DNA of 64,000 nucleotides from Siansivirga zeaxanthinifaciens CC-SAMT-1. Its GTDB lineage: Bacteria; Bacteroidota; Bacteroidia; Flavobacteriales; Flavobacteriaceae. Where the stretch lies: NCBI RefSeq assembly GCF_000941055.1, contig NZ_CP007202.1, forward strand, positions 1,856,001 through 1,920,000, written 5' to 3'. Within the stretch, counting starts at the first letter, position 1. Each line of letters begins with the position of its first letter. Position numbers and translations under genes: made by a program. Shown piece after piece: positions 1-64,000 of the stretch. The notes below the pieces were generated by a model. That model searched no databases. It was not told where the DNA came from and worked only from the letters and a program-made list of their open reading frames with translations.

Positions 1-945
1 GCAAACGATTGGCTCGTATTTACCAGCTTCTTTACGTTGTTCGTTTACAGCATCATTCGCTTCTGCAGCTTCTAATTTGCTAGTTTCTAAAAATTTTCCG
101 TCTTCAAAATAGAGGGTGTAATTGGCTAATACTTCTGCCGATTTTTTTAAGGGCTCTCCTGTGCCTTTTTCAGTGATATAATATTTTAACCCAGAATTTA
201 AACTAATAGCTTTTTCTCTTTGCATATTAAATTTTTCAACATTGGCTTTAAGTAAAGCCTCGGCTTTTGCTATTTTTTCTTTTTCTAGGCGTTCGGCTTC
301 AATAAAATGACCTTTAAACATTTTTGGAGCATCAAATGTTTTCGCTTCTTTTCCTTTTCTAATAATGTTTAACTCTTTTATTACGACGTCTACCACAGGG
401 CGATTACCCGCTTGAGTTTCTACATTGGAAATGCTGTCTTGAACATCGAGACCCAAAACCAGTTCTCCAAAAACCGTATGGCGATTGTCTAAATGCGGTG
501 TCGCCACCTCGGTTATAAAAAATTGGCTGCCATTTGTTTTAGGACCCGAGTTAGCCATAGATAAAATTCCGGGTTTATCGTGTTTAAGATCCGGGTTAAA
601 TTCATCCATAAATTTGTAACCAGGACTTCCGCTACCCGTTCCTTTAGGGTCGCCTCCCTGAATCATGAAACTATCAATTACACGATGAAAAATGGTGCCG
701 TTATAAAACTTCTTTTTTAAATAAATACTGTCAACTAACGTATTTGTTCCTTCGGCTAACGATACAAAGTTTGCCACCGTTACTGGGGTTTTGTCGTAGG
801 TTAGTTTTGCTAACATCGTGCCTTTTGTTGTAACAAATTCGGCATATATTCCATCTTCTAAATCTGGATATTGCGCCTTACAAGAGGTAAAGCTTAATAT
901 AATTAAAACAAGAAAAATTTTAATTGTATGCATTGTTTGGGGCAT
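1..945 (-). CDS. Peptidylprolyl isomerase lipoprotein, cyclophilin plus FKBP-like domain (3' end outside window)
   Basis: The reading frame runs off the left edge, so the C-terminus is missing. The protein begins with a lipoprotein signal (hydrophobic stretch, then SFTSCKAQ). Next comes a cyclophilin domain with the family signatures [15 protein letters not shown] and GSQFFIT, then a Lys/Glu-rich helical linker. After that the start of an FKBP-like domain is visible ([21 protein letters not shown]). It should speed proline isomerisation during folding of exported proteins in the periplasm. Two in-frame ATGs are possible, at 945 and 933. I list the upstream one, which gives [11 protein letters not shown]; the downstream one gives a more usual signal peptide. 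The start is one base from the stop of gldI, so the two genes are probably co-transcribed. Confidence 0.88.
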
Positions 946-946
946 T

Positions 947-1492
947 TTAATTAGTGGTGTTTTCAATGATAGAATTTAAAGTTACTTCGCAAATTATAGG
1001 TGTATTGCTTCCTATTTTATTTTCGTCGCCATAATAACCAAACGCCTTTTGTGAAGGAAATAAGAACGTAACTGTTTCTCCTGTTTTCATTAGTTTTAAG
1101 CCTTCTCTTAAGCCAGAAAATAATTCTTCTTTATCGATGGTATATGTGCGAGTTTTTAGTTCTTCTGTTGTGTAAATAGTTTGTCCGGTAAAAGATTTTA
1201 AATTGTAATTGTAGTTTACAATATCTCCAAAATCTGGAGTTTTAAGCGAATCGACATCGTTCTTTACGTTGTAATAATACCAAAAACCATTACCAGAGGC
1301 AATGTATTCATTGTCTTTACGAAGCTTCATATACTTGTTAATGATGGCTTCTTCTTTGGCGTTTAATTTTTTGTTTCTTTCTACCGAAGCATCAATAAAA
1401 GAGCCACTTTTAACCGAAATTGGACGGCGGGCTTCGGGTGATTTACAGGCTATTATTACTAATAACAGTATAAATGTGATTAATTTATTCAT
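947..1492 (-). CDS. gldI: Gliding motility-associated peptidyl-prolyl isomerase GldI
   Basis: This 181-residue protein has a lipoprotein signal ([10 protein letters not shown]) and a C-terminal FKBP-type isomerase domain. Typical stretches are [28 protein letters not shown] and [14 protein letters not shown]. Length and context match GldI, a lipoprotein needed for gliding in Flavobacterium and thought to help fold gliding or T9SS components at the cell envelope. It overlaps the upstream nrnA-like gene by 8 bases and is followed within a base by a second isomerase gene, so the three appear translationally coupled. The FKBP family is clear; the GldI name rests on the lipobox, length and gene order. 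Confidence 0.88.
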
Positions 1493-2504
1493 TAGTTAGG
1501 GCTTTTTTATAACTAGGCAATATACTAATAAATTTATCAACAGTTTCTTTTAAAGATAAATAGCTTTTGCCACCTGCAGCGTTAATATGTCCGCCACCAT
1601 CAAAGTGTGCACGAGACATTTCGTTTACAGAAAAATGACCTTTAGATCTTAGTGATATTTTAATAATACCTTCTTGTTTGTCTTCAATAAAAATAGCTGC
1701 TAAAACAATGCCTTGTACCGATAAACCATAATTTACAATGCCTTCGGTGTCTCCTTTTTTGTAGTTGTATTTATTTAATTCTTCTTGAGATAAGGTAATG
1801 TATGCCGTTTTGTAATCTTGTAAAACTTTTAAATTTGTTAAGGCACAACCCAAAAGTTGTAGAGCTTCAAAACTGTTGGTGTCGTAAATGTTATTATGAA
1901 TTTGTGAGTTGTTAGCTCCTTTTTTAATAAGTTTTGAAATAATTTTATGGGTTTCACTGGTTGTACAAGGAAACCTGAAAGATCCTGTATCGGTCATGAT
2001 GCCTGTGTAAAGACAGGTTGCTATATTTTCATCAATAAGTTCTTCATCACCCATCATGTTTATAAAATTAAATACCATTTCACAGGTAGAACTCATAGTT
2101 ACATCGCTGTACATATAGGTTGCGTATGGGTCGGGTGCCTGGTGGTGGTCTATCATGATTTTTAGTGCAGTACTATGAGCCAGCATGTGCTCCATGTTTC
2201 CGGCTCTATGAAAGGCATTAAAATCTAAAGTGAAAATAATATCGGCTTCGCGTATATAATTGTTACACATTTTAGTTTGTAAATCGTGCTTTAATATGGT
2301 GCTTTCGCCAGGAATCCATTTTAAAAAATGCGGATAATCGTTAGGAGCAATTACTATGACGTCTTGATTTTTCTTTTGAAGATAATGATAAAGCCCCATG
2401 GTAGAACCTACAGCGTCACCATCTGGGTTTTTATGTGGAACAATAACAATTTTGTTTTTATTTGATAGTAAGGCTTTTATGTTTGTTATGTCTTGTTTTT
2501 TCAT
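1485..2504 (-). CDS. nrnA: DHH/DHHA1 phosphoesterase, NrnA-like (oligoribonuclease / pAp phosphatase)
   Basis: The 339-residue protein shows the DHH superfamily motifs: VPHKNPDGDAVGS near the N-terminus, an aspartate in FTLDFNAF, and MIDHHQAPDP. The DHHA1 C-terminus contains the glycine-rich AHFDGGGHINAAGG. NrnA proteins hydrolyse short RNA oligonucleotides and 3'-phosphoadenosine 5'-phosphate using manganese in the cytoplasm. I start at 2504 (MKKQDITNIK). A longer frame reaching 2597 would run through the ndk promoter and adds 31 residues with no family resemblance. The gene is divergent from ndk and overlaps gldI by 8 bases. Confidence 0.88.
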   Translation of the reverse strand: MKKQDITNIKALLSNKNKIVIVPHKNPDGDAVGSTMGLYHYLQKKNQDVIVIAPNDYPHFLKWIPGESTILKHDLQTKMCNNYIREADIIFTLDFNAFHRAGNMEHMLAHSTALKIMIDHHQAPDPYATYMYSDVTMSSTCEMVFNFINMMGDEELIDENIATCLYTGIMTDTGSFRFPCTTSETHKIISKLIKKGANNSQIHNNIYDTNSFEALQLLGCALTNLKVLQDYKTAYITLSQEELNKYNYKKGDTEGIVNYGLSVQGIVLAAIFIEDKQEGIIKISLRSKGHFSVNEMSRAHFDGGGHINAAGGKSYLSLKETVDKFISILPSYKKALTNE

Positions 2505-2542
2505 AGACCACCAATATACAATTTTTTTAAAATTAGCAGGTC

Positions 2543-2572
2543 TTGTTTTTATGGATAAATACCTTACTTTTG
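2543..2572 (+). promoter_or_regulatory. Bacteroidota-type promoter for ndk
   Basis: A TTG at 2543-2545 and TACTTTTG at 2565-2572 are separated by 19 bases. This fits the Bacteroidota housekeeping promoter (-33 TTG, -7 TAnnTTTG). It predicts a leader of roughly 90 bases before ndk at 2670. Confidence 0.7.
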
Positions 2573-2669
2573 CAGCAAAATTGCAAGCGTTTTGCAATGA
2601 CTGTTTTTTAATATAAATTGATGTTTTAGAAAACAGCTTAATTAAATTTTAAAAAAGAAAAAACAAGCC

Positions 2670-3089
2670 ATGGCTACAAACAGAACATTTACAATGCTAA
2701 AACCAGACTCTGTAGAAAAGGGTAATATTGGTGCAATATTAGAAAAAATTACAGCTTCAGGATTTAGAATTGTAGCAATGAAATTAACACAAATGACAAC
2801 TGCCGATGCTAAAGCATTTTATGGCATACACAGTGAGCGTCCGTTTTTTCCTGAATTAGTTGAATACATGACTAGAGGACCAATTGTTGCTGCTATTTTA
2901 GAAAAAGAGAATGCTGTTGAAGATTTTAGAACCTTAATTGGAGCAACAAATCCTGCTGATGCTGCAGAAGGCACTATTAGAAAATTATTCGCAAATTCTA
3001 TTAGCGAAAATGCTGTTCACGGTAGTGACAGCGATGAAAACGCTGCCATCGAAGGTGCTTTCCATTTTTCTGGCAGAGAGATGTTTTAA
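2670..3089 (+). CDS. ndk: Nucleoside-diphosphate kinase
   Basis: This 139-residue protein matches the usual length of Ndk. It has the N-terminal [13 protein letters not shown] and the active-site segment [12 protein letters not shown], in which the histidine is phosphorylated. The enzyme transfers the gamma phosphate from ATP to nucleoside diphosphates and so balances the NTP and dNTP pools. It is a monocistronic unit with its own promoter at 2543-2572 and a strong terminator at 3110-3141. Confidence 0.97.
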
Positions 3090-3109
3090 TTAAAACACAT
3101 ATTTTAAAT

Positions 3110-3141
3110 AAAAAACCCACAATGTTATTGTGGGTTTTTTG
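3110..3141. terminator. Bidirectional intrinsic terminator between ndk and csp
   Basis: An A-tract leads into the stem CCCACAAT / ATTGTGGG with a three-base loop and then a T-tract. Because it is A-rich on one side and T-rich on the other it can stop transcription of both ndk and the convergent cold-shock gene. Confidence 0.85.
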
Positions 3142-3169
3142 TTGTCTTAAAAAAATTAAATAGTATATA

Positions 3170-3361
3170 TTAAATTACTTTTACATTTACTGCGTTTAAT
3201 CCTTTTTTACCTTCTTTTAATTCAAATTCAACAACGTCGCCTTCACGAACTTCGTCAATTAAACCTGAAATGTGAACAAAATGTTCTTTTTTCGAACCAT
3301 CTTCAATAATAAAACCGAAGCCTTTAGCATCATTGAAAAATTTTACAGTTCCTTTAATCAT
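3170..3361 (-). CDS. Cold-shock domain protein (CspA family)
   Basis: The protein has 63 residues and is a single cold-shock domain. The RNP1-like KGFGFI and RNP2-like HFVHIS motifs are present. Such proteins bind single-stranded RNA or DNA and act as RNA chaperones. The C-terminal KKGLNAVNVKVI is almost identical to the neighbouring paralogue at 3510-3701, which points to a tandem duplication. It ends at the shared terminator with ndk. Confidence 0.94.
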   Translation of the reverse strand: MIKGTVKFFNDAKGFGFIIEDGSKKEHFVHISGLIDEVREGDVVEFELKEGKKGLNAVNVKVI

Positions 3362-3456
3362 ATTTAAGTTGTTAATAGTTAGGATTATAAAAGTAATATA
3401 AAAGTTTTTAAAAATTAATTTTATTTTTTAATAATTTTTAATCTTTTAAAGCACAA

Positions 3457-3485
3457 AAAAAGGCTATCGTTTACGATAGCCTTTT
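3457..3485 (-). terminator. Intrinsic terminator of the upstream cold-shock gene
   Basis: GGCTATCGT and ACGATAGCC form a perfect stem with a two-base loop, flanked by A and T tracts. It lies directly downstream of the minus-strand gene ending at 3510, so the two cold-shock paralogues are separate transcription units. Confidence 0.85.
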
Positions 3486-3509
3486 AAATGTAATTGTTAA
3501 AGTATATTG

Positions 3510-3701
3510 TTAGATTACTTTTACGTTTACGGCGTTTAATCCTTTTCTACCTTCTTGTAGATCGAATTCTACGGCATCACCTTCACGAATTTCATCGATA
3601 AGTCCTGAAATGTGTACGAAATGTTCTTTGTTGTTGTCATCTTCAACGATGAATCCAAAACCTTTAGAGTCGTTGAAAAATTTTACGGTACCTTTACTCA
3701 T
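3510..3701 (-). CDS. Cold-shock domain protein (CspA family), paralogue
   Basis: This 63-residue single cold-shock domain protein has KGFGFIVED and HFVHISGLIDE. It differs from the 3170-3361 copy at roughly a dozen positions, mostly conservative (for example NNKEHF versus SKKEHF). It has its own -7 box upstream and its own terminator downstream, so the two copies could respond to different conditions. Confidence 0.94.
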   Translation of the reverse strand: MSKGTVKFFNDSKGFGFIVEDDNNKEHFVHISGLIDEIREGDAVEFDLQEGRKGLNAVNVKVI

Positions 3702-3729
3702 TGTATTTGTATTATAATAAATTAAGTGA

Positions 3730-3737
3730 CAAATGTA
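3730..3737 (-). promoter_or_regulatory. -7 box for the 3510-3701 cold-shock gene
   Basis: On the minus strand the bases read TACATTTG, matching TAnnTTTG, about 30 bases upstream of the start codon. I see no clear -33 TTG at the ideal distance. Confidence 0.45.
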
Positions 3738-3799
3738 ACTTAAATAACAATACCTTGTTAGTTTTTTGGCTTTTTTTTATAGAAATATGTAATATCTAA

Positions 3800-4096
3800 T
3801 TATCTTAAAATCAGTTTTTTAATAATTTCTTTTCCAAGTTGTTCGTTTAACATGGTAATTATTTTTTCTTTGCCATAACTTAATTCTTCTCTTAAAACAC
3901 TGGAAGTTAGTTGTATATAAAGCGTGTCTCTTTCTAAATTTACAGATGTTGTATAATTATTTACACCATTCCCCATTAATTCTGCCCAAGCATCTGCAAC
4001 ATTAACTTTATTCAATCCTTTTTCTAAATTATTGGTTTGAACAAATTCTTTTAAGGCATCAGATATACTTATATGTTCGTTATTTCGTTTTGCCAT
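3800..4096 (-). CDS. DUF721 / DciA-like protein
   Basis: The protein has 98 residues and one DUF721 domain, recognisable by VADAWAELMG, LYIQLTSSVLREEL and MLNEQLGKEIIKKLILR. DUF721 includes DciA, the replicative helicase loader in many bacteria that lack DnaC. A role near the replisome is plausible here because the gene sits downstream of recF, with a 2H phosphoesterase gene between. I infer the function from family and context only. Confidence 0.8.
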   Translation of the reverse strand: MAKRNNEHISISDALKEFVQTNNLEKGLNKVNVADAWAELMGNGVNNYTTSVNLERDTLYIQLTSSVLREELSYGKEKIITMLNEQLGKEIIKKLILR

Positions 4097-4113
4097 GTTT
4101 TAATATGAATGTT

Positions 4114-4794
4114 TTAAATTGTAAATAAAGCTAGTTTTTTCAGCAAAGCTTCTTTTTGATACCAATCGTTGTAAACTAATTCTAATTGATTTGGTTTGAA
4201 ACTTCCAAAGTTATAATCTTTATAAGAATCTATCAATTTTAAAAAGGCCGATTTATCAGTTAATTGTTCTTTAAAACGAATTATGGTGCTATGTGCCGTT
4301 TGAATGGCGTATCGTTTATCTATACTTTGCTCTAAGTTCGTGTTTTTAAAATGAGTTCTTAAGTTATTTCTAATAATATTTAAGGAATCATTTGTTAAAA
4401 AGCCCTGAAGCATGATACACGAAGGAGAAGCGGTTAACCCTTTAAATGTAATTTCAATTTCTGGATTTTCAATTAAACTGTTATTAATTACCTCTATGTA
4501 CTGGTTAATATCTATGTTTTCGAGTTTAAAACCATTATAACAAGAAATTATAGACATAACCGTTATATGGATGTCTTCATTTTTGTAATAATATTGATGG
4601 GGTTCAATGGCTTTAAATTGATTGAGAACGCGCTGAATATTGTTTTTAACCTCTTGGCTGGGTCGTAATAATAAGGTAATGCCAAACCGGTTGTCGTTTT
4701 TGTCGTTAATTAAAGGATCGACTTGGTAGGTGTTGTTTTTTATTTTGTTAACAGCATCGAGATATAAATTTCTGTAATGTTGCGCTAAATTCAT
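4114..4794 (-). CDS. 2H phosphoesterase (LigT/2'-5' RNA ligase-like)
   Basis: This 226-residue protein carries two spaced H-x-T/S motifs: HITVMS near residue 96 and HSTIIRF in the C-terminal half. These are the catalytic signature of the 2H phosphoesterase superfamily. Members act on cyclic or 2'-5' phosphodiesters in RNA or nucleotides. The substrate here is unknown. The gene lies between recF (5 bases upstream) and the DUF721 gene (17 bases downstream) on the same strand, so the three form a probable operon. Confidence 0.7.
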   Translation of the reverse strand: MNLAQHYRNLYLDAVNKIKNNTYQVDPLINDKNDNRFGITLLLRPSQEVKNNIQRVLNQFKAIEPHQYYYKNEDIHITVMSIISCYNGFKLENIDINQYIEVINNSLIENPEIEITFKGLTASPSCIMLQGFLTNDSLNIIRNNLRTHFKNTNLEQSIDKRYAIQTAHSTIIRFKEQLTDKSAFLKLIDSYKDYNFGSFKPNQLELVYNDWYQKEALLKKLALFTI

Positions 4795-4799
4795 GGAAA

Positions 4800-5879
4800 T
4801 TAAAGTCTGAAAATCTCATACGATTGATGGGCTTGTTTTACAGCTTTTTCGGTACGGTCGGCGTGTGTATCACTAATAAATAACTGTCCGAAATTTTCAT
4901 CGTCTACCAATTTTATTATTTGAGCCACTCTGTTTTCATCTAATTTATCAAAAATATCATCTAACAATAAGATGGGGTTAACACCACTCTGAGCTTTTAT
5001 AAAATCGAATTGTGCCAATTTTAAAGCAATTAAAAATGATTTTTGCTGCCCTTGGCTACCAAATTTTTTTATGGGGTGACCTTCAATATTAAAAATTAAA
5101 TCATCTTTATGAATACCTACACTGGTATATTGAAGTGCTTTGTCCTTATTAATGTTAGAATTTAAAAGATTATAAAGCGAATCTTCAAATAAAGTACTGT
5201 CGTAAACAAGTTCTACCTCCTCGTTATTGCTGCTAATAACTTTATATCGTGCTTTAAATATAGGAATAAAGGTTTTTAAAAAGGCTTCTCGTTTTTCAAA
5301 AATCACCGATCCGAAATCGTTTAACTGCGTATTGTAAACATCTAAAGTGTCTTTATTAAAAGTATGATTAAGGGCAAAATATTTCAACAACGCATTTCTT
5401 TGCGCTAAAATTTTATTGTAATTAATTAGGTGGTTTAAATAGGTTTTATCGCTTTGCGAGATCACACTATCTATAAATTTTCTTCGTGTTTCGCTGCCTT
5501 CAATAATTAAATCTCTATCGGCTGGCGAAATAATAACTAAAGGCAAAAAGCCTATATGGTCACTAAATTTTTCGTAGGGTTTGCCGTTACGCTTAATTAC
5601 TTTTTTTTGTCCTCGTTTTAAACTTACTATAACTTTTTCAGTTTTTTCTTCTTTTATATAGTCACCATTAATAACAAAAAAGTCTTCATCGTGTTTTATA
5701 TTCTGACTAGCAACGGGGTTGAAATAACTTTTACCAAACGATAAGTGATAAATGGCATCTAAAACATTGGTTTTACCAATACCATTATTCCCCACAATGC
5801 AATTTATTTTATGGTTGAAAGTAAATTGTTTGCTTTCAAAATTTTTATAATTAAGTAACGATAACGTTGTTAAAATCAT
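4800..5879 (-). CDS. recF: DNA replication and repair protein RecF
   Basis: At 359 residues this is the normal RecF length. It shows a Walker A motif ([12 protein letters not shown]) near residue 30, the signature-like [18 protein letters not shown] and a Walker B motif ([16 protein letters not shown]). RecF is an SMC-like ATPase that helps load RecA at single-strand gaps behind replication forks. It heads a likely operon with the 2H phosphoesterase and the DciA-like gene. It is divergent from the TPR protein gene. Confidence 0.96.
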
Positions 5880-5985
5880 GAAAAAAATGGGTTGTAGTAA
5901 ATTAAGAATTCGTGACTCTTTAAAAGGATGTGCAAATTATTGAAAAATATCAAATAAATAACCTTTTAGTTATGAAGAAAAATTA

Positions 5986-5993
5986 TATTTTTG
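5986..5993 (+). promoter_or_regulatory. -7 box upstream of the TPR protein gene
   Basis: TATTTTTG matches TAnnTTTG, 27 bases before the ATG at 6020. The expected -33 position holds TTT instead of TTG, so the upstream element is weak. Confidence 0.5.
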
Positions 5994-6019
5994 CGGCGCA
6001 TTAATTTTAGACTAGATAA

Positions 6020-6790
6020 ATGGCAACATATAATAAAAGAGGTTACAAACCTAAAACTAAAGAAGAGAAAGAGCACGTTGAGGAGATCGAATCAACAACA
6101 GCAGAAGTATTTAATACCTTAGATGAAACAGCTTCAAAAACTGAAGATTTTGTAGCGAAAAATCAAAAATATATATTCATTATAATAGGTGTTGTTGCGG
6201 TTTTAGTATTAGGCTATTTAGGTTATAAAGAATTTATTGCTAAACCTAAACAAGTAACTGCTATGAACGATATGTTTCAAGCTCAAAAATATTTCGATCA
6301 GGCAGTAAATGCTGTTGAGAAAGATTCTTTATTTACATTGTCTTTAAATGGAGGCGAAGGTAAATATGGTATGATTGATATTATTAATGAATACAGTGGT
6401 ACGCCTACAGCAAACTTAGCGCATTATTATGCTGGCACAGCTTATTTAAGACTTAAAGATTACAAAAATGCCGTAAAGTATTTAAGCGATTTTGAAAGTG
6501 ATGATGAAATTTTAGCACCATTAGCAAAAGGTAATATTGGTGATGCTTTTGTGCAATTAAATCAGCCAAAAGATGCTCTTGAATACTACGAAAATGCAGC
6601 AAATTTAAGAGATAACGAATACACTACACCAATGTATTTGTACAAAGCAGGTGCTATTGCTTTAGATTTAGGCGATGCAGATAAAGCACTTACGTATTTT
6701 AATAAAATTAAAGACATGTATCCTAATTCTAGTGAAGCAAGCTCTATAGAGGTATTTATAGGAAAAGCGCAAGTGTTAGCAGGAAAATAA
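6020..6790 (+). CDS. Membrane-anchored tetratricopeptide repeat protein
   Basis: The 256-residue protein has a charged N-terminal region, one transmembrane segment around residues 50-67 (YIFIIIGVVAVLVLGYLGY), and a periplasmic part with TPR-like helices such as AHYYAGTAYLRLKDYKNAV and MYLYKAGAIALDLGDADKAL. The layout resembles YfgM-type proteins, which interact with secretion and outer-membrane assembly factors, but I cannot assign a precise role. It is followed after three bases by ribH and has its own -7 box. Confidence 0.85.
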   Translation: MATYNKRGYKPKTKEEKEHVEEIESTTAEVFNTLDETASKTEDFVAKNQKYIFIIIGVVAVLVLGYLGYKEFIAKPKQVTAMNDMFQAQKYFDQAVNAVEKDSLFTLSLNGGEGKYGMIDIINEYSGTPTANLAHYYAGTAYLRLKDYKNAVKYLSDFESDDEILAPLAKGNIGDAFVQLNQPKDALEYYENAANLRDNEYTTPMYLYKAGAIALDLGDADKALTYFNKIKDMYPNSSEASSIEVFIGKAQVLAGK

Positions 6791-6793
6791 ACT

Positions 6794-7279
6794 ATGGCTA
6801 CAATAAATAAAAATTTATCTCATTACGATAAAGCTACAATCCCAAATGCGAAAGACTTTCGATTTGGGATTGTTGTTTCAGAGTGGAATGATACCATTAC
6901 CGAAGGATTATGTAAAGGCGCCATTGAGGCTTTAATAGAAAATGGTGTTTTACCAGAAAATATTACACGCTGGAATGTGCCAGGAAGTTATGAACTTATT
7001 TATGGCAGTAAAAAAATGCAGCAACAAAATGTGGATGCGGTTATTGCCATAGGAAGTGTTATTCAAGGTGAAACCAAGCATTTCGATTTTGTTTGTGAAG
7101 GCGTTGCTCAGGGTATAAAAGACTTAAATGTGCTTCATGATACACCTGTTATATTTTGTGTATTAACCGATAATACTATGCAGCAAGCTATCGATCGTTC
7201 GGGTGGTAAGCATGGAAATAAAGGCACTGAAGCTGCTATTGCTGCAATTAAAATGGCAGACTTACGTAAAAACAGTTAA
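6794..7279 (+). CDS. ribH: 6,7-dimethyl-8-ribityllumazine synthase
   Basis: The protein has 161 residues, the usual length for the lumazine synthase subunit. Characteristic segments are FGIVVSEWND, WNVPGSYELIYG, AIGSVIQGETKHFDFV and DRSGGKHGNKG. It condenses 5-amino-6-ribitylaminouracil with 3,4-dihydroxy-2-butanone 4-phosphate in riboflavin synthesis and normally forms a 60-mer. It is three bases behind the TPR gene and probably shares its transcript. Confidence 0.97.
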   Translation: MATINKNLSHYDKATIPNAKDFRFGIVVSEWNDTITEGLCKGAIEALIENGVLPENITRWNVPGSYELIYGSKKMQQQNVDAVIAIGSVIQGETKHFDFVCEGVAQGIKDLNVLHDTPVIFCVLTDNTMQQAIDRSGGKHGNKGTEAAIAAIKMADLRKNS

Positions 7280-7411
7280 GGCTTTTTTCTATTCTGGCTT
7301 TAACTGTTGTAGCTACAAGTCAAAAATATTATTATTCAAAATGTTGGTGTTGTCTAATTGTTTGTTAACATTTTTTGGCAAATCAAACCCGTGTTTCTGT
7401 TCTTTTTTAAG

Positions 7412-7419
7412 TATTTTTG
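7412..7419 (+). promoter_or_regulatory. -7 box in front of the small membrane protein genes
   Basis: TATTTTTG matches TAnnTTTG and lies 21 bases before the TTG at 7441. Because it overlaps the alternative TTG at 7417, it favours 7441 as the true start of the following gene. Confidence 0.45.
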
Positions 7420-7440
7420 AGGTATAAGTATTCGTCAAAA

Positions 7441-7671
7441 TTGTTTAATCAACGTAAAAATAAAACCTTTAATTATCAGCCTCGATTTCAAAAAAAATCG
7501 GAGACTGAAAATTTTTCAGAAACTTCTGAGAAACCTGATTTTATATCTAAATGGAAAGGTGAAAATTATAGTACACGTAAAGTTAAAGGCGTTATGTCAT
7601 TAAAAACATTGCTTTTAATTTTGGTATTATTATTGATTTGCATGTATATATTGGATTCTAAATTCAATTAA
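7441..7671 (+). CDS. Small basic membrane protein of unknown function (copy 1)
   Basis: The predicted product has about 76 residues. It has a basic N-terminus (FNQRKNKTFNYQPRF) and one C-terminal transmembrane segment (LKTLLLILVLLLICMYIL). It is a paralogue of the next gene, which has KQRKNKKFSYQPRY in the same place. No ATG fits. TTG at 7441 is my choice; TTG at 7417 would overlap a -7 box. I do not recognise a function. Similar short proteins are known to me next to mutL in this family, where automatic annotation often calls them riboflavin synthase subunit beta, a label I do not trust. Confidence 0.6.
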   Translation: MFNQRKNKTFNYQPRFQKKSETENFSETSEKPDFISKWKGENYSTRKVKGVMSLKTLLLILVLLLICMYILDSKFN

Positions 7672-7686
7672 AAAAAGTTAGATATT

Positions 7687-7971
7687 ATGGGGCTTTTAAA
7701 ACAGCGTAAAAATAAAAAATTTAGTTACCAACCGCGATATTTTAATGATAATGGCGAAGGTAACCCTTTTGAAATAAAGCATAAATTTGACGAGTTTAGA
7801 AAAACGGTAGGTCCTAACGTAGGTTTAAAAACAAAATTTAAAAATGCCTTAGATGACCTAAAAAACAACAGAGATAAAGAAACCAACAGACGTATATTAA
7901 TTATTGTGTTGATACTGGTGTTTTTGTTTTTATTAATAATTGATTTCGATTTATCTATATTTTTTAAATAA
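7687..7971 (+). CDS. Small basic membrane protein of unknown function (copy 2)
   Basis: The product has 94 residues. It opens with MGLLKQRKNKKFSYQPRY, has a hydrophilic central helix-rich part, and ends in one transmembrane segment (RILIIVLILVFLFLLII). The shared QRKNKxFxYQPR motif and the same topology show that it duplicates the preceding gene. It ends three bases before mutL, so it is probably co-transcribed with it. Function is unknown. Confidence 0.75.
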   Translation: MGLLKQRKNKKFSYQPRYFNDNGEGNPFEIKHKFDEFRKTVGPNVGLKTKFKNALDDLKNNRDKETNRRILIIVLILVFLFLLIIDFDLSIFFK

Positions 7972-7974
7972 TTC

Positions 7975-9837
7975 ATGGCAGATATTATTCAGCTTCTACC
8001 CGATCATGTAGCCAATCAAATAGCAGCTGGAGAGGTAGTACAACGTCCAGCCTCGGTAGTAAAAGAGTTATTAGAAAATGCCATTGATGCCGGAGCAACT
8101 TCCATAAAGCTTATTGTTAAAGATGCCGGGAAAACCCTGGTGCAGGTAATAGACAATGGAAAAGGCATGAGTGCTACCGATGCCAGACTTAGCTTTGAAA
8201 GACATGCTACCTCAAAAATTAGAAGTGCCGAAGATTTATTTCAACTAAATACAAAAGGGTTTAGGGGAGAGGCTTTAGCCAGTATTGCAGCGATTGCCCA
8301 TGTAGAGTTAAAAACCAAACAAGAAACAGACGAGGTAGGAACCGTTATTGTAATTGAAGGTAGTACGGTAACCGAACAAGATATTGTTGTTACGCCCAAC
8401 GGAACTTCTATTGCTGTTAAAAATTTATTTTTTAATATTCCTGCCCGACGTAATTTTTTAAAATCCAATACCGTAGAACTGCGTCATATTTTTGATGAAT
8501 TTCACAGGGTAGCTTTGGCGCATCCTACCATAAGCTTCGCGCTGTATAATAATGGTAGTGAGACTTTTAACCTACCAAACAGTAATTTAAGACAACGTAT
8601 TGTTAATATATTCGGAAATAAAACCAATGAAAAATTAGTTCCGGTTGAAGAAGAAACCGAAATATTAACCATTTCTGGATTTGTTGGAAAACCAGAGTTT
8701 GCTAAAAAAACAAGAGGCGAACAATACTTTTTTGTAAACGATCGCTTCATAAAAAGTGCTTATTTAAACCATGCCATTTCATCGGCATTTGAGGGGCTTC
8801 TTAAAAACGGAACCCATCCTAGTTATTTTTTAAATTTATATGTTAATCCGCAAACCATAGATATTAACATTCATCCAACTAAAACCGAAATTAAATTCGA
8901 CGACGAGCATACGCTTTATGCTTTATTACGCTCGGCTGTAAAGCATAGTTTAGGTCAGTTTAATATAGCTCCGGTTTTAGATTTTGAGCGCGATTCTAGT
9001 TTAGACACACCATATACATTTAACAATAAGGTATCAAATACCCCAACCATTGAAGTCGATAGAAGTTTTAATCCTTTTACCGAAGATGCTAAACCCAGAC
9101 AACGGTCAGTTAGTATGGCTTCATCATATAAAAAAGAAGATACAACAGGTTGGGAAAGCCTTTATGTTGGTTTAGAATCTAAAGGCACCAAAAATACGCA
9201 AGATTTTAGTGAGGTTCACTTTGAAAGCGATGAAACCACCATTTCCGCATTTAATGATGAGTCTAAAGTAGATCAGGCACAAACCACCTATCAACTTCAT
9301 AATAAATATATTGTTAGCACCATAAAATCGGGGATGTTGGTTATCGACCAACACCGAGCGCATCAGCGTATTTTATATGAAGATTTTTTAAGAAATATGA
9401 CAATTAAAGAAGGGGTAAGCCAGCAGTTGCTATTTCCGCTTCAGTTGCATTTTTCAACGCAAGAAATAGATATTATTAAAGAATTAAAGGAAGATTTAGA
9501 GCACACTGGTTTTGTGTTTTCTAACTTAAAAAAAGATAGTATTGAAATATCTGGTGTACCTGTTAGCATTCCAGAAAGCGAAGTTTCTATTATTTTAGAA
9601 CAATTAATAAGTGATGTCGAAAACGAAGTGCCAGACAGTAACTTTAGTGCTACAGACTTATTGGCAAAATCGATGGCAAAGAGTCTAGCCATTCGAACCG
9701 GCCAAACTTTAAAGAAAGAAGAACAAGAACATTTGGTTAACAAGTTATTTGCTTGTAAAGAACCCAACGTCTCTCCAACTAATAGAACAACATTTATAAC
9801 CATGAGTGTTGATGAGTTAGATAAAAAATTTATTTAG
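7975..9837 (+). CDS. mutL: DNA mismatch repair protein MutL
   Basis: The protein has 620 residues. The N-terminal GHKL ATPase carries IAAGEVVQRPASVVKELLENAIDAG (split here as IAAGEVVQRP and KELLENAIDAG), DNGKGM and GFRGEALASI. The C-terminal dimerisation domain has DQHRAHQRILYE at about residue 458. Endonuclease-type MutL proteins carry DQHA(x)2E(x)4E; here the first Glu is Gln, and the usual terminal C-P-H-G-R-P motif reads SPTNRTT, so nicking activity is uncertain. MutL links MutS mismatch recognition to strand removal. Neighbours on the same strand are the small membrane protein and two rhomboid genes. Confidence 0.96.
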   Translation: MADIIQLLPDHVANQIAAGEVVQRPASVVKELLENAIDAGATSIKLIVKDAGKTLVQVIDNGKGMSATDARLSFERHATSKIRSAEDLFQLNTKGFRGEALASIAAIAHVELKTKQETDEVGTVIVIEGSTVTEQDIVVTPNGTSIAVKNLFFNIPARRNFLKSNTVELRHIFDEFHRVALAHPTISFALYNNGSETFNLPNSNLRQRIVNIFGNKTNEKLVPVEEETEILTISGFVGKPEFAKKTRGEQYFFVNDRFIKSAYLNHAISSAFEGLLKNGTHPSYFLNLYVNPQTIDINIHPTKTEIKFDDEHTLYALLRSAVKHSLGQFNIAPVLDFERDSSLDTPYTFNNKVSNTPTIEVDRSFNPFTEDAKPRQRSVSMASSYKKEDTTGWESLYVGLESKGTKNTQDFSEVHFESDETTISAFNDESKVDQAQTTYQLHNKYIVSTIKSGMLVIDQHRAHQRILYEDFLRNMTIKEGVSQQLLFPLQLHFSTQEIDIIKELKEDLEHTGFVFSNLKKDSIEISGVPVSIPESEVSIILEQLISDVENEVPDSNFSATDLLAKSMAKSLAIRTGQTLKKEEQEHLVNKLFACKEPNVSPTNRTTFITMSVDELDKKFI

Positions 9838-9840
9838 ATT

Positions 9841-10665
9841 ATGATGCGAATATCTGAAACAGTAAAACATTTAATAATTATAAACGTGATTATGTTTATA
9901 GGCACCTTAACCGTTGGTGGAGGACAATTGTTTTACGATTTATTTGCGATGCATTTCCCTAAAAACGATACGTTCCAATTTTGGCAAATTGTTACTCATA
10001 TGTTTATGCATGGTGGGTTTACGCATTTGCTGTTTAATATGCTGGCGCTTTGGATGTTTGGAACACCTGTAGAACAAGTGCTTGGAAGTAAACGGTTTTT
10101 GTTTATTTATTTTTCGGCAGGTTTAGGTGCCGTAGCCTTGCAGGTTGGGTTTTATTATTTTGAATATTTACCCTATTTAAATGATATTTCTGCCTTGGGT
10201 TTACCTGATGCGTTGGTAGATAAAGTTATTAATTTAAATATTTTAAACGGTAACTTCTTTGATAGTAAGATTTTATCAAAAGAGATGATTCAGGTTTTTA
10301 ACGAATACGATGTTAATTATTCATCTATAGACCAATCGGCATTTAATGCTCTTTATAACATGAATGTTATAACAAACAATAGTACCATGGTGGGTGCTTC
10401 GGGTTGTATTATGGGTATTTTAGTGGCTTTTGGCATGATGAATCCGAACGCAGAGTTAATGATGATTTTTCTACCAATTCCTATAAAAGCAAAATATTTT
10501 ATACCAGGAATTATTATTTTAGATTTAATCTCAGGTGTTACTGGACAATCATTTTTTAGCCCGAGCAACACTGCTTATATGGCACATGTTGGTGGCGCTT
10601 TAATTGGATTAATAATTATGTGGTATTGGAAACGAAATCAGTTTAATAGAAATCGCTGGAATTAA
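9841..10665 (+). CDS. Rhomboid family intramembrane serine protease
   Basis: This 274-residue polytopic protein has the rhomboid features HMFMHGGFTHLLFNMLALWMFG (read as HMFMHGGFTHLLFNM), the catalytic serine in GASGCIMGI, and the catalytic histidine in MAHVGGALIG. Rhomboids cut transmembrane segments of other membrane proteins. Its stop codon overlaps the ATG of a second rhomboid gene (TAATG), which indicates coupled translation. An insert of about 70 residues after the fourth predicted membrane segment is longer than in minimal rhomboids. Substrate unknown. Confidence 0.92.
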   Translation: MMRISETVKHLIIINVIMFIGTLTVGGGQLFYDLFAMHFPKNDTFQFWQIVTHMFMHGGFTHLLFNMLALWMFGTPVEQVLGSKRFLFIYFSAGLGAVALQVGFYYFEYLPYLNDISALGLPDALVDKVINLNILNGNFFDSKILSKEMIQVFNEYDVNYSSIDQSAFNALYNMNVITNNSTMVGASGCIMGILVAFGMMNPNAELMMIFLPIPIKAKYFIPGIIILDLISGVTGQSFFSPSNTAYMAHVGGALIGLIIMWYWKRNQFNRNRWN

Positions 10666-11507
10666 TGACTTTGTTAGACGATGTAAAATATAAATTGGCC
10701 AGACTTAATGTTTTAGAAAAAATCATTGTAGTTAATGTTTTGGTTTTTGTTATTGGCTTGTTACTTAGGCCTTACTTAATTTGGTTTGAATTACCCAGTA
10801 ATTTCTCAAAATTTATAGAACGTCCCTGGGCTATTATTAGTTACGCGTTTTTACATTACGATTTTATACATATGCTATTTAATATGTTATGGTTGTACTT
10901 TATAGCGCGCATGTTTCTAAATCTTTTTAGTCCTAAAATGGCTGTAAATATTTATTTTTTAGGAGCCATGAGTGGTGGCATGCTTTTTATGCTGGGATAT
11001 GGTTTGTTGCCTGGTTTTTTTGGATCAAATTCTACGCTGGTTGGTGCCTCGGCAGCCATTAGAGCCTTATTAATTTTTATATGTGCGTATTTGCCCAATC
11101 AAGAAGTTCGATTTTTTACATTTAATATCAAGCTTTGGTATATTGGTTTAGCTATTGTTATACTCGATGTGTTTGGGTTATTTGGACTCAATGCAGGCGG
11201 TAATTTAGCGCATCTTGGCGGCGCCATTTTAGGTTATTTTTATGCTAAAGAATTAATAAAAGGCAACGATATTGGCAGAGGTTTTGAAAGCATGGTTAGT
11301 TTTATAAAATCTATTAAACCATCAAAAAAAGGACCTCTAAAAACGGTACACAAAAATAAATCGAAGGTTGGTGGCTACAATAAAGCAGATTTTAATGAGT
11401 TTAACAACCAAAAGAAGATAGATGTTATTTTAGATAAAATTAGTAAAAGTGGTTACGATAGTTTAACTTCGGAAGAAAAGGAATTTCTTTTTAGAGCCGG
11501 TAAATAG
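10665..11507 (+). CDS. Rhomboid family intramembrane serine protease (second copy)
   Basis: The product has 280 residues with six predicted membrane segments. It has YAFLHYDFIHMLFNMLWLYF (the rhomboid HxxxHxxxN-type region), serine in TLVGASAAIRA and histidine in LAHLGGAILG. The canonical GxSG reads GASA here, a common variant in Bacteroidota as far as I know. The C-terminal soluble tail contains a short Lys-rich linker and ends in YDSLTSEEKEFLFRAGK, a small motif found at the end of many flavobacterial rhomboids. It forms a coupled pair with the preceding rhomboid. Confidence 0.9.
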   Translation: MTLLDDVKYKLARLNVLEKIIVVNVLVFVIGLLLRPYLIWFELPSNFSKFIERPWAIISYAFLHYDFIHMLFNMLWLYFIARMFLNLFSPKMAVNIYFLGAMSGGMLFMLGYGLLPGFFGSNSTLVGASAAIRALLIFICAYLPNQEVRFFTFNIKLWYIGLAIVILDVFGLFGLNAGGNLAHLGGAILGYFYAKELIKGNDIGRGFESMVSFIKSIKPSKKGPLKTVHKNKSKVGGYNKADFNEFNNQKKIDVILDKISKSGYDSLTSEEKEFLFRAGK

Positions 11508-11543
11508 CACTTTTTATATTTATTTTTTCACCGTTTTACATGT

Positions 11544-12569
11544 ATGAAAAACTTAAGCTTCATCAATAAATTAATTTATAGTGCTAATATTATTTTTGCA
11601 CTGGTGCTTTTGTTTTCGTTCGCATTGCCCTTTTTTCCGCCAAAAACATTTTCAATTTTATCGGTACTCAATTTAGGAGTACCGTTTTTAGTTTTATGTA
11701 ATGTGTTGTTTTTTTTATACTGGTTATTTCAACTAAGAAAACAACTTATATTGTCGCTGCTTACCTTGTGTTTGGGGTATCTCATGTTTGGGTCTATTTA
11801 TAAATTTTCAGCATCCAAAAAAATTGAAAGTCCGAATAACTTTAAAGTTATGAATTTCAATGTGAGACTTTTTAATGTTTACGACTGGATTCCAGAAAAT
11901 AATATTGAATCTAAAATTGTAGATTTTGTTAAAACAGAAGCCCCCGATATTTTAAGTATTCAGGAATATCATCCTCATAAAAATGTTAATTTATCTTTTT
12001 TTAAATATAAATACGAACATGTTTCTGGAAAGAAAATAAAATATGGACAGGCTATTTTTTCTAAATATCGCATTATAAATTCGGGTTCGGTTGAATTTCC
12101 AAACACACCTAATAATGCAATTTTTGTTGATATTGTTAAAGGAAAAGACACGATAAGGGTATATAATGTGCATCTTGAATCGCTTCGAATTAACACCAGA
12201 ATAGAAGTTTTAAAAACTGAAGATTCCGAGCGTTTATTAAAACGTGCAGGCTCAACATTTAAAATGCAACAATTACAAACAGAACTGTTTTTAGAGCATA
12301 AAAAGAAATGTAAATACCGTGTAATTGTTTGTGGCGATTTTAATAATACAGCATATTCATACGTGTATAGAAAAATTAAAAGCGACTTAAATGATGCTTT
12401 TAAAGAGGCAGGAAATGGGTTTGGTCGTACCTACGATTTTAAGTTTTTCCCTGTTAGAATCGATTTTATTTTTGCCGATGAAGCTTTTAAAGTAAATGGT
12501 TTTAAATCGTATAACGCGCATTTATCAGACCATTATCCCATCATGTCTACCTTCGCATTAGATGATTAG
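11544..12569 (+). CDS. Endonuclease/exonuclease/phosphatase (EEP) family membrane protein
   Basis: The 341-residue protein starts with three hydrophobic segments over the first 90 residues. An EEP catalytic domain follows, with KVMNFNVRLFN, SIQEYHPH, RVYNVHLES, VCGDFNN and the terminal SDHYPIM. The family includes DNases, phosphodiesterases and phospholipid phosphatases that use a divalent metal. The membrane anchor suggests the domain faces the periplasm. Substrate cannot be told. Its stop codon overlaps the stop codon of the convergent DUF6122 gene. Confidence 0.9.
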   Translation: MKNLSFINKLIYSANIIFALVLLFSFALPFFPPKTFSILSVLNLGVPFLVLCNVLFFLYWLFQLRKQLILSLLTLCLGYLMFGSIYKFSASKKIESPNNFKVMNFNVRLFNVYDWIPENNIESKIVDFVKTEAPDILSIQEYHPHKNVNLSFFKYKYEHVSGKKIKYGQAIFSKYRIINSGSVEFPNTPNNAIFVDIVKGKDTIRVYNVHLESLRINTRIEVLKTEDSERLLKRAGSTFKMQQLQTELFLEHKKKCKYRVIVCGDFNNTAYSYVYRKIKSDLNDAFKEAGNGFGRTYDFKFFPVRIDFIFADEAFKVNGFKSYNAHLSDHYPIMSTFALDD

Positions 12570-12877
12570 CTCATAAAAGAACAATCAACCAAATCGGCAA
12601 TAATATGAGCAACCAATCCTAAAGCTACTAAGCGCGATTTTTTAGGTATTAAAAGAAATAGATAAACCGTTATAGCGAAATAGGAGTGTAGCGGATGAAA
12701 ATTAATACTGCATCTATTCGGACTAAAAATTGGAGTTGCTAAAAGGTGGTCTACATCAATCCACATACCCGATAGCATAATTAGAAACGCCATTTTCCAT
12801 TGCGATCTATAACCTATCCATGCTATGGCTAGCGGTAATAAAATGTGGCAACCGTAATGCGCAACTGTTTGTAACAT
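12566..12877 (-). CDS. DUF6122-like small membrane protein
   Basis: The protein has 103 residues and about four hydrophobic segments. Conserved-looking polar residues within or near them include HYGCH, DVDHLLATP, FHPLHSY and HIIADLVD. The His/Asp pattern resembles membrane-bound metal-dependent hydrolases of the YdjM type, but activity is not established. I assign DUF6122 from memory of the pattern. It follows the WbqC gene after two bases on the minus strand and overlaps the convergent EEP gene by four bases. Confidence 0.7.
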   Translation of the reverse strand: MLQTVAHYGCHILLPLAIAWIGYRSQWKMAFLIMLSGMWIDVDHLLATPIFSPNRCSINFHPLHSYFAITVYLFLLIPKKSRLVALGLVAHIIADLVDCSFMS

Positions 12878-12879
12878 GA

Positions 12880-13500
12880 TTATAAACTTAAGGTTTGGTT
12901 TTCTAAATAATTTAAGGCATTCGGGCCTTCATTAAAAAGTAAATCGAGGATGCTTAAATTAGGGATAAATCCGTGTTTTTCGTCAAATACCTGCGTATAA
13001 CTTTCAAATGTATAATCGGGTTCTTTTTTAGCATGAACTAATTGGCGTAAATCTGAAACGTTTTCTATGTCTTTATGATAGGCTTCAGAAAAAGAGGTGT
13101 TTACTTCAAATTGCAGACACTCACAAATAATCTCGAAGCAATTCATGTTAAAATCGAAAATATACTCTGCTTTTTTTTCAAAAAGAGGTTTGATGTCATC
13201 TTCGTAATATTCAAAAAAAGGCGATGTTTTATAGGCCGATAATAATGATTTCCAATGAGCACTTTGCCATTTTTCTTCATTAAAAATCTTTACATCTTTG
13301 TATTTCTGTCTGTTTTTTTGAGTGTAAATAACAGGAATATTTAATGCTAATTTTCCGTTAGCTCCATAAATATAGCTCCTGTTTCTATAGGTTTGTTTTA
13401 AGAAATTATCATGGGCCTCAAATACTACTTCGTTGGTATTTGCAATCGCAGTAAAATGCGCAATATTGGCGAAGTATGTGGGATGTAGTATAATGCTCAT
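12880..13500 (-). CDS. WbqC family protein
   Basis: The 206-residue protein opens with HPTYFANIAHFTAIA and contains TYRNRSYIYGANGKLALNIP, SAHWKSLLSAYKTSPFFEYY and a Glu/Phe-rich middle, all typical of the WbqC family. Some members lie in O-antigen or glycan gene clusters and the family may be acyl- or aminotransferase-like, but its role is not established. It is normally next to lepB in this family of bacteria. Here a broken four-helix-bundle gene lies between them. Confidence 0.85.
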   Translation of the reverse strand: MSIILHPTYFANIAHFTAIANTNEVVFEAHDNFLKQTYRNRSYIYGANGKLALNIPVIYTQKNRQKYKDVKIFNEEKWQSAHWKSLLSAYKTSPFFEYYEDDIKPLFEKKAEYIFDFNMNCFEIICECLQFEVNTSFSEAYHKDIENVSDLRQLVHAKKEPDYTFESYTQVFDEKHGFIPNLSILDLLFNEGPNALNYLENQTLSL

Positions 13501-13564
13501 TTATTGATGCACTTATTTGTTTGTTTGATAGTTTTTTATGGCGTTCAACTAATTGGTTTTCTAA

Positions 13565-13744
13565 AGATCCTTCTGCAATTTTAGAACAAATAGAAATGGA
13601 AACGCTTCTTAATTGTGTCGTTATTCCAAACTTTTCCTCAGCTGAAAATTTACTGATGATTGCGTAAATATCTTTTGAAAGCTTTTCAGCTTGAACCAAA
13701 ACGTCTAATTTTTCAAAACTAAAAGAATACATTTCAAACGTCAT
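13565..13744 (-). pseudogene. Remnant of a four-helix bundle protein (S23/IVS family)
   Basis: The first 60 or so residues match the family: FEKLDVLVQAEKLSKDIYAI, FGITTQLRSVSISICSKIAEGS. After IAEGS the family resemblance stops, and the open frame runs on for about 48 unrelated residues into the WbqC coding region. Intact members are about 115-120 residues with a second pair of helices. This copy therefore lacks its second half. It may still be translated, but I regard it as debris that landed between lepB and the WbqC gene. Confidence 0.65.
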
Positions 13745-13777
13745 TTCATCGAATTAACAATGCAATGAATAAACGAA

Positions 13778-15349
13778 TTAACTATTCTTTTTTCTCGCTC
13801 TCCATTTGTTAAAGCCTATCCAACCTAACAACACCACTAAAAACGGAATTAAAAAAGAAGTCGCTTTGCCAGTACCATTAACGGTTGTAAAGAAACGATC
13901 CCATCGTGCTTTTGCACCATCCCAGCTCATCCAAATAAACACCGGTTTTCCAACCACATGATCGAAAGGTACTAAGCCCCAGGCACGTGCATCTATCGAG
14001 TTGTGGCGGTTGTCACCCATCATCCAATAGTAATTTTGTTTAAAAGTATAAGTTTTGGCTAAGGCTCCATTAATGTAAATCTGGTTACCTTTTACTTTTA
14101 AATCGTTGTGTTCGTATTCTGAAATAGCACGTTTGTAAAGTGGTAAAACCTCTAAATTTAAGTCGATAGTTTTACCTTTTTCAGGGATATATAAGGGCCC
14201 GAAGTAATCTACATTCCAATTATAGTTAGGATCATGAGGGAAAATATTTGGATCTCTTTCGCCTTCCTTTTGTTTGTTTGGTGTGATACTTAACACATTC
14301 GGATTGTCTTTAAAATTCTTCAAAGCTTCATCTGAAATCGCAGAGAAATAATAGGTATTTTGAGAATTTATAATGCCAAAACCATCGGTAATATCGTAAC
14401 GATCCTTTAAAAATTTAGCATCAAACTGCGTACTTTTTGGTTGTACATAATAACTAAATTGTAAATGCGCTCTGTCTGGTAAAACATTTTGTTTTCCGTT
14501 AACAAACACAAAACCATCGCGTACCTCTAAAGTATCGCCTGCAATTGCAACACAACGTTTTACTAAGTTTGTTTTTTTATCGATGGGTTTATAATAGTTT
14601 CGGTCTGGATGAAAATCATTCATATCCAACAACGTATCGGCTGGCTGATTGAATACAACAATATCGTTACGTTTAATGTTTTGAAAACCTGGAATTCTTA
14701 AATACGGTAGTTGAAATTTATTTTTCCAAGAGTCGCTATTTTTATGATCGTCGAATAAATAAGATTTAATCCCAAACTTAGGTATTGTGTCGTGCACCAT
14801 CGGAGCTGCAATAGTAGTCATGGGTACACGCGCTCCATAATGAAATTTACTTACAAATAAGAAATCGCCAACAAGCAATGATTTTTCAAGCGAAGACGAT
14901 GGTATGGTAAACGGTTGAATAAAATACGTATGAACAATGGTAGCTGCTACAATGGCAAATAAAATAGAACTTGTCCATTCTCCAGAACTCGATTTAGGAT
15001 TAAGACTTCTGTTTTTTACGTGTTCTACATTTGTAAAATAATTAAGGTAGTAGTTGTAAAAACCTAGCGTAATAATTGCTAAAAACGTATCTAAATAGGT
15101 GTTTTTACCAAAACTTCTGGCAGTTTCTACCCAAACAACTATGAACATAATGAGGTTTACAATGGGTAAAAACAAAAGAATAACCCACCACCAAGGACGA
15201 TTTATTATTTTCATTAAAACCACAGCATTGTAAACAGGAACAAAAGCTTCCCAAGCTTGTCTTCCAGCCTTAATATATAGTTTCCAAGTTCCTAAACCAT
15301 GAATTACTTGAATAATTAGAATAAAAATAAACCATTGCATTAATGTCAT
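13778..15349 (-). CDS. lepB: Signal peptidase I (long Bacteroidota form)
   Basis: This 523-residue protein is much longer than the E. coli enzyme. Residues 1-110 form a multi-pass membrane region (DUF5684-like). The S26 catalytic part follows, with the serine in IPSSSLEKSLLVGDFLFVSK and the lysine in VKRCVAIAGDTLEVRDG. The last conserved box is MMGDNRHNSIDARAWG. It ends in a membrane segment and a basic tail. It removes signal peptides of exported proteins. Neighbours are dapB upstream and the four-helix remnant plus the WbqC gene downstream. Confidence 0.95.
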   Translation of the reverse strand: MTLMQWFIFILIIQVIHGLGTWKLYIKAGRQAWEAFVPVYNAVVLMKIINRPWWWVILLFLPIVNLIMFIVVWVETARSFGKNTYLDTFLAIITLGFYNYYLNYFTNVEHVKNRSLNPKSSSGEWTSSILFAIVAATIVHTYFIQPFTIPSSSLEKSLLVGDFLFVSKFHYGARVPMTTIAAPMVHDTIPKFGIKSYLFDDHKNSDSWKNKFQLPYLRIPGFQNIKRNDIVVFNQPADTLLDMNDFHPDRNYYKPIDKKTNLVKRCVAIAGDTLEVRDGFVFVNGKQNVLPDRAHLQFSYYVQPKSTQFDAKFLKDRYDITDGFGIINSQNTYYFSAISDEALKNFKDNPNVLSITPNKQKEGERDPNIFPHDPNYNWNVDYFGPLYIPEKGKTIDLNLEVLPLYKRAISEYEHNDLKVKGNQIYINGALAKTYTFKQNYYWMMGDNRHNSIDARAWGLVPFDHVVGKPVFIWMSWDGAKARWDRFFTTVNGTGKATSFLIPFLVVLLGWIGFNKWRARKKNS

Positions 15350-15413
15350 AATCGTAATTTTAATTTTTTGTTAGTAGCTATACAGCTTTATGTTGTTACA
15401 TAACGTGCTGGCA

Positions 15414-16118
15414 TTAACCAATATTTAACACATCATTCATGGTAAAAATACCCGTTTTACCAACAATCCATTCGGCTGCAATAACAGCACCCAATGCAAA
15501 TCCTTGGCGGTTGTGAGCGATATGTTCTATAGTAATGGTATCGACTTCACTTTGGTAAGTTACTGTATGAGTTCCTGGAACATCTTCAATGCGTTTGGCG
15601 GTAATTGGAATAATGGCTTCGCCGGTTTCGTCGAGCTTCCAATTACTAAAATTATTGTTATTAGCTATAATATCGTTAGCAAGCGAAATTGCTGTACCAC
15701 TTGGGGCATCTAATTTTTGGGTATGATGAATTTCTTCCATCGAAACATTGTATTGTTTCAAGTTACTCATCATTTTAGCCAATGTTTTATTTAGTTCAAA
15801 AAAGATATTAACCCCTAAACTATAATTTGAAGCATAAATAAAAGCACCTTTTTTTTCTTCACATAAAGCAACAGCTTTATCGTAGCTCTCTAACCAACCA
15901 GTAGTTCCTGAAATAACAGGAACGCCATTATTTAAGCAATTTGAAATATTGTTAAATGCTACTGAAGGAATACTAAAATCGATAGCCACATCAGCTTTTT
16001 TGATATCGTAGTTGTCGTCATCTTTATCTACCGTTAAAACGATTTCATGTCCGCGATTAATAGCAATTTGCTCTATGGTTTTACCCATTTTCCCGTATCC
16101 AAGTAAAGCAATTTTCAT
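15414..16118 (-). CDS. dapB: 4-hydroxy-tetrahydrodipicolinate reductase
   Basis: The 234-residue protein has the N-terminal NAD(P)-binding GYGKMGKTIE, SGTTGW, and the active-site segment EEIHHTQKLDAPSGTA with the catalytic histidine pair and lysine. It makes tetrahydrodipicolinate in the lysine and diaminopimelate pathway. The length is slightly short for the family but typical of Bacteroidota. It lies in the conserved string parA-parB-DUF5683-dapB-lepB. Confidence 0.96.
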   Translation of the reverse strand: MKIALLGYGKMGKTIEQIAINRGHEIVLTVDKDDDNYDIKKADVAIDFSIPSVAFNNISNCLNNGVPVISGTTGWLESYDKAVALCEEKKGAFIYASNYSLGVNIFFELNKTLAKMMSNLKQYNVSMEEIHHTQKLDAPSGTAISLANDIIANNNNFSNWKLDETGEAIIPITAKRIEDVPGTHTVTYQSEVDTITIEHIAHNRQGFALGAVIAAEWIVGKTGIFTMNDVLNIG

Positions 16119-16145
16119 ATTAAAATTTATTTTTGTTGTAAAAGG

Positions 16146-16778
16146 TTAAAATTTGAAATTTAAAGTTAGCCCCACGTTGCTAGAAGCATCAATTTCGTTT
16201 ATTTTAAAATGTGGTGCTAACGATAGTTTTTCATCAACATTGTATTGTAATAAATGCGCATCAACGTTAGCATCTATAATATTTAAGGCATAAAGCCCTA
16301 TGGTTACTAAAAGTGAAATTTCTTTGTTTTTTCTGTAAAATTTTTGACCACGTTCTAGACCTTGGGTTGTAACACGAGGTTGTGATAGTTGATTTCCTTG
16401 AGAATCAAAATAAAACTCGTCGTTTGTAAAACCTGCTAATCTGCTTTTGTAGGCGTCTCGATATCTGTTATATTCTTTGTTATTTGTAGAATAAAAATAA
16501 ATACCTGTTCCTAAAGCAGCATAAACTATGGGTATTTTCCAGTATTTTTTATTGTAGGCTTGACCTAAACCAGGTAAGATGGCAGAGTAGAAAGCAGCTT
16601 TAGCAGGTGCTAACGGATCTATATTGTTGTTTGTAGCAACAATAGAATCTATAACTACTGCTTCTTTAATATTTTCTTTTTTAGTGTCTTCTTTTTTAGA
16701 AACTTCTTTTTCTTGAGCATCTAAGCTAAGACAAAGCAAAAGTGAAAATATACTTGCTATTACTAATTTATTTAGCAC
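16146..16778 (-). CDS. DUF5683 domain protein, exported
   Basis: The 210-residue protein has a signal peptide (KLVIASIFSLLLCLSLDAQ), a Lys/Glu-rich linker, and a DUF5683 domain with ILPGLGQAYNKKYWKIPIVY and hydrophobic segments. The C-terminal strand SNVGLTLNFKF ends in phenylalanine, like outer-membrane or beta-structured proteins. Function is unknown. Its start overlaps the 3' end of parB by 11 bases, so its expression is tied to the par genes. Confidence 0.82.
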   Translation of the reverse strand: MLNKLVIASIFSLLLCLSLDAQEKEVSKKEDTKKENIKEAVVIDSIVATNNNIDPLAPAKAAFYSAILPGLGQAYNKKYWKIPIVYAALGTGIYFYSTNNKEYNRYRDAYKSRLAGFTNDEFYFDSQGNQLSQPRVTTQGLERGQKFYRKNKEISLLVTIGLYALNIIDANVDAHLLQYNVDEKLSLAPHFKINEIDASSNVGLTLNFKF

Positions 16779-17676
16779 CTTCTACTAGTTTTTTAATACG
16801 TTTAAAGTCTTCTTCCGAATGAAAAGGAATAGTAATTTTACCTTTACCATTTTTAGAAACTTTAACGTCTATTTTATGCCCAAAGTATTCTGAAAATGCA
16901 GAAACACCTTCTTTTATATAACTAGGGATGCTTTCTTGTGTTTTCTGTGAACTTGTTTTACTTGTAGTTTCATTGCCATAATTTCTAACCAATGCTTCGG
17001 TATCTCTAACCGATAGCTGGTTTGAAAGTACTTTTTCGTAAACATCTAATTGAATTGTTTGGTCTTCAATAGCAATTAATGCACGACCATGTCCCATAGA
17101 AATAAAACCATCGCGCATACCCGTTTGAATAATTGGGTCTAGCTTTAACAAACGTAAATAATTGGTAATGGTAGAACGTTTTTTGCCTACACGTTCACTC
17201 ATTTGTTCTTGAGTTAAATTTATTTCGTCTATTAAACGTTGATACGAAAGTGCGATTTCTATAGGGTCTAAATCTTGACGTTGAATATTTTCAACCAATG
17301 CCATTTCTAACGATTCTTGGTCGTTAGCAATTCGAATGTAAGCAGGAATGGTTTCTAAACCAATAAGTTTAGATGCTCGAAAACGGCGTTCACCAGAAAC
17401 CAACTGGTACTGGTTAAAACCTAGTTTTCTTACGGTTATGGGTTGAATAATACCAAGTTCTTTAATAGAGGAAGCAAGTTCTCTTAACGATTCTTCGCTA
17501 AAATTGGTTCTAGGCTGAAACGGATTAACTTCAATAAAATCTATATCCAGCTCAATGATATTGCCAATAACTTGGTCGGCATTTTTATCTTGTACAGATT
17601 GAATGTCGTTACTTGGGTCTTTTAAAAGAGCCGATAAACCTCTACCTAAAGCTTGTTTTTTTGTTGCCTTAGCCAT
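16768..17676 (-). CDS. parB: Chromosome partitioning protein ParB
   Basis: The 302-residue protein starts with the conserved GRGLSALL box. The ParB/Sulfiredoxin domain has NPFQPRTNF and VSGERRFRASKLIGL, which includes the CTP-binding GERRxRA motif. A helix-turn-helix segment (LTQEQMSERVGKKRSTITNYLRLL, split as LTQEQMSERVGKK and STITNYLRLL) follows. ParB loads at parS, spreads as a CTP-gated clamp and works with ParA to segregate chromosome origins. It is three bases downstream of parA. Confidence 0.96.
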   Translation of the reverse strand: MAKATKKQALGRGLSALLKDPSNDIQSVQDKNADQVIGNIIELDIDFIEVNPFQPRTNFSEESLRELASSIKELGIIQPITVRKLGFNQYQLVSGERRFRASKLIGLETIPAYIRIANDQESLEMALVENIQRQDLDPIEIALSYQRLIDEINLTQEQMSERVGKKRSTITNYLRLLKLDPIIQTGMRDGFISMGHGRALIAIEDQTIQLDVYEKVLSNQLSVRDTEALVRNYGNETTSKTSSQKTQESIPSYIKEGVSAFSEYFGHKIDVKVSKNGKGKITIPFHSEEDFKRIKKLVEGAK

Positions 17677-17679
17677 AAA

Positions 17680-18444
17680 TTAAGCGTTTTTGTTAATGAT
17701 TTCTTTAGCCAAACTTAAATAATTTGTAGCGCCTTTACTCGCAGCATCATAATTAATAATACTTTCTCCGTAACTTGGTGCTTCACTTAAGCGCACATTA
17801 CGCTGTATGATAGTTTGGAAAACCATATCGTTAAAATGTTTTTGTACTTCTTCAACAACCTGATTTGATAATCTCAAGCGCGCATCGTACATGGTTAACA
17901 ATAAACCTTCAATATCTAATTCGGCATTATGTACTTTTTGTACACTTTTTATAGTGTTTAAAAGTTTACCTAAACCTTCTAAAGCGAAATATTCACACTG
18001 TATAGGAATCACAACCGAATTTGCAGCTGTTAGGGCATTTAATGTTAATAACCCTAAGGAAGGTGCGCAGTCAATTATAATATAATCGTAATCATCTTTT
18101 ATTTCTGCAAGAGCCTTCTTTAGCATATATTCTCTTTCCTCTTTATCAACAAGCTCGATTTCAATAGCAACCAAGTCGATGTGGGCAGGAATAATATCTA
18201 AGTTAGGGGTTTCCGTTTTTACGATAGCTTCTCTAGCCGAACTAGAATGCTCTAAAAGTTGATAGGTGCCTATTTCTACATTTTCTACATTTATTCCTAT
18301 GCCCGATGTGGCATTTGCTTGAGGATCAGCATCTATAAGTAGGACTTTTTTTTCTAGTACACCAAGTGAAGCAGCTAAATTTATCGAGGTGGTGGTTTTA
18401 CCAACGCCTCCTTTTTGATTAGCAATTGCAATGATTTTACCCAT
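17680..18444 (-). CDS. parA: Chromosome partitioning ATPase ParA (Soj)
   Basis: The protein has 254 residues with the deviant Walker A motif KGGVGKTTTSINLA, the second box LLIDADPQANATSG and YIIIDCAPSLGLLTLNAL. ParA binds DNA as an ATP dimer and is released by ParB. It is the first gene of a minus-strand string with parB, the DUF5683 gene and dapB. The 160 bases upstream hold no other gene that I can see. Confidence 0.97.
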   Translation of the reverse strand: MGKIIAIANQKGGVGKTTTSINLAASLGVLEKKVLLIDADPQANATSGIGINVENVEIGTYQLLEHSSSAREAIVKTETPNLDIIPAHIDLVAIEIELVDKEEREYMLKKALAEIKDDYDYIIIDCAPSLGLLTLNALTAANSVVIPIQCEYFALEGLGKLLNTIKSVQKVHNAELDIEGLLLTMYDARLRLSNQVVEEVQKHFNDMVFQTIIQRNVRLSEAPSYGESIINYDAASKGATNYLSLAKEIINKNA

Positions 18445-18604
18445 TAAATAATTTGGTTTTATTAACGGTAAAAATACAATTATTTATCAGGATATGAAAT
18501 GGAAGTTGTTAACAGTTTTTTAAAATTAACAAGCCCGTTTTATATGGCGATTTAATTTTCATTCTATCAACAAATTATATCTGTTTTTTTAGAATATGAA
18601 ATTG

Positions 18605-19978
18605 TTATTTTTCTTTATTTAATCGCGCTTGTTCTAAATTTTCAGACAGTCGTTTTTCAATAATAGGTTCTATAAGTGTTTTTCGGGCATTTGTTTTTAC
18701 AAATGGATACAATTCTATGGCTGTTTTTATTTGTTCTGAATCCATTTGGTATTTGTTAGTGCCAACTAAAGTGTATGCGCCAGAATCGAATTGTTCTTGT
18801 TCTTTTTGGGCACTTTCTTTTATTTTTCGCTGAATGGTACCAGTCTTTAATAGCTTTAAAATACCACCGTTTTGTTCAATTTCTTTAAATAAATTCAAAC
18901 CTTTTTCAGCCAGTTGATGGGTTAAAGATTCTATGTAATAAGCTCCATCGGCCGGATTAGAAACCTTATCGAAATAACTTTCGTTTTTTAAAATTAAAAG
19001 TTGATTTCGGGCCATACGCTCACTAAAACTATTACTTTTTTTAAAAATTACATCGAAAGGCAAGGTTGTAATGGTGTTGGCGCCGCCCAAAGCTGCACTC
19101 ATGTATTCTGTTGTAGTTCGCAGTAAATTGCTGTGTTTATCGTATATGGTTTTATTACGTTTACTAGGTTGTGCCAAAATAGTACAGGTGGTATTTGCTT
19201 TGCAAGCTTTTGCCAAGGTATGCCACAAAATTCTAAGTGCTCTTAGTTTGGCAATTTCAAAAAAGTAATTAGAGCCTACAGAAACTTCAAAAATAAAAAT
19301 GAAGGCATCTAAAGGTTTTTGTACGCCATTGTTTTCTAAATAGTTTAAATATTCGTTGGCATGGGCTAGGGCATACCCCAGCTGTTGAACCATGTTGGCT
19401 CCTGCATTTTGATACCCTTTTGTGTTTATTAAAATGGTATTTGTTTGATTTGTAATTTTTTGAAAAGCTTCAAAATCTGTTTGAAGGTTTTGATGCCAAT
19501 TGCCCGTTTTACAAAGATGCGATATGATATCTGTATCGATGTAAAATTTTGTATTTGAAAGTGTTTCTGTTAATTTTTCTACGTAAGATGCATCTAAAAA
19601 AAGTAATTCAAAATGAAAAACAAGCTCCTTCGAATCGATGTTTTCAATAAGTTTTTCTATTGAAATGGTATTACTTGGGATTATGAATTTGAGGTAACTT
19701 ACTCCGTTTTGAATAATTTTTTTTGCTTTTTGATTCGATTTATTAACATCGGCAACAAATATAGTTTGACAAATATTAAAGCTGTTTTCTTTGGAAGTTA
19801 ATGCTTGTAAATTGGTTTTTACATCATCGGCATTGTAAAAAGGTTTAACCGAAATATCGTCGTTACTTTTCCAAATGAGGGTGTCGTTATAATCGGCCCC
19901 ATTTAATTCAAATTGAATGAGTTGTTTCCACTGTTTGGTGGAAATGTCTGGAAATTCATCAAACAATTCATTACTCAT
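18605..19978 (-). CDS. mutA: Methylmalonyl-CoA mutase small (beta) subunit
   Basis: The protein has 457 residues and matches the non-catalytic small subunit of methylmalonyl-CoA mutase. Signs are FPDISTKQWKQLIQFELNGADYNDTLIWKS (start of the domain), the TIM-barrel segments GANMVQQLGYALAHANEYL and RNQLLILKNESYFDKVSNPADGAYYIE, and no cobalamin-binding DxHxxG. It should pair with the large subunit (scpA) to interconvert succinyl-CoA and methylmalonyl-CoA. The large-subunit gene, usually next downstream, is not in this window: parA follows instead. The start overlaps the DivIC-like gene by 8 bases. Confidence 0.88.
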   Translation of the reverse strand: MSNELFDEFPDISTKQWKQLIQFELNGADYNDTLIWKSNDDISVKPFYNADDVKTNLQALTSKENSFNICQTIFVADVNKSNQKAKKIIQNGVSYLKFIIPSNTISIEKLIENIDSKELVFHFELLFLDASYVEKLTETLSNTKFYIDTDIISHLCKTGNWHQNLQTDFEAFQKITNQTNTILINTKGYQNAGANMVQQLGYALAHANEYLNYLENNGVQKPLDAFIFIFEVSVGSNYFFEIAKLRALRILWHTLAKACKANTTCTILAQPSKRNKTIYDKHSNLLRTTTEYMSAALGGANTITTLPFDVIFKKSNSFSERMARNQLLILKNESYFDKVSNPADGAYYIESLTHQLAEKGLNLFKEIEQNGGILKLLKTGTIQRKIKESAQKEQEQFDSGAYTLVGTNKYQMDSEQIKTAIELYPFVKTNARKTLIEPIIEKRLSENLEQARLNKEK

Positions 19979-20294
19979 TCGGTTTGTTTTTAAGGCTATC
20001 TTCGTATTCTATTATAAAAATTTCTTCATTCTCACGCTTCATATAATAAGCTTCGCGAGCAAATTTTTCTAAACCTTCTTCGGTAGATAATTTTTTTAAA
20101 GCTTTATTGTCTTTCTCTATTTCCTTTTGGTAATATTCTTTTTCACTTTCTAAAGCTTCAATATCGTTATTAAGTTCATGGTGAATAAGCCATGAGTTGG
20201 CATCAAAAAAAAGCATCCAAACTATAAAAACAGCTATAATTAGGATGAAAATATTTTTAAAAGGTTTTAAAAATTTATGCTTTAATAGTGCCAT
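19971..20294 (-). CDS. Septum formation initiator (DivIC/FtsB-like)
   Basis: This 107-residue bitopic protein has one membrane segment (IFILIIAVFIVWMLFF) and a coiled coil (LNNDIEALESEKEYYQKEIEKDN, read as LESEKEYYQKEIEKDN), then GLEKFAREAYYMKRENEEIFIIE. This is the FtsB/DivIC layout, a small partner in the division complex with FtsL and FtsQ. It overlaps udk by 20 bases upstream and mutA by 8 bases downstream, a tightly packed order typical of this family. Confidence 0.88.
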   Translation of the reverse strand: MALLKHKFLKPFKNIFILIIAVFIVWMLFFDANSWLIHHELNNDIEALESEKEYYQKEIEKDNKALKKLSTEEGLEKFAREAYYMKRENEEIFIIEYEDSLKNKPNE

Positions 20295-20901
20295 TATATA
20301 ATCGGTCGTTTATGATGGTGCGAACAATATTAACCGCAACAGTATTGTATTTATTGTTAGGAATTATAATGTCTGCAAACTCTTTTGTTGGCTCAATAAA
20401 TTGATTATGCATCGGTTTTAACGTGGTTTGATAGCGTGTTAAAACTTCGTCTAAATCGCGGCCTCGTTCTGTTATATCGCGTTTTAATCTTCTTATTAAA
20501 CGTTCGTCTGTATCGGCATGTACGAATACTTTAATATCAAACATATCGCGTAACTCGGGATGCGTTAATATTAAAATACCTTCAACAATCATTACTTTTC
20601 TTGGGTGTGTTAAAATGGTATCTCCGGTTCTATTGTGTTTAACAAAGGAATACACAGGTTGGTGTATGGGGATGCCTTTTTTTAAATCTTTTAAATGACT
20701 TTCTAAAAGACTAAAATCGATAGACTTCGGATGGTCGAAATTAATTTTAGTACGCTCTTCATAGCTTAAATGCGTGGTGTCTTTATAATAAGAATCTTGT
20801 GAAATTATACCAACTTCACCCTCTGGTAATTCGTTAAGTATTTGATTTACAACGGTTGTTTTGCCACAGCCAGTACCGCCAGCGATTCCTATAATTAGCA
20901 T
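20275..20901 (-). CDS. udk: Uridine kinase
   Basis: The 208-residue protein has the Walker A motif GGTGCGKTTVV, SQDSYYKD, FDHPKSIDF and RRLKRDITERGRDLDEVL, all typical of uridine/cytidine kinase. It phosphorylates uridine and cytidine in pyrimidine salvage. It is first in the minus-strand string udk - DivIC-like - mutA and has a -7 box about 40 bases upstream. Confidence 0.96.
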   Translation of the reverse strand: MLIIGIAGGTGCGKTTVVNQILNELPEGEVGIISQDSYYKDTTHLSYEERTKINFDHPKSIDFSLLESHLKDLKKGIPIHQPVYSFVKHNRTGDTILTHPRKVMIVEGILILTHPELRDMFDIKVFVHADTDERLIRRLKRDITERGRDLDEVLTRYQTTLKPMHNQFIEPTKEFADIIIPNNKYNTVAVNIVRTIINDRLYNGTIKA

Positions 20902-20938
20902 GAAAATTTAAAATTTAATTTACGATTACAAATTTATA

Positions 20939-20946
20939 CAAATGTA
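20939..20946 (-). promoter_or_regulatory. -7 box for udk
   Basis: The minus strand reads TACATTTG, matching TAnnTTTG, about 38 bases upstream of the udk ATG. I see no good -33 TTG. Confidence 0.45.
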
Positions 20947-20967
20947 AATCAATACAGGTTTATTAAT

Positions 20968-21369
20968 TTATTTTTTGACCTTACTAACTTGTAGTTTGGT
21001 AACCATCTTATCGTTTTTATTACCCCAACTGTTGTTAATATAATTCATAACATCGGCTATTTCTTGATCGTCCAAACCCATGGGAGTCATAACATTATTG
21101 TATGTTTCTCCGTTTACTAAAATCGATCCAGATAAGCCGTATTTAATAGCTTTAATACTTGCTTCTTGTTTTTTAATTAGATAATCAGAATTAGCTAATG
21201 GAGGATATGTTTTCCGAACCCCTTGACCATTAGGTAAGTGACACGATACACAAAAATCTGTATAAATTTCATTCCCTCTTTCAATACTTTCTTTTAGAGG
21301 TGACTTTTGATTTGTATTAGAAATAAAAAGGATTGCTGATGCTGCTAAGCTAAGTACGATATATTTCAT
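20968..21369 (-). CDS. Class I cytochrome c, exported
   Basis: The 133-residue protein has a short N-terminal export signal, the haem site CVSCH, LPNGQGVRKTYPPLANSDYL and a downstream methionine ligand region (NVMTPMGLDDQEIADVMNYI, read as MTPMGLDDQEIADVMNYI). It is a soluble periplasmic electron carrier. It follows a PQQ-type sugar dehydrogenase gene after six bases on the same strand, so it is the likely electron acceptor for that enzyme. Confidence 0.9.
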   Translation of the reverse strand: MKYIVLSLAASAILFISNTNQKSPLKESIERGNEIYTDFCVSCHLPNGQGVRKTYPPLANSDYLIKKQEASIKAIKYGLSGSILVNGETYNNVMTPMGLDDQEIADVMNYINNSWGNKNDKMVTKLQVSKVKK

Positions 21370-21375
21370 TTTATT

Positions 21376-22500
21376 TTATTTTTTCTGAATTATTTTAACA
21401 ATGCCTGTTCCTTCAACAGCGACATAAATAAAGCCATCGGGAGCTTGTCGCACGTTTCTAACACGACCTATGTTTTCAAATAATTTTTCGCGTTTTATTA
21501 CTTTATTGTTTTCAATAACCAGACGTTCTAAATATTTAAATTTTAATGATCCTACCAGTAAGTTATCATTCCAGTCTGGATAGTTATTTGATGTTACAAA
21601 AGTCATACCACTTGGTGCGATGGATGGTACCCAATAAAAAAGCGGTTGTTCCATGCCTTCTTTTTTAGTAATGTCTGTAAAAGGTGTTCCATTATAATTA
21701 ATGCCATAAGAAATTACAGGCCAGCCAAAGTTTTTTCCTTTATCTATAATATTTATTTCATCACCTCCTTGAGGACCATGTTCGTGAACCCAAATAGCAC
21801 CTGTTTTTGGATTTTTCGTCATGCCTTGCGGATTTCTATGTCCGTAACTATAAATCGCTTTTTTTGCATTAGGCTCATTTACAAAAGGATTGTCTTCGGG
21901 AATGCGTCCATCGTCATAAAGTCTGTAAATTTTTCCGCAATCGCGTGTAATATCTTGAGGGTTAACATCGCGTTCGCCGCGCTCCCCAATTGAAAAGTAT
22001 AAATACCCATCGTTATCAAATTCTATTCGAGAACCAAAATGTTGCCCCTTTTTTGTGTTTGGGCCAGCTTTGTATAATTGTTGTATGTCTACCAGCGCGT
22101 TGTCTTTTATTTTGGCGCGCACAATAGCTGTATTACCACCATCGCCTTCACCTTCTGCAGAGGCATACGATAAATAAATCCATCCGTTATTAGCATAATC
22201 GGGATGCAGTTCAATATCCATTAAACCGCCTTGACCACGAACATAAACGTTTGGTAAACCTGTGATATTGGTTTTAATACCGTTTTTAAAATGAATAAGT
22301 TCACCCGATTTTTCGGTAATTAGCATACTGCCATCGGGTAAAAATACCATACCCCAAGGAATGTTTAGTTCAGGAACAACTAACTCGTAAGTATAATTTA
22401 AGTTTTGGGGCGTTGTTACTTCAACTTCCGATTCTGTTTGTTGTGCGCAGGCATGTAATGTTATAAAAACAATTATAAATGCTGTAAATAACCGTTTCAT
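21376..22500 (-). CDS. PQQ-dependent sugar dehydrogenase (soluble aldose dehydrogenase type)
   Basis: The 374-residue protein has a lipoprotein-like signal (ITLHACAQQ) and a six-bladed propeller of the glucose/sorbosone dehydrogenase family. Typical segments are NIPWGMVFLPDGSMLITEKSG, GLMDIELHPDYANNGWIYLSY, HFGSRIEFDNDGYLYFSIGERG, RNPQGMTKNPKTGAIWVHEHG and GGDEINIIDKGKNFGWPVIS. Such enzymes oxidise aldoses in the periplasm with PQQ as cofactor, although some relatives do not bind PQQ. It sits between a TonB-dependent receptor gene (20 bases upstream) and a cytochrome c gene (6 bases downstream). Confidence 0.88.
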   Translation of the reverse strand: MKRLFTAFIIVFITLHACAQQTESEVEVTTPQNLNYTYELVVPELNIPWGMVFLPDGSMLITEKSGELIHFKNGIKTNITGLPNVYVRGQGGLMDIELHPDYANNGWIYLSYASAEGEGDGGNTAIVRAKIKDNALVDIQQLYKAGPNTKKGQHFGSRIEFDNDGYLYFSIGERGERDVNPQDITRDCGKIYRLYDDGRIPEDNPFVNEPNAKKAIYSYGHRNPQGMTKNPKTGAIWVHEHGPQGGDEINIIDKGKNFGWPVISYGINYNGTPFTDITKKEGMEQPLFYWVPSIAPSGMTFVTSNNYPDWNDNLLVGSLKFKYLERLVIENNKVIKREKLFENIGRVRNVRQAPDGFIYVAVEGTGIVKIIQKK

Positions 22501-22519
22501 AGTTTCTTTTCTTGTAAAT

Positions 22520-24805
22520 TTAATTAAAATTATACTTTAAATTTAATCCTGTGTAATAATTTATAGGTTCGCCCGGATAATAATAACGAGGCGCCGCCCC
22601 ATTAAAACCCATGGCATTAATAAGTATTTGTGAAGCATAATGGGTGTTAAAAAGATTATTAAGTCCGAAATACACATTAAAATTAAGATGCTTATTAAAG
22701 TTGTTTTTATACCCTAATTTTATGTTAGTTAAGTTATAAGCATCGGAAAATAGACTATTCATATCATTCATAGGAATTTTTCCAACATACTGATAATTAA
22801 TACTTGAATACCATCCGAAATGCGTTTTAATATCAATTCCTAAATTTAATAGGTTAGATGGAACACCTGTAAGCTTGTTACCTGAGAAATTTTTTCCATC
22901 ATCAATAAACGATTTAAATTTAAAATTATTTAGTGTGTAAGATGCATATGGGCTTATGGTTATAAAATCATTTTTAAGCCATTGGTAATTTAAAATTAAC
23001 TCTAAACCATCGTGTTGAGTTCTTCCTGCGTTAACACCAATAAATTTGTCGTTACCCGTTCGTCTTGCAACCAATAAATTTCTAACATCTAAGCGAAAAA
23101 TTGCTAGGTTCATATGTAGGCGATTATCAAGAAGTTTATACCGCGTACCCAACTCAAAATTCCAGCCAGTTTCTGGTTTTATATTGTTATTTATTAAGCC
23201 ATCGGGTAATAATGTTTCGGCTGTAGTTGGTGGAGAAAAACCATGACTTACACTGGTATATAAAACAAGGTTGTTGTTAATATGCTGTGTAAAACCTAGT
23301 TTAGGCGAAAGCATGCCTTTAAACTCATAGGTTCCCGATTGATCTGTGCTTGAATCGCTATTAAACAGATCTTTAAGAATGTATGATGTTTGATTGTAAT
23401 TTAAGCCAATGGTTACCAATGAAGTTTCGGAAATGGAATAATTACTTTCAAAAAAGATGTTATAATAGGTTCTTTTTTCTCTGAAATGAGAGAATTTGTC
23501 ACCCTGAACACTTCCAGTTTCTGGAAGGAAATTTTGATATAAATTTTCGAAGTTCTTATTCACTAAGTAGTCTTTAAAAAGTTCGGCACCAAAGGTCCAA
23601 TTTAGTTTTTGGTGAGTGCCTAAAATTCGACTTCTAATGCCAATAGCCGAGGTTTTTTCGCTTAAAATATCAAAAGGTCTGGGTTCAAAGCCCGTTTTAA
23701 AAGATGAAAACACACTGGTAATATGTTTTAGTGCTTGGTTGTATTGATGATTCCATGTGATACCCAGAATACCTCGTTGCGTATCTTCGTTACCTTCTGA
23801 TTGTTTCCAATTAGTTGCCGCTAATTTCGGATTGTTAATATAAGTATCTCTGTTTACCGAACTTGGTATAAAGGCTTTTAAATCAATAAAACTCGCTAAA
23901 AAAGATAAGTCGTTATTTGTATTTAAATAATGATTAGAATTTAAAGTGAACGTTTGTCGGTTATAGGTGTTATTTTCTCTGTATCCATCGCTATGCGTAT
24001 TGCTGTAAATAGCACTAAAACTATGTGTTTTTAATCCATAATTAACTTTTATCAAATCTTTTATTAATCCGAAAGATCCCAGAGTGAAGTCATTTTGAAC
24101 TTCAGTTTGATTTAAACGCGCTTTATCAGGAATTAAATGAATCGTACCGCCTAAACCAGAGCCATAGATGCTGGAGTTGGCACCTTTAATAATTTCTAAA
24201 CGACCCATAGCGCCTAATTCAAAATCTTCAATATTAGTTTCACCGTTTCCAGAGGTTAGTGGGATATCTTGAAAATAAGCGCGAATTTTAGTAGTGCCGA
24301 AGAGGTTTCTCGAACCGATACCTCGAATAGAAATTTTATTCGTGTTTAACGCACCAGATTGAATAAAAACACTGGGTATTCTGTTTAAAATCTCATTGAA
24401 ATTTATGGTATTTCCTCGTTGTATATCCTCATTTGTTATAAGGTTTATGGTGGTGTTTGAGGTATTAATGTTTTTTGGGATGTGGTTGGCGTTTACAATA
24501 ATTTCATTTAATTGCGATATTTCCTGTTCTAACGTAACTACCGAAAATTCGGGTTTTAAAAAGTTTATAACCGCCTGATGATATCCTTTTTTTGAAAAAT
24601 AAAAAGTACCTTGGTTACCGAGTACAAATTCCCCTAAAGTATTCGATGTGCCAACTGTTTTGTTTTGTGAATCTTTAATTATAACCTCTGCGAGTGCTAA
24701 ACCATTTTCTTTATCAATAATTTTTCCTGTAACTAATTGTTGAGCATATGTTTTAAAACAAATGCTAATTAGAAAAATTATTAGAATTACTTTTTTTAAA
24801 AGCAT
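22520..24805 (-). CDS. TonB-dependent receptor
   Basis: The protein has about 761 residues from MLLKKVILIIF (an ATG six codons further up at 24823 is possible). After a signal peptide it has a carboxypeptidase-regulatory-like domain (GKIIDKENGLALAEVIIKDS), a plug (INFNEILNRIPSVFIQSG, KISIRGIGSRNLFG, LEIIKGANSSIYGSGLGG) and a 22-strand barrel ending in NLKYNFN with a final aromatic strand. No SusD partner is nearby, so it is more like a siderophore/cofactor receptor than a SusC. It heads a likely operon with a PQQ-type dehydrogenase and a cytochrome c. Confidence 0.9.
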   Translation of the reverse strand: MLLKKVILIIFLISICFKTYAQQLVTGKIIDKENGLALAEVIIKDSQNKTVGTSNTLGEFVLGNQGTFYFSKKGYHQAVINFLKPEFSVVTLEQEISQLNEIIVNANHIPKNINTSNTTINLITNEDIQRGNTINFNEILNRIPSVFIQSGALNTNKISIRGIGSRNLFGTTKIRAYFQDIPLTSGNGETNIEDFELGAMGRLEIIKGANSSIYGSGLGGTIHLIPDKARLNQTEVQNDFTLGSFGLIKDLIKVNYGLKTHSFSAIYSNTHSDGYRENNTYNRQTFTLNSNHYLNTNNDLSFLASFIDLKAFIPSSVNRDTYINNPKLAATNWKQSEGNEDTQRGILGITWNHQYNQALKHITSVFSSFKTGFEPRPFDILSEKTSAIGIRSRILGTHQKLNWTFGAELFKDYLVNKNFENLYQNFLPETGSVQGDKFSHFREKRTYYNIFFESNYSISETSLVTIGLNYNQTSYILKDLFNSDSSTDQSGTYEFKGMLSPKLGFTQHINNNLVLYTSVSHGFSPPTTAETLLPDGLINNNIKPETGWNFELGTRYKLLDNRLHMNLAIFRLDVRNLLVARRTGNDKFIGVNAGRTQHDGLELILNYQWLKNDFITISPYASYTLNNFKFKSFIDDGKNFSGNKLTGVPSNLLNLGIDIKTHFGWYSSINYQYVGKIPMNDMNSLFSDAYNLTNIKLGYKNNFNKHLNFNVYFGLNNLFNTHYASQILINAMGFNGAAPRYYYPGEPINYYTGLNLKYNFN

Positions 24806-24919
24806 GTATTTAATTGGGGTCATTTAAGAAACTAGTTGGTTATCAAAGGTAGTTTAAAAGCATTATAATTTTTTTTTAAAATTAAATAAAAAACATTGTT
24901 TGTATATTATTTAAAAAAC

Positions 24920-24927
24920 TATATTTG
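24920..24927 (+). promoter_or_regulatory. -7 box for tRNA-Pro(TGG)
   Basis: TATATTTG matches TAnnTTTG and lies 24 bases before the tRNA. TTG triplets at 24896 and 24900 are 21 and 17 bases upstream, bracketing the ideal 19. Confidence 0.55.
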
Positions 24928-24951
24928 CAACCCGTTTCAAGATAACCATTT

Positions 24952-25026
24952 CGGGGTGTAGCGTAGCCCGGTTATCGCGCCTGCTTTGGGAGCAGGAGGT
25001 CGCAGGTTCGAATCCTGCCACCCCGA
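24952..25026 (+). tRNA. tRNA-Pro (anticodon TGG)
   Basis: A 75-base cloverleaf can be drawn: acceptor stem CGGGGTG / CACCCCG, anticodon stem CCTGC / GCAGG with loop TTTGGGA (anticodon 24987-24989), and T-arm GCAGG TTCGAAT CCTGC. The 3' CCA is not encoded. It reads CCN codons, mainly CCA and CCG. Confidence 0.97.
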
Positions 25027-25044
25027 CAAACCAAATTTAAGTGT

Positions 25045-25084
25045 TAAAAAAATCCTGTTAATTGTTTAATTAACGGGATTTTTT
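25045..25084 (+). terminator. Intrinsic terminator after tRNA-Pro(TGG)
   Basis: An A-tract, the near-perfect stem AATCCTGTTAATT / AATTAACGGGATT (one G-T pair) and a T-tract follow the tRNA by about 20 bases. Confidence 0.8.
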
Positions 25085-25388
25085 ATTTGTAATAAGTGCT
25101 ATTTAATATCTTATTGTTATTTGAATAGCTTCAAGCCAATTAAACAACTTGTTGTTAATTAAATCCATTGTGTTTTTTTTTCGATTTTGAATGAAGATTT
25201 TCTTCCAAAAAAAACGATTATTTATTCTAGTTGAAAAAAATAGCGGTCTTAAGTAGTAAATTCTATTATCTTTATTTTGTGTTTTACAAACATTTAAGGA
25301 TTGAAAAAATAAAGAAACGCATATTTGAAATTTAAAGCAATTCATTGGAATAAATGAGTTAATAATAATTAATACAGGCAATTTAAAA
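25085..25388. other. Intergenic stretch before the sugar transporter gene
   Basis: About 300 AT-rich bases. An open frame on the minus strand (25103-25471) has no family resemblance, is AT-driven in composition and overlaps the transporter start, so I do not call it. The promoter of the transporter gene must lie here, but I see no clean TAnnTTTG. Confidence 0.5.
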
Positions 25389-26771
25389 ATGACACAAGTA
25401 AAGAGTTTAGTAGAAAAAGGACAAAATAAGACGTTAATTCCAATGGTTATTTTAACAGTGTTATTCTTCATTTTCGGATTTGTAACTTGGCTTAACGGTC
25501 CGTTAATTCCTTTTTTTAAGCTGGCTTGTGAGTTAACAGAATCGCAATCGTATTTTGTAACCTTTGCTTTCTACATTGCTTATTTTGTAATGGCAATTCC
25601 TTCGTCTTGGGTTATAGAAAAAGTTGGTTATAAAAACGGACTCTCCTTAGGGCTTGTAGTTATTGCTTTTGGGGCGTTTATGTTTTATCCAGCAGCAGGA
25701 GTCAGAACCTACATATTATTTTTATTAGCGCTATTTGTAATGGGCACAGGATTGGCTATTTTACAAACAGCTGCCAATCCATATGTTGTTGTTATAGGTC
25801 CCCGAGAAAGTGCAGCAGCACGTATAAGTGTATTGGGTATTGCTAATAAACTGGCCGGGTTTTTAGCACCTTTAGCTTTAACCGCTTTGGTGTTATCTAA
25901 TATGTCCGACTATACAGCCGATAAAATAGCGTTAATGGATTCTGCAACAAAAAACGAAGCGCTTAACGCTTTAGCACTACAGTTGCAATCGCCATATATA
26001 TACATGGGCTTGGTAATTCTTGCTTTGGCCGTGTTTTTAAAATTTTCGCCTTTACCAGAAATTAATCTAGATGAGGATGGCCATGTAGAACATTTAAATC
26101 TATTTAAACAAATTAAAGGGGTGTTAAAACATCCGCAATTGGTTTTAGGAGTAATAACACTGTTAATGTATGTTGCTGCCGAAGTTTTGGCAGGCGATTC
26201 TATTGGAGGTTTTGGTAAACAGTTGGGTGTTTATGGAAAAAACGGCGATTTTTATTTAAAATTAACCTCTTTTACAATGACTTTTATGGTTATTGGATAT
26301 GTACTCGGAATTGTATTAATCCCTAAATATGTGTCGCAGGTATTGGCTTTAAAATTTTCTGGGATATTAGGTATCTTGCTTACGTTGTTAATTGTAGCTC
26401 TGCCTTCAACGATTATGGTGCCACTACCAGCTTTACCCCAACTACCATTGGTTATCATTTTAGTTGCACTTCTGGGATTAGCAAATGCGCTCTGCTGGCC
26501 TGCAATTTGGCCAATGGCTTTAGAGGAACTGGGCGGATATACTAAAATAGGAGGCGCCCTGCTTATTATGGCCATTATTGGAGGTGCCATTTTGCCTCTA
26601 ATTTATGGAGCTTTAGCAGATGCCATTAATATGTCGAATGCCGCAGAAGGTATTTCTGAAACAGCAAAGAGTGGTAACCAAATCGCGTATTTAATTTTAT
26701 TACCTGCTTACGCCATGATTAGTTTTTACGCCTTCAAAGGATACGCTTACAGAAGTTGGTCTAAGAATTAG
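25389..26771 (+). CDS. Sugar MFS transporter, FucP/GluP family
   Basis: The 460-residue protein has twelve predicted membrane segments. Family motifs include FFIFGFVTWLNGPLIPFF in TM1, TGLAILQTAANPYVVVIG, and GLANALCWPAIWPMALEELG in TM10. The family moves L-fucose, glucose, galactose or uronates with protons across the inner membrane. It is followed by kdgF and the kdgK-kdgA genes on the same strand, so I infer that it imports unsaturated uronate monomers. The substrate is not shown by the sequence itself. Confidence 0.88.
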   Translation: MTQVKSLVEKGQNKTLIPMVILTVLFFIFGFVTWLNGPLIPFFKLACELTESQSYFVTFAFYIAYFVMAIPSSWVIEKVGYKNGLSLGLVVIAFGAFMFYPAAGVRTYILFLLALFVMGTGLAILQTAANPYVVVIGPRESAAARISVLGIANKLAGFLAPLALTALVLSNMSDYTADKIALMDSATKNEALNALALQLQSPYIYMGLVILALAVFLKFSPLPEINLDEDGHVEHLNLFKQIKGVLKHPQLVLGVITLLMYVAAEVLAGDSIGGFGKQLGVYGKNGDFYLKLTSFTMTFMVIGYVLGIVLIPKYVSQVLALKFSGILGILLTLLIVALPSTIMVPLPALPQLPLVIILVALLGLANALCWPAIWPMALEELGGYTKIGGALLIMAIIGGAILPLIYGALADAINMSNAAEGISETAKSGNQIAYLILLPAYAMISFYAFKGYAYRSWSKN

Positions 26772-26962
26772 TTTTTTTAAATTTCTGAAAGTCTAATAAA
26801 ATTCATCAGTGTAAACAATATAATTTTAAAAAAAGAAGCGCTAGTATTTGATACACATGCGTTGTTAGTTTTTAAATAAATATTTAATTAGGGTTTAATA
26901 ATTTAATACATTCCCTTAATTTTAGTGATTTTAAAATTCATAGTTTATAAATAAATATAGAA

Positions 26963-27310
26963 ATGGCGAATTTCGGTACGAGTCGTGTTTTTTTGATAGG
27001 AGATGAGATGCCTTGGGAAGATTTAGGCGGCGGTATAAAAAGAAAAATTATGGCTTATGATGAGCGAATTATGTTGGTAAACGTTCATTTTGAAGCTGGA
27101 GGTGTGGGAACCATGCATAATCATCACCATTCACAAGTAACTTATGTGGCAAGTGGTGTTTTTGAGTTTACAGTGGGCGATGAAATAAAAACCGTAAAAG
27201 AAGGCGATAGTTTATATATTCCACCACATATTATGCACGGTACGGTTTGCAAAGAATCAGGAGTTTTAATAGATGTTTTTAGTCCGCTACGCGTAGATTT
27301 TATGCAATAA
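26963..27310 (+). CDS. kdgF: Cupin protein KdgF (unsaturated uronate linearising)
   Basis: This 115-residue single cupin has the metal ligands expected for KdgF: H52 and H54 in MHNHHHSQ, Q58, and H92 in PPHIMHGT. Other fitting segments are GGGIKRKIMAYDERIMLVNV and a start resembling known KdgF proteins (GDEMPWEDLGGG). KdgF speeds ring opening of the 4,5-unsaturated uronates made by polysaccharide lyases. Its stop codon abuts the stop codon of the convergent lacI-type gene. About 190 bases separate it from the transporter. Confidence 0.88.
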   Translation: MANFGTSRVFLIGDEMPWEDLGGGIKRKIMAYDERIMLVNVHFEAGGVGTMHNHHHSQVTYVASGVFEFTVGDEIKTVKEGDSLYIPPHIMHGTVCKESGVLIDVFSPLRVDFMQ

Positions 27311-28342
27311 TTAAGATGGTTTTCTGTTAGAAGATTCTCTAACAATAAGCTCTGCATTTAAAATATATTTATTCAAGGTTTGCTTTATTCCCGGATTTTT
27401 TACCCGTTCTAAAAAGGTAAGGGCCGCTTGTTTTCCAATGTTATCACTGTGTTGATTAATACTGGTAATGCTGGGCGTTGTCATGGCTGTAAAGGGTTCG
27501 TTTCCAAAACCAACCAAAGCAATATCTTCAGGAACTTTAATATTATTTTCGTTTAACACCTGAAGCGCGCCCAAAGCAGCATAATCTGCCGATATGTAAA
27601 CGGCATCGGGACGGTTTTCAAGAGCAAGCAGCTGAAGCATCTTTTCTCGACCGTCTTCAATAGTTAAACTACTTTCCAATAAAAGTTCGTTTTCTAGGGG
27701 TAAATGGTGTTTTTTAACAGCATCAATATAACCTTTAATTCGGTTGTTAAAAATACGCGTATGTCGGTAACCACCAATGTGAGCAATTCGCTTACAACCT
27801 TGGTCTATTAAATGTTCTATAATTAAATGGCTGCTATCGTAATCATTAATGCCAATATAATCTACATTTAAATCGTTTTCACCGCGATCAAATAAAATTA
27901 AAGGAATGCCTTTAGACTTAATTTTTTCGTAATACTGTAAATTAATGGTTTCGTTCGCCATCGAAGCGATAATGCCATCCACCTGTGTAAAAAGCAAAGC
28001 ATCAATATTACTGCATTCCTTTTTATACGATTCGTTAGATTGCGTAATAATAATGTTATAACCCTTCTTATTTAAAACTTCTTCTATATTTTGAATAACC
28101 GATGAGAAAAAATTACTGTTTGTTCGAGGCACAATAACACCCACTAAATTACTTTTCCCTTTACGTAGAGCCGAAGCCAATAAATTAGGTTGGTAATTTA
28201 AATTCTTTGCAATTTGTTTAACAGCCTCTTTCGTTTTTTCACTAATGCGAGAATCGTCGTTTAAAGCCTTGGAAACAGCTGCAGGCGAAATATTTAAAAC
28301 ATTTGCAATGTCTTTTATGGTCGTTTTTTTTTTGTTACTCAA
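27311..28342 (-). CDS. LacI family transcriptional repressor
   Basis: The 343-residue protein has the LacI DNA-binding head TIKDIANVLNISPAAVSKALN with hinge NYQPNLLASALRKGKSN, then a periplasmic-binding-like sensor (LVGVIVPRTNSNFFSSVIQN, DGIIASMANE, LILFDRG, AALGALQVLNENNIKVPEDIALVGFGN). It is divergent from kdgK and convergent with kdgF. Two dyads between it and kdgK are the likely operators. It probably represses the kdg genes and itself until a KDG-type pathway intermediate appears; the ligand is inferred. Confidence 0.9.
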   Translation of the reverse strand: MSNKKKTTIKDIANVLNISPAAVSKALNDDSRISEKTKEAVKQIAKNLNYQPNLLASALRKGKSNLVGVIVPRTNSNFFSSVIQNIEEVLNKKGYNIIITQSNESYKKECSNIDALLFTQVDGIIASMANETINLQYYEKIKSKGIPLILFDRGENDLNVDYIGINDYDSSHLIIEHLIDQGCKRIAHIGGYRHTRIFNNRIKGYIDAVKKHHLPLENELLLESSLTIEDGREKMLQLLALENRPDAVYISADYAALGALQVLNENNIKVPEDIALVGFGNEPFTAMTTPSITSINQHSDNIGKQAALTFLERVKNPGIKQTLNKYILNAELIVRESSNRKPS

Positions 28343-28358
28343 TTTTTTTTATATTTGC

Positions 28359-28378
28359 TTGCTTAATCGTTTAAGCAA
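28359..28378. promoter_or_regulatory. Candidate LacI-type operator 1
   Basis: TTGCTTAATCGTTTAAGCAA is a 20-bp dyad with 8-bp perfect arms (TTGCTTAA / TTAAGCAA) and a TCGT centre. The central CG and even symmetry fit LacI-family operators. It lies 16 bases from the start of the lacI gene and so could block its own transcription. Confidence 0.7.
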
Positions 28379-28438
28379 AAATACTGTTTTAGTTATTAAT
28401 TACAAATATCAGGATTAAAATATTATTTTTTAAACAGT

Positions 28439-28453
28439 GCTTAATCGATTAAC
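28439..28453. promoter_or_regulatory. Candidate LacI-type operator 2
   Basis: GCTTAATCGATTAAC contains the perfect 12-bp palindrome TTAATCGATTAA and shares GCTTAATCG with operator 1. It ends 38 bases before the kdgK ATG. The centres of the two sites are about 78 bp apart, suitable for a looped repressor. Confidence 0.65.
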
Positions 28454-28491
28454 TAAATATAAAAAGATAACTAATTAATTTAAAAAAAAAC

Positions 28492-29538
28492 ATGAGTAGA
28501 GTAGTAACATTTGGTGAGATCATGCTTCGTTTAGCACCTCAAGGATTTTTAAGATTTTCTCAAGCCGATAATTTTGATGTTGTTTATGGTGGTGGAGAAT
28601 CAAACGTAGCAGTTTCATTGGCTAATTATGGTATTTCTGTTGATTTTGTAACACGTTTACCAAAAAATGATATTGGCGAGTGTGCCATGATGGAAATGCG
28701 CAAACGTGGTGTAGGTGTCGATAAAATTGTTTGGGGTGGAGAACGTCTAGGTATTTATTTCTTGGAAACTGGTGCGGTTTCAAGAGGTAGTAAAGTGGTT
28801 TACGACAGAGCATATTCATCTATGTCTACAATACAATCTGGTATGGTGGATTGGGATGCTGTTTTTGAAGGTGTAGAGTGGTTTCACTGGACAGGCATTA
28901 CACCAGCAATCTCTCAAAGTTCTGCAGATGTTTGTTTAGAGGCTGTTAAAGTTGCAAGTGCAAAAGGCATTACTATTTCTACAGATTTAAATTATAGAGC
29001 TAAACTTTGGAAATATTGTGATGCTTCACATAGAGAAAAAATAATGACAGAATTAACATCTTACTGTGATGTTGTTTTAGGTAATGAAGAAGATGCAGAA
29101 ATGCACTTTGGAATTAAACCTGAAGGTGCAGCGGTTCAAACGCATGGGCATGATGTAAAAGCAGAGGCTTTCTTATCTGTTTGTCAGCAAATGATGAAAA
29201 AATTCCCTAAAGCTAAAAAAGTTATTACAACTTTAAGAGGGTCTATTTCTGCTTCTCACAACACTTGGGCTGGCGTTTTATACGATGGTAAGCAAATGTT
29301 ACAAACCCGTCAATACCAAATTACAGATATCGTAGATCGCGTTGGTGGTGGCGATTCTTTCATGGGTGGTTTAATTTATGGTTTATTAACATATCCAGAT
29401 AACGACCAAAACGCTTTAGATTTTGCGGTTGCTGCATCTTGTTTAAAACACACAATTAAAGGTGATGCCAACTTAGTAACTGTAGAAGAGGTAACAAAAT
29501 TAATGGGTGGCGACGCTTCAGGTAGAGTTGCTCGATAA
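28492..29538 (+). CDS. kdgK: 2-keto-3-deoxygluconate kinase (PfkB family)
   Basis: The 348-residue PfkB-type sugar kinase starts VVTFGEIMLRLAPQGFLRF. It contains GGGESNVAVSLANYG and the catalytic DRVGGGDSFMGGLIYG, whose aspartate is the base. Context with kdgA and kdgF makes 2-keto-3-deoxygluconate the probable substrate, giving KDPG in the cytoplasm. It is downstream of two LacI-type dyads and is followed by kdgA after 91 bases that can form a hairpin. Confidence 0.9.
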   Translation: MSRVVTFGEIMLRLAPQGFLRFSQADNFDVVYGGGESNVAVSLANYGISVDFVTRLPKNDIGECAMMEMRKRGVGVDKIVWGGERLGIYFLETGAVSRGSKVVYDRAYSSMSTIQSGMVDWDAVFEGVEWFHWTGITPAISQSSADVCLEAVKVASAKGITISTDLNYRAKLWKYCDASHREKIMTELTSYCDVVLGNEEDAEMHFGIKPEGAAVQTHGHDVKAEAFLSVCQQMMKKFPKAKKVITTLRGSISASHNTWAGVLYDGKQMLQTRQYQITDIVDRVGGGDSFMGGLIYGLLTYPDNDQNALDFAVAASCLKHTIKGDANLVTVEEVTKLMGGDASGRVAR

Positions 29539-29554
29539 GAATTAAAGGTTTAAA

Positions 29555-29595
29555 TGTTTAACTGTGTAATCGTTCAATCGGTAAACAGTTAAACA
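29555..29595 (+). other. Hairpin between kdgK and kdgA
   Basis: TGTTTAACTGT and ACAGTTAAACA form a perfect 11-bp stem with a 19-base loop. No T-tract follows, so it is not a classic terminator. The loop contains TAATCGTTCAA, similar to the LacI-type dyads. It may be an mRNA processing or stabilising element, or an operator arrangement. Confidence 0.55.
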
Positions 29596-29629
29596 AATAA
29601 ACTATTCAACAAATAAACATTTATATAAA

Positions 29630-30298
29630 ATGGCACAATTTTCAAGATTAGAAGTAGCTCAAGCGATGAAAGAAACTGGGATGATTCCTTTATTTTTTCA
29701 TAGTGATATAGAATTAAGTAAAAAAGTTTTAAAAGCTTGTTACGATGGTGGTGCTCGTTTAATGGAATTTACAGCTCGTGGTGATTTTGCTCACGAAGTT
29801 TTTGGCGAATTAACTAAATACGCTATTAAAGAACTTCCGGGTATGATTATGGGTGTTGGTTCTGTAACCGATGGTGCTGCAGCCTCTTTATACATGGCTT
29901 TAGGTGCAAACTTTATTGTAACTCCAGTTTTAAGAGAAGATATCGCTATTGCTTGTAACCGTAAAAAAGTATTATGGTCTCCAGGCTGCGGTACTTTAAC
30001 CGAAATAGCAAGAGCCGAAGAATTAGGTTGTGAAATCGTTAAATTATTCCCTGGGGATATTTACGGACCTCAATTTGTAAAAGGAATTAAAGGGCCTCAA
30101 CCATGGACAAGCATTATGCCAACAGGTGGTGTTTCTCCAACCGAGGAAAACCTAAAAGGATGGTTTGATGCAGGTGTAACTTGCGTTGGTATGGGATCTC
30201 AATTAATTTCTAAAGATATTATTGCAAATAAAGATTATGCTAAATTAGAGCAGGACGTAAGAAATGCTTTAGCCATTGTAAAAGCTGTTAGAAAATAG
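29630..30298 (+). CDS. kdgA: KDPG / KHG aldolase
   Basis: The 222-residue class I aldolase has LMEFTARGD with the catalytic glutamate region, LWSPGCGTLTEIARAEELG, the Schiff-base lysine in IVKLFPGDIYGP and MPTGGVSPTEENLKGWFDAG. It splits 2-keto-3-deoxy-6-phosphogluconate into pyruvate and glyceraldehyde 3-phosphate. It completes, with kdgF and kdgK, most of a uronate catabolic route. The reductase that makes KDG (a DEHU/KduD-type enzyme) is absent from this window. Confidence 0.93.
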   Translation: MAQFSRLEVAQAMKETGMIPLFFHSDIELSKKVLKACYDGGARLMEFTARGDFAHEVFGELTKYAIKELPGMIMGVGSVTDGAAASLYMALGANFIVTPVLREDIAIACNRKKVLWSPGCGTLTEIARAEELGCEIVKLFPGDIYGPQFVKGIKGPQPWTSIMPTGGVSPTEENLKGWFDAGVTCVGMGSQLISKDIIANKDYAKLEQDVRNALAIVKAVRK

Positions 30299-30324
30299 TT
30301 TTTAACTTTATTAATAAATCAATA

Positions 30325-30353
30325 AAAAGCCGAACAATTTTGTTCGGCTTTTT
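30325..30353 (+). terminator. Intrinsic terminator after kdgA
   Basis: AGCCGAACAA / TTGTTCGGCT forms a perfect stem with a short loop, flanked by A and T tracts, 27 bases after the kdgA stop. Confidence 0.88.
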
Positions 30354-30425
30354 TAATTATAGTTAGTTTTTATTAATGGATAATATCTTTTGATAATTTT
30401 AACGTCTCTTTAAAATCAAAAATTC

Positions 30426-30433
30426 TACTTTTG
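30426..30433 (+). promoter_or_regulatory. -7 box for trxB
   Basis: TACTTTTG matches TAnnTTTG and lies 21 bases before the trxB ATG. No ideal -33 TTG is visible. Confidence 0.5.
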
Positions 30434-30454
30434 TAAAGATTAAATTAAATAACT

Positions 30455-31435
30455 ATGTCAGAAACAATTGAAAAAGTAAAATGCCTCATAATAGGATCGG
30501 GTCCTGCAGGGTACACTGCAGCAATTTATGCAGCTAGAGCCAATATGAATCCAGTATTGTATCAAGGTACACAACCAGGCGGTCAGTTAACAACTACCAA
30601 CGAAGTTGAAAACTTTCCAGGGTATCCAACAGGAGTTACTGGACCAGAAATGATGATGGAGTTGCAAAAACAAGCCGAACGTTTTGAAGCCGATATTAGA
30701 CATGGATGGATTACTAAAGTAGATTTTTCGGGTGATATTCATAAAGTTTGGGTTAATGATGAGAAAGAAATTCATTGTGAAACCGTTATCATATCTACAG
30801 GAGCATCGGCTAAGTATTTAGGTTTAGATTCTGAACAAAAATATTTAAAATTAGGTGGAGGCGTTTCTGCCTGTGCCGTTTGTGATGGGTTTTTCTACAG
30901 AAATCAAGAAGTTGTTATTGTGGGAGCAGGAGATTCTGCCTGTGAAGAAGCACATTACTTATCTAAGCTTTGTAAAAAAGTAACGATGCTTGTTAGAAAA
31001 GACGAGTTTAGAGCCTCTAAAATTATGGCCGATCGTGTTAAAAAAACACCAAACATTGAAATATTATTTAATACCGAAACCGATGAGGTTCTTGGTGATG
31101 GTCAAGTCGTAAATGCTGTTAGAGTATTTAACAACAAAACCAAAGAAAAACATGAAATTCTAGCAACAGGATTTTTTGTGGCGATTGGGCACAAACCAAA
31201 CACCGACATTTTTAAAGACTTTTTAGAGTTAGATGAAACTGGTTATATTATAAATAAACCCGGTACTGCTAAAACAAATATTCCAGGGGTGTTTGTATCT
31301 GGCGATGCTGCCGATCATGTTTACAGACAAGCGATTACAGCTGCAGGAACTGGTTGTATGGCTGCATTAGATGCCGAACGCTATTTAGCTTCTAAAGATG
31401 CTAATTTCGAGGTGTCTACATCAACTTATAATTAA
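30455..31435 (+). CDS. trxB: Thioredoxin-disulfide reductase
   Basis: The 326-residue flavoprotein has the FAD-binding GSGPAGYTAAIYAARA, the redox-active CAVCDG, the NADPH-binding VGAGDSACEEAHYLS and the C-terminal FAD motif GVFVSGDAADHVYRQAITAAGTG (read as SGDAADHVYRQAITAAGTG). It reduces thioredoxin with NADPH. It has its own promoter and terminator and is not part of the kdg unit. Confidence 0.96.
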   Translation: MSETIEKVKCLIIGSGPAGYTAAIYAARANMNPVLYQGTQPGGQLTTTNEVENFPGYPTGVTGPEMMMELQKQAERFEADIRHGWITKVDFSGDIHKVWVNDEKEIHCETVIISTGASAKYLGLDSEQKYLKLGGGVSACAVCDGFFYRNQEVVIVGAGDSACEEAHYLSKLCKKVTMLVRKDEFRASKIMADRVKKTPNIEILFNTETDEVLGDGQVVNAVRVFNNKTKEKHEILATGFFVAIGHKPNTDIFKDFLELDETGYIINKPGTAKTNIPGVFVSGDAADHVYRQAITAAGTGCMAALDAERYLASKDANFEVSTSTYN

Positions 31436-31456
31436 AAGAAACCTATTAAATAAATT

Positions 31457-31486
31457 AAAGCCGAAGTGTATGCTCCGGCTTTTTTT
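31457..31486 (+). terminator. Intrinsic terminator after trxB
   Basis: AAAGCCG / CGGCTTT forms the stem, with a partly paired 12-base loop and a T-tract, about 20 bases after the stop codon. Confidence 0.75.
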
Positions 31487-31565
31487 ATGTTATTACTCAA
31501 AAATTGATTTTATTTTTTTTGATTTTATTGAAAATGTTATTTCTTTGGGCTTCAAAAAAATTAAA

Positions 31566-31640
31566 CGGGATGTGGCGCAGTCCGGTTAGCGTACACGGCT
31601 GGGGGCCGTGTGGTCGCAGGTTCAAATCCTGTCATCCCGA
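31566..31640 (+). tRNA. tRNA-Pro (anticodon GGG)
   Basis: The 75-base cloverleaf has acceptor stem CGGGATG / CATCCCG, anticodon stem CACGG / CCGTG with loop CTGGGGG (anticodon 31601-31603) and T-arm GCAGG TTCAAAT CCTGT. CCA is not encoded. It reads CCC and CCT codons. The integrase remnant about 300 bases downstream suggests the gene served as an integration site. Confidence 0.95.
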
Positions 31641-31754
31641 CGAAATGGGTATTAAAGGACATTGTTAAAAATTTAATTATATGATTTTCAATTGTTTAAA
31701 TTTTGTTTGATATCATTTGATTCGCTTTAAAACCATTGTTTAGGTGTCTTAATT

Positions 31755-31854
31755 GGTGTCCTATTTTTATTAAAAATAATGCCTAAATTGCTTAAAATCA
31801 AGTGGTTTTTTTATAGGCTAGATAGTTCTAAATTAATAAATAGGTGTCCTATTT
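31755..31854 (+). repeat. Direct repeat GGTGTCCTATTT, two copies
   Basis: GGTGTCCTATTT occurs at 31755-31766 and 31843-31854, both just upstream of the integrase remnant. Short repeats here could be arm-binding or att-related sites of the lost element. The purpose is inferred from position only. Confidence 0.45.
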
Positions 31855-31946
31855 CCACGGCATTAAGGTTAATTACGAGTTTTTTGACGTAATACATATA
31901 TTGATTTGGCTTTCGTTTAAAAGGATTGTTTAACTTAAACGGAAGA

Positions 31947-32070
31947 AATGAAGACTTCGACAACATTTAGTATCCTTTTTTGGATAAAAAAAACATTTAG
32001 GACTAAAGATAACTATGTGCCTATTTATGTTAGGATCACTTTTGATGGTAAGCGTGCTATTCAGTTTTAA
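31947..32070 (+). pseudogene. Truncated, frameshifted tyrosine integrase N-terminus
   Basis: The bases encode MKTSTTFSIL, then after skipping one T of a seven-T run FWIKKTFRTKDNYVPIYVRI and TFDGKRAIQF, and then TAA. This is the start of the arm-binding domain of Bacteroidota tyrosine recombinases (typically MKxxxTFxILFWIKKxxxxxxxxPIYxRITxxGKR). Read without the shift the frame stops within 18 codons. The catalytic domain is missing entirely. It is debris of a mobile element next to tRNA-Pro(GGG). Confidence 0.75.
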
Positions 32071-32111
32071 TGCTTTTTGCCTAATGAGTAAAGATAAAAG
32101 AATTTAAAAAA

Positions 32112-32171
32112 TGTGTATTATAATAAACAATTAAGCTTGTTTTGCTATATTTGTGTATTATAATAAACAAT
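32112..32171 (+). promoter_or_regulatory. hipBA operator: 20-bp direct repeat
   Basis: TGTGTATTATAATAAACAAT occurs perfectly at 32112-32131 and 32152-32171, 40 bp apart start to start, about four helical turns. Each copy contains the palindrome TATTATAATA. The second copy overlaps the -7 box and leader of hipB, so HipB bound there would shut off its own operon. Confidence 0.75.
32146..32153 (+). promoter_or_regulatory. -7 box for hipBA
   Basis: TATATTTG matches TAnnTTTG and lies 21 bases before the hipB ATG, between and touching the two operator copies. No TTG at the usual -33 distance is seen. Confidence 0.6.
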
Positions 32172-32174
32172 AAA

Positions 32175-32438
32175 ATGATTGATGCTGTTACAATAAAAGA
32201 TGTCAAGTTACAATTAGGAGAGCTTTGCAAGAAGAAAAGACAAAGTTACGAAATGTCTCAAGAAGATCTTGCAGAAGCATTGGATATCTCACGATATACA
32301 ATTCAAAAATTTGAGAACGGAAAAAACGCAACATTAGATACCGTATTAAAAATTGCAAACCATTTCGATTTACTAAACAATTTATATCAAGCCTTAAAGG
32401 ATATTGAAAAGTCTAACGATATAAACTCATTATATTAA
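32175..32438 (+). CDS. hipB: HipB-like antitoxin, XRE helix-turn-helix protein
   Basis: The 87-residue protein starts at MIDAVTIKDV. An upstream ATG at 32142 would overlap the -7 box and is unlikely. The HTH is clear: LGELCKKKRQSYEMSQEDLA followed by LDISRYTIQKFENGKNATLD. HipB proteins bind the operator as dimers and hold HipA inactive. It lies two bases before hipA and just behind a repeated operator. Confidence 0.85.
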   Translation: MIDAVTIKDVKLQLGELCKKKRQSYEMSQEDLAEALDISRYTIQKFENGKNATLDTVLKIANHFDLLNNLYQALKDIEKSNDINSLY

Positions 32439-32440
32439 AG

Positions 32441-33709
32441 ATGGCTAAAAATAATATTATAGAAATTATATTGTTTGGCCAAGAAATAGGCAAACTGGGC
32501 TATGATGTAAACAAAAGGGCTTCCTATTTTCAATACAACCCTGTTTTTTTAGAATCTAATCAATACACCAATATTTTTCCTTATGTATTTAAGCGAATAA
32601 AACCAGTACAAGTATTTAATAAATTTGAAGGGGAAACCTTTAGAGGCTTGCCACCAATGATTGCCGATTCGTTACCAGATATGTTTGGTAATATCATCTT
32701 CAAGGAATGGTTTGAAGCTAAAAATAAAGAATTCAAAAAAATAACACCATTAGAGCAGTTAACCTATGTGTCTAATCGCGGAATGGGTGCATTAGAATAC
32801 CACCCTACGGCCGTAATACCAAAATCATCAACAATCAATATCGATGAAATCGTAGAGGTTTTAAATAAAGTGTTGGACTTAAAAAATGAGACGGCAGCAA
32901 AAGCATTGAACGAGGTGGCATTGTTAAATATATTCAAAATAGGGACCTCTGCAGGAGGTGCACGCCCTAAAATTTTAATCTCTGAACATAAAAAGACAGG
33001 TGAAATTATTCCCGGAGATATTGAATATAGTGAAGACTATAACCACTATTTGGTTAAATTAAGTATGAATGAAGAATGGGGCTATAACAAAGAAAAAGTG
33101 GAATATGCTTACTATATGATGGCTAAAGAGGCAGGAATCCAAATGATGCCTTCAAAATTAATTGAAAACAAGCACTTTGCGACCCTGCGTTATGATAGGC
33201 AAAATGGTGAAAAACAACATGTGCTAACAGCGACAGGTTTAACAGGCTGGGATTTCAAAAAACCAGACAATGCTAGTTATGAAAACATATTCAAATTAGC
33301 TTTAGATATTAAAGTACCCTACAAAGATATTCAAGAATTGTTTAAACGGATGGTGTTTAATCTCGTTTTTGCCAACATAGACGACCACTTAAAGAATCAT
33401 AGCTTTATATACAATAAGGAAACCGATGCTTGGAGTTTGGCACCAGCCTATGATTTGACATATCCATTAAATATTAATTTCAATTATAATAATATCTCTA
33501 GAGCACTGTCTATAAATGATAAAAGAGCAGATATATCTTTAGAAGATATTATGACAATTGCAGAGACCTATGCAATTAAAAATCCTAAAGGAATTATCAA
33601 AGAAGTGCAAAATGTAATAGATAGTTGGGAAGCTATTACCAAAGATTTGGAGATCCCTGAAAAGGTAAGAAATGAAATTAAAAAAGAATTTACAAAACTA
33701 ATAAACTAA
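32441..33709 (+). CDS. hipA: HipA-like serine/threonine kinase toxin
   Basis: The 422-residue protein has the HipA N-terminal region (FRGLPPMIADSLPDMFG), the ATP-loop-like IGTSAGGARPKILI, the catalytic loop NIDDHLKNHSFIY and the metal-binding AYDLTYPLN. In E. coli, HipA phosphorylates glutamyl-tRNA synthetase and causes growth arrest and persistence; the target here is not known. It is two bases downstream of hipB. The pair lies beside integrase debris, which supports acquisition by horizontal transfer. Confidence 0.9.
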   Translation: MAKNNIIEIILFGQEIGKLGYDVNKRASYFQYNPVFLESNQYTNIFPYVFKRIKPVQVFNKFEGETFRGLPPMIADSLPDMFGNIIFKEWFEAKNKEFKKITPLEQLTYVSNRGMGALEYHPTAVIPKSSTINIDEIVEVLNKVLDLKNETAAKALNEVALLNIFKIGTSAGGARPKILISEHKKTGEIIPGDIEYSEDYNHYLVKLSMNEEWGYNKEKVEYAYYMMAKEAGIQMMPSKLIENKHFATLRYDRQNGEKQHVLTATGLTGWDFKKPDNASYENIFKLALDIKVPYKDIQELFKRMVFNLVFANIDDHLKNHSFIYNKETDAWSLAPAYDLTYPLNINFNYNNISRALSINDKRADISLEDIMTIAETYAIKNPKGIIKEVQNVIDSWEAITKDLEIPEKVRNEIKKEFTKLIN

Positions 33710-34408
33710 TTAAAATCTTAACAACAGACATAAAAAGTAAAATATAACTGCTATGGGATAGACTTTAGGGAAGAGGTCTTTCAATCCCAATAACGGTTAT
33801 TGAAAATGTTTCCTATTTAATTTTCATGAAAAGATTAGAAAAATTTCATGAGGAGGTAGATGATAAATACAAATGGAGTAAATACAATAATCTAAAAGGT
33901 AAAGAGCTTAAACAAAGATTTGATGAAGTCTTTTTTATTTATTCAAAATGATTTATCAAAAGAATACTAAGATCCGTTTGCTGAAGAAATGAAAAAAGTA
34001 AAATTTGGTATTTCTACTTAAGTTTCCAAAATTCACACATGCGCTTTGTCTAATTTTGTGAATTTTTCATAATTAAAAATTCAGTAAAAAATTTAAATAG
34101 CCACAAAATAACACTTGTTTTTTGTTCTTAAAGCTTGAAATACCTTTAAACATGTTTCTTACTTTACGCTTTATTTTCCATTTTATTTAAACTTTTCATA
34201 GGGGTTAGCTTAAATATATTCGGTTTTAAACTTTAAATAATTATTTTTTTTCTGATTATAAACAGATGTTAAAAGTCGTATTTCAAACCTCTGTTTTTTA
34301 TAAATAATATAAATTGTAAAGTTGTTTATTTAAAAAGTTTTTCAATAAACAGATTAAACTTTTTTAAAATTAAAAAGTCATATTAAAAATAATTTATTTT
34401 TTGAGGTT
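33710..34408. other. 700-bp gene-poor region after hipA
   Basis: Apart from the decayed frame at 33826-34021, I see only very AT-rich sequence with no tRNA, no clear terminator and no full gene. The promoter for the DUF1800 gene at 34409 must lie at its right end. Confidence 0.55.
33826..34021 (+). pseudogene. Possible decayed small gene
   Basis: A 41-residue frame (MKRLEKFHEEVDDKYKWSKY onwards) ends at 33951. Reading on in another frame gives QNDLSKEY, a stop, and then DPFAEEMKKVKFGIST before TAA at 34021. The protein-like composition across the shift suggests a gene broken by a frameshift and a stop. I do not recognise the family. Confidence 0.35.
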
Positions 34409-35800
34409 ATGAAAATCAATCATTTACAGCATTTATATTGGCGCGCCGGTTTTGGTTTAGATGTGGAAAGCTATAAACTTTTAAAAAATAAATCTAAAAA
34501 AGAAGTTGTTGATTTATTATTTTCAGAATCTTCAAAAATTACCCCATTAACTATTGATCTTTCCGAATTTGAACCTTTAATGAACAAGGGTTACAAAGGA
34601 ATGAAGGATGCGCTCTCTAAAGAAGAATTTCAAAAATTTCAGAAGCAAAGTAGAAAAAAATTAGTCGATTTTAATGAAGCTTGGATTGATAGAATGACTA
34701 CATCCAAAGCAGTATTAAATGAAAAAATGACCTTATTTTGGGCCAATATTTTTGTATGTCAGGACAATAATATTTGGCACATGCAACAATACAATAACTT
34801 GTTACGAACCCATGCACTGGGGCATTTTGGTAACTTTGTGAAGGCCATTTCCAAATCGGCTTCCATGAGTAAATACTTAAATAATAAGCAAAACGTTAAA
34901 GAAGATCCTAACGAAAACTTTGCCAGAGAACTTATGGAATTATTTACTTTGGGCATTGGTAATTATTCAGAAAAAGACATAAAAGAAGCTGCTAGAGCCT
35001 TTACAGGATGGTCTTATAAACCTAACGGTTCTTTTTTTCTGCGAAAATTTAAGCACGATCATGGAGCGAAAACCTTTTTAGGAAAAACAGGTTATTTTGA
35101 TGGTGATGCAATAATAGATATCATTCTAGAGCAAAAGCAGTGTGCTAAATATATTTGCAGCAGAATATATATGCATTTTGTAAATCCAATTATTAACGAT
35201 ACCCAATTAGATGAAATAACCGAGGTTTTTTATAAAGATTATAACATTGGTAATCTTATGAAATACATTTTTAATTCAGATTGGTTTTATAACGATGCAC
35301 ATATAGGAGTAAAAATTAAATCGCCCATAGAATTACTGGTAGGAATTAAAAAAGTAGTGCCTGTTACTTTTATAAATAAGAGGCAACTTATATATCTGCA
35401 AAAAATTATGGGGCAGGTGTTATTATACCCTCCAAATGTGGCTGGTTGGAAAGAAGATAAAAATTGGATAGACTCTAACACCTTAATGTTACGATTAAAG
35501 CTAGCATCTATTCTTTTAAATGATGCTGTAATAAATGTAGATGAAAAAGGAGACTATGAAGACGAATTTGAAGCCTATTACAAAAAACAAATCAATAAAA
35601 ATCGATTCATAAAAACAGAGAAAAAATGGGAGGTTTTTCAAATTAAATTTGAAGATTATTCATTTGAAGAATTAAAACGACTGCTTATAAATTCTCAAAT
35701 AGATAAAGATACTCAGGCATTCTTGGCAGGTTTAGTTTTAAGCGATAAGAAAGATTATTGCATACAACTCATGTCCATTCCAGAATATCAAATGTGCTAA
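34409..35800 (+). CDS. DUF1800 family protein
   Basis: The 463-residue protein starts HLYWRAGFGLDVESYKLL and has the central DPNENFARELMELFTLGIGN and EAARAFTGWSYK, plus LYPPNVAGWKEDKNWIDS, all hallmarks of DUF1800. The family's biochemical role is unknown. These genes almost always precede a DUF1501 gene, as here, 11 bases downstream. I see no clear signal peptide, so export may depend on the partner. Confidence 0.88.
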   Translation: MKINHLQHLYWRAGFGLDVESYKLLKNKSKKEVVDLLFSESSKITPLTIDLSEFEPLMNKGYKGMKDALSKEEFQKFQKQSRKKLVDFNEAWIDRMTTSKAVLNEKMTLFWANIFVCQDNNIWHMQQYNNLLRTHALGHFGNFVKAISKSASMSKYLNNKQNVKEDPNENFARELMELFTLGIGNYSEKDIKEAARAFTGWSYKPNGSFFLRKFKHDHGAKTFLGKTGYFDGDAIIDIILEQKQCAKYICSRIYMHFVNPIINDTQLDEITEVFYKDYNIGNLMKYIFNSDWFYNDAHIGVKIKSPIELLVGIKKVVPVTFINKRQLIYLQKIMGQVLLYPPNVAGWKEDKNWIDSNTLMLRLKLASILLNDAVINVDEKGDYEDEFEAYYKKQINKNRFIKTEKKWEVFQIKFEDYSFEELKRLLINSQIDKDTQAFLAGLVLSDKKDYCIQLMSIPEYQMC

Positions 35801-35811
35801 AACATTAAGTT

Positions 35812-37002
35812 ATGAAAAGACGCGATTTTATTCAACAAAGTGTATTGTCCAGTAGTTTATTTTTTGTGCCAAGTTTTGTAAAAGCATTTGAGAATGTTAC
35901 AAGAAATAGTCTGGGTTACAAAAAACTTGTAATTATTCAATTAGCTGGTGGTAACGATGGTTTAAACACTATAGTGCCATATAAAAACGATATTTATTAT
36001 AAAAACAGGCCAGGCATTGCTTTGTCTAAACAAGATATTATAAAAGCATCTGATGAGTTAGGTTTTCATACCAATTTAGCACCTTTAAAACATCTATTTG
36101 ATGCAGGACATCTTTCTGTAATTAATAATGTAGGATACCCAAACCCCAACCGTTCGCATTTTAGATCTACCGATATCTGGCAAACAGCTAGCGATTATAA
36201 TCAATATTTAAACACCGGATGGTTAGGTCGATATTTAGATACCTATGAAAAAAATAGTTTTGGAGGTATTGAGTTAGACGATAGTTTATCTCTGGTTTTA
36301 AAAGGCAATAAAATAAACGGAATAGCCACCAAAAACCCATCGGTTTTATATCAAAATATGAAAACACCTTATTTTGATAAAATTTTAAAATCGCAAACAG
36401 ATGCCCATTTAAGTGAGCATAATTTAGGGTATTTGTACAAAACCATGATTGAAGCAAAATCGTCTGCTAATTATATTTACGAAACATCCAGAACCTTTAA
36501 AAGTAAATTAGATTATCCAGACAATCCATTTGGAAGTCAGCTTAAAACAACCGCAGAGTTTATAAATTCCGGTTTACAAACCAAAGTTTTTTATGTGTCT
36601 ATGGGAGGGTTTGATACCCATGCAGGTCAAGCGAATAAACAAGGCCGATTGTTAGAATTATATGCCAATGCTATAGATACTTTTGTTAAAGATTTAAAGC
36701 AAAATAATACATTTAAAGACACGCTAATTCTTACCTTTTCTGAATTTGGAAGACGTGTAAAACAAAATGCTGCCAATGGTACCGATCATGGTGCTGCAAA
36801 TAATGTTTTTATTATTGGTGAAAATATTAATAAACCAGGATTTTATAATAATTCACCAAACTTGGCAGATTTAGATGAAAATGGCGACATTAAATATCAA
36901 ATAGATTTTAGGTCTATCTATGCAACCATATTAGATAAGTGGTTAGACGTTAATGATACTAAAATTTTAAATAAATCTTTTACAAAGTTAGATTTTCTAT
37001 AA
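35812..37002 (+). CDS. DUF1501 family protein (alkaline phosphatase/sulfatase-like fold)
   Basis: The 396-residue protein has an N-terminal RRDFIQQSVLSSSLFFVPS export signal with a twin arginine-like pair (KRRDF). Candidate metal and catalytic residues of the alkaline-phosphatase superfamily are seen in QLAGGNDGLNT, NPNRSHF, GGFDTHAGQ, FSEFGRR and GTDHGAAN. No CxPSR sulfatase motif is present. It forms the usual pair with the DUF1800 gene. The substrate is unknown. Confidence 0.88.
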   Translation: MKRRDFIQQSVLSSSLFFVPSFVKAFENVTRNSLGYKKLVIIQLAGGNDGLNTIVPYKNDIYYKNRPGIALSKQDIIKASDELGFHTNLAPLKHLFDAGHLSVINNVGYPNPNRSHFRSTDIWQTASDYNQYLNTGWLGRYLDTYEKNSFGGIELDDSLSLVLKGNKINGIATKNPSVLYQNMKTPYFDKILKSQTDAHLSEHNLGYLYKTMIEAKSSANYIYETSRTFKSKLDYPDNPFGSQLKTTAEFINSGLQTKVFYVSMGGFDTHAGQANKQGRLLELYANAIDTFVKDLKQNNTFKDTLILTFSEFGRRVKQNAANGTDHGAANNVFIIGENINKPGFYNNSPNLADLDENGDIKYQIDFRSIYATILDKWLDVNDTKILNKSFTKLDFL

Positions 37003-37033
37003 TTTTTATTTAACTGATTATTATATCATTAAG

Positions 37034-37057
37034 TTGACAATTATCAAACTATATTTG
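37034..37057 (+). promoter_or_regulatory. Dyad plus -7 box upstream of the small membrane protein gene
   Basis: TTGACAATTATCAAA (37034-37048) is followed after five bases by TTTG of TATATTTG (37050-37057), a TAnnTTTG box. The same dyad next to a TTTG occurs upstream of susC. A second -7 candidate, TACTTTTG, lies at 37090-37097. Confidence 0.55.
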
Positions 37058-37133
37058 TGATAATAAAACTTTTTTTGAATTATTATTTATACTTTTGTTG
37101 TCAAAAATAAATTTTCAATTAATCTCTAAGAAA

Positions 37134-37310
37134 ATGATTTTAAACAAAATAATGAGCACTTTTAAACTTGTTGTTGTTGGTGTAATACTAATCTTATTTG
37201 GACTATTATTTCAACAAAAAATAGCAAACTCTAGATTTAATAATGAATCTTTCAAACAAAATGCTTCTTTTTCTAATTGGAATAAAGTAGCAAAACCAAG
37301 ATGGAAATAA
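37134..37310 (+). CDS. Small membrane protein of unknown function
   Basis: The 58-residue product starts MILNKIMSTFK, has one transmembrane segment (LVVVGVILILFGLLF) and a short polar tail ending in NWNKVAKPRWK. A TTG at 37095 would add 13 residues but overlaps a -7 box, so I prefer the ATG; MSTFK at 37152 is a further option. It lies between DUF1501 and the formylglycine-generating enzyme and has dyad-type regulatory DNA in front. No family recognised. Confidence 0.55.
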   Translation: MILNKIMSTFKLVVVGVILILFGLLFQQKIANSRFNNESFKQNASFSNWNKVAKPRWK

Positions 37311-37324
37311 TAACAAATTAACTG

Positions 37325-38398
37325 TTATTGTTTCTTAAGCATTTCTGGTGTAGCAACGGTTCTAAAACCTGTGTGGTCAGACCCTGAGTCTTCACTTATA
37401 CCCATACGTGCCGAAATTCTAAAACTGGCACAATAAGAAGCATTGCATAAAAAAGACCCTCCTTTTATAACATGTTCTACTTGATATGGATTATCTGGAC
37501 TATATGAAGTATCGGCACCTTTAGGGTTTTTAATTTCTTTCGTTGTGTCTAATTCTTGATAATAATTCACGTTAAATAAATCGCTAGTAATTTCCCAAAC
37601 ATTGCCTAACATATCGTATAAACCAATAGAATTTGGAGAATATGATTTTACAGGCGCAATGAGTTCAAATCCGTCTTTAGATTCATTTTTTATAGGAAAA
37701 ATACCTTGCCAGGTATTGGCTTTTTCATTTAAAATTTCAAAATCATTACCCCAAGTGTATATGTTATCTTGATAAGTTCCTTGTGCGGCTGCTTCCCACT
37801 CGGCTTCGGTAGGTAAACGTCGGTTTGCCCATTCGCAATAAGCTAATGCGTCTTCATAAGCTATGTGAACAACTGGGTAATTATTTTTGCCTTCAATATT
37901 GCTTTCCGGGCCTTCAGGATGTTTCCAATTGGCTCCAATTTTCCAAGTCCACCACTGAGAATAGTTACTCATGTTAGCAACTTGTTTCACATTTTTATTA
38001 AAAATTAAACTACCAGGTTGCAAAATAGAATCATGCGGTTTTGGGGTGCCTTGAGGCAGCTCTTTTTTCATAGATTCCCAATCTATTGGGCGTTCTGCCA
38101 CAGTAACATATTTTGTTGCGTCAACAAAAGTTTTAAATTGTTTGTTTGTAACTTCAGTGACATCAATAAAAAAACCATCAACAGTTACTTTATGTGCGGG
38201 TATTTCACGTTGCATAGCAAATTTATCGCCTGTTTTTGCACCTTGAGTAAAAGTTTTTCCTTCCACCCAAATCATACCAGTTGGTGCTTCAATGTTTTGA
38301 TTTGAAACACTATCGGGGGCTTTTTTTTCCTTACAAGCTATTGTTATTGAAATTAATAAAAATAGGAGAGAAGTTTTTAGGGAAATTGAAGTATTCAT
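37325..38398 (-). CDS. Formylglycine-generating enzyme (aerobic sulfatase-activating), lipoprotein
   Basis: The 357-residue protein has a lipobox (SITIACKEK) and an FGE-sulfatase domain: MIWVEGKTFTQG, EVTNKQFKTFVDATKY, RRLPTEAEWEAAA, GLYDMLGNVWEITSD and IKGGSFLCNASYCASFRISA. Cysteines 318 and 323 match the two copper-binding catalytic cysteines of aerobic FGE. Such enzymes convert the sulfatase active-site Cys to formylglycine. All six sulfatases in this window are Cys-type, so this is their probable maturase. Being a lipoprotein, it would act after export. Confidence 0.88.
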   Translation of the reverse strand: MNTSISLKTSLLFLLISITIACKEKKAPDSVSNQNIEAPTGMIWVEGKTFTQGAKTGDKFAMQREIPAHKVTVDGFFIDVTEVTNKQFKTFVDATKYVTVAERPIDWESMKKELPQGTPKPHDSILQPGSLIFNKNVKQVANMSNYSQWWTWKIGANWKHPEGPESNIEGKNNYPVVHIAYEDALAYCEWANRRLPTEAEWEAAAQGTYQDNIYTWGNDFEILNEKANTWQGIFPIKNESKDGFELIAPVKSYSPNSIGLYDMLGNVWEITSDLFNVNYYQELDTTKEIKNPKGADTSYSPDNPYQVEHVIKGGSFLCNASYCASFRISARMGISEDSGSDHTGFRTVATPEMLKKQ

Positions 38399-38480
38399 AA
38401 AATTTTTTCTTTTTTTTACTTATTAGATAAATTAATTACATTTATCTTTTTAAGCTAATATATTATAAATATATACACTA

Positions 38481-41400
38481 TTGAAATTACCAGCTCCAAT
38501 ATTTGTCGTTTTTTTTCTTTTTTTTTCAACGTTTATTTTTGCTCAAAACAATTTTGAGTTCGATAAACTTTCTGGCGAAAATATATCTACTCAAAGTATT
38601 ACTTATGCAATTAAACAGGATAGTATTGGTAATATTTGGATAGCATCGGAAGAAGGTGTTATAAAATACGATTCAAAACAAATAAAAATATATAATACTT
38701 ACGATGGTTTACCAGAAAATTTAAATAATAGAGTTACAGCGCTTTTTGTAGACTCTAAACAGCGTGTTTGGATAGGTTTAGAAAATGGATTGTGTCTTTA
38801 TGATAAAGCTTTTGATAAGTTTAATCTTATTCAAAGTGAAATAGATATCAATCCGTCGTTAATTACTTCAATTGCAGAAGACGATACAGGAAACATTTGG
38901 ATTGGCGGTTTTAATGGATTATGGAAAGTTAATAATGAAACTTTAAAACTATCAAAAAAAGGGAATAGCTTAAATATTCAAACCATTGCTTTTAAAAATG
39001 ATATTCTTATTTATGGCACTTTAAACGGATTGTTTTCTTACGATAGTAAAACCGATGTGGTTACTGAAATTCTTGAAAATCAATCGTTAAAAAATATTTC
39101 TTTCATAGGAAATGTTAAAGATAATACCTATGCTGGTTTAAAATCTGGGGCTATTTATATTTTAAATACGAGTTTAACTAGGGCTAATAAAGTCGATTTA
39201 GCATTTCAGATAAAGCATCCTATTAAAGATTTAATAACAGATAATAACTCGAATATTTACATTGCAACCGATGGCGAAGGTATATATTATTTAAATAAAG
39301 ATTTTAAGTTAATTAGTCATTTTAGAGAAAATGTAGATAACCCATTTTCAATTTCAAGTAATGGTGTATATGATATTGAATTTGGCGATGAAAATATTTT
39401 ATGGGTTGCCACTTACAGTGGCGGAATTAATTATTTAGATTTCAATAAAAAGCCTTTTCAACGTTTTAAACATCTTTTAAATACTAACAATAGTATTGCA
39501 ACAGATTTTTCTCGATCTATTGCTGAAGATAAATATGGAAATATTTGGTTTGGAACCACTAAAGGTATAAGTGTTTGGAATCCTAAAAGTAATACTTGGA
39601 AACAGATTCCAGAAATTACGCCTAATAAAAATAAAGAAGACGATATTGTTTTGGCATTAGAATCAGACAACGATTATATGTGGGCTGGGACTTATAATAG
39701 AGGACTTTTTAAAATAAATATTAATAATTTTAGCGCTACCCCTTATACACACGAGACCAATAAAACAATAGATTTAGAGAAAATTTATACTGTTTTTAAA
39801 GATTCAAAAAATAATATTTGGTTTGGCGGAATTGATGGTAGTTTAACAGTTATTAGACAAAATAGTAGAGTAGATGAGTATCCTATTTATCAAATTAAAC
39901 ATCTAACAGAATCTAAATCGGGACATATTTTAGCATCTGGCAGATATGGTATTTACAAAATTAACGATGCGAATAAAGAATTTGAATTAATAGAAAAGCT
40001 AAAGCCCAATAAGGTTAATTTGGCTTATGCAACTATTAATGCAGTGCAAGAAACAACAAATGGAAATTTAGTTCTGGCTACAAACGGTTCTGGTTTGGTT
40101 TTTTATAACGTAAAAAATAAATCTATTAAAAAATTAACTATCGCATCTAATTTACCATCTGATATCGTTCAAGGGGTTCTTTTAGATGATAACATCGTTT
40201 GGGCGAGTACTACAAAGGGACTGGCACAGATAAAAATTACAGAAACAGACACTATTATTAATGTATTCGATAAAAAAGAAGGTATGGCAAGTACCGAGTT
40301 TAACTATGGCAGTTTTGCTAAATTTAGTAACGGTAAATTTGCCTTTGGTGGTAGGGACGGCGTTACTATTTTTAATCCGAAAAATATTTTAGAGAGTAAT
40401 TATAAGCCTAATATTGTTTTTGATGAATTTAAACTTTTTAATAAGGTTATAGATGCAGGTAAAAAACCATTAAGTAAACATGTTAATGAAGTAGATAAAA
40501 TAATTTTAACAGCCAAAGAAAACTCTATAGAATTAGGGTTTACGGGTATCCTGCATAGTTCTGCATCAAAAGTAAAATATTCATGGAAATTAGAAGGTTT
40601 CGACGAAAACTGGTCTGAACCCAGCACTGTAAATTTTGCAACCTATACCAATTTAGCTCCCAATAATTATATTTTTAAAGTTAGAGCTTATAATAAGTAC
40701 GCTACTGTTAGCGACGAAAGGCAAATACAAATAAAGGTACTACCGCCTTGGTGGGCAACAAATCAGGCTTACGTTTTATATGTGTTACTTTTTTTATTAC
40801 TTATTGTGGCTATTGTTCACTTTACAAGTGTTATTGTAAAGAAAAAGAATGCAGACCAGCAAATAGATTTCTTTAATAATATTACACATGAAATAAAAAC
40901 ACCACTAACCATTTTAATTTCATCACTAGATAATATAACTGAAAACATAGGAACGGGCGAAGATTCTAAAAAACGCATAAAAACAACTGTAAAACGCATT
41001 AATTCACTTTTTGAACAAATGCTTAATTTTCAAAAAGTTACTTCGGAAGGTTATGTTTTAAATGAAATATCTGAAATAGATTTAAACACTCATATAAACA
41101 AACGAATTTATAATTTCGGACCATTAACACAGCAAAGTAATCTTCAAATAAAATTTAATAATAATTTTAATGAGCCTTATTTTTATTTCGATAAAGAAGT
41201 TTTCGATAAAATATTTTTAAACCTTTTATCAAACGCCATAAAATACTCGTTCGAAAATGGTACAATAACTATTAATTTGGATAAAACGGCTAAAAATGGG
41301 CTTCAAATTGAAATTATAGATGAAGGTTTGGGTATTCCTAAAGATCAACAAAAGTATATTTTAACACGCTATTACAGAGCCAGAAACGTCATTAATAGTC

Positions 41401-42383
41401 AGCGTCCGGGAACAGGTCTAGGCTTAATGATGGTGAAAAAATTATTAGAAAAAACAGGTGGCAGTATCGATTTTGTGAGTGAAGAAAATAAAGGAACCAA
41501 GTTCACCATTCAATTAAAAAGCTTAAAATATGAGTACGATAAGCAACTACAACAAAAAGAAAGTACTATTGGTACCATTGAAGTTGAAAACGAAGACCGT
41601 TCGGAATTAGATGCTTTTAGCGATAGTAAAATACTAATAGTAGAAGATAACGACGAATTACGACAACTTTTAGTAGATACTTTAGGTGTTTATTTTCAGG
41701 TATTTGAAGCTATAAATGGCAAAGAAGGATTAGAAATAGCTTCACAAATATTTCCCAATATCATCTTAACAGACTTAATCATGCCCGAATTAGATGGTAT
41801 GCAAATGGCCAGACAATTAAAAGATGATATTAATTTAAATCATATACCAGTTTTTATGCTAACAGTACTGCAAAACTCTGCTCAAAAAATTGAAAGCATT
41901 GAAACAGGAATCTCAGAATATATAGAAAAACCCATCGATATTAAGTTTTTGCTAGCCAAAATAATTAATACATTAAAATGGCAGAAAAAATTACGAGATA
42001 AATTCAAGCATGATAACGATTCCGATAATGCTTCATTGTTCCGCAATAAAAACGACCAAGATTTCTTGCAAAATTTAGAAGACAAAATTCTAGAAAATAT
42101 CGAAAACGAATCGTTTTCGGTACACGATTTATCGGGCAGTTTTAGTATAAGTAGAACATCACTCTACATGAAATTGAAAAACTTAGTCGATTTATCACCT
42201 CAAGACTTTATAATACATACCAAATTAAAATATGCTAAAAAACTTTTAATAGAAGGCGATTGTAGTATTAAAGAAGTAGCCTACCGTTCAGGATTTTCAA
42301 ATCCGAAATACTTTAGTACCTCATTTAAAAAGTTTTACAAAATGACACCAAGTGGTTTTTTAGAAAGTTTAAAACAAGAGTAA
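38481..42383 (+). CDS. Hybrid two-component system regulator (HTCS)
   Basis: This 1300-residue one-protein signalling system starts at TTG. No ATG is in frame nearby, and this start gives a good signal peptide (APIFVVFFLFFSTFIFAQ). Domains in order: periplasmic Reg_prop propeller repeats (IWIASEEGV, VWIGLENGL, IWIGGFNGL and more) with a Y_Y_Y domain, one membrane segment (about residues 765-785), HisKA with H803 in THEIKTPLT, an ATPase (NLLSNAIKYS, DEGLGIP, GTGLGLMMV), a receiver with D1098 in LTDLIMPELDG, and an AraC-type HTH (IKEVAYRSGFSNPKYFSTSF). It should sense an oligosaccharide and switch on the locus. Confidence 0.95.
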   Translation: MKLPAPIFVVFFLFFSTFIFAQNNFEFDKLSGENISTQSITYAIKQDSIGNIWIASEEGVIKYDSKQIKIYNTYDGLPENLNNRVTALFVDSKQRVWIGLENGLCLYDKAFDKFNLIQSEIDINPSLITSIAEDDTGNIWIGGFNGLWKVNNETLKLSKKGNSLNIQTIAFKNDILIYGTLNGLFSYDSKTDVVTEILENQSLKNISFIGNVKDNTYAGLKSGAIYILNTSLTRANKVDLAFQIKHPIKDLITDNNSNIYIATDGEGIYYLNKDFKLISHFRENVDNPFSISSNGVYDIEFGDENILWVATYSGGINYLDFNKKPFQRFKHLLNTNNSIATDFSRSIAEDKYGNIWFGTTKGISVWNPKSNTWKQIPEITPNKNKEDDIVLALESDNDYMWAGTYNRGLFKININNFSATPYTHETNKTIDLEKIYTVFKDSKNNIWFGGIDGSLTVIRQNSRVDEYPIYQIKHLTESKSGHILASGRYGIYKINDANKEFELIEKLKPNKVNLAYATINAVQETTNGNLVLATNGSGLVFYNVKNKSIKKLTIASNLPSDIVQGVLLDDNIVWASTTKGLAQIKITETDTIINVFDKKEGMASTEFNYGSFAKFSNGKFAFGGRDGVTIFNPKNILESNYKPNIVFDEFKLFNKVIDAGKKPLSKHVNEVDKIILTAKENSIELGFTGILHSSASKVKYSWKLEGFDENWSEPSTVNFATYTNLAPNNYIFKVRAYNKYATVSDERQIQIKVLPPWWATNQAYVLYVLLFLLLIVAIVHFTSVIVKKKNADQQIDFFNNITHEIKTPLTILISSLDNITENIGTGEDSKKRIKTTVKRINSLFEQMLNFQKVTSEGYVLNEISEIDLNTHINKRIYNFGPLTQQSNLQIKFNNNFNEPYFYFDKEVFDKIFLNLLSNAIKYSFENGTITINLDKTAKNGLQIEIIDEGLGIPKDQQKYILTRYYRARNVINSQRPGTGLGLMMVKKLLEKTGGSIDFVSEENKGTKFTIQLKSLKYEYDKQLQQKESTIGTIEVENEDRSELDAFSDSKILIVEDNDELRQLLVDTLGVYFQVFEAINGKEGLEIASQIFPNIILTDLIMPELDGMQMARQLKDDINLNHIPVFMLTVLQNSAQKIESIETGISEYIEKPIDIKFLLAKIINTLKWQKKLRDKFKHDNDSDNASLFRNKNDQDFLQNLEDKILENIENESFSVHDLSGSFSISRTSLYMKLKNLVDLSPQDFIIHTKLKYAKKLLIEGDCSIKEVAYRSGFSNPKYFSTSFKKFYKMTPSGFLESLKQE

Positions 42384-42438
42384 AATAAGTGTTTTGTTGA
42401 AATGTAAGTCGCTTAACTTGACTATTAATTAACCTTTT

Positions 42439-42453
42439 TTGATACTTATTAAT
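42439..42453 (+). promoter_or_regulatory. Degenerate dyad upstream of the sulfatase gene
   Basis: TTGATACTTATTAAT resembles the TTGATAATTATCAAA element found upstream of susC. A TAGTTTG (42476-42482), one base short of a TAnnTTTG box, follows before the ATG at 42509. Confidence 0.35.
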
Positions 42454-42508
42454 ACGGAATGATTTAAATTAAATGTAGTTTGGTAGAATTACCTAAAAAA
42501 CAAATTAC

Positions 42509-44179
42509 ATGAAATTTAAAGCCTTGTTAATACTTTTTTCTTTAGTATTATGTTCGTGTCTTAACAAACAAAATCAAGAATCAAAACTTGCAAATTCAAT
42601 TAGTGAAAATGTATCACAATCACCAAATATTATATTAGTACTTGCCGATGATTTAGGTTTTTCAGATCTAGGATGTTATGGCAGTGAAATTAATACACCA
42701 AACCTAGATTCATTAGCCAATAATGGTATAAGATACACGCAATTTTATAACACATCTAGATGTTGTCCCACAAGAGCCTCCTTGTTAACTGGTTTATATC
42801 CCCATCAAACGGGTTTGGGTTGGATGACTAGAGTCGATTTGCAACAACCTGGTTATATAGCAGAACTTAACGATAAAAATGTAACCCTGGGAGAAGCGCT
42901 TCAAACGGCGGGCTACTCGACATATATATCGGGTAAATGGCATGTAAATAAAGATGATGAATGTGAACAAGACAGCCCAAAACACAATTGGCCAATACAA
43001 CGTGGTTTTGATGGTTTTTATGGCATATTGAAAGGCGCATCAGATTATTTTAACCCAGATAATCTTTACAATGGGAATACGCATATTAAACCAGAAAATA
43101 ACTTTTATTTTACAGATGCTGTTAATAATACTTCAGTAAAATTTATCGAAAATCATTTTGAGAGCAAAAAAAATCCATTTTTCATGTATGTTGCACATAT
43201 AGCTCCTCATTGGCCCATTCAAGCCAAAGAAGAAGATATTGCAAAATATCAAGGTAAATACATGGAAGGCTGGGATGTATTAAGAAAAAAGCGTTTTGAA
43301 AAAATGAAAAAACTGGGTATTATACCAGAAAACACACTGTTGTCTGAAAAAGACCCAGATATACCAGATTGGGAAACGCTTACCGAAAGCGAAAAAATAG
43401 AAATGGATAAGCGTATGGCTATTTATGCTGCTCAAATTGACTGTATGGATCAAGGTATAGGTCAAATAATATCTACACTTAAAAAACACAAACAGCTTGA
43501 TAATACTGTTATTATGTTTGTCTCAGATAATGGTGGTTGTTTACAACCCATATCTAGAGGGGAGAGCAAAGCGGTTGAAGATTTAGGAAATGAAAAATCG
43601 TTTGAAAGCTATGGGAAACCGTGGGCAAATGTTAGTAATACGCCTTTTAAAAATTATAAAAAGTGGGAACATGAAGGAGGCATTTCTACCCCATTAATTA
43701 TACATTGGCCAAATGGAATTAAGCAAAAAGGAAGTCTTAATAGTAGAGTTGGTCATGTTATAGATTTTATGCCTACGGTATTAGAACTTGCCAATGGGGA
43801 ATACCCAAAAACATATAAAAACAAAGCAGTTTTACCTATGGAAGGAGAAAGCTTGGTTGCTAGTTTTAATTCAGAAAATGCTAAACCTAGGACCCTTTAT
43901 TTTGAACACATTGGAGCCAGAGGTTTAAGGGATGGTAACTGGAAACTCGTTTCCTTAAACAGTGAAAACAAGTATCCCTATTACGAGCAATGGGAGTTGT
44001 ATAATTTGGAAAACGACCGCTCTGAAACACACGATTTAGCCATGAAATACCCAGAAAAAGTAAATGAGTTAGCTATGAAATGGGACCATTGGGCAAAACG
44101 CACGCATGTGTATCCAATCGATGGCAGGTCTTGGGATAAGAAAATTGAAAACCCAACTGGTGTTCAGCTTAAAGAATAA
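42509..44179 (+). CDS. Arylsulfatase-type sulfatase (S1), lipoprotein
   Basis: The 556-residue protein has a lipobox (SLVLCSCLNK), metal ligands in LVLADDLGFSD, and the formylglycine site CCPTRASLLTG with C85 as the residue to be modified. The second metal site is in IMFVSDNGG, and the C-terminal substrate region is SRGES...KNYKKWEHEGG. It belongs to the arylsulfatase A group of family S1. It would release sulfate from a glycan in the periplasm. It is monocistronic, behind the HTCS gene, and ends at a shared terminator. Confidence 0.92.
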   Translation: MKFKALLILFSLVLCSCLNKQNQESKLANSISENVSQSPNIILVLADDLGFSDLGCYGSEINTPNLDSLANNGIRYTQFYNTSRCCPTRASLLTGLYPHQTGLGWMTRVDLQQPGYIAELNDKNVTLGEALQTAGYSTYISGKWHVNKDDECEQDSPKHNWPIQRGFDGFYGILKGASDYFNPDNLYNGNTHIKPENNFYFTDAVNNTSVKFIENHFESKKNPFFMYVAHIAPHWPIQAKEEDIAKYQGKYMEGWDVLRKKRFEKMKKLGIIPENTLLSEKDPDIPDWETLTESEKIEMDKRMAIYAAQIDCMDQGIGQIISTLKKHKQLDNTVIMFVSDNGGCLQPISRGESKAVEDLGNEKSFESYGKPWANVSNTPFKNYKKWEHEGGISTPLIIHWPNGIKQKGSLNSRVGHVIDFMPTVLELANGEYPKTYKNKAVLPMEGESLVASFNSENAKPRTLYFEHIGARGLRDGNWKLVSLNSENKYPYYEQWELYNLENDRSETHDLAMKYPEKVNELAMKWDHWAKRTHVYPIDGRSWDKKIENPTGVQLKE

Positions 44180-44220
44180 TTTATTAGTTTAATTGAATAT
44201 TCTTTTTATTTCTAAACATA

Positions 44221-44250
44221 AAAAAGGCTCAAAGTAATTTGAGCCTTTTT
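44221..44250. terminator. Bidirectional intrinsic terminator
   Basis: AAAAAGGCTCAAA / TTTGAGCCTTTTT is a perfect stem with a four-base loop between two convergent genes. Confidence 0.9.
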
Positions 44251-44268
44251 TATGAAATAATATAAGTG

Positions 44269-46257
44269 TTATTTTTTAACTACTCTTTTTGTTATGGAAT
44301 GTTCTTTATTATTAATTCTAACTAAATAAATACCTGTTGGTACCTCAAGGTTAATATCCATTTTAGAACCTGTAATATGTGCTTTTTGTACTAATCTACC
44401 AATACTGTCGAAAATTTCTATACTACCATTATCGGTGTCTGCATTTTCAATGTTAAAGTATAATTTAGACGAGGTTGGGTTTGGATACATTTTTGTTTCG
44501 GTAATACTTTTTGAAACGTTAGAATCAACAAACGAATTCTTAGTCTTAGAACCCTTTTGTGTGCTTCCATTGTTGTATTCAATAATCAATGTAGCACCAT
44601 TACCACCTTCTTTGCTTCCTATGGTCATGAAATTAGATGTTGAACCTTGAAGTATAAAACTAGCAACACCATCTCCTTGTAGTTCATTAATGATATAATT
44701 AGTTACATCTAAATCAAATTCACCTAAGTTATTAAATGAATAAGTATTTATATAACTTCCAGGACTGGGTTTTCCGTTCCATTTTATGGTGTTTTCAGAC
44801 CAATTATCAGTCGAAACAGTGCTTACATCAACATCGCCATTGTTACCGGTGTTGTTTACACGAAGTGTTGCAGAGACAACGTTTGAAATTCCAGAAAGAT
44901 TAAATTTTAAGTAAGCATAGCGTCTGTCTCCATTAGAATTTATTTCTCTAATTTGAAGGTTATTGGCAGAACCATAATTAGTGTTTTTAAATTTTCCGTC
45001 TCTAACATAAGAATCTTCAACTACATCAATGGTAATCGTTTGATTTGAAATAACAGGTGTTAAATCTAAATTAGCAACATTAGAGCTACTAGATTCGTTA
45101 AAAGACCTATCGGTAGCAGTAACATAATAATTGTAATTTTGGTTTGAAATACTATCATCTGTATAGCTATTGGTTCTCAAATTGGATGCTATTTTAATAT
45201 ATGCACCACCATTTTCTGAACGGTAAACTGTGTAAGTATCGAACGCCGTATCGGTTGAAGCATCCCAGTTTAACACAGCCGTTCCCGATTGTTCGGTTAC
45301 TGTAAGGTTGGTAAGTGCATTAGGTGCTACGTTATCTACTGTTGTATAAAAGTAGTCGTTATTAAGTATGGCAGCGCCTTCATAAATCTCGTAACCAGCA
45401 GAAATAGATTTAATCCATAAACTACTTTCTGCTACTTTTAAGTCGGCTTTTGTTCTTTCTTCAGGACTTAAAGGCAAAAAGTCTAAATATTCCACGGTAC
45501 AATCTATAAACTGTTTTAAAGAATGATCTAAATACGGTATCGGGTTAGCGTTATCTATGGGAATAAACTTAATATGTACTTTATCGTTCTTATCCTCATT
45601 AATATCACCAGGAGGATAATCAAAAAACTTGTAACGCACAGCCCATTGGTATGGAACATCGCCGATGTAAACCGTAAAAGGTTTTATAGGCCCATCAGGA
45701 GTTTCTCTGGCAAAGTACCAATATCGGCCACCAGGGTTATCTAAATCTGAAAAATCATCTTGTTCATAACTAACGTTTTGAATTACCAAATCGTAGTCGC
45801 GAACTGCTGGGTCGGGTTCGGAGGTCGCCGTACCACTATCGAAAATAACATTTATGGTAGCCCACCATTTATCGCCTATGTCATTAGCGAAGGCCTGCGA
45901 TGTTTTCCAATTTATTCTCAAATCATGGGTTAAATCCTGGATTTGAACAGGCATACCACAAGCTGCTACATTACCCGGGTAATAGGTTCCACCAGCTTTA
46001 TAGCCACCTACAGTACCACTTGGGTAGCCATCAAAGCTGGTCCCGCCTTGGTTCGTGTAGTCTAAACTAAAAGCAGCTCCAAGCGCATCTACTTGCCCAG
46101 GATTGTAAGTCATTGGGCTGCCTTCATTAAAAACAGGATTGGTAAGTCCGAAATTGTGGTTAGACTTAATAAGTGTGTTTTGTTTTGTTACTGTTGTTTG
46201 TGCATAAAATAGTTGAGTGCACAAAACTAATGCTAATAATGTAATAGTTTTTTTCAT
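44269..46257 (-). CDS. Exported GH12-like / fibronectin III / CBM96-like protein with T9SS tail
   Basis: The 662-residue protein has a signal peptide (1-20). Residues about 60-308 look like a GH12 (clan GH-C) sandwich. GYPSGTVGGYKAGG and CGMPVQIQDL match the family start; YDLVIQ (155-160) lines up with the nucleophile box YELMIW but has Asp156 for Glu; SISAGYEIYEGAAILN (285-299) matches the acid/base box with Glu290. A fibronectin III domain (308-398), a DNRLRE/CBM96-like carbohydrate-binding domain (405-562: EDSYVRDGKFKNTNYGS, YLKFNLSG) and a T9SS type A tail (588-662) follow. It should be secreted or surface-bound. The GH12 reading is my own and needs a fold comparison; it may be an enzyme with altered chemistry or a binding protein. 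Confidence 0.7.
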   Translation of the reverse strand: MKKTITLLALVLCTQLFYAQTTVTKQNTLIKSNHNFGLTNPVFNEGSPMTYNPGQVDALGAAFSLDYTNQGGTSFDGYPSGTVGGYKAGGTYYPGNVAACGMPVQIQDLTHDLRINWKTSQAFANDIGDKWWATINVIFDSGTATSEPDPAVRDYDLVIQNVSYEQDDFSDLDNPGGRYWYFARETPDGPIKPFTVYIGDVPYQWAVRYKFFDYPPGDINEDKNDKVHIKFIPIDNANPIPYLDHSLKQFIDCTVEYLDFLPLSPEERTKADLKVAESSLWIKSISAGYEIYEGAAILNNDYFYTTVDNVAPNALTNLTVTEQSGTAVLNWDASTDTAFDTYTVYRSENGGAYIKIASNLRTNSYTDDSISNQNYNYYVTATDRSFNESSSSNVANLDLTPVISNQTITIDVVEDSYVRDGKFKNTNYGSANNLQIREINSNGDRRYAYLKFNLSGISNVVSATLRVNNTGNNGDVDVSTVSTDNWSENTIKWNGKPSPGSYINTYSFNNLGEFDLDVTNYIINELQGDGVASFILQGSTSNFMTIGSKEGGNGATLIIEYNNGSTQKGSKTKNSFVDSNVSKSITETKMYPNPTSSKLYFNIENADTDNGSIEIFDSIGRLVQKAHITGSKMDINLEVPTGIYLVRINNKEHSITKRVVKK

Positions 46258-46336
46258 TAGTTAGTTGGTTTAGTTGATAATGAGTGCAAACTATTTTAAT
46301 ATTATTAATTTAAGGTTTTATAATCATCTTTAACGG

Positions 46337-46351
46337 TTTAATAATTATCAA
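46337..46351 (-). promoter_or_regulatory. Dyad-type element upstream of the GH12-like gene
   Basis: On the minus strand the bases read TTGATAATTATTAAA, one mismatch from the susC-side dyad TTGATAATTATCAAA. It lies about 80 bases upstream of the start codon at 46257. Confidence 0.5.
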
Positions 46352-46423
46352 TACCGCTATTTTTTAATATGATAATTATGGTGTTAAAAAATTAGTAAAT
46401 CCTTATATCTTGGCGATTAAATA

Positions 46424-46458
46424 AAAAAAGGAAGCAAATTAATTTGCTTCCTTTTTTA
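46424..46458 (-). terminator. Intrinsic terminator of the 46494-47981 sulfatase
   Basis: An almost perfect inverted repeat, AAGGAAGCAAATT / AATTTGCTTCCTT, is flanked by A and T tracts 36 bases after the stop codon. Confidence 0.88.
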
Positions 46459-46493
46459 TAATTATGTCAATCCAAAAACATTTTGTTGGTTTG

Positions 46494-47981
46494 TTATTCG
46501 GGTTGTATGTTTTTGTTGTATTTGGTATGAAGTAATTCACTCAGAGTTTTAACTTGCTCTTTATATTCTGGTTCTTGAGAAACATTAATATTTTCATCGG
46601 GATCAATATCATGATCAAATAACATATTTGCCATCATCGAATTATCTTTGTTGTTTAAATATTCGGTGTAAGCAAATCTTTTTGTTTTTAAAGTGTAGCC
46701 GTTTAAACGTTTAATTAAAACACTTTCTTTTCCTTCTAGATTTGGATTATTAATTATAGGAACTAAACTGTTACCATCTAATTGATCTTCTGGTAATGTT
46801 AAACCACATAGTTCTGCCAATGTAGGGTAAATATCTACCAATTCTACTAAAGCATTTGTAGATGCATGTTTAGTTTTATTTGGTAGTTTAATAAGTAAAG
46901 GAATTTTAGCAGAGGTGTTATGGTTTGTAAATTTAGCCCATTCGGTATGTTCTTGTAAGTTGTACCCATGGTCTGCCACTAAAATAACTACAGTATTTTT
47001 ATCTAATTCTAAACTTTTTAAAGTACCCATAATTTCACCTATTAGCGCATCTACATAACTTACAGTGGCATAATAACCATGTATTAATTGTTTAGCTACA
47101 CTATCGTTTACCGGGCCTTTTTCGGGAATAAACAAATATTGTCTAAGTTCTGGAGAATTGCACACAGACATTTCTGGAGCATTTTTAGGAACAAAATTAT
47201 TATAGGGCTGTTTAATGCTTTCTTGCGGGTATAAATCCCAGTATTTTTTTGGTGCGTTAAAAGGTAAATGGTTTACTATAAATCCTGCAGTTAGGAAAAA
47301 TGGTTTGTTGCTTTTCTTTAACTTTTTTAAATCTCGAATAACTTTTTTCGTCATTAGGCCATCAATGTATGTTGAATCGCTTACATCTGCCATTTCATAA
47401 GCTGGTCCTGTACCAGTTTCTTGGTATAATTTAATGTTTTCTGGAAGTTGATAATCACGCCACAAAGATTGCCAATAATCGGTAGGCGATAAGCCTTTAT
47501 CGTTCGCATCAAAAGCATAAGGGCGCCAAACTTCATCCCAATCGTTTTCTCTATCATCTAAATGATGATAAACTTTTCCGTTAGAAATGGTAGTATATCC
47601 ATTATTTTTAAAAAGCTGCGGCAGCGTTATAGCATCGGGCGTTTCTTGTTCTACAAATGTATTGTAATTTAAAAATCTATTTTTGGTTGGATACATTCCT
47701 GTAATCATGCTAGCTCGAGATGCACCGCAAACAGGAACATTGCAATAGGCATTGTTAAATAATAAACTAGTAGATGCTAACGCATCAATATTTGGGGATA
47801 TTATTTGTTTTTTACCATAACATCCAAGTTCTGGACGTAAATCATCCATGTAAAGCAATAATACATTTGGTTTGGTAATAACATTGGTTTCTTTTACTTC
47901 TTTGGCTTCTTTACATGATAAAATTACCATGAGAAGACACCATAAAAAGTACTTAGATTTTAAATAAAGTTTATTTTTCAT
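46494..47981 (-). CDS. Iduronate-2-sulfatase-like sulfatase (S1), lipoprotein
   Basis: The 495-residue protein has a lipobox (MVILSCKEA), LLLYMDDLRPELGCYG metal ligands, and the motif CGASRASMITG with C85 as the formylglycine residue. The Ala at the usual Pro position is an accepted variant. VVILVADHGYNLQEHTEWAKF holds the second metal site (read as LVADHGYNLQEHTEWAKF). Architecture and the final DPDENINVS region resemble iduronate-2-sulfatases. It is divergent from susC across a region with a perfect dyad. Confidence 0.9.
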   Translation of the reverse strand: MKNKLYLKSKYFLWCLLMVILSCKEAKEVKETNVITKPNVLLLYMDDLRPELGCYGKKQIISPNIDALASTSLLFNNAYCNVPVCGASRASMITGMYPTKNRFLNYNTFVEQETPDAITLPQLFKNNGYTTISNGKVYHHLDDRENDWDEVWRPYAFDANDKGLSPTDYWQSLWRDYQLPENIKLYQETGTGPAYEMADVSDSTYIDGLMTKKVIRDLKKLKKSNKPFFLTAGFIVNHLPFNAPKKYWDLYPQESIKQPYNNFVPKNAPEMSVCNSPELRQYLFIPEKGPVNDSVAKQLIHGYYATVSYVDALIGEIMGTLKSLELDKNTVVILVADHGYNLQEHTEWAKFTNHNTSAKIPLLIKLPNKTKHASTNALVELVDIYPTLAELCGLTLPEDQLDGNSLVPIINNPNLEGKESVLIKRLNGYTLKTKRFAYTEYLNNKDNSMMANMLFDHDIDPDENINVSQEPEYKEQVKTLSELLHTKYNKNIQPE

Positions 47982-48051
47982 ATCAGTTTATATTGGTATA
48001 TAAAACTATAATTTAATTATTTAATAGAAGTTTATAATAAATTTAAAAAGG

Positions 48052-48067
48052 TTTGATAATTATCAAA
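48052..48067. promoter_or_regulatory. Perfect 16-bp dyad between sulfatase and susC
   Basis: TTTGATAATTATCAAA is fully palindromic. Followed by TATGTATTTG, it repeats the dyad-then-TTTG layout seen at 37034-37057. It lies 70 bases from the divergent sulfatase and 155 bases from susC, so one site could serve both. It is a candidate HTCS operator. Confidence 0.65.
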
Positions 48068-48221
48068 TATGTATTTGTATCATATTATTTTTAATTGAAT
48101 AGCGTTGTGAAACAAGCTATTTTACTGGTAATTGACAATTTTTAGACCTTTTGTGATGCTTTTTGCAACCTGAAACTAATATTCAAAAACTAATTTAGCA
48201 TCAACTAAACTAATATACATT

Positions 48222-51200
48222 ATGAAAAAATACTTATGCATCATTTTGTGCGTTGTATCTACAACTATTTTTGCGCAAGTAAGCGTGCTTAAAGGGAAAG
48301 TAACAGACAATTCAAATTTCCCTCTGCCAGGAGCATCTATTATTATTAAAAACACAACTCAAGGAGCGGTTACAGATATCGATGGTGATTTTACCTTAGA
48401 ATTCTCTAAAAGACCTGCAACCCTTGTTGTAAGCTATTTAGGTTTTATTACTAAAGAAATTGTAATTCAAAACGAAAAAGAAATAGCTATTACATTAGAA
48501 TCAGACGAACAAAAATTAGATGAGATTGTAGTTATTGGTTATGGTGAAGTGCAACGTAAAGATATTACAGGTTCGGTAGCGACTGTAAAACCAGAAGAGG
48601 ATAGGGTAGCCCAATCACAAAGTGTTGAGAGCTTAATACAAGGTCTTGCAGCTGGTGTTTATGTACAACAAAATGGTAACGAACCAGGAGCGCCTGCCAG
48701 TATTAAAATTAGAGGACTTAATAGTTTAACAGGAAATACAGAACCATTATATGTTATAGATGGTGTAATTGTAGATTCTGCTACCGAAGATACGCTAGAT
48801 CCACTTTCGGGAGGAAACAGTTATTTAGCACCGCAAAGTGGTATATCTGGAATTAATCCTAGAGATATTGAAAGTATTGAAGTACTTAAAGATGCATCTG
48901 CAACTGCAATTTACGGTTCTAGAGGTGCTAATGGTGTTATTCTTATTACCACTAAAAAAGGTAAAAGCGGTAAAACGAAATTTAACTTTACCACTTTATC
49001 TAGAATAGGGACTGTTACAAACGATATTGAAGTTTTGGATACAGAAACTTATACTAAATATGGTAACGAAGTAAGAGCTAACCAAGGTTTTAATCCATTA
49101 TATTATCAATATCCTGATGGCAGCATCGCTTATTTTGATACCGATGAAGCTTTCATGATTGCTAATGCAAACACCATTGAAAGAATACAAGGTGTAGATT
49201 GGAGCGACGATACATACCGTTTAGCCTACACAAGAAATTACAGATTATCGGCTTCAGGTGGAACAGATACTGGTAATTATTATATCGCTGGAGGGTATTT
49301 AAATAACGAAGGTACTATTCCGCGTTCTTTTGCTAAAAGTGTCGATTTTGTTGTGAATTTAAATAACGATTTAAGCGATAAATTAAAATTAGCAACCAAA
49401 GTGTCTGCTACTTTTGTAAATAATTCAGCTTCTAAGGGTACCGATAATTTAGGTGGTACTAACAACAACTTAGTAAGACAAATTATATCTGGCTCACCAA
49501 TTTTAGCTTTTTCAGATAATATTAATACAGACGACTTTGAAGAGGCTTTAGATGGCCCAAGAGCATGGATTGAAGATTACGACGATTTATCTAAAGAAGT
49601 ACGTGTTTTAGGGTCTTTGAAATTAGATTATAAATTATCTGATATGTTTACCTACCGTGTGCAATTTGGTGCAGATTACAGAAATAAAGAACGTAAAGTA
49701 TGGTATGGTACAGGTTTATTTAGAGGTAGCCAAGTAAATGGTGAAGCCGGAATAAGTACTTTACAACGTTTTAGATACAATTTAGATAACACCTTAATGT
49801 TTAAAAAACGTATCAATAAAAACAACCGAATTAACGGTACTATTGGAGCAATTATCGACCAAAGTCAGGCGCAATACACTACAAATCAGGCGGCAGATTT
49901 TCCAAATAAAGACTTACGTGCCGATGGTATTTCTTTCGGACAAGTATTTCAACCTTTATTTTTCAATAAACAAAACGAATCTATTGTTTCTTTCTTAGGA
50001 CGATTTAATTATACCTTGTTTGATAGATATTTATTCACAGCAACCTACAGAGCCGATGGTAGTAGTAAATTTGCTGAAGGTAAACGTTGGGGGCATTTCC
50101 CTGCATTCGCTTTTGCATGGAAATTAAATGAAGAACCTTTCCTTAGAAAAATTGAAAGTTTATCTGAAGCTAAATTACGTTTAGGTTGGGGTTTAACAGG
50201 TAAGCAAGGTATTCCAAATTACAGAACTTTAACACCATTCGGTCCAACACAATCACCATATTCTAACTCAGAAGGTGGCGCTTTAACAGCTATTGTACCA
50301 ACAAATTTAGCTAACCCAGATTTAACATGGGAAACTACAAGTCAATACAACGCTGGTTTCGATTTAGGGTTCCTAGATAACAGAGTTACATTAACAACCG
50401 ATGTTTATTATAAAGAAATTTCAGATTTATTACTAAATGTAGAAATTGGACCATCAACAGGGTTTTCAAACTATTATGCAAACCAAGGTGATTTAATTAA
50501 TAAAGGAATTGAGTTTAGCCTTTCGGCAGATGTTATTTCTAACGAGAAATTTAAATGGACAGTTTACGGAAACGTAGCATTTAACAGAAACGAAATTTCT
50601 AGATTAGGCTTACCACCAGCACCATTTGGTACACAAACTTATAGTGCCTTTTTAGGACGTCAAATTTCTGGAGGTAATTACTTTAAAACAGAAGCTAATA
50701 TTTTTATTGAAGGTCAGGCACCAGGTTTATTCTATGGTTATGCAACCGATGGTATAATTTCTAACGATACAGAATTAGCAAATGCTGCTACATTTAACGG
50801 AATTAGCCCACAATTAGGTGATGTAAATTTAGTAGACCAAAACAACGATGGTATTATTAACAATACAGATTTAACCATTATTGGAGATCCAAACCCAGAT
50901 TTTAATTACGGCTTTGGTTCAAATGTAGAATACAACGGATTGTCTTTAGGATTCTTTTTTAACGGAGTGCAAGGAAATCAAATCGCCAATGGTAACTTAT
51001 TACGTGAAGGCTACGCCGATACGAATACAACAAACATAAGAAAAGAAGCTTATTTTGATGCTTGGAGACCTACAAATGTAAATGGTTCTTATCCAAGAGT
51101 TGGTTATAATTTAGCTGCCGATACTGGTTTTACAGACAGATTAATTGAAGACGGTAGCTTCCTAAGATTAAGCTACATCACTTTAGGTTACGATATTCCT

Positions 51201-51392
51201 GTTAAAAACGACAAGTTTATAGAAAGTGCTTATGTATCGTTATCTGGACAAAATTTATTGTTATTCACAAAATATAGTGGTTTCGATCCTGAAGTTAATA
51301 GTTTTTCTTTCGATCCAGGACGTGTTGGTATTGATTGGAACTCATTTCCAAATCAAAGATCATTCTCTTTATCATTAAACTTAACTTTTTAG
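48222..51392 (+). CDS. SusC/RagA-type TonB-linked outer membrane transporter
   Basis: The 1056-residue protein has a signal peptide (YLCIILCVVSTTIFAQ) and a carboxypeptidase-like N-terminal domain (LKGKVTDNSNFPLPGASIII). The SusC hallmark box is LDEIVVIGYGEVQRKDITGS, followed by plug segments (IKIRGLNSLTG, IEVLKDASATAIYGSRGANG) and the beta barrel ending in SFSLSLNLTF. Together with the following SusD it forms the pedal-bin importer for oligosaccharides. Its operon continues through susD, GH3 and two sulfatases with short gaps. Confidence 0.96.
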   Translation: MKKYLCIILCVVSTTIFAQVSVLKGKVTDNSNFPLPGASIIIKNTTQGAVTDIDGDFTLEFSKRPATLVVSYLGFITKEIVIQNEKEIAITLESDEQKLDEIVVIGYGEVQRKDITGSVATVKPEEDRVAQSQSVESLIQGLAAGVYVQQNGNEPGAPASIKIRGLNSLTGNTEPLYVIDGVIVDSATEDTLDPLSGGNSYLAPQSGISGINPRDIESIEVLKDASATAIYGSRGANGVILITTKKGKSGKTKFNFTTLSRIGTVTNDIEVLDTETYTKYGNEVRANQGFNPLYYQYPDGSIAYFDTDEAFMIANANTIERIQGVDWSDDTYRLAYTRNYRLSASGGTDTGNYYIAGGYLNNEGTIPRSFAKSVDFVVNLNNDLSDKLKLATKVSATFVNNSASKGTDNLGGTNNNLVRQIISGSPILAFSDNINTDDFEEALDGPRAWIEDYDDLSKEVRVLGSLKLDYKLSDMFTYRVQFGADYRNKERKVWYGTGLFRGSQVNGEAGISTLQRFRYNLDNTLMFKKRINKNNRINGTIGAIIDQSQAQYTTNQAADFPNKDLRADGISFGQVFQPLFFNKQNESIVSFLGRFNYTLFDRYLFTATYRADGSSKFAEGKRWGHFPAFAFAWKLNEEPFLRKIESLSEAKLRLGWGLTGKQGIPNYRTLTPFGPTQSPYSNSEGGALTAIVPTNLANPDLTWETTSQYNAGFDLGFLDNRVTLTTDVYYKEISDLLLNVEIGPSTGFSNYYANQGDLINKGIEFSLSADVISNEKFKWTVYGNVAFNRNEISRLGLPPAPFGTQTYSAFLGRQISGGNYFKTEANIFIEGQAPGLFYGYATDGIISNDTELANAATFNGISPQLGDVNLVDQNNDGIINNTDLTIIGDPNPDFNYGFGSNVEYNGLSLGFFFNGVQGNQIANGNLLREGYADTNTTNIRKEAYFDAWRPTNVNGSYPRVGYNLAADTGFTDRLIEDGSFLRLSYITLGYDIPVKNDKFIESAYVSLSGQNLLLFTKYSGFDPEVNSFSFDPGRVGIDWNSFPNQRSFSLSLNLTF

Positions 51393-51403
51393 AATTCACA
51401 GTT

Positions 51404-52924
51404 ATGAAAAATATAAATGCAATTATAGTATTATTTGTATCACTAATAACATTTGTTAGTTGTGATACCGTTCTGGATGAACAACCAGAAACTTTCTTCA
51501 ATGAAGAACAAATTTTCTCGTCTGAAGAAGGCGTAGAATCTGCAATTAACGGATTATACCAAAGTTTTGCAGACCCAGGATACCATGGTTCTTCCATACA
51601 CGGATTGGTGGCGCCATTCTCTGGTAAGTTTTATTCTAACCAAGGTGCTAGTCAAGATGCAACCAGTTTAAATTGTTTACCTAACAATACTTGGTTAATA
51701 CGTTTATGGCCAGCCATGTATTCTACCATCAATGTTTCTAACGTTATTATTCAGAATCTAGAAAATTCAACATTACCATTAGCAAATAAAGATATTGCTT
51801 TAGGTCAGGCTTATTTTATTAGAGCTGCTACCTACTTCGATTTAGTTCGTTATTTTGGTGGTGTACCATTAAAAACATCACCAACAACAGCACAAACATT
51901 GCATACACCAAGAAGTAGTGTAGAAGATACCTATGCTTTAATTATTGAAGATTTCGAAAAAGCAAAGCAATTACTTCCTAATGCAGGTGAGTATTTAATA
52001 GACCGACCAATTAAAACAGCTGCCAATGCTTATTTAGCAAAGGTATACTTGACACTTGCCAGTGCAAGTAACGATAGAGCTATGTGGCAAGCTGCTTACG
52101 ATGAAGCCATTCAGGTTTACGGAAAATATACGTTAACACCTACTTATGCAGAATTATTCGAATTAGGAAATGAAAACACTAGTGAGTCTATTTTTGAAAT
52201 TCAATATGGTGCTAACGGTGCTGTTAGAAATTCAGATGTTATTAGAATTTATACTCTAAAAGATTATTATAATTACGATACTTTTGGCCGTGTAAGACCA
52301 AATAAAGAAACTTACGATCAGCACGTAAACCAATATCCTGGAGACCCTCGTATTGATGCTACTTTTATTGCAAACTCCTATACAACAGTTGCTGGAAAAG
52401 TAGTTAAATTATATCCTGCACAAAGTAATGGTAACGATGGTTATACCGCCATAAAAAAATACCTAGAACCAAATTTTAATGGAACAACGGCAAACACCAA
52501 TTTAATTAAAATTAGATATGCCGATGTGCTACTTATGTTAGCTGAAATTGAAAATGAGTTAAACGGTCCTGCTAACGCTTACCAATATGTTAATGAGTTT
52601 TTAACCCGTGCCAGAAATACCGGTTCTTCTATAGCTGCAGAGCCAGCAGATTGGAGTGGTTTAACACAAGAAGAATTTAGAGAGCGTATTATGTATGAAA
52701 GACAATATGAATTACTTGGTGAAAACCATGAGTTTTTCGATACAAGACGCCGTGGTTACGAGTATTTCTTAAGGGAAGTAATAGAAAAACATAACAATGG
52801 TCCAAAAGGAAACAGAGATTTTGTTTACCCGGTAAGTGTAAAAAATATGTTATTACCAATACCATCCATTGAAATTTCAGGAAACCAAAAAATTACTCAA
52901 GCAGATCAAAACCCTGGTTACTAA
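51404..52924 (+). CDS. SusD/RagB family surface glycan-binding lipoprotein
   Basis: The 506-residue protein starts at MKNINAIIVLFVSLITFVSC with a lipobox cysteine. I reject a longer frame from 51335 because it overlaps susC by 58 bases and lacks a signal. SusD features are YFIRAATYFDLVRYFGGVPL, the TPR-like helical core, and the C-terminal RERIMYERQYELLGENHEFFDTRRRG. It is the lid of the SusCD complex and captures the glycan outside the cell. It is 11 bases behind susC. Confidence 0.95.
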   Translation: MKNINAIIVLFVSLITFVSCDTVLDEQPETFFNEEQIFSSEEGVESAINGLYQSFADPGYHGSSIHGLVAPFSGKFYSNQGASQDATSLNCLPNNTWLIRLWPAMYSTINVSNVIIQNLENSTLPLANKDIALGQAYFIRAATYFDLVRYFGGVPLKTSPTTAQTLHTPRSSVEDTYALIIEDFEKAKQLLPNAGEYLIDRPIKTAANAYLAKVYLTLASASNDRAMWQAAYDEAIQVYGKYTLTPTYAELFELGNENTSESIFEIQYGANGAVRNSDVIRIYTLKDYYNYDTFGRVRPNKETYDQHVNQYPGDPRIDATFIANSYTTVAGKVVKLYPAQSNGNDGYTAIKKYLEPNFNGTTANTNLIKIRYADVLLMLAEIENELNGPANAYQYVNEFLTRARNTGSSIAAEPADWSGLTQEEFRERIMYERQYELLGENHEFFDTRRRGYEYFLREVIEKHNNGPKGNRDFVYPVSVKNMLLPIPSIEISGNQKITQADQNPGY

Positions 52925-52952
52925 TACGTAGAATATAAAATCAATTTAAAAA

Positions 52953-55331
52953 ATGAAAATCAATAAAATCAGTATAACTGCTATAATCTCATGCACTTTA
53001 CTTTTTGCGGCTTGTAAAAATGAAACCAAGTCTACAACAAATGATGGTTCACCTTTATATTTAGATCCTACAGCTTCGGTTAACGATAGAGTAGAAGATT
53101 TAATGTCTCGAATGACATTAGAAGACAAAGTTTATCAAATGTGTCAATACGTTGGTTTAGAACACATGAAAGCAGCAGAATCTAAAATTTCAGCAGAAGA
53201 ATTAGATAAAAATGATGCTTTAGGCTTTTACCCGGGTGTTTTGAGTGATAGCGTTGGGCGATTAGCGGCTGCTGGTAAAATTGGTTCATTTTTACATGTT
53301 GTAACACCAGAAGAAGCTAACTATTTACAAAAATTAGCATTACAGTCGCCTTTAAAAATTCCATTATTAATAGGTATCGATGCTATTCATGGTAACGGAT
53401 TGGTAAGTGGTTCTACCATTTACCCATCTCCAATATCGCAAGCAGCCACTTTCGATGATGCTTTAGTAAAAGAAGGAAGCAGACAAACGGCTTTAGAAAT
53501 GCGTGCAAACGGTATGCATTGGTCGTTTACACCAAATATAGATGTATTACGCGATCCGCGTTGGGGACGAACAGGAGAAACTTATGGAGAAGATCCTTTT
53601 TTAGTTGGTAACATGGGTGTTGCAACAATTTCTGGTTTGCAATCTGATGATTTTACAGGTAGTGAAAATGTTATTGCTTGTGCTAAACATTTAATTGCTG
53701 GTAGTTCTTCTATTAATGGTTTAAATGCCGCACCAACCGATGTATCTAAGCGTACTTTATTTGAAATTTTCTTACCACCATATCGACGTGCAGTTCAAGA
53801 AGCTAATGTGTTTTCAATTATGGCTGCTCATAACGAGGTTGCTGGTATGCCAGGACACATGGATAAGTTCATGATGAACGATTTAATGCGCGAGCGTTGG
53901 GGCTTTAATGGCTTTTATGTAAGCGATTGGAATGATGTTTCTCGTATTGCTTATTGGCATCATGTTGCGAAAGATTTTAAACAATCTATTGAATTTTCTG
54001 TTAATGCGGGTATGGACATGAATATGCATGGTCCAACATTCGATAAACTTTTAATTGAATTAGTTAACGAAGGAAAAGTTGATGTTGCTCGTGTAAATTA
54101 TGCTTGTAAAAAATTATTAGAAGTTAAATTCCGTTTAGGCTTGTTTGAAAATCCTTTTGTAGATATAGAAAAATCGAAAACAGTTAATTTCTCTGAAGCT
54201 CATCAAAAAAATGCTTTAGAACAAGCGCGCAGATCTATTGTTTTACAAACTAACAAAAACAATGCCTTACCACTTTCAGAGAATGGAAACGGAAAAACTA
54301 TTTTTATAACCGGCCCAAATGCTAACAACCAAACAACTTTAGGCGATTGGGTATCACCACAACCAGAAGAAAATGTAGTTACTATGGTAGAGGGCATCAC
54401 TCAAATTGGTGAAGCTAAAGGTTATAAAGTAAATTATTTCGATTCGGGAGACCGTTCTAAAGAAATTACAGATGCTAATATCGATTTAGCAGCACAAAAA
54501 GCTAAACAATCAGATATAGTTATTTTGGTTCTAGGTGAAAATTCTTTCCGTCACGACTGGCCTCGTAAAACAACAGGTGAAAACATTGATAGAGCGACTT
54601 TAAAACTTTCTGGGAACCAGATGAAGTTAGCTAATAAAATTTTAGATTTAGGTAAAAAAGTTATTGTTGTTTACATTAGTGGAAGCCCAATTGCCGAACC
54701 AGGTCTTGAAAATCGAGCAAACGCTGTTTTAAATACTTGGGAAAGTGGTGCTTTTGCAGGTCAGGCTGCAGCCGAGATATTATTTGGTCAAGTAAATCCT
54801 TCAGGTAAATTACCATTAACAGTACCTCGTAGTGTGGGACAGTTACAAATGGTTTACAACCACAAACCAACGGCTTACATCCACAAGTACAATACAGAGA
54901 AAAAGGTGCCATTACATCCATTTGGTTTTGGTTTAAGTTATACCAACTTTGAATTTTCAGAGCCTAAATTATCTAAAGATGTTTTTGCTGGTATTGACGA
55001 TGTTATTAACGTAACTGTTGAGGTTTCAAATACAGGTGCTCTTGATGGTGAAGAAGTGGTACAATTATATATTCACGACGATATTAGTTCGTACACCAGA
55101 CCAGTAAAAGAACTTAAAGGATATAAAAGAATCGCTTTAAAAGCAGGAGAAACCAAATCGGTAACCATTCCTGTTAAAGCAGAAAGTTTAGCGATGTACG
55201 ACAAAGATTTCAATTTTGTTGTAGAGCCTGGAACTTTTACAATAATGACGGGTAACTCATCTGCAGATAAAGATTTAAAAACTACAACAATATCGGTAGC
55301 AGAAGGTATTGTACTCGATAAAAACAAATAA
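52953..55331 (+). CDS. Glycoside hydrolase family 3 (exo-beta-glycosidase), lipoprotein
   Basis: The 792-residue protein has a lipobox (CTLLFAACKN). The GH3 N-terminal barrel has GIDAIHGNGLVSGSTIYPSP, DPRWGRTGETYGEDP, the substrate KH pair at 245-246 and the nucleophile D325 in GFYVSDWNDV. The second domain (IFITGPNANNQTTLGDW) and a fibronectin III-like C-terminus (EVSNTGALDGEEVVQLYIH) complete the usual three-domain layout. It should cut beta-linked glucose or xylose from non-reducing ends in the periplasm; which one is not decided. It is the third gene of the susC operon. Confidence 0.94.
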   Translation: MKINKISITAIISCTLLFAACKNETKSTTNDGSPLYLDPTASVNDRVEDLMSRMTLEDKVYQMCQYVGLEHMKAAESKISAEELDKNDALGFYPGVLSDSVGRLAAAGKIGSFLHVVTPEEANYLQKLALQSPLKIPLLIGIDAIHGNGLVSGSTIYPSPISQAATFDDALVKEGSRQTALEMRANGMHWSFTPNIDVLRDPRWGRTGETYGEDPFLVGNMGVATISGLQSDDFTGSENVIACAKHLIAGSSSINGLNAAPTDVSKRTLFEIFLPPYRRAVQEANVFSIMAAHNEVAGMPGHMDKFMMNDLMRERWGFNGFYVSDWNDVSRIAYWHHVAKDFKQSIEFSVNAGMDMNMHGPTFDKLLIELVNEGKVDVARVNYACKKLLEVKFRLGLFENPFVDIEKSKTVNFSEAHQKNALEQARRSIVLQTNKNNALPLSENGNGKTIFITGPNANNQTTLGDWVSPQPEENVVTMVEGITQIGEAKGYKVNYFDSGDRSKEITDANIDLAAQKAKQSDIVILVLGENSFRHDWPRKTTGENIDRATLKLSGNQMKLANKILDLGKKVIVVYISGSPIAEPGLENRANAVLNTWESGAFAGQAAAEILFGQVNPSGKLPLTVPRSVGQLQMVYNHKPTAYIHKYNTEKKVPLHPFGFGLSYTNFEFSEPKLSKDVFAGIDDVINVTVEVSNTGALDGEEVVQLYIHDDISSYTRPVKELKGYKRIALKAGETKSVTIPVKAESLAMYDKDFNFVVEPGTFTIMTGNSSADKDLKTTTISVAEGIVLDKNK

Positions 55332-55332
55332 T

Positions 55333-56967
55333 ATGCTCAACAAAATTAAATTATTTACCGCCTGTACTTTGGTCATGTTTTCCTGTAAGGAAGGTGTAAA
55401 AGAACAGGCTTCAAACGAACTCGTTAAAGCAGAAGCTGTGCGCCCTAATATTATTTATATCATGGCCGACGATTTAACAACCCAGGCTATAAGCGCATAT
55501 GGTGGTATTTATAAAGATATTGCTCCAACACCTAACATAGACAGATTGGCTAAAGAAGGTATGTTGTTCCAGGATGTACTTTGTACCAATGCTATTTGTG
55601 GTCCTTCAAGAGCTGCAATCTTAACTGGTAATTATAGTAACATAAACGGGTACTATAAAAATGAGAGCGGTGGTAAATTTGATGAATCTCAATGGACATT
55701 TCCTCAGGAGTTTCAAAAAAATGGCTATCAAACATCTTTATTTGGAAAATGGCATTTAGGTACCGAGCCTAAAGGGTTCGATATGTATAAATATCATAAT
55801 TCAGCAGGGCAACAAGGTCATTATTGGGATCCTGTTTACAATGAAAATGGTGTTGATGTTAAAGAGAAAGGGTATTCAACAAACTTGAGTACAGATTTCG
55901 CTATCAATTGGTTACAAGAGGGCAGAAAGCAAGATGCGCCTTTTATGATGTTGTTACAATATAAAGCACCTCACAGGCCTTGGGAGCCAGATACCAAATA
56001 CGAAACGCTTTGGGATGATATTGAAATGCCTTATCCTGCCACTTTTAACGACGATTATAAAGGTCGTGAATTAACAGCAGGCGATACAGAAATGACTATG
56101 GATTATTTCTCACGTCGCGATATGAAGTTGGAAGAGCCAAAAAATTTAAAAGGAAAAGAGAAAATAAAATGGGCTTTTTATGGTGCTAAACCTGGAGAAA
56201 TTGTTCAGCCAGAAGGTATGAACGAAGAAGAAGGTAGAAAATGGCGTTACCAAACTTATATTAAAGATTATTTAGCTTGTGTTAAATCGGTAGACGATAA
56301 TATTGGTCGTATTTTAAAATATTTAGATGATAATGGTCTGGCAGAAAACACAGTAATTGTATTAACATCAGATCAAGGTTTTTATTTAGGAGATCATGGT
56401 TTTTTCGATAAGCGCTTTATTTACGAAGAATCTTTAAGAATGCCATTTATTGTTAAATATCCTAAACTGGTAAAAGCGGGGTCTAAAAATGAAGATATTA
56501 TTAGTAATATCGATTTTGCTCCAACACTTTTAGATTTAGCAAATATTAAAACAACACAGCCTATTCAAGGAGTAAGTTTTAAATCTAATTTAGAAGGCAC
56601 TACACCAATCGATTGGCAAAAAGGAATGTATTATCACTATTACGAATTCCCTTATTGGCATCATGTGCAACCACATTATGGCATACGAACTCAAAAATAT
56701 ACCTTAGCTCATTTCTATTATAATATTGATGTTTGGGAGCTTTACGATTTAGAAAAAGATCCGCAGCAATTAAACAATATTATTAATGCGCCAGAATACG
56801 CAAATGTTGTTTCAGATTTAAAATCGCAACTAAAAGAGTTAATGAAAAAATACGAAAACGATAAAACTTTAGCTGATTTTAGAGTGATTACCGATAAAGA
56901 TTTTGGTTCGATTGTAGATCATCAAGACGAAGAAACATCAGTGCAAGATATTTTAACTAATAAATAG
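55333..56967 (+). CDS. Sulfatase (S1), lipoprotein
   Basis: The 544-residue protein starts at MLNKIKLFTA, one base after the GH3 stop, with lipobox LVMFSCKEG. Motifs are IYIMADDLTTQA, the formylglycine site CGPSRAAILTG with C89, GKWHLG, and VLTSDQGFYLGDHGFFDKRF for the second metal site. The C-terminal part (YYHYYEFPYWHHVQPHYGIR and WELYDLEKDPQQLNN) is of the DUF4976 type found in heparan and related sulfatases. Exact sulfate position unknown. It is in the susCD operon. Confidence 0.93.
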   Translation: MLNKIKLFTACTLVMFSCKEGVKEQASNELVKAEAVRPNIIYIMADDLTTQAISAYGGIYKDIAPTPNIDRLAKEGMLFQDVLCTNAICGPSRAAILTGNYSNINGYYKNESGGKFDESQWTFPQEFQKNGYQTSLFGKWHLGTEPKGFDMYKYHNSAGQQGHYWDPVYNENGVDVKEKGYSTNLSTDFAINWLQEGRKQDAPFMMLLQYKAPHRPWEPDTKYETLWDDIEMPYPATFNDDYKGRELTAGDTEMTMDYFSRRDMKLEEPKNLKGKEKIKWAFYGAKPGEIVQPEGMNEEEGRKWRYQTYIKDYLACVKSVDDNIGRILKYLDDNGLAENTVIVLTSDQGFYLGDHGFFDKRFIYEESLRMPFIVKYPKLVKAGSKNEDIISNIDFAPTLLDLANIKTTQPIQGVSFKSNLEGTTPIDWQKGMYYHYYEFPYWHHVQPHYGIRTQKYTLAHFYYNIDVWELYDLEKDPQQLNNIINAPEYANVVSDLKSQLKELMKKYENDKTLADFRVITDKDFGSIVDHQDEETSVQDILTNK

Positions 56968-56972
56968 TAGTA

Positions 56973-58565
56973 ATGAAAAAAATAGTTTCAATTGTAGTGC
57001 TTTTAATAGCCGTAATACTTGTAGCATGTAATACAACTAAAAGTACTAAAGAAGCAAAATCTAATGCCAGTAATCAAGCTTCTTCAGTTACTGGAAAGAA
57101 AAAAAATATTCTTTTTATTGCCATCGACGATTTAAAGCCATTGCTTTCAAATTACGGTCATTCAGAAATGATTACCCCTAATTTCGATCGTTTGGCAAAG
57201 ATGGGAATGTCTTTTACAAACGCTCACGTTCAGTACGCCGTATGTGGCCCATCACGTGCTAGTGTTATGACAGGTACTAACCCAGACAGAACGAAAGTGT
57301 GGGATTTGCATACAGATTTTAGAGAATCGGCACCAGATTTAATCTCTATGCCCGAGTATTTAATTTCTCAAGGTTACGAAACAACGGCAGTAGGTAAAAT
57401 TTACCACAAAGGCTCTTCATCACCGGGTCATGACGGGAAAAGCTGGAGCATGCCTCATAAACTACCTAAAAATTACGATTCTAAATATGGCGATGCGGCT
57501 TTCGAATATTATCAAGATCCAGAAACTAAAAAGTTAATTGGTCAGTTTGAAGAAGAAGGAAAAGCAAAAGGGTTAAAAGGTGGTAAATTACGTGATTATG
57601 TGTTTAAACGCGTAAAGCCGAGTACCGAAAGTGCCGATGTTAGCGACGAAGCCTATCAAGATGGTTTGTACACAAAAACAGCGCTTAAACAAATGGCAGA
57701 TTTACAGGCTACAGGTAAGCCTTGGTTTTTAGGTGTTGGTTTTCAAAAACCACATTTACCATTTGTGGCTCCAAAAAAATACTGGGATTTGTATGATAGA
57801 AGTAAAGTTAAATTAGCCGAATTTCAACAATTATCTGAAGGGACCCCTTTATTTGCTTTTCATAATTTTGGCGAGCTAAGAGCGTACAGTGATATTGATG
57901 ATAACTACGATATTGGAGAAATTATTGACGAAGCTAAACAACGCGAATTGGTTCACGGTTACATGGCTTGTATTTCTTACATCGATGCGCAGTTGGGTAA
58001 GTTATTAGACGCACTAGAGCGTAAAAATTTATTAGATGATACCATTATTGTGCTTTGGGGCGACCATGGATGGCATTTAGGCGATCACACCGAATGGTGT
58101 AAGCATTCAAACTTCGAACAAGCAACACGTATTCCGTTTATGTTTGCTGGTCCGGGCGTTACTAAAAATCAAACTTCACACCATCCTGTGAATTTAGTAG
58201 ATTTATTTCCAACGGTATTTGAATTGGCAAATGTGCCGCAAAGTTCTCAAACCGAAGGCAAATCGTTAGTACCACTTTTAGATAACGACCCATCAACGAC
58301 CATAGCCATGGATTATGCCTATCACCAATACGCCCGTGGTAAACGTATGGGATATTCTGTTCGCACAGAGCGTTTTCGTTACACCGAATGGCACGATAAC
58401 GATTATAGAAGTTTTAAAACCTATAACGATAGTAACATAGTAGGTCGAGAATTATACGATTACGAGAAAGACCCATTAGAAACTAAAAATTTAGTAGACG
58501 ACCCAAATTACAAACAGTATGTTAGTACTTTAAAAGCAAAGCTTAAAGGTCACTTAACAAAATAA
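56973..58565 (+). CDS. Iduronate-2-sulfatase-like sulfatase (S1), lipoprotein
   Basis: The 530-residue protein has a lipobox (AVILVACNTT), LFIAIDDLKPLLSNYG, the formylglycine site CGPSRASVMTG with C91, AVGKIYHKG, and LWGDHGWHLGDHTEWCKHSN. It resembles the iduronate-2-sulfatase group and is related to the 46494-47981 protein. It is five bases behind the previous sulfatase and ends the first susC transcription unit, since a terminator follows. Confidence 0.93.
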   Translation: MKKIVSIVVLLIAVILVACNTTKSTKEAKSNASNQASSVTGKKKNILFIAIDDLKPLLSNYGHSEMITPNFDRLAKMGMSFTNAHVQYAVCGPSRASVMTGTNPDRTKVWDLHTDFRESAPDLISMPEYLISQGYETTAVGKIYHKGSSSPGHDGKSWSMPHKLPKNYDSKYGDAAFEYYQDPETKKLIGQFEEEGKAKGLKGGKLRDYVFKRVKPSTESADVSDEAYQDGLYTKTALKQMADLQATGKPWFLGVGFQKPHLPFVAPKKYWDLYDRSKVKLAEFQQLSEGTPLFAFHNFGELRAYSDIDDNYDIGEIIDEAKQRELVHGYMACISYIDAQLGKLLDALERKNLLDDTIIVLWGDHGWHLGDHTEWCKHSNFEQATRIPFMFAGPGVTKNQTSHHPVNLVDLFPTVFELANVPQSSQTEGKSLVPLLDNDPSTTIAMDYAYHQYARGKRMGYSVRTERFRYTEWHDNDYRSFKTYNDSNIVGRELYDYEKDPLETKNLVDDPNYKQYVSTLKAKLKGHLTK

Positions 58566-58569
58566 TTTA

Positions 58570-58600
58570 AAAAGCGATGATATTAATTATCGCTTTTTTT
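58570..58600 (+). terminator. Intrinsic terminator after the sulfatase operon
   Basis: AAAAGCGAT / ATCGCTTTT forms the stem with a ten-base loop and a T-tract, just behind the stop at 58565. Confidence 0.8.
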
Positions 58601-58656
58601 TACAAGACTAAATTAAACGACACGACATTATTAGAGTCTAATTAATAAAAAATAGC

Positions 58657-60111
58657 ATGAAAAAAAATATAGCATTTATAGCACTTTGTTTTTCAGTTTT
58701 TTGCTTTTCGTAAAATAAACCAAACATTTTAATTATTCACACCGACGATTTAGGTTACCACGATTTAAGTATTACGGGTTCGCAGTTATACGACACCCCT
58801 AATATTGATGCTTTAGCCAACCAATCGGTAAATTTTACAAATGCTTACAGTAGCTATCCGCGTTGTACCCCATCACGTTACGGCATGATGACTGGTACCT
58901 ATCCTGTAAACGAAAATAAAGGGCATTTAGGAGGCATTCCAGAAGATAAAAACTTTATCAAGCAATTTAACAATGCTGGTTATAATACCTATTATGTTGG
59001 TAAATGGCATTTGGGTGAAGGTGATAGCGACCCTATACCTTTCGGATTTACAGATTCGTATGCTGCTGGTAGAGCTGGTGGATTAGGTTCACGTTTTTTT
59101 CCTTTTAATTTTGATAAGAATGGGAAGCGTCATAAAGAGCAAGTTGAAAATTTAGAACAAGATGGTAAAGAAGGTGACTATGCATCAGATATGTTAACCA
59201 ATCACACCATTGATTTCATTAAAAACAATCCTAAAGACAAACCGTTTTTAGCAATTTTAGTTTTTTATGCTGTTCATACACCAATTGAAGCAAAGCCAGA
59301 AGATGAAGCAAGAAATAAAGAGCAATTAAAAGGTATCGATTTTGGTGACACACCAGAATACATAAAAGAAGGCGAAGGCCGACGTAAAATGCGTCAAGAT
59401 GATGCTGCTTACGCTGGAATGGTTGAAAATGTAGACCAAAATGTTGGTAAACTTCTTCAAACTTTAAAAGATATGGGAATCGATAAAAATACCATTATTG
59501 TATTTTCATCAGACCACGGAGGCTTATCTAACGATGGTAATAAAGGTGAGCGCCACTTAGCTACAACAAACTTTCCGTTAAAAGCGGGTAAAGGACACCT
59601 TTACGAAGGTGGTATTCGTGTACCATTATTTGTAAAATGGGATAACCAATTAAAACCCAGAGTAGAAGATAAATCTATCGTTTTGGGAATGGATGTATTT
59701 CCAACCTTGTTAGATTTAGCATTAAACAAAAAAGTTAATGGCGTAGACGGACAAAGTTATGCTGCCGTTTTAAAAGGCAAAGATTCTTGGCAAGATAGAA
59801 CCGTTTATTGGATGTCGCGCAAAGCCAGACCACATAGCACGGGCGATAGTAAAATGATTGCTGTACGTTCTGGAGATTATAAATTGGTTCAATATTTAGA
59901 TACAAAAAAAGTTGAATTGTATAATTTGAAAAAAGATGTAAGTGAAGCTCATGATCTTTCGGAAAAAGATTCTAAAAAAACAGCACAGATGCTTCAGTTA
60001 TTAAAAGATTGGAAAAAAGAGATGATGGTTCCAGAGCGTATGGATGTTGGAAAAAAAGTTAAAGGAAACAACAACGAAACAAAAAATGAAAAAAACAAGA
60101 ATAAATTTTAA
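58657..60111 (+). pseudogene. Sulfatase (S1) interrupted by an in-frame TAA
   Basis: From the ATG at 58657 the frame encodes MKKNIAFIALCFSVFCFS and then TAA (58711-58713). In the same frame it continues with NKPNILIIHTDDLGYHD, the formylglycine site CTPSRYGMMTG (codon 70), GKWHLGEGD and FSSDHGGLSNDG, through to 60111. The TAA sits where a signal-peptide boundary Gln (CAA) is expected. A start at 58885 would lose the catalytic Cys. The rest of the gene is undamaged and closely related to the sulfatase at 63079, so the stop is recent, a sequencing error, or read through. Confidence 0.82.
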
Positions 60112-60146
60112 AGTATTTTTGTGGTTAATCAAAAAATTAACAAACA

Positions 60147-61958
60147 ATGACCATTACCAAGCTAATACCTTCTGCATTAATAGTTTTATTTTTTAGTACA
60201 TTTTCAACTTTTGGACAAACGGTAACTACAACTTTAGATCCAACGGTTAGAGATATTTCAGATTTAAATATCGGATTTAATCGCCGCTCTGATAACGGAA
60301 CTTGGTGGACCGATACCTCGTTTATTAATCTGGTTTCAGAGATGAATCCTGATGTTGTAAGATATCCTGGAGGTACACAAGCTAATTACTGGGACTGGAG
60401 TACAGGTCAATTTTTAGAAAACACCGATAAGGCATGGGGAAATAAAGAAGTACTTTTAATCCCCGATTTTATTACTGCGTTACCAAGTAGAACTAAAATA
60501 ATTTACGTAGTTAATATGGCGCGCCCAACTCCGGCAACAGGCGTGAGTGTTAATGCCAGCGAAGCGGTTTTAAAAAGTGATGCTACTTTAAATTTAAAAA
60601 TTACAGATATGCTTAACGCTATAGCAGAGTTTGTTTCAAACGGAAAAGAACCTTATGCTATTGAGTTGGGTAACGAATTTTATTTTGGAAATATTGAAGC
60701 GGGCATTTTTGAAATTGTTGAAGTTGATAATAACGGAACCACCGAATATTATTCAGGTTGGGATGCGGCAAACAATCAGCCTTACCTAACATTCGATAAA
60801 AGAGATGCTACCGATATTAGTGCCTTATTTTATTTGAAACAATGCAAAACGGTTGTATCTGCTATAAAAGCACAATATCCAAATATGAAATTTGCATTAG
60901 TTACCACCAAAGGCGGTAATGGCAACTCTACAAGAGAGCGCTGGAATAATACTATTTTTAATAATCTGGCTACCAATCCAGAATTTTCGACTCTTAAAGC
61001 AGATGTCGATGCTGTAACACAACACCATTATCTTACCGATACTTATGGCGATCAAACAGTAATAACCGACAATGCCACTGCCAGAGTAGCCATTGCAGAA
61101 GGTATTCAGTATCCAATTGATGCGCAGTCAGATTACGATTTAGTTCCAAATGATTACAAAATCTGGTTAACAGAATATGGTGTAACTAAGCCAAATGCCG
61201 ATTTAACATGGGCTTCAGGATTACGTTTTGCTGCTTTGGCTTACAGTTGGTTAAATCGCGGTGATAAAATAGGTCAGTTAGATTACCATTACATTTCGGA
61301 TGCCAATGTTGTAAAAACAGGATCACCAATGATTTTGGCTCCCATTGGTATTGCAGCAAAATCACTGGCTTTAGCAAGTGCAAACATGACCGAAATGCAA
61401 AAAATAACCTTTTCAAACAATCCGATATCTGTTAATGGTGTAGAATCGTTATTTGGTTATAAATTTAAAAGTGGAAGTAGAGAAACTGTATTTATTATCA
61501 ATATTTCTAATGCCAGTTTTTCCGATGTGCAAATAGGAAATTTATTTACTTACAATGGCGCACAAACCTTAACAAGATACCATTCGGGATCACCTTTTGT
61601 AAGTGGTGTTGCAGACGGCGACTCTAATATAGTTTACACAAATACAACCTTGTCGGGTAGTTTAGATGCGAGACGTTTTTCTATTTCGGTTATCGAAGTT
61701 GATAAAACTTTAAATGTTTCACAGAATGAATTTTCTAAAGCATCTGTGTTTCCAAACCCAACGAGCGATGTATTAAACATAAAAGCTTCAGAAAAAATAA
61801 ATTCTTTAGAACTCTACAACATTAATGGTGTAAAAGTGTATTCAAAAGAAAATATTGAAAATCAATTTATTAATATAAGTAAATTATCTTCAGGAGTTTA
61901 CATTCTAAAATTGAATACCAATAACGGTTCAGAATTCAAAAGAATCATAAAAAATTAA
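60147..61958 (+). CDS. Clan GH-A-type glycoside hydrolase with T9SS tail
   Basis: The 603-residue protein has a signal peptide (LIPSALIVLFFSTFSTFGQ). A catalytic barrel follows with VRYPGGTQANYWDW, the likely acid/base E177 in ELGNEFYF, an HHY segment (293-295), and the likely nucleophile E343 in WLTEYG. This layout is that of GH39/GH51/GH79-like clan A enzymes; I cannot fix the family. The C-terminus (FPNPTSDVLNIKAS, GVYILKLN) is a T9SS type A sorting domain, so it is secreted or surface-bound and may act on polymer outside the cell. It is two bases ahead of the GH10 gene. Confidence 0.85.
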   Translation: MTITKLIPSALIVLFFSTFSTFGQTVTTTLDPTVRDISDLNIGFNRRSDNGTWWTDTSFINLVSEMNPDVVRYPGGTQANYWDWSTGQFLENTDKAWGNKEVLLIPDFITALPSRTKIIYVVNMARPTPATGVSVNASEAVLKSDATLNLKITDMLNAIAEFVSNGKEPYAIELGNEFYFGNIEAGIFEIVEVDNNGTTEYYSGWDAANNQPYLTFDKRDATDISALFYLKQCKTVVSAIKAQYPNMKFALVTTKGGNGNSTRERWNNTIFNNLATNPEFSTLKADVDAVTQHHYLTDTYGDQTVITDNATARVAIAEGIQYPIDAQSDYDLVPNDYKIWLTEYGVTKPNADLTWASGLRFAALAYSWLNRGDKIGQLDYHYISDANVVKTGSPMILAPIGIAAKSLALASANMTEMQKITFSNNPISVNGVESLFGYKFKSGSRETVFIINISNASFSDVQIGNLFTYNGAQTLTRYHSGSPFVSGVADGDSNIVYTNTTLSGSLDARRFSISVIEVDKTLNVSQNEFSKASVFPNPTSDVLNIKASEKINSLELYNINGVKVYSKENIENQFINISKLSSGVYILKLNTNNGSEFKRIIKN

Positions 61959-61960
61959 AC

Positions 61961-63061
61961 ATGAATAAGCAGCTTCTAATATTATGGGTTTTAAGTTTTT
62001 TCTTTTTTGGATGCCAATCGAGTCTTGTAACAAGTCAAAATAAAGCATCTGAAGTGAAAGTAAAATTAAACCCTAAAACCAATGGGTTATTAGTTGGAGC
62101 TACTTTAAATTATGATGAAATCTTTTCTAAAAAGGGCGAACTCTATTTAAAAGATTTTAAATATCTAACACCTGCAAATGCAGCAAAACAAAGCAGGATT
62201 CACCCCAAACCAAATGAGTGGAACTGGAATGAAATTGAAGATTTTATAACATTTGCCAAAAAAAATAACTTGGTGGTTAGACTGCACGGTCCCATTAGTC
62301 CGCAAGCATCAAAATGGGTAAAGCATGATAGCCGAACACCCGAAGAATTGGGTAAAATTCTTGAATAATTTGCTACCGCTTTTGCCGAACGTTTTAATAA
62401 TGAGCCCAATGTAAAATGGATGGATGTTGTAAACGAAACCATTCTTGCAAATGGCACATGGTTCGGACCAAAAGAAGGCGTAAATGAATGGGAAAATCCT
62501 TGGTTAGCCATGGGTTTAAATGACGATAGTTTTCCGCTATATATTTTAAAGGCATTTGAGATTGCTACAAAAAAGGCTCCAAACCTAAAGTTAGTTTACA
62601 ACCAAAATGTTGGGATGGAAACTCCTATGTGGGATAAAGTTAAAGAAACGGTACTGTATTTAAAATCGAAAGGGTATCGTGTAGATGGCATTGGATGGCA
62701 AGCGCATTTGTTATTAGGTGCTAAGCGTGAAGATTTTGTTGTAAATACAGATGCTACCATGAAAAAACTTGCCGATTTAATCGATTGGTGTCATGCTAAT
62801 AATTTAGGATTTCATGTTACAGAGTTAGATTATCTGGTTAAAAACATGAAGGTTTTAAATGAAGAGCGCGAAATTCAAAAACGAGTGTATCAAAAAATAG
62901 TCGATGTGCTTGTAGAAAAAAGCAAAAACGGAGAAGTAACCCTCAATCTTTGGGATGTTGGCGAACGACAAAAAAAGGGCACCGGCTACTTTCAGTCAAT
63001 TTACGATGCACAATATAAACCAACGCCTGCTTACCAGGTTATTAAGTCTGTTATAGATTAA
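61961..63061 (+). pseudogene. GH10 family endo-xylanase-like gene interrupted by an in-frame TAA
   Basis: The frame starts MNKQLLILWVLSFFFFGCQS (lipoprotein signal) and runs through RLHGPISPQASKWV to PEELGKILE, then TAA at 62366-62368. It continues in the same frame with FATAFAERFNNEPNVKW, the acid/base box WMDVVNE (E159), GIGWQAHL, the nucleophile box VTELDY (E288) and LWDVGE, ending at 63061. The total of 366 codons is a normal GH10 length. Known GH10 enzymes cut beta-1,4-xylan. The upstream piece lacks both catalytic residues, so the product is inactive unless the stop is suppressed or is an artefact. Confidence 0.85.
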
Positions 63062-63078
63062 AAAACTAAAATTTTATT

Positions 63079-64000
63079 ATGAAATATTTTAAAGCACCTA
63101 TGCTTTTATTACTCATTTTATTACAAATGGGTTGTAAAACAAAAACAGAATCAATAAAAAGTAATTCTGAAGTTTCAATAATTTCAGAACAAAAACCAAA
63201 CATATTAATTATTCATGTTGATGATTTAGGCTTTCATGATTTAAGTATAAATGGTTCTAAAATTTATCAAACACCAAATATTGACGCCTTGGCAAGCCAA
63301 TCGGTGGTATTTAATAATGCCTATGCCAACTATCCGCGCTGTGTACCTTCAAGATTCGCCATGATGACCGGTAATTACCCGGTGCAAAATGGGGATGTTC
63401 CAGATGATGGCTTCGAGATGAATAACGTTCCTACTAATAAAAATTTTGTAAAAAACATCAAGGCAGCGGGCTATCAAACCGCCTATTTTGGCAAATGGCA
63501 TTTGGGCGATGAGAACAGTTTAAAAGACTTTGGTTACGACTTTAGTTTTGCAGCCGGGCACGCAGGGTCGCCCATTAGTTTTTTATATCCTTTTAATGAA
63601 CCAAAAGGTAAAGGAAACATTAAAAAAGATCCGGTTCCAGATGTAGATAATGTTAGTAAGGAAGGCGATTATTTAATGGATGTCATGACCGATAACGTGG
63701 CGAAATACATTAAAAATGTAGACAAAAGCAAACCCTTTATGGCGATGTTTGCGTTTTATGCAGTGCATCAGCCACTTGAAGCCAAAGAAGCCGATATAAA
63801 ACGCAACAAAGAAGAAATTAAAAACTTCGATTTTGGCAATCAACCTGAATATATTTTAGAAGGTACCGGGCGTACAAAAATGCGTCAGGACAATCCAACT
63901 TATGCGGCTATGGTAGAAACTATGGACGAAAATGTTGGTAAATTATTGCAGTTGCTAAAAGATTTAAACATCGACAATAATACCATTGTTGTCTTTTCAT
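63079..64000 (+). CDS. Sulfatase (S1), lipoprotein (3' end outside window)
   Basis: The frame opens at ATG 63079 with lipobox LLQMGCKTK and runs off the right edge after about 307 codons. It has ILIIHVDDLGFHDLS, the formylglycine site CVPSRFAMMTG with C88, FGKWHLGDEN, and YAAMVETMDENVGKLLQLLK before the edge. It is a close paralogue of the interrupted sulfatase at 58657 (shared YPRC-x-PSR, GDY-x-x-D-x-x-T and MRQD segments). It is 17 bases behind the GH10 gene. Confidence 0.92.
   Translation, partial: MKYFKAPMLLLLILLQMGCKTKTESIKSNSEVSIISEQKPNILIIHVDDLGFHDLSINGSKIYQTPNIDALASQSVVFNNAYANYPRCVPSRFAMMTGNYPVQNGDVPDDGFEMNNVPTNKNFVKNIKAAGYQTAYFGKWHLGDENSLKDFGYDFSFAAGHAGSPISFLYPFNEPKGKGNIKKDPVPDVDNVSKEGDYLMDVMTDNVAKYIKNVDKSKPFMAMFAFYAVHQPLEAKEADIKRNKEEIKNFDFGNQPEYILEGTGRTKMRQDNPTYAAMVETMDENVGKLLQLLKDLNIDNNTIVVFS

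What the first reader, a model, noticed from the sequence alone, without database searches (positions are those of the whole stretch)
44269..46257. Secreted protein with a GH12-like domain in which Asp replaces the nucleophile Glu
The first 300 residues have no obvious label, but I can line them up with GH12 endoglucanases: GYPSxxxGG, GMPVQ, YDLVIQ for YELMIW, and AGYEIYEG for FGTEPFTG. The acid/base Glu (E290) is kept, the nucleophile Glu is Asp (D156), and the aromatic after it is Gln. Fibronectin III, CBM96-like and T9SS domains follow. This could be a new enzyme group or a glycan-binding module in a sulfated-glycan locus.
Basis: partly seen in the sequence, partly recalled or inferred. Interest (0 to 1): 0.8.

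Follow-up and report, generated by a model that had tools for sequence, protein, structure and literature searches.

The report
Sugar-cutting enzyme with altered catalytic residue
A bacterial protein with an export signal, encoded among many sulfatase genes, begins with a domain that is predicted to fold like the cellulases of family GH12 but carries an aspartate, fixed in every relative examined, where those enzymes likely have their catalytic glutamate; it would probably cut a sulfated sugar chain, which is untested.

The parts
44269..46257 (-). 662-aa gene: signal peptide + GH12-like domain + FN3 + CBM96 + T9SS tail
46198..46257 (-). signal peptide, residues 1-20 (MKKTITLLALVLCTQLFYAQ), read from the sequence, not predicted by a program
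   Evidence: helix 2-14 with lower confidence in the model
45328..46200 (-). GH12-like domain, residues 20-310
45790..45792 (-). D156, position of the GH12 nucleophile Glu (E116 of T. reesei Cel12A)
   Evidence: 167 of 167 rows; aligned to the nucleophile Glu in 4 of 4 GH12 profiles, posterior 0.91-0.97 in two, 0.19-0.30 in the two bacterial-only ones
45388..45390 (-). E290, position of the GH12 acid/base Glu (E200)
   Evidence: 167 of 167 rows; posterior at least 0.96 in 4 of 4 profiles
45838..45840 (-). D140, position of GH12 D99
   Evidence: 166 of 167 rows; posterior 0.57-0.84; the two bacterial-only profiles shift it
45778..45786 (-). V158 to Q160, positions of GH12 M118 and W120
   Evidence: V158 in 167 of 167; position 160 Q 81, E 44, M 21, K 15, others 6
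45628..45636 (-). R208-Y209-K210, invariant
   Evidence: 167 of 167 rows each
45100..45300 (-). fibronectin III-like module, residues 320-386
   Evidence: 3mpc, E 1.2e-4
44578..45039 (-). CBM96 (DNRLRE) module, residues 407-560
44278..44490 (-). T9SS type A sorting tail, residues 590-660
46494..47981 (-). sulfatase gene upstream on the same strand
42509..44179 (+). sulfatase gene
38481..42383 (+). hybrid two-component sensor/regulator, likely regulator of the locus
37325..38398 (-). sulfatase-modifying-factor (FGE)-like protein
48222..51392 (+). SusC-like TonB-dependent receptor
51335..52924 (+). SusD-like protein
52953..55331 (+). GH3
55309..60111 (+). three sulfatase genes (ORFs at 55309, 56973, 58885; the frame of the third has an early in-frame stop upstream)
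61961..63061 (+). GH10, interrupted by one in-frame stop

Best explanation
The first 310 residues are predicted to fold as a GH12-type beta-jelly roll and likely found a new family of clan GH-C: a cell-surface endo-glycosidase that would cut the backbone of a sulfated beta-glycan, with D156 likely acting as nucleophile in place of the GH12 glutamate and E290 likely as acid/base. Shown: the sequence, the invariance of both carboxylates, the nearest solved relatives of the predicted fold, the profile alignment to GH12, and the gene surroundings. Inferred: export and surface anchoring by T9SS; binding of the acidic chain by CBM96; accommodation of sulfate or carboxylate groups by the conserved basic residues (R153, R208, K210, K226, H228, K230, K283), whose place in the cleft was not seen; import of fragments by SusC/D; removal of sulfate by the neighbouring sulfatases; completion by GH10, GH5 and GH3. 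Stereochemistry (retaining) is assumed by analogy with GH12. The backbone is most likely beta-1,4-linked, xylan-like in this locus, but other loci of the family argue for a wider range.
Against: No activity is known. No coordinates were available, so the D156-E290 distance and the place of the basic residues are unseen. Asp is one methylene shorter than Glu, which in a GH12 scaffold should weaken a nucleophile (recalled). The hhalign probability depends on the profile pair: 84.7% and 47.2% with combined GH12 rows, 20.2% for the same without insert columns, 1-13.5% with the others; bacterial-only profiles align D156 to the nucleophile with posterior only 0.19-0.30. M118 and W22, each needed for GH12 activity on glucan (PMC4680936, passages), are replaced (W22 is kept in 20 of 167 rows), and N20 falls on P41, which is not kept; so the substrate is not ordinary glucan. 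Context is not uniform: sulfatase relatives lie near the domain in 7 of 16 other loci (6 of 14 named loci plus L037, not L036), some of the 16 being short. F. alvei (L010) has GH78, GH95 and GH2 and no sulfatase found, L009 has two fucosidases, L037 GH9 and GH78. In L002, L007, L008, L011 and L012 the neighbours were compared only with genes of this locus, not with Pfam.
Confidence: 0.55

Rival explanations
1. Inverting hydrolase on a GH12 scaffold: the shorter D156 no longer attacks the sugar but holds a water as general base, E290 being the acid.
For: Asp instead of Glu is fixed in 167 of 167 rows together with Val at the M118 position and loss of W120, so the region around the scissile bond is remodelled as a set.
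Against: No inverting member of clan GH-C is known to me (recalled); backbone shifts could equally restore the nucleophile distance. Not testable with these tools.
Confidence: 0.15
2. Non-catalytic glycan-binding module (a GH12-derived CBM) that delivers GH5, sulfatase or T9SS partners to the polymer.
For: Fused to GH5 in 8 of the 120 listed relatives and to a sulfatase in one ORF (L005 1168-4779); nucleophile changed; two tryptophans of the GH12 cleft mostly or wholly lost.
Against: Both carboxylates and N136 are invariant in 167 of 167 rows and D140 in 166, unlike a decayed active site; 29 of 164 proteins are the domain alone; the window's copy already carries a CBM96.
Confidence: 0.17
3. 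Polysaccharide lyase on a jelly roll: conserved Tyr/His as base and Arg/Lys/Asn as charge neutraliser, cutting a uronate-containing chain by beta-elimination.
For: R208, Y209, K210 and N136 in 167 of 167 rows, Y203 in 166, H228 in 165; CBM96 was founded on an alginate-binding module.
Against: Nearest folds are GH12 and GH11; the two carboxylates fall on the GH12 catalytic pair, which a lyase would not need.
Confidence: 0.08
4. An ordinary, merely divergent GH12 glucanase or xyloglucanase.
For: Fold, acid/base Glu and the Y60 position, in most profiles also D99 and N95, are kept; GH5-GH12 multidomain glucanases exist (PMC12265866, passages).
Against: Four of five residues reported as absolutely conserved in GH12 are changed in all or most rows; no PF01670 match in the window protein at E up to 1 or in the own genome; surrounded by sulfatases here.
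Confidence: 0.05

Closest known systems
Glycoside hydrolase family 12 (T. reesei Cel12A 1h8v, R. marinus Cel12A 1h0b, A. cellulolyticus GuxA GH12 domain 7mks)
   Different: Nucleophile Asp not Glu; M118 to Val; W120 to Gln/Glu/Met/Lys; W22 to mixed residues; about 70 residues longer, with invariant R208-Y209-K210 and K226 in the added stretch; 9-18% identity; no Pfam match
Glycoside hydrolase family 11 xylanases
   Different: Lower Z than the 43 GH12 rows shown; no GH11 match over the cut-off in the own genome
Predicted 'sulfated xylan' loci of marine Flavobacteriia (PMC6794258, PMC6298971; passages seen)
   Same: GH10, GH3 and several sulfatases with SusC/D
   Different: GH10 and sulfatase are separate genes here; two GH12-like genes and a GH5 are added; none of the passages shown to me mentions such a domain
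Archaeal multidomain glycosidase GH5-GH12-GH12 (PMC12265866; passages seen)
   Same: GH5 and GH12-fold domains in one chain
   Different: The passages name catalytic glutamates in its GH12 domains; the fused relatives here have the Asp form, placed in front of GH5

Membership tests
CAZy GH12 / Pfam PF01670 | Match to the family model above its cut-off | tested here: not met
   No PF01670 in the window protein at E up to 1, none in the own genome; not among the 25 families shown for 78 relatives (2 families unshown) and for 40 (4 unshown)
CAZy GH12 / Pfam PF01670 | GH12 beta-jelly-roll fold | tested here: met
CAZy GH12 / Pfam PF01670 | Acid/base Glu (E200 of Cel12A) | tested here: met
   E290 in 167 of 167; posterior at least 0.96 in 4 of 4 profiles; by alignment only
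CAZy GH12 / Pfam PF01670 | Nucleophile Glu (E116) | tested here: not met
   D156 in 167 of 167, aligned to E116
CAZy GH12 / Pfam PF01670 | W22, M118, W120 absolutely conserved (PMC4680936, passages) | tested here: not met
   V158 167 of 167; 160 is Q 81, E 44, M 21, K 15, A 3, F 2, L 1; 43 is F 43, Y 29, D 21, W 20, L 19 and others
CAZy GH12 / Pfam PF01670 | Retaining endo-hydrolysis of beta-1,4-glucans | not testable with these tools
   needs an assay
Clan GH-C | Shared fold with GH11 and GH12 | tested here: met
   predicted models
Clan GH-C | Catalytic pair of two glutamates at matching places, within retaining distance | tested here: inconclusive
   Places match by alignment, one Glu is Asp; distance not measurable here
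GH11 | Closest fold and family model match | tested here: inconclusive
Carbohydrate-binding module | Non-catalytic, appended to enzymes | tested here: inconclusive
   Fused to GH5 in 8 of 120 listed, but 29 of 164 are the domain alone and the presumed catalytic pair is invariant
Predicted sulfated-xylan PUL | SusC/D with GH10, GH3 and sulfatases | tested here: met
Predicted sulfated-xylan PUL | Sulfatase domain inside the GH10 protein (first published variant) | tested here: not met
   GH10 and sulfatases are separate genes

The most novel reading that the evidence does not exclude
A new glycoside hydrolase family of clan GH-C in which the retaining GH12 machinery was rebuilt as a set (Glu to Asp nucleophile, Met to Val, Trp to Gln/Glu) for a sulfated backbone, with a switch to an inverting mechanism, the first in its clan.
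Probability: 0.15. Interest if true: 0.8.

Novelty: new variant of a known kind. Interest (0 to 1): 0.62.

Why it matters
If right, this is a ready-made test of whether evolution can swap the catalytic Glu of a whole clan for Asp, and it gives polysaccharide loci an unrecognised endo-enzyme. To my knowledge sulfated-polysaccharide loci are rich in sulfatases but poor in enzymes known to cut the still-sulfated backbone; this family is a candidate for that step. It would also let annotators label proteins now called 'hypothetical protein' or 'T9SS type A sorting domain-containing protein' (names seen).

Tried and rejected
Direct hits: the window protein alone gave no PDB sequence match at E up to 1 outside its FN3, CBM96 and T9SS parts; a 15-row domain alignment gave only one hit, E 0.15, to an unrelated protease. 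Only the wider profile A4 reached GH12, with a weak forerunner at E 0.02.

hhalign: with a fungal-only GH12 profile the match is not significant on its own (probability 1.2% local, 2.5% global), 5.4 and 5.6% with bacterial-only rows, 84.7% with combined rows; with the enlarged family profile 1.1, 13.3, 13.5 and 47.2%. The two bacterial-only profiles hold the same 13 rows with a different reference row. Control: 120 shuffles (60 by column, 60 in blocks of 10) of the combined profile without insert columns scored at most 22.3 against 31.2 for the real one.

Viral structures: no match at E up to 0.001. A weak GH11 match in the own genome (L039, E 2.2e-4, below the cut-off) lies where one search shows a 638-aa ORF that looks OmpA-like to me; taken as chance. 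Paper searches for a GH12-like or clan GH-C family (listings seen) showed no title or abstract describing this domain. The unnamed domain UKD of CelAly (PMC13235733, passages) was made CBM113, a relative of CBM96, not this domain. The xylan reading rests on neighbours only.

Full report
What is there. The gene at 44269-46257 on the minus strand encodes 662 residues: a signal peptide (read from the sequence), a domain of about 290 residues, a fibronectin III-like stretch, CBM96 at 407-560 and a T9SS sorting tail at 590-660. The first 310 residues match no Pfam or NCBIfam model.

Family. A search with residues 1-310 gave 122 proteins, 120 listed (the window's own protein among them), all listed ones at E 2.8e-46 or better. 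A second search with an alignment of distant members gave 146, 120 listed, 45 of them new. Aligned together they make 167 rows: the window domain, 164 database proteins (two of them 98% identical to the window, one the own genome's second copy), and two pieces translated from fetched loci, which nearly repeat listed proteins. Identity to the window ranges from 35 to 98%. W131, N136, R153, D156, V158, R208, Y209, K210, K226, K283, E290 and Y292 are the same in 167 of 167; D140 in 166 (P0261 has Thr); H228 in 165. 29 of the 164 are at most 360 aa, essentially the domain alone; 9 of these 29 match a strict lipoprotein-signal pattern, and more show a Cys after a hydrophobic start. The family looks rare: 2 of 395 genomes drawn from the phylum and 3 of 299 from the family, the own genome counted in both; only the best few candidates per genome were scored. 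The own genome has a second copy about 6 kb past the window's end.

Catalytic residues. Profile alignment to fungal GH12 and to GH12 from the window's phylum (10 of 395 genomes carry PF01670; 13 distinct pieces) pairs D156 with the nucleophile E116 of Cel12A, E290 with the acid/base E200, Y78 with Y60, V158 with M118, Q160 with W120, F43 with W22, and in most profiles N136 with N95 and D140 with D99. The posterior for E290/E200 is at least 0.96 in all; for D156/E116 it is 0.91-0.97 with fungal and combined profiles and 0.19-0.30 with the bacterial-only ones. The bacterial-only profiles shift D140 and N136. Overall probabilities range from 1 to 85% by profile pair; the control is in Tried and rejected. 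A study of GH12 states that W22, M118, W120, E116 and E200 are absolutely conserved in the family, and that D99A, W22A and M118A leave under 1% activity (PMC4680936, passages). Here only E200 of the five is kept throughout; W22 is Trp in 20 of 167 rows. The positions of D99, Y60 and N95, which bind sugar at -2, -1 and +1, are kept; that of N20 (P41) is not. I read this as a working but re-tuned active site rather than a decayed one; that is an inference.

Surroundings. The window lies at 1856001-1920000 of a 3.3-Mb contig. Around the gene are an FGE-like protein, a hybrid sensor, sulfatases at 42509, 46494, 55309, 56973 and 58885, SusC, SusD, GH3, an unassigned T9SS protein at 60147, and GH10 at 61961-63061. 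From 63 kb on come three more sulfatases, a second GH10, the second GH12-like gene, a sugar-isomerase-like protein, a Calx-beta protein and GH5. The GH5 is closest in the PDB to 4u3a, Endoglucanase H (E 8.3e-45), a broad beta-1,4-glycanase by recall. GH10, GH3 and sulfatases are the published signature of predicted sulfated-xylan loci (PMC6794258, passages; PMC6298971, passages). In other genomes sulfatase relatives lie near the domain in 6 of 14 named loci and in L037 but not L036; L003, L005 and L013 are short and L007 is cut at the gene. GH10 relatives lie near it in L001, L004 and L014. The domain stands in front of GH5 in 8 of the 120 proteins. In L005 it shares one 1204-aa ORF with a sulfatase; in the related L009 the two are adjacent separate ORFs, so the fusion may be a lost stop. 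Other neighbours include GH78, GH95 and GH2 (L010), fucosidases (L009), GH9 and GH78 (L037). So sulfated or otherwise complex heteroglycans are the recurring theme where neighbours were identified, and xylan is only the best guess here.

Verdict. The domain should not be filed as GH12, since the nucleophile and three further defining residues were tested and not met; it resembles GH12 in predicted fold and acid/base position and is best described as a new family beside GH11 and GH12. Enzyme activity, stereochemistry and substrate are predictions.

Noticed in passing
window 58657-60111 (+): Sulfatase gene whose frame opens with a signal peptide, meets one in-frame TAA just after it and then continues; the listed ORF starts only at 58885 and lacks the N-terminal part.
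   Followed up: partly
window 61961-63061 (+): GH10 frame open except for one in-frame TAA at codon 136 (62366-62368); two such interruptions lie within 4 kb of one locus.
   Followed up: partly
window 60147-61958 (+): 603-aa T9SS protein without any catalytic Pfam match; relatives sit beside the GH12-like gene in L013 and L014 (663 and 776 bits), so it may be another unlabelled enzyme of this pathway.
   Followed up: partly
L017 10773-12764 (+): Second GH12-like gene of the same genome, also with CBM96 and T9SS tail, 64% identical in the domain (P0025), followed by a sugar-isomerase-like gene and, one gene further, GH5.
   Followed up: yes
L005 1168-4779: Sulfatase and GH12-like domain in one 1204-aa ORF; separate neighbours in L009.
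   Followed up: partly
domain position 160 (window 45778-45780): The residue at the GH12 W120 position splits the family: Q 81, E 44, M 21, K 15, others 6 of 167 rows; it could mark subfamilies with different substrates.
   Followed up: no
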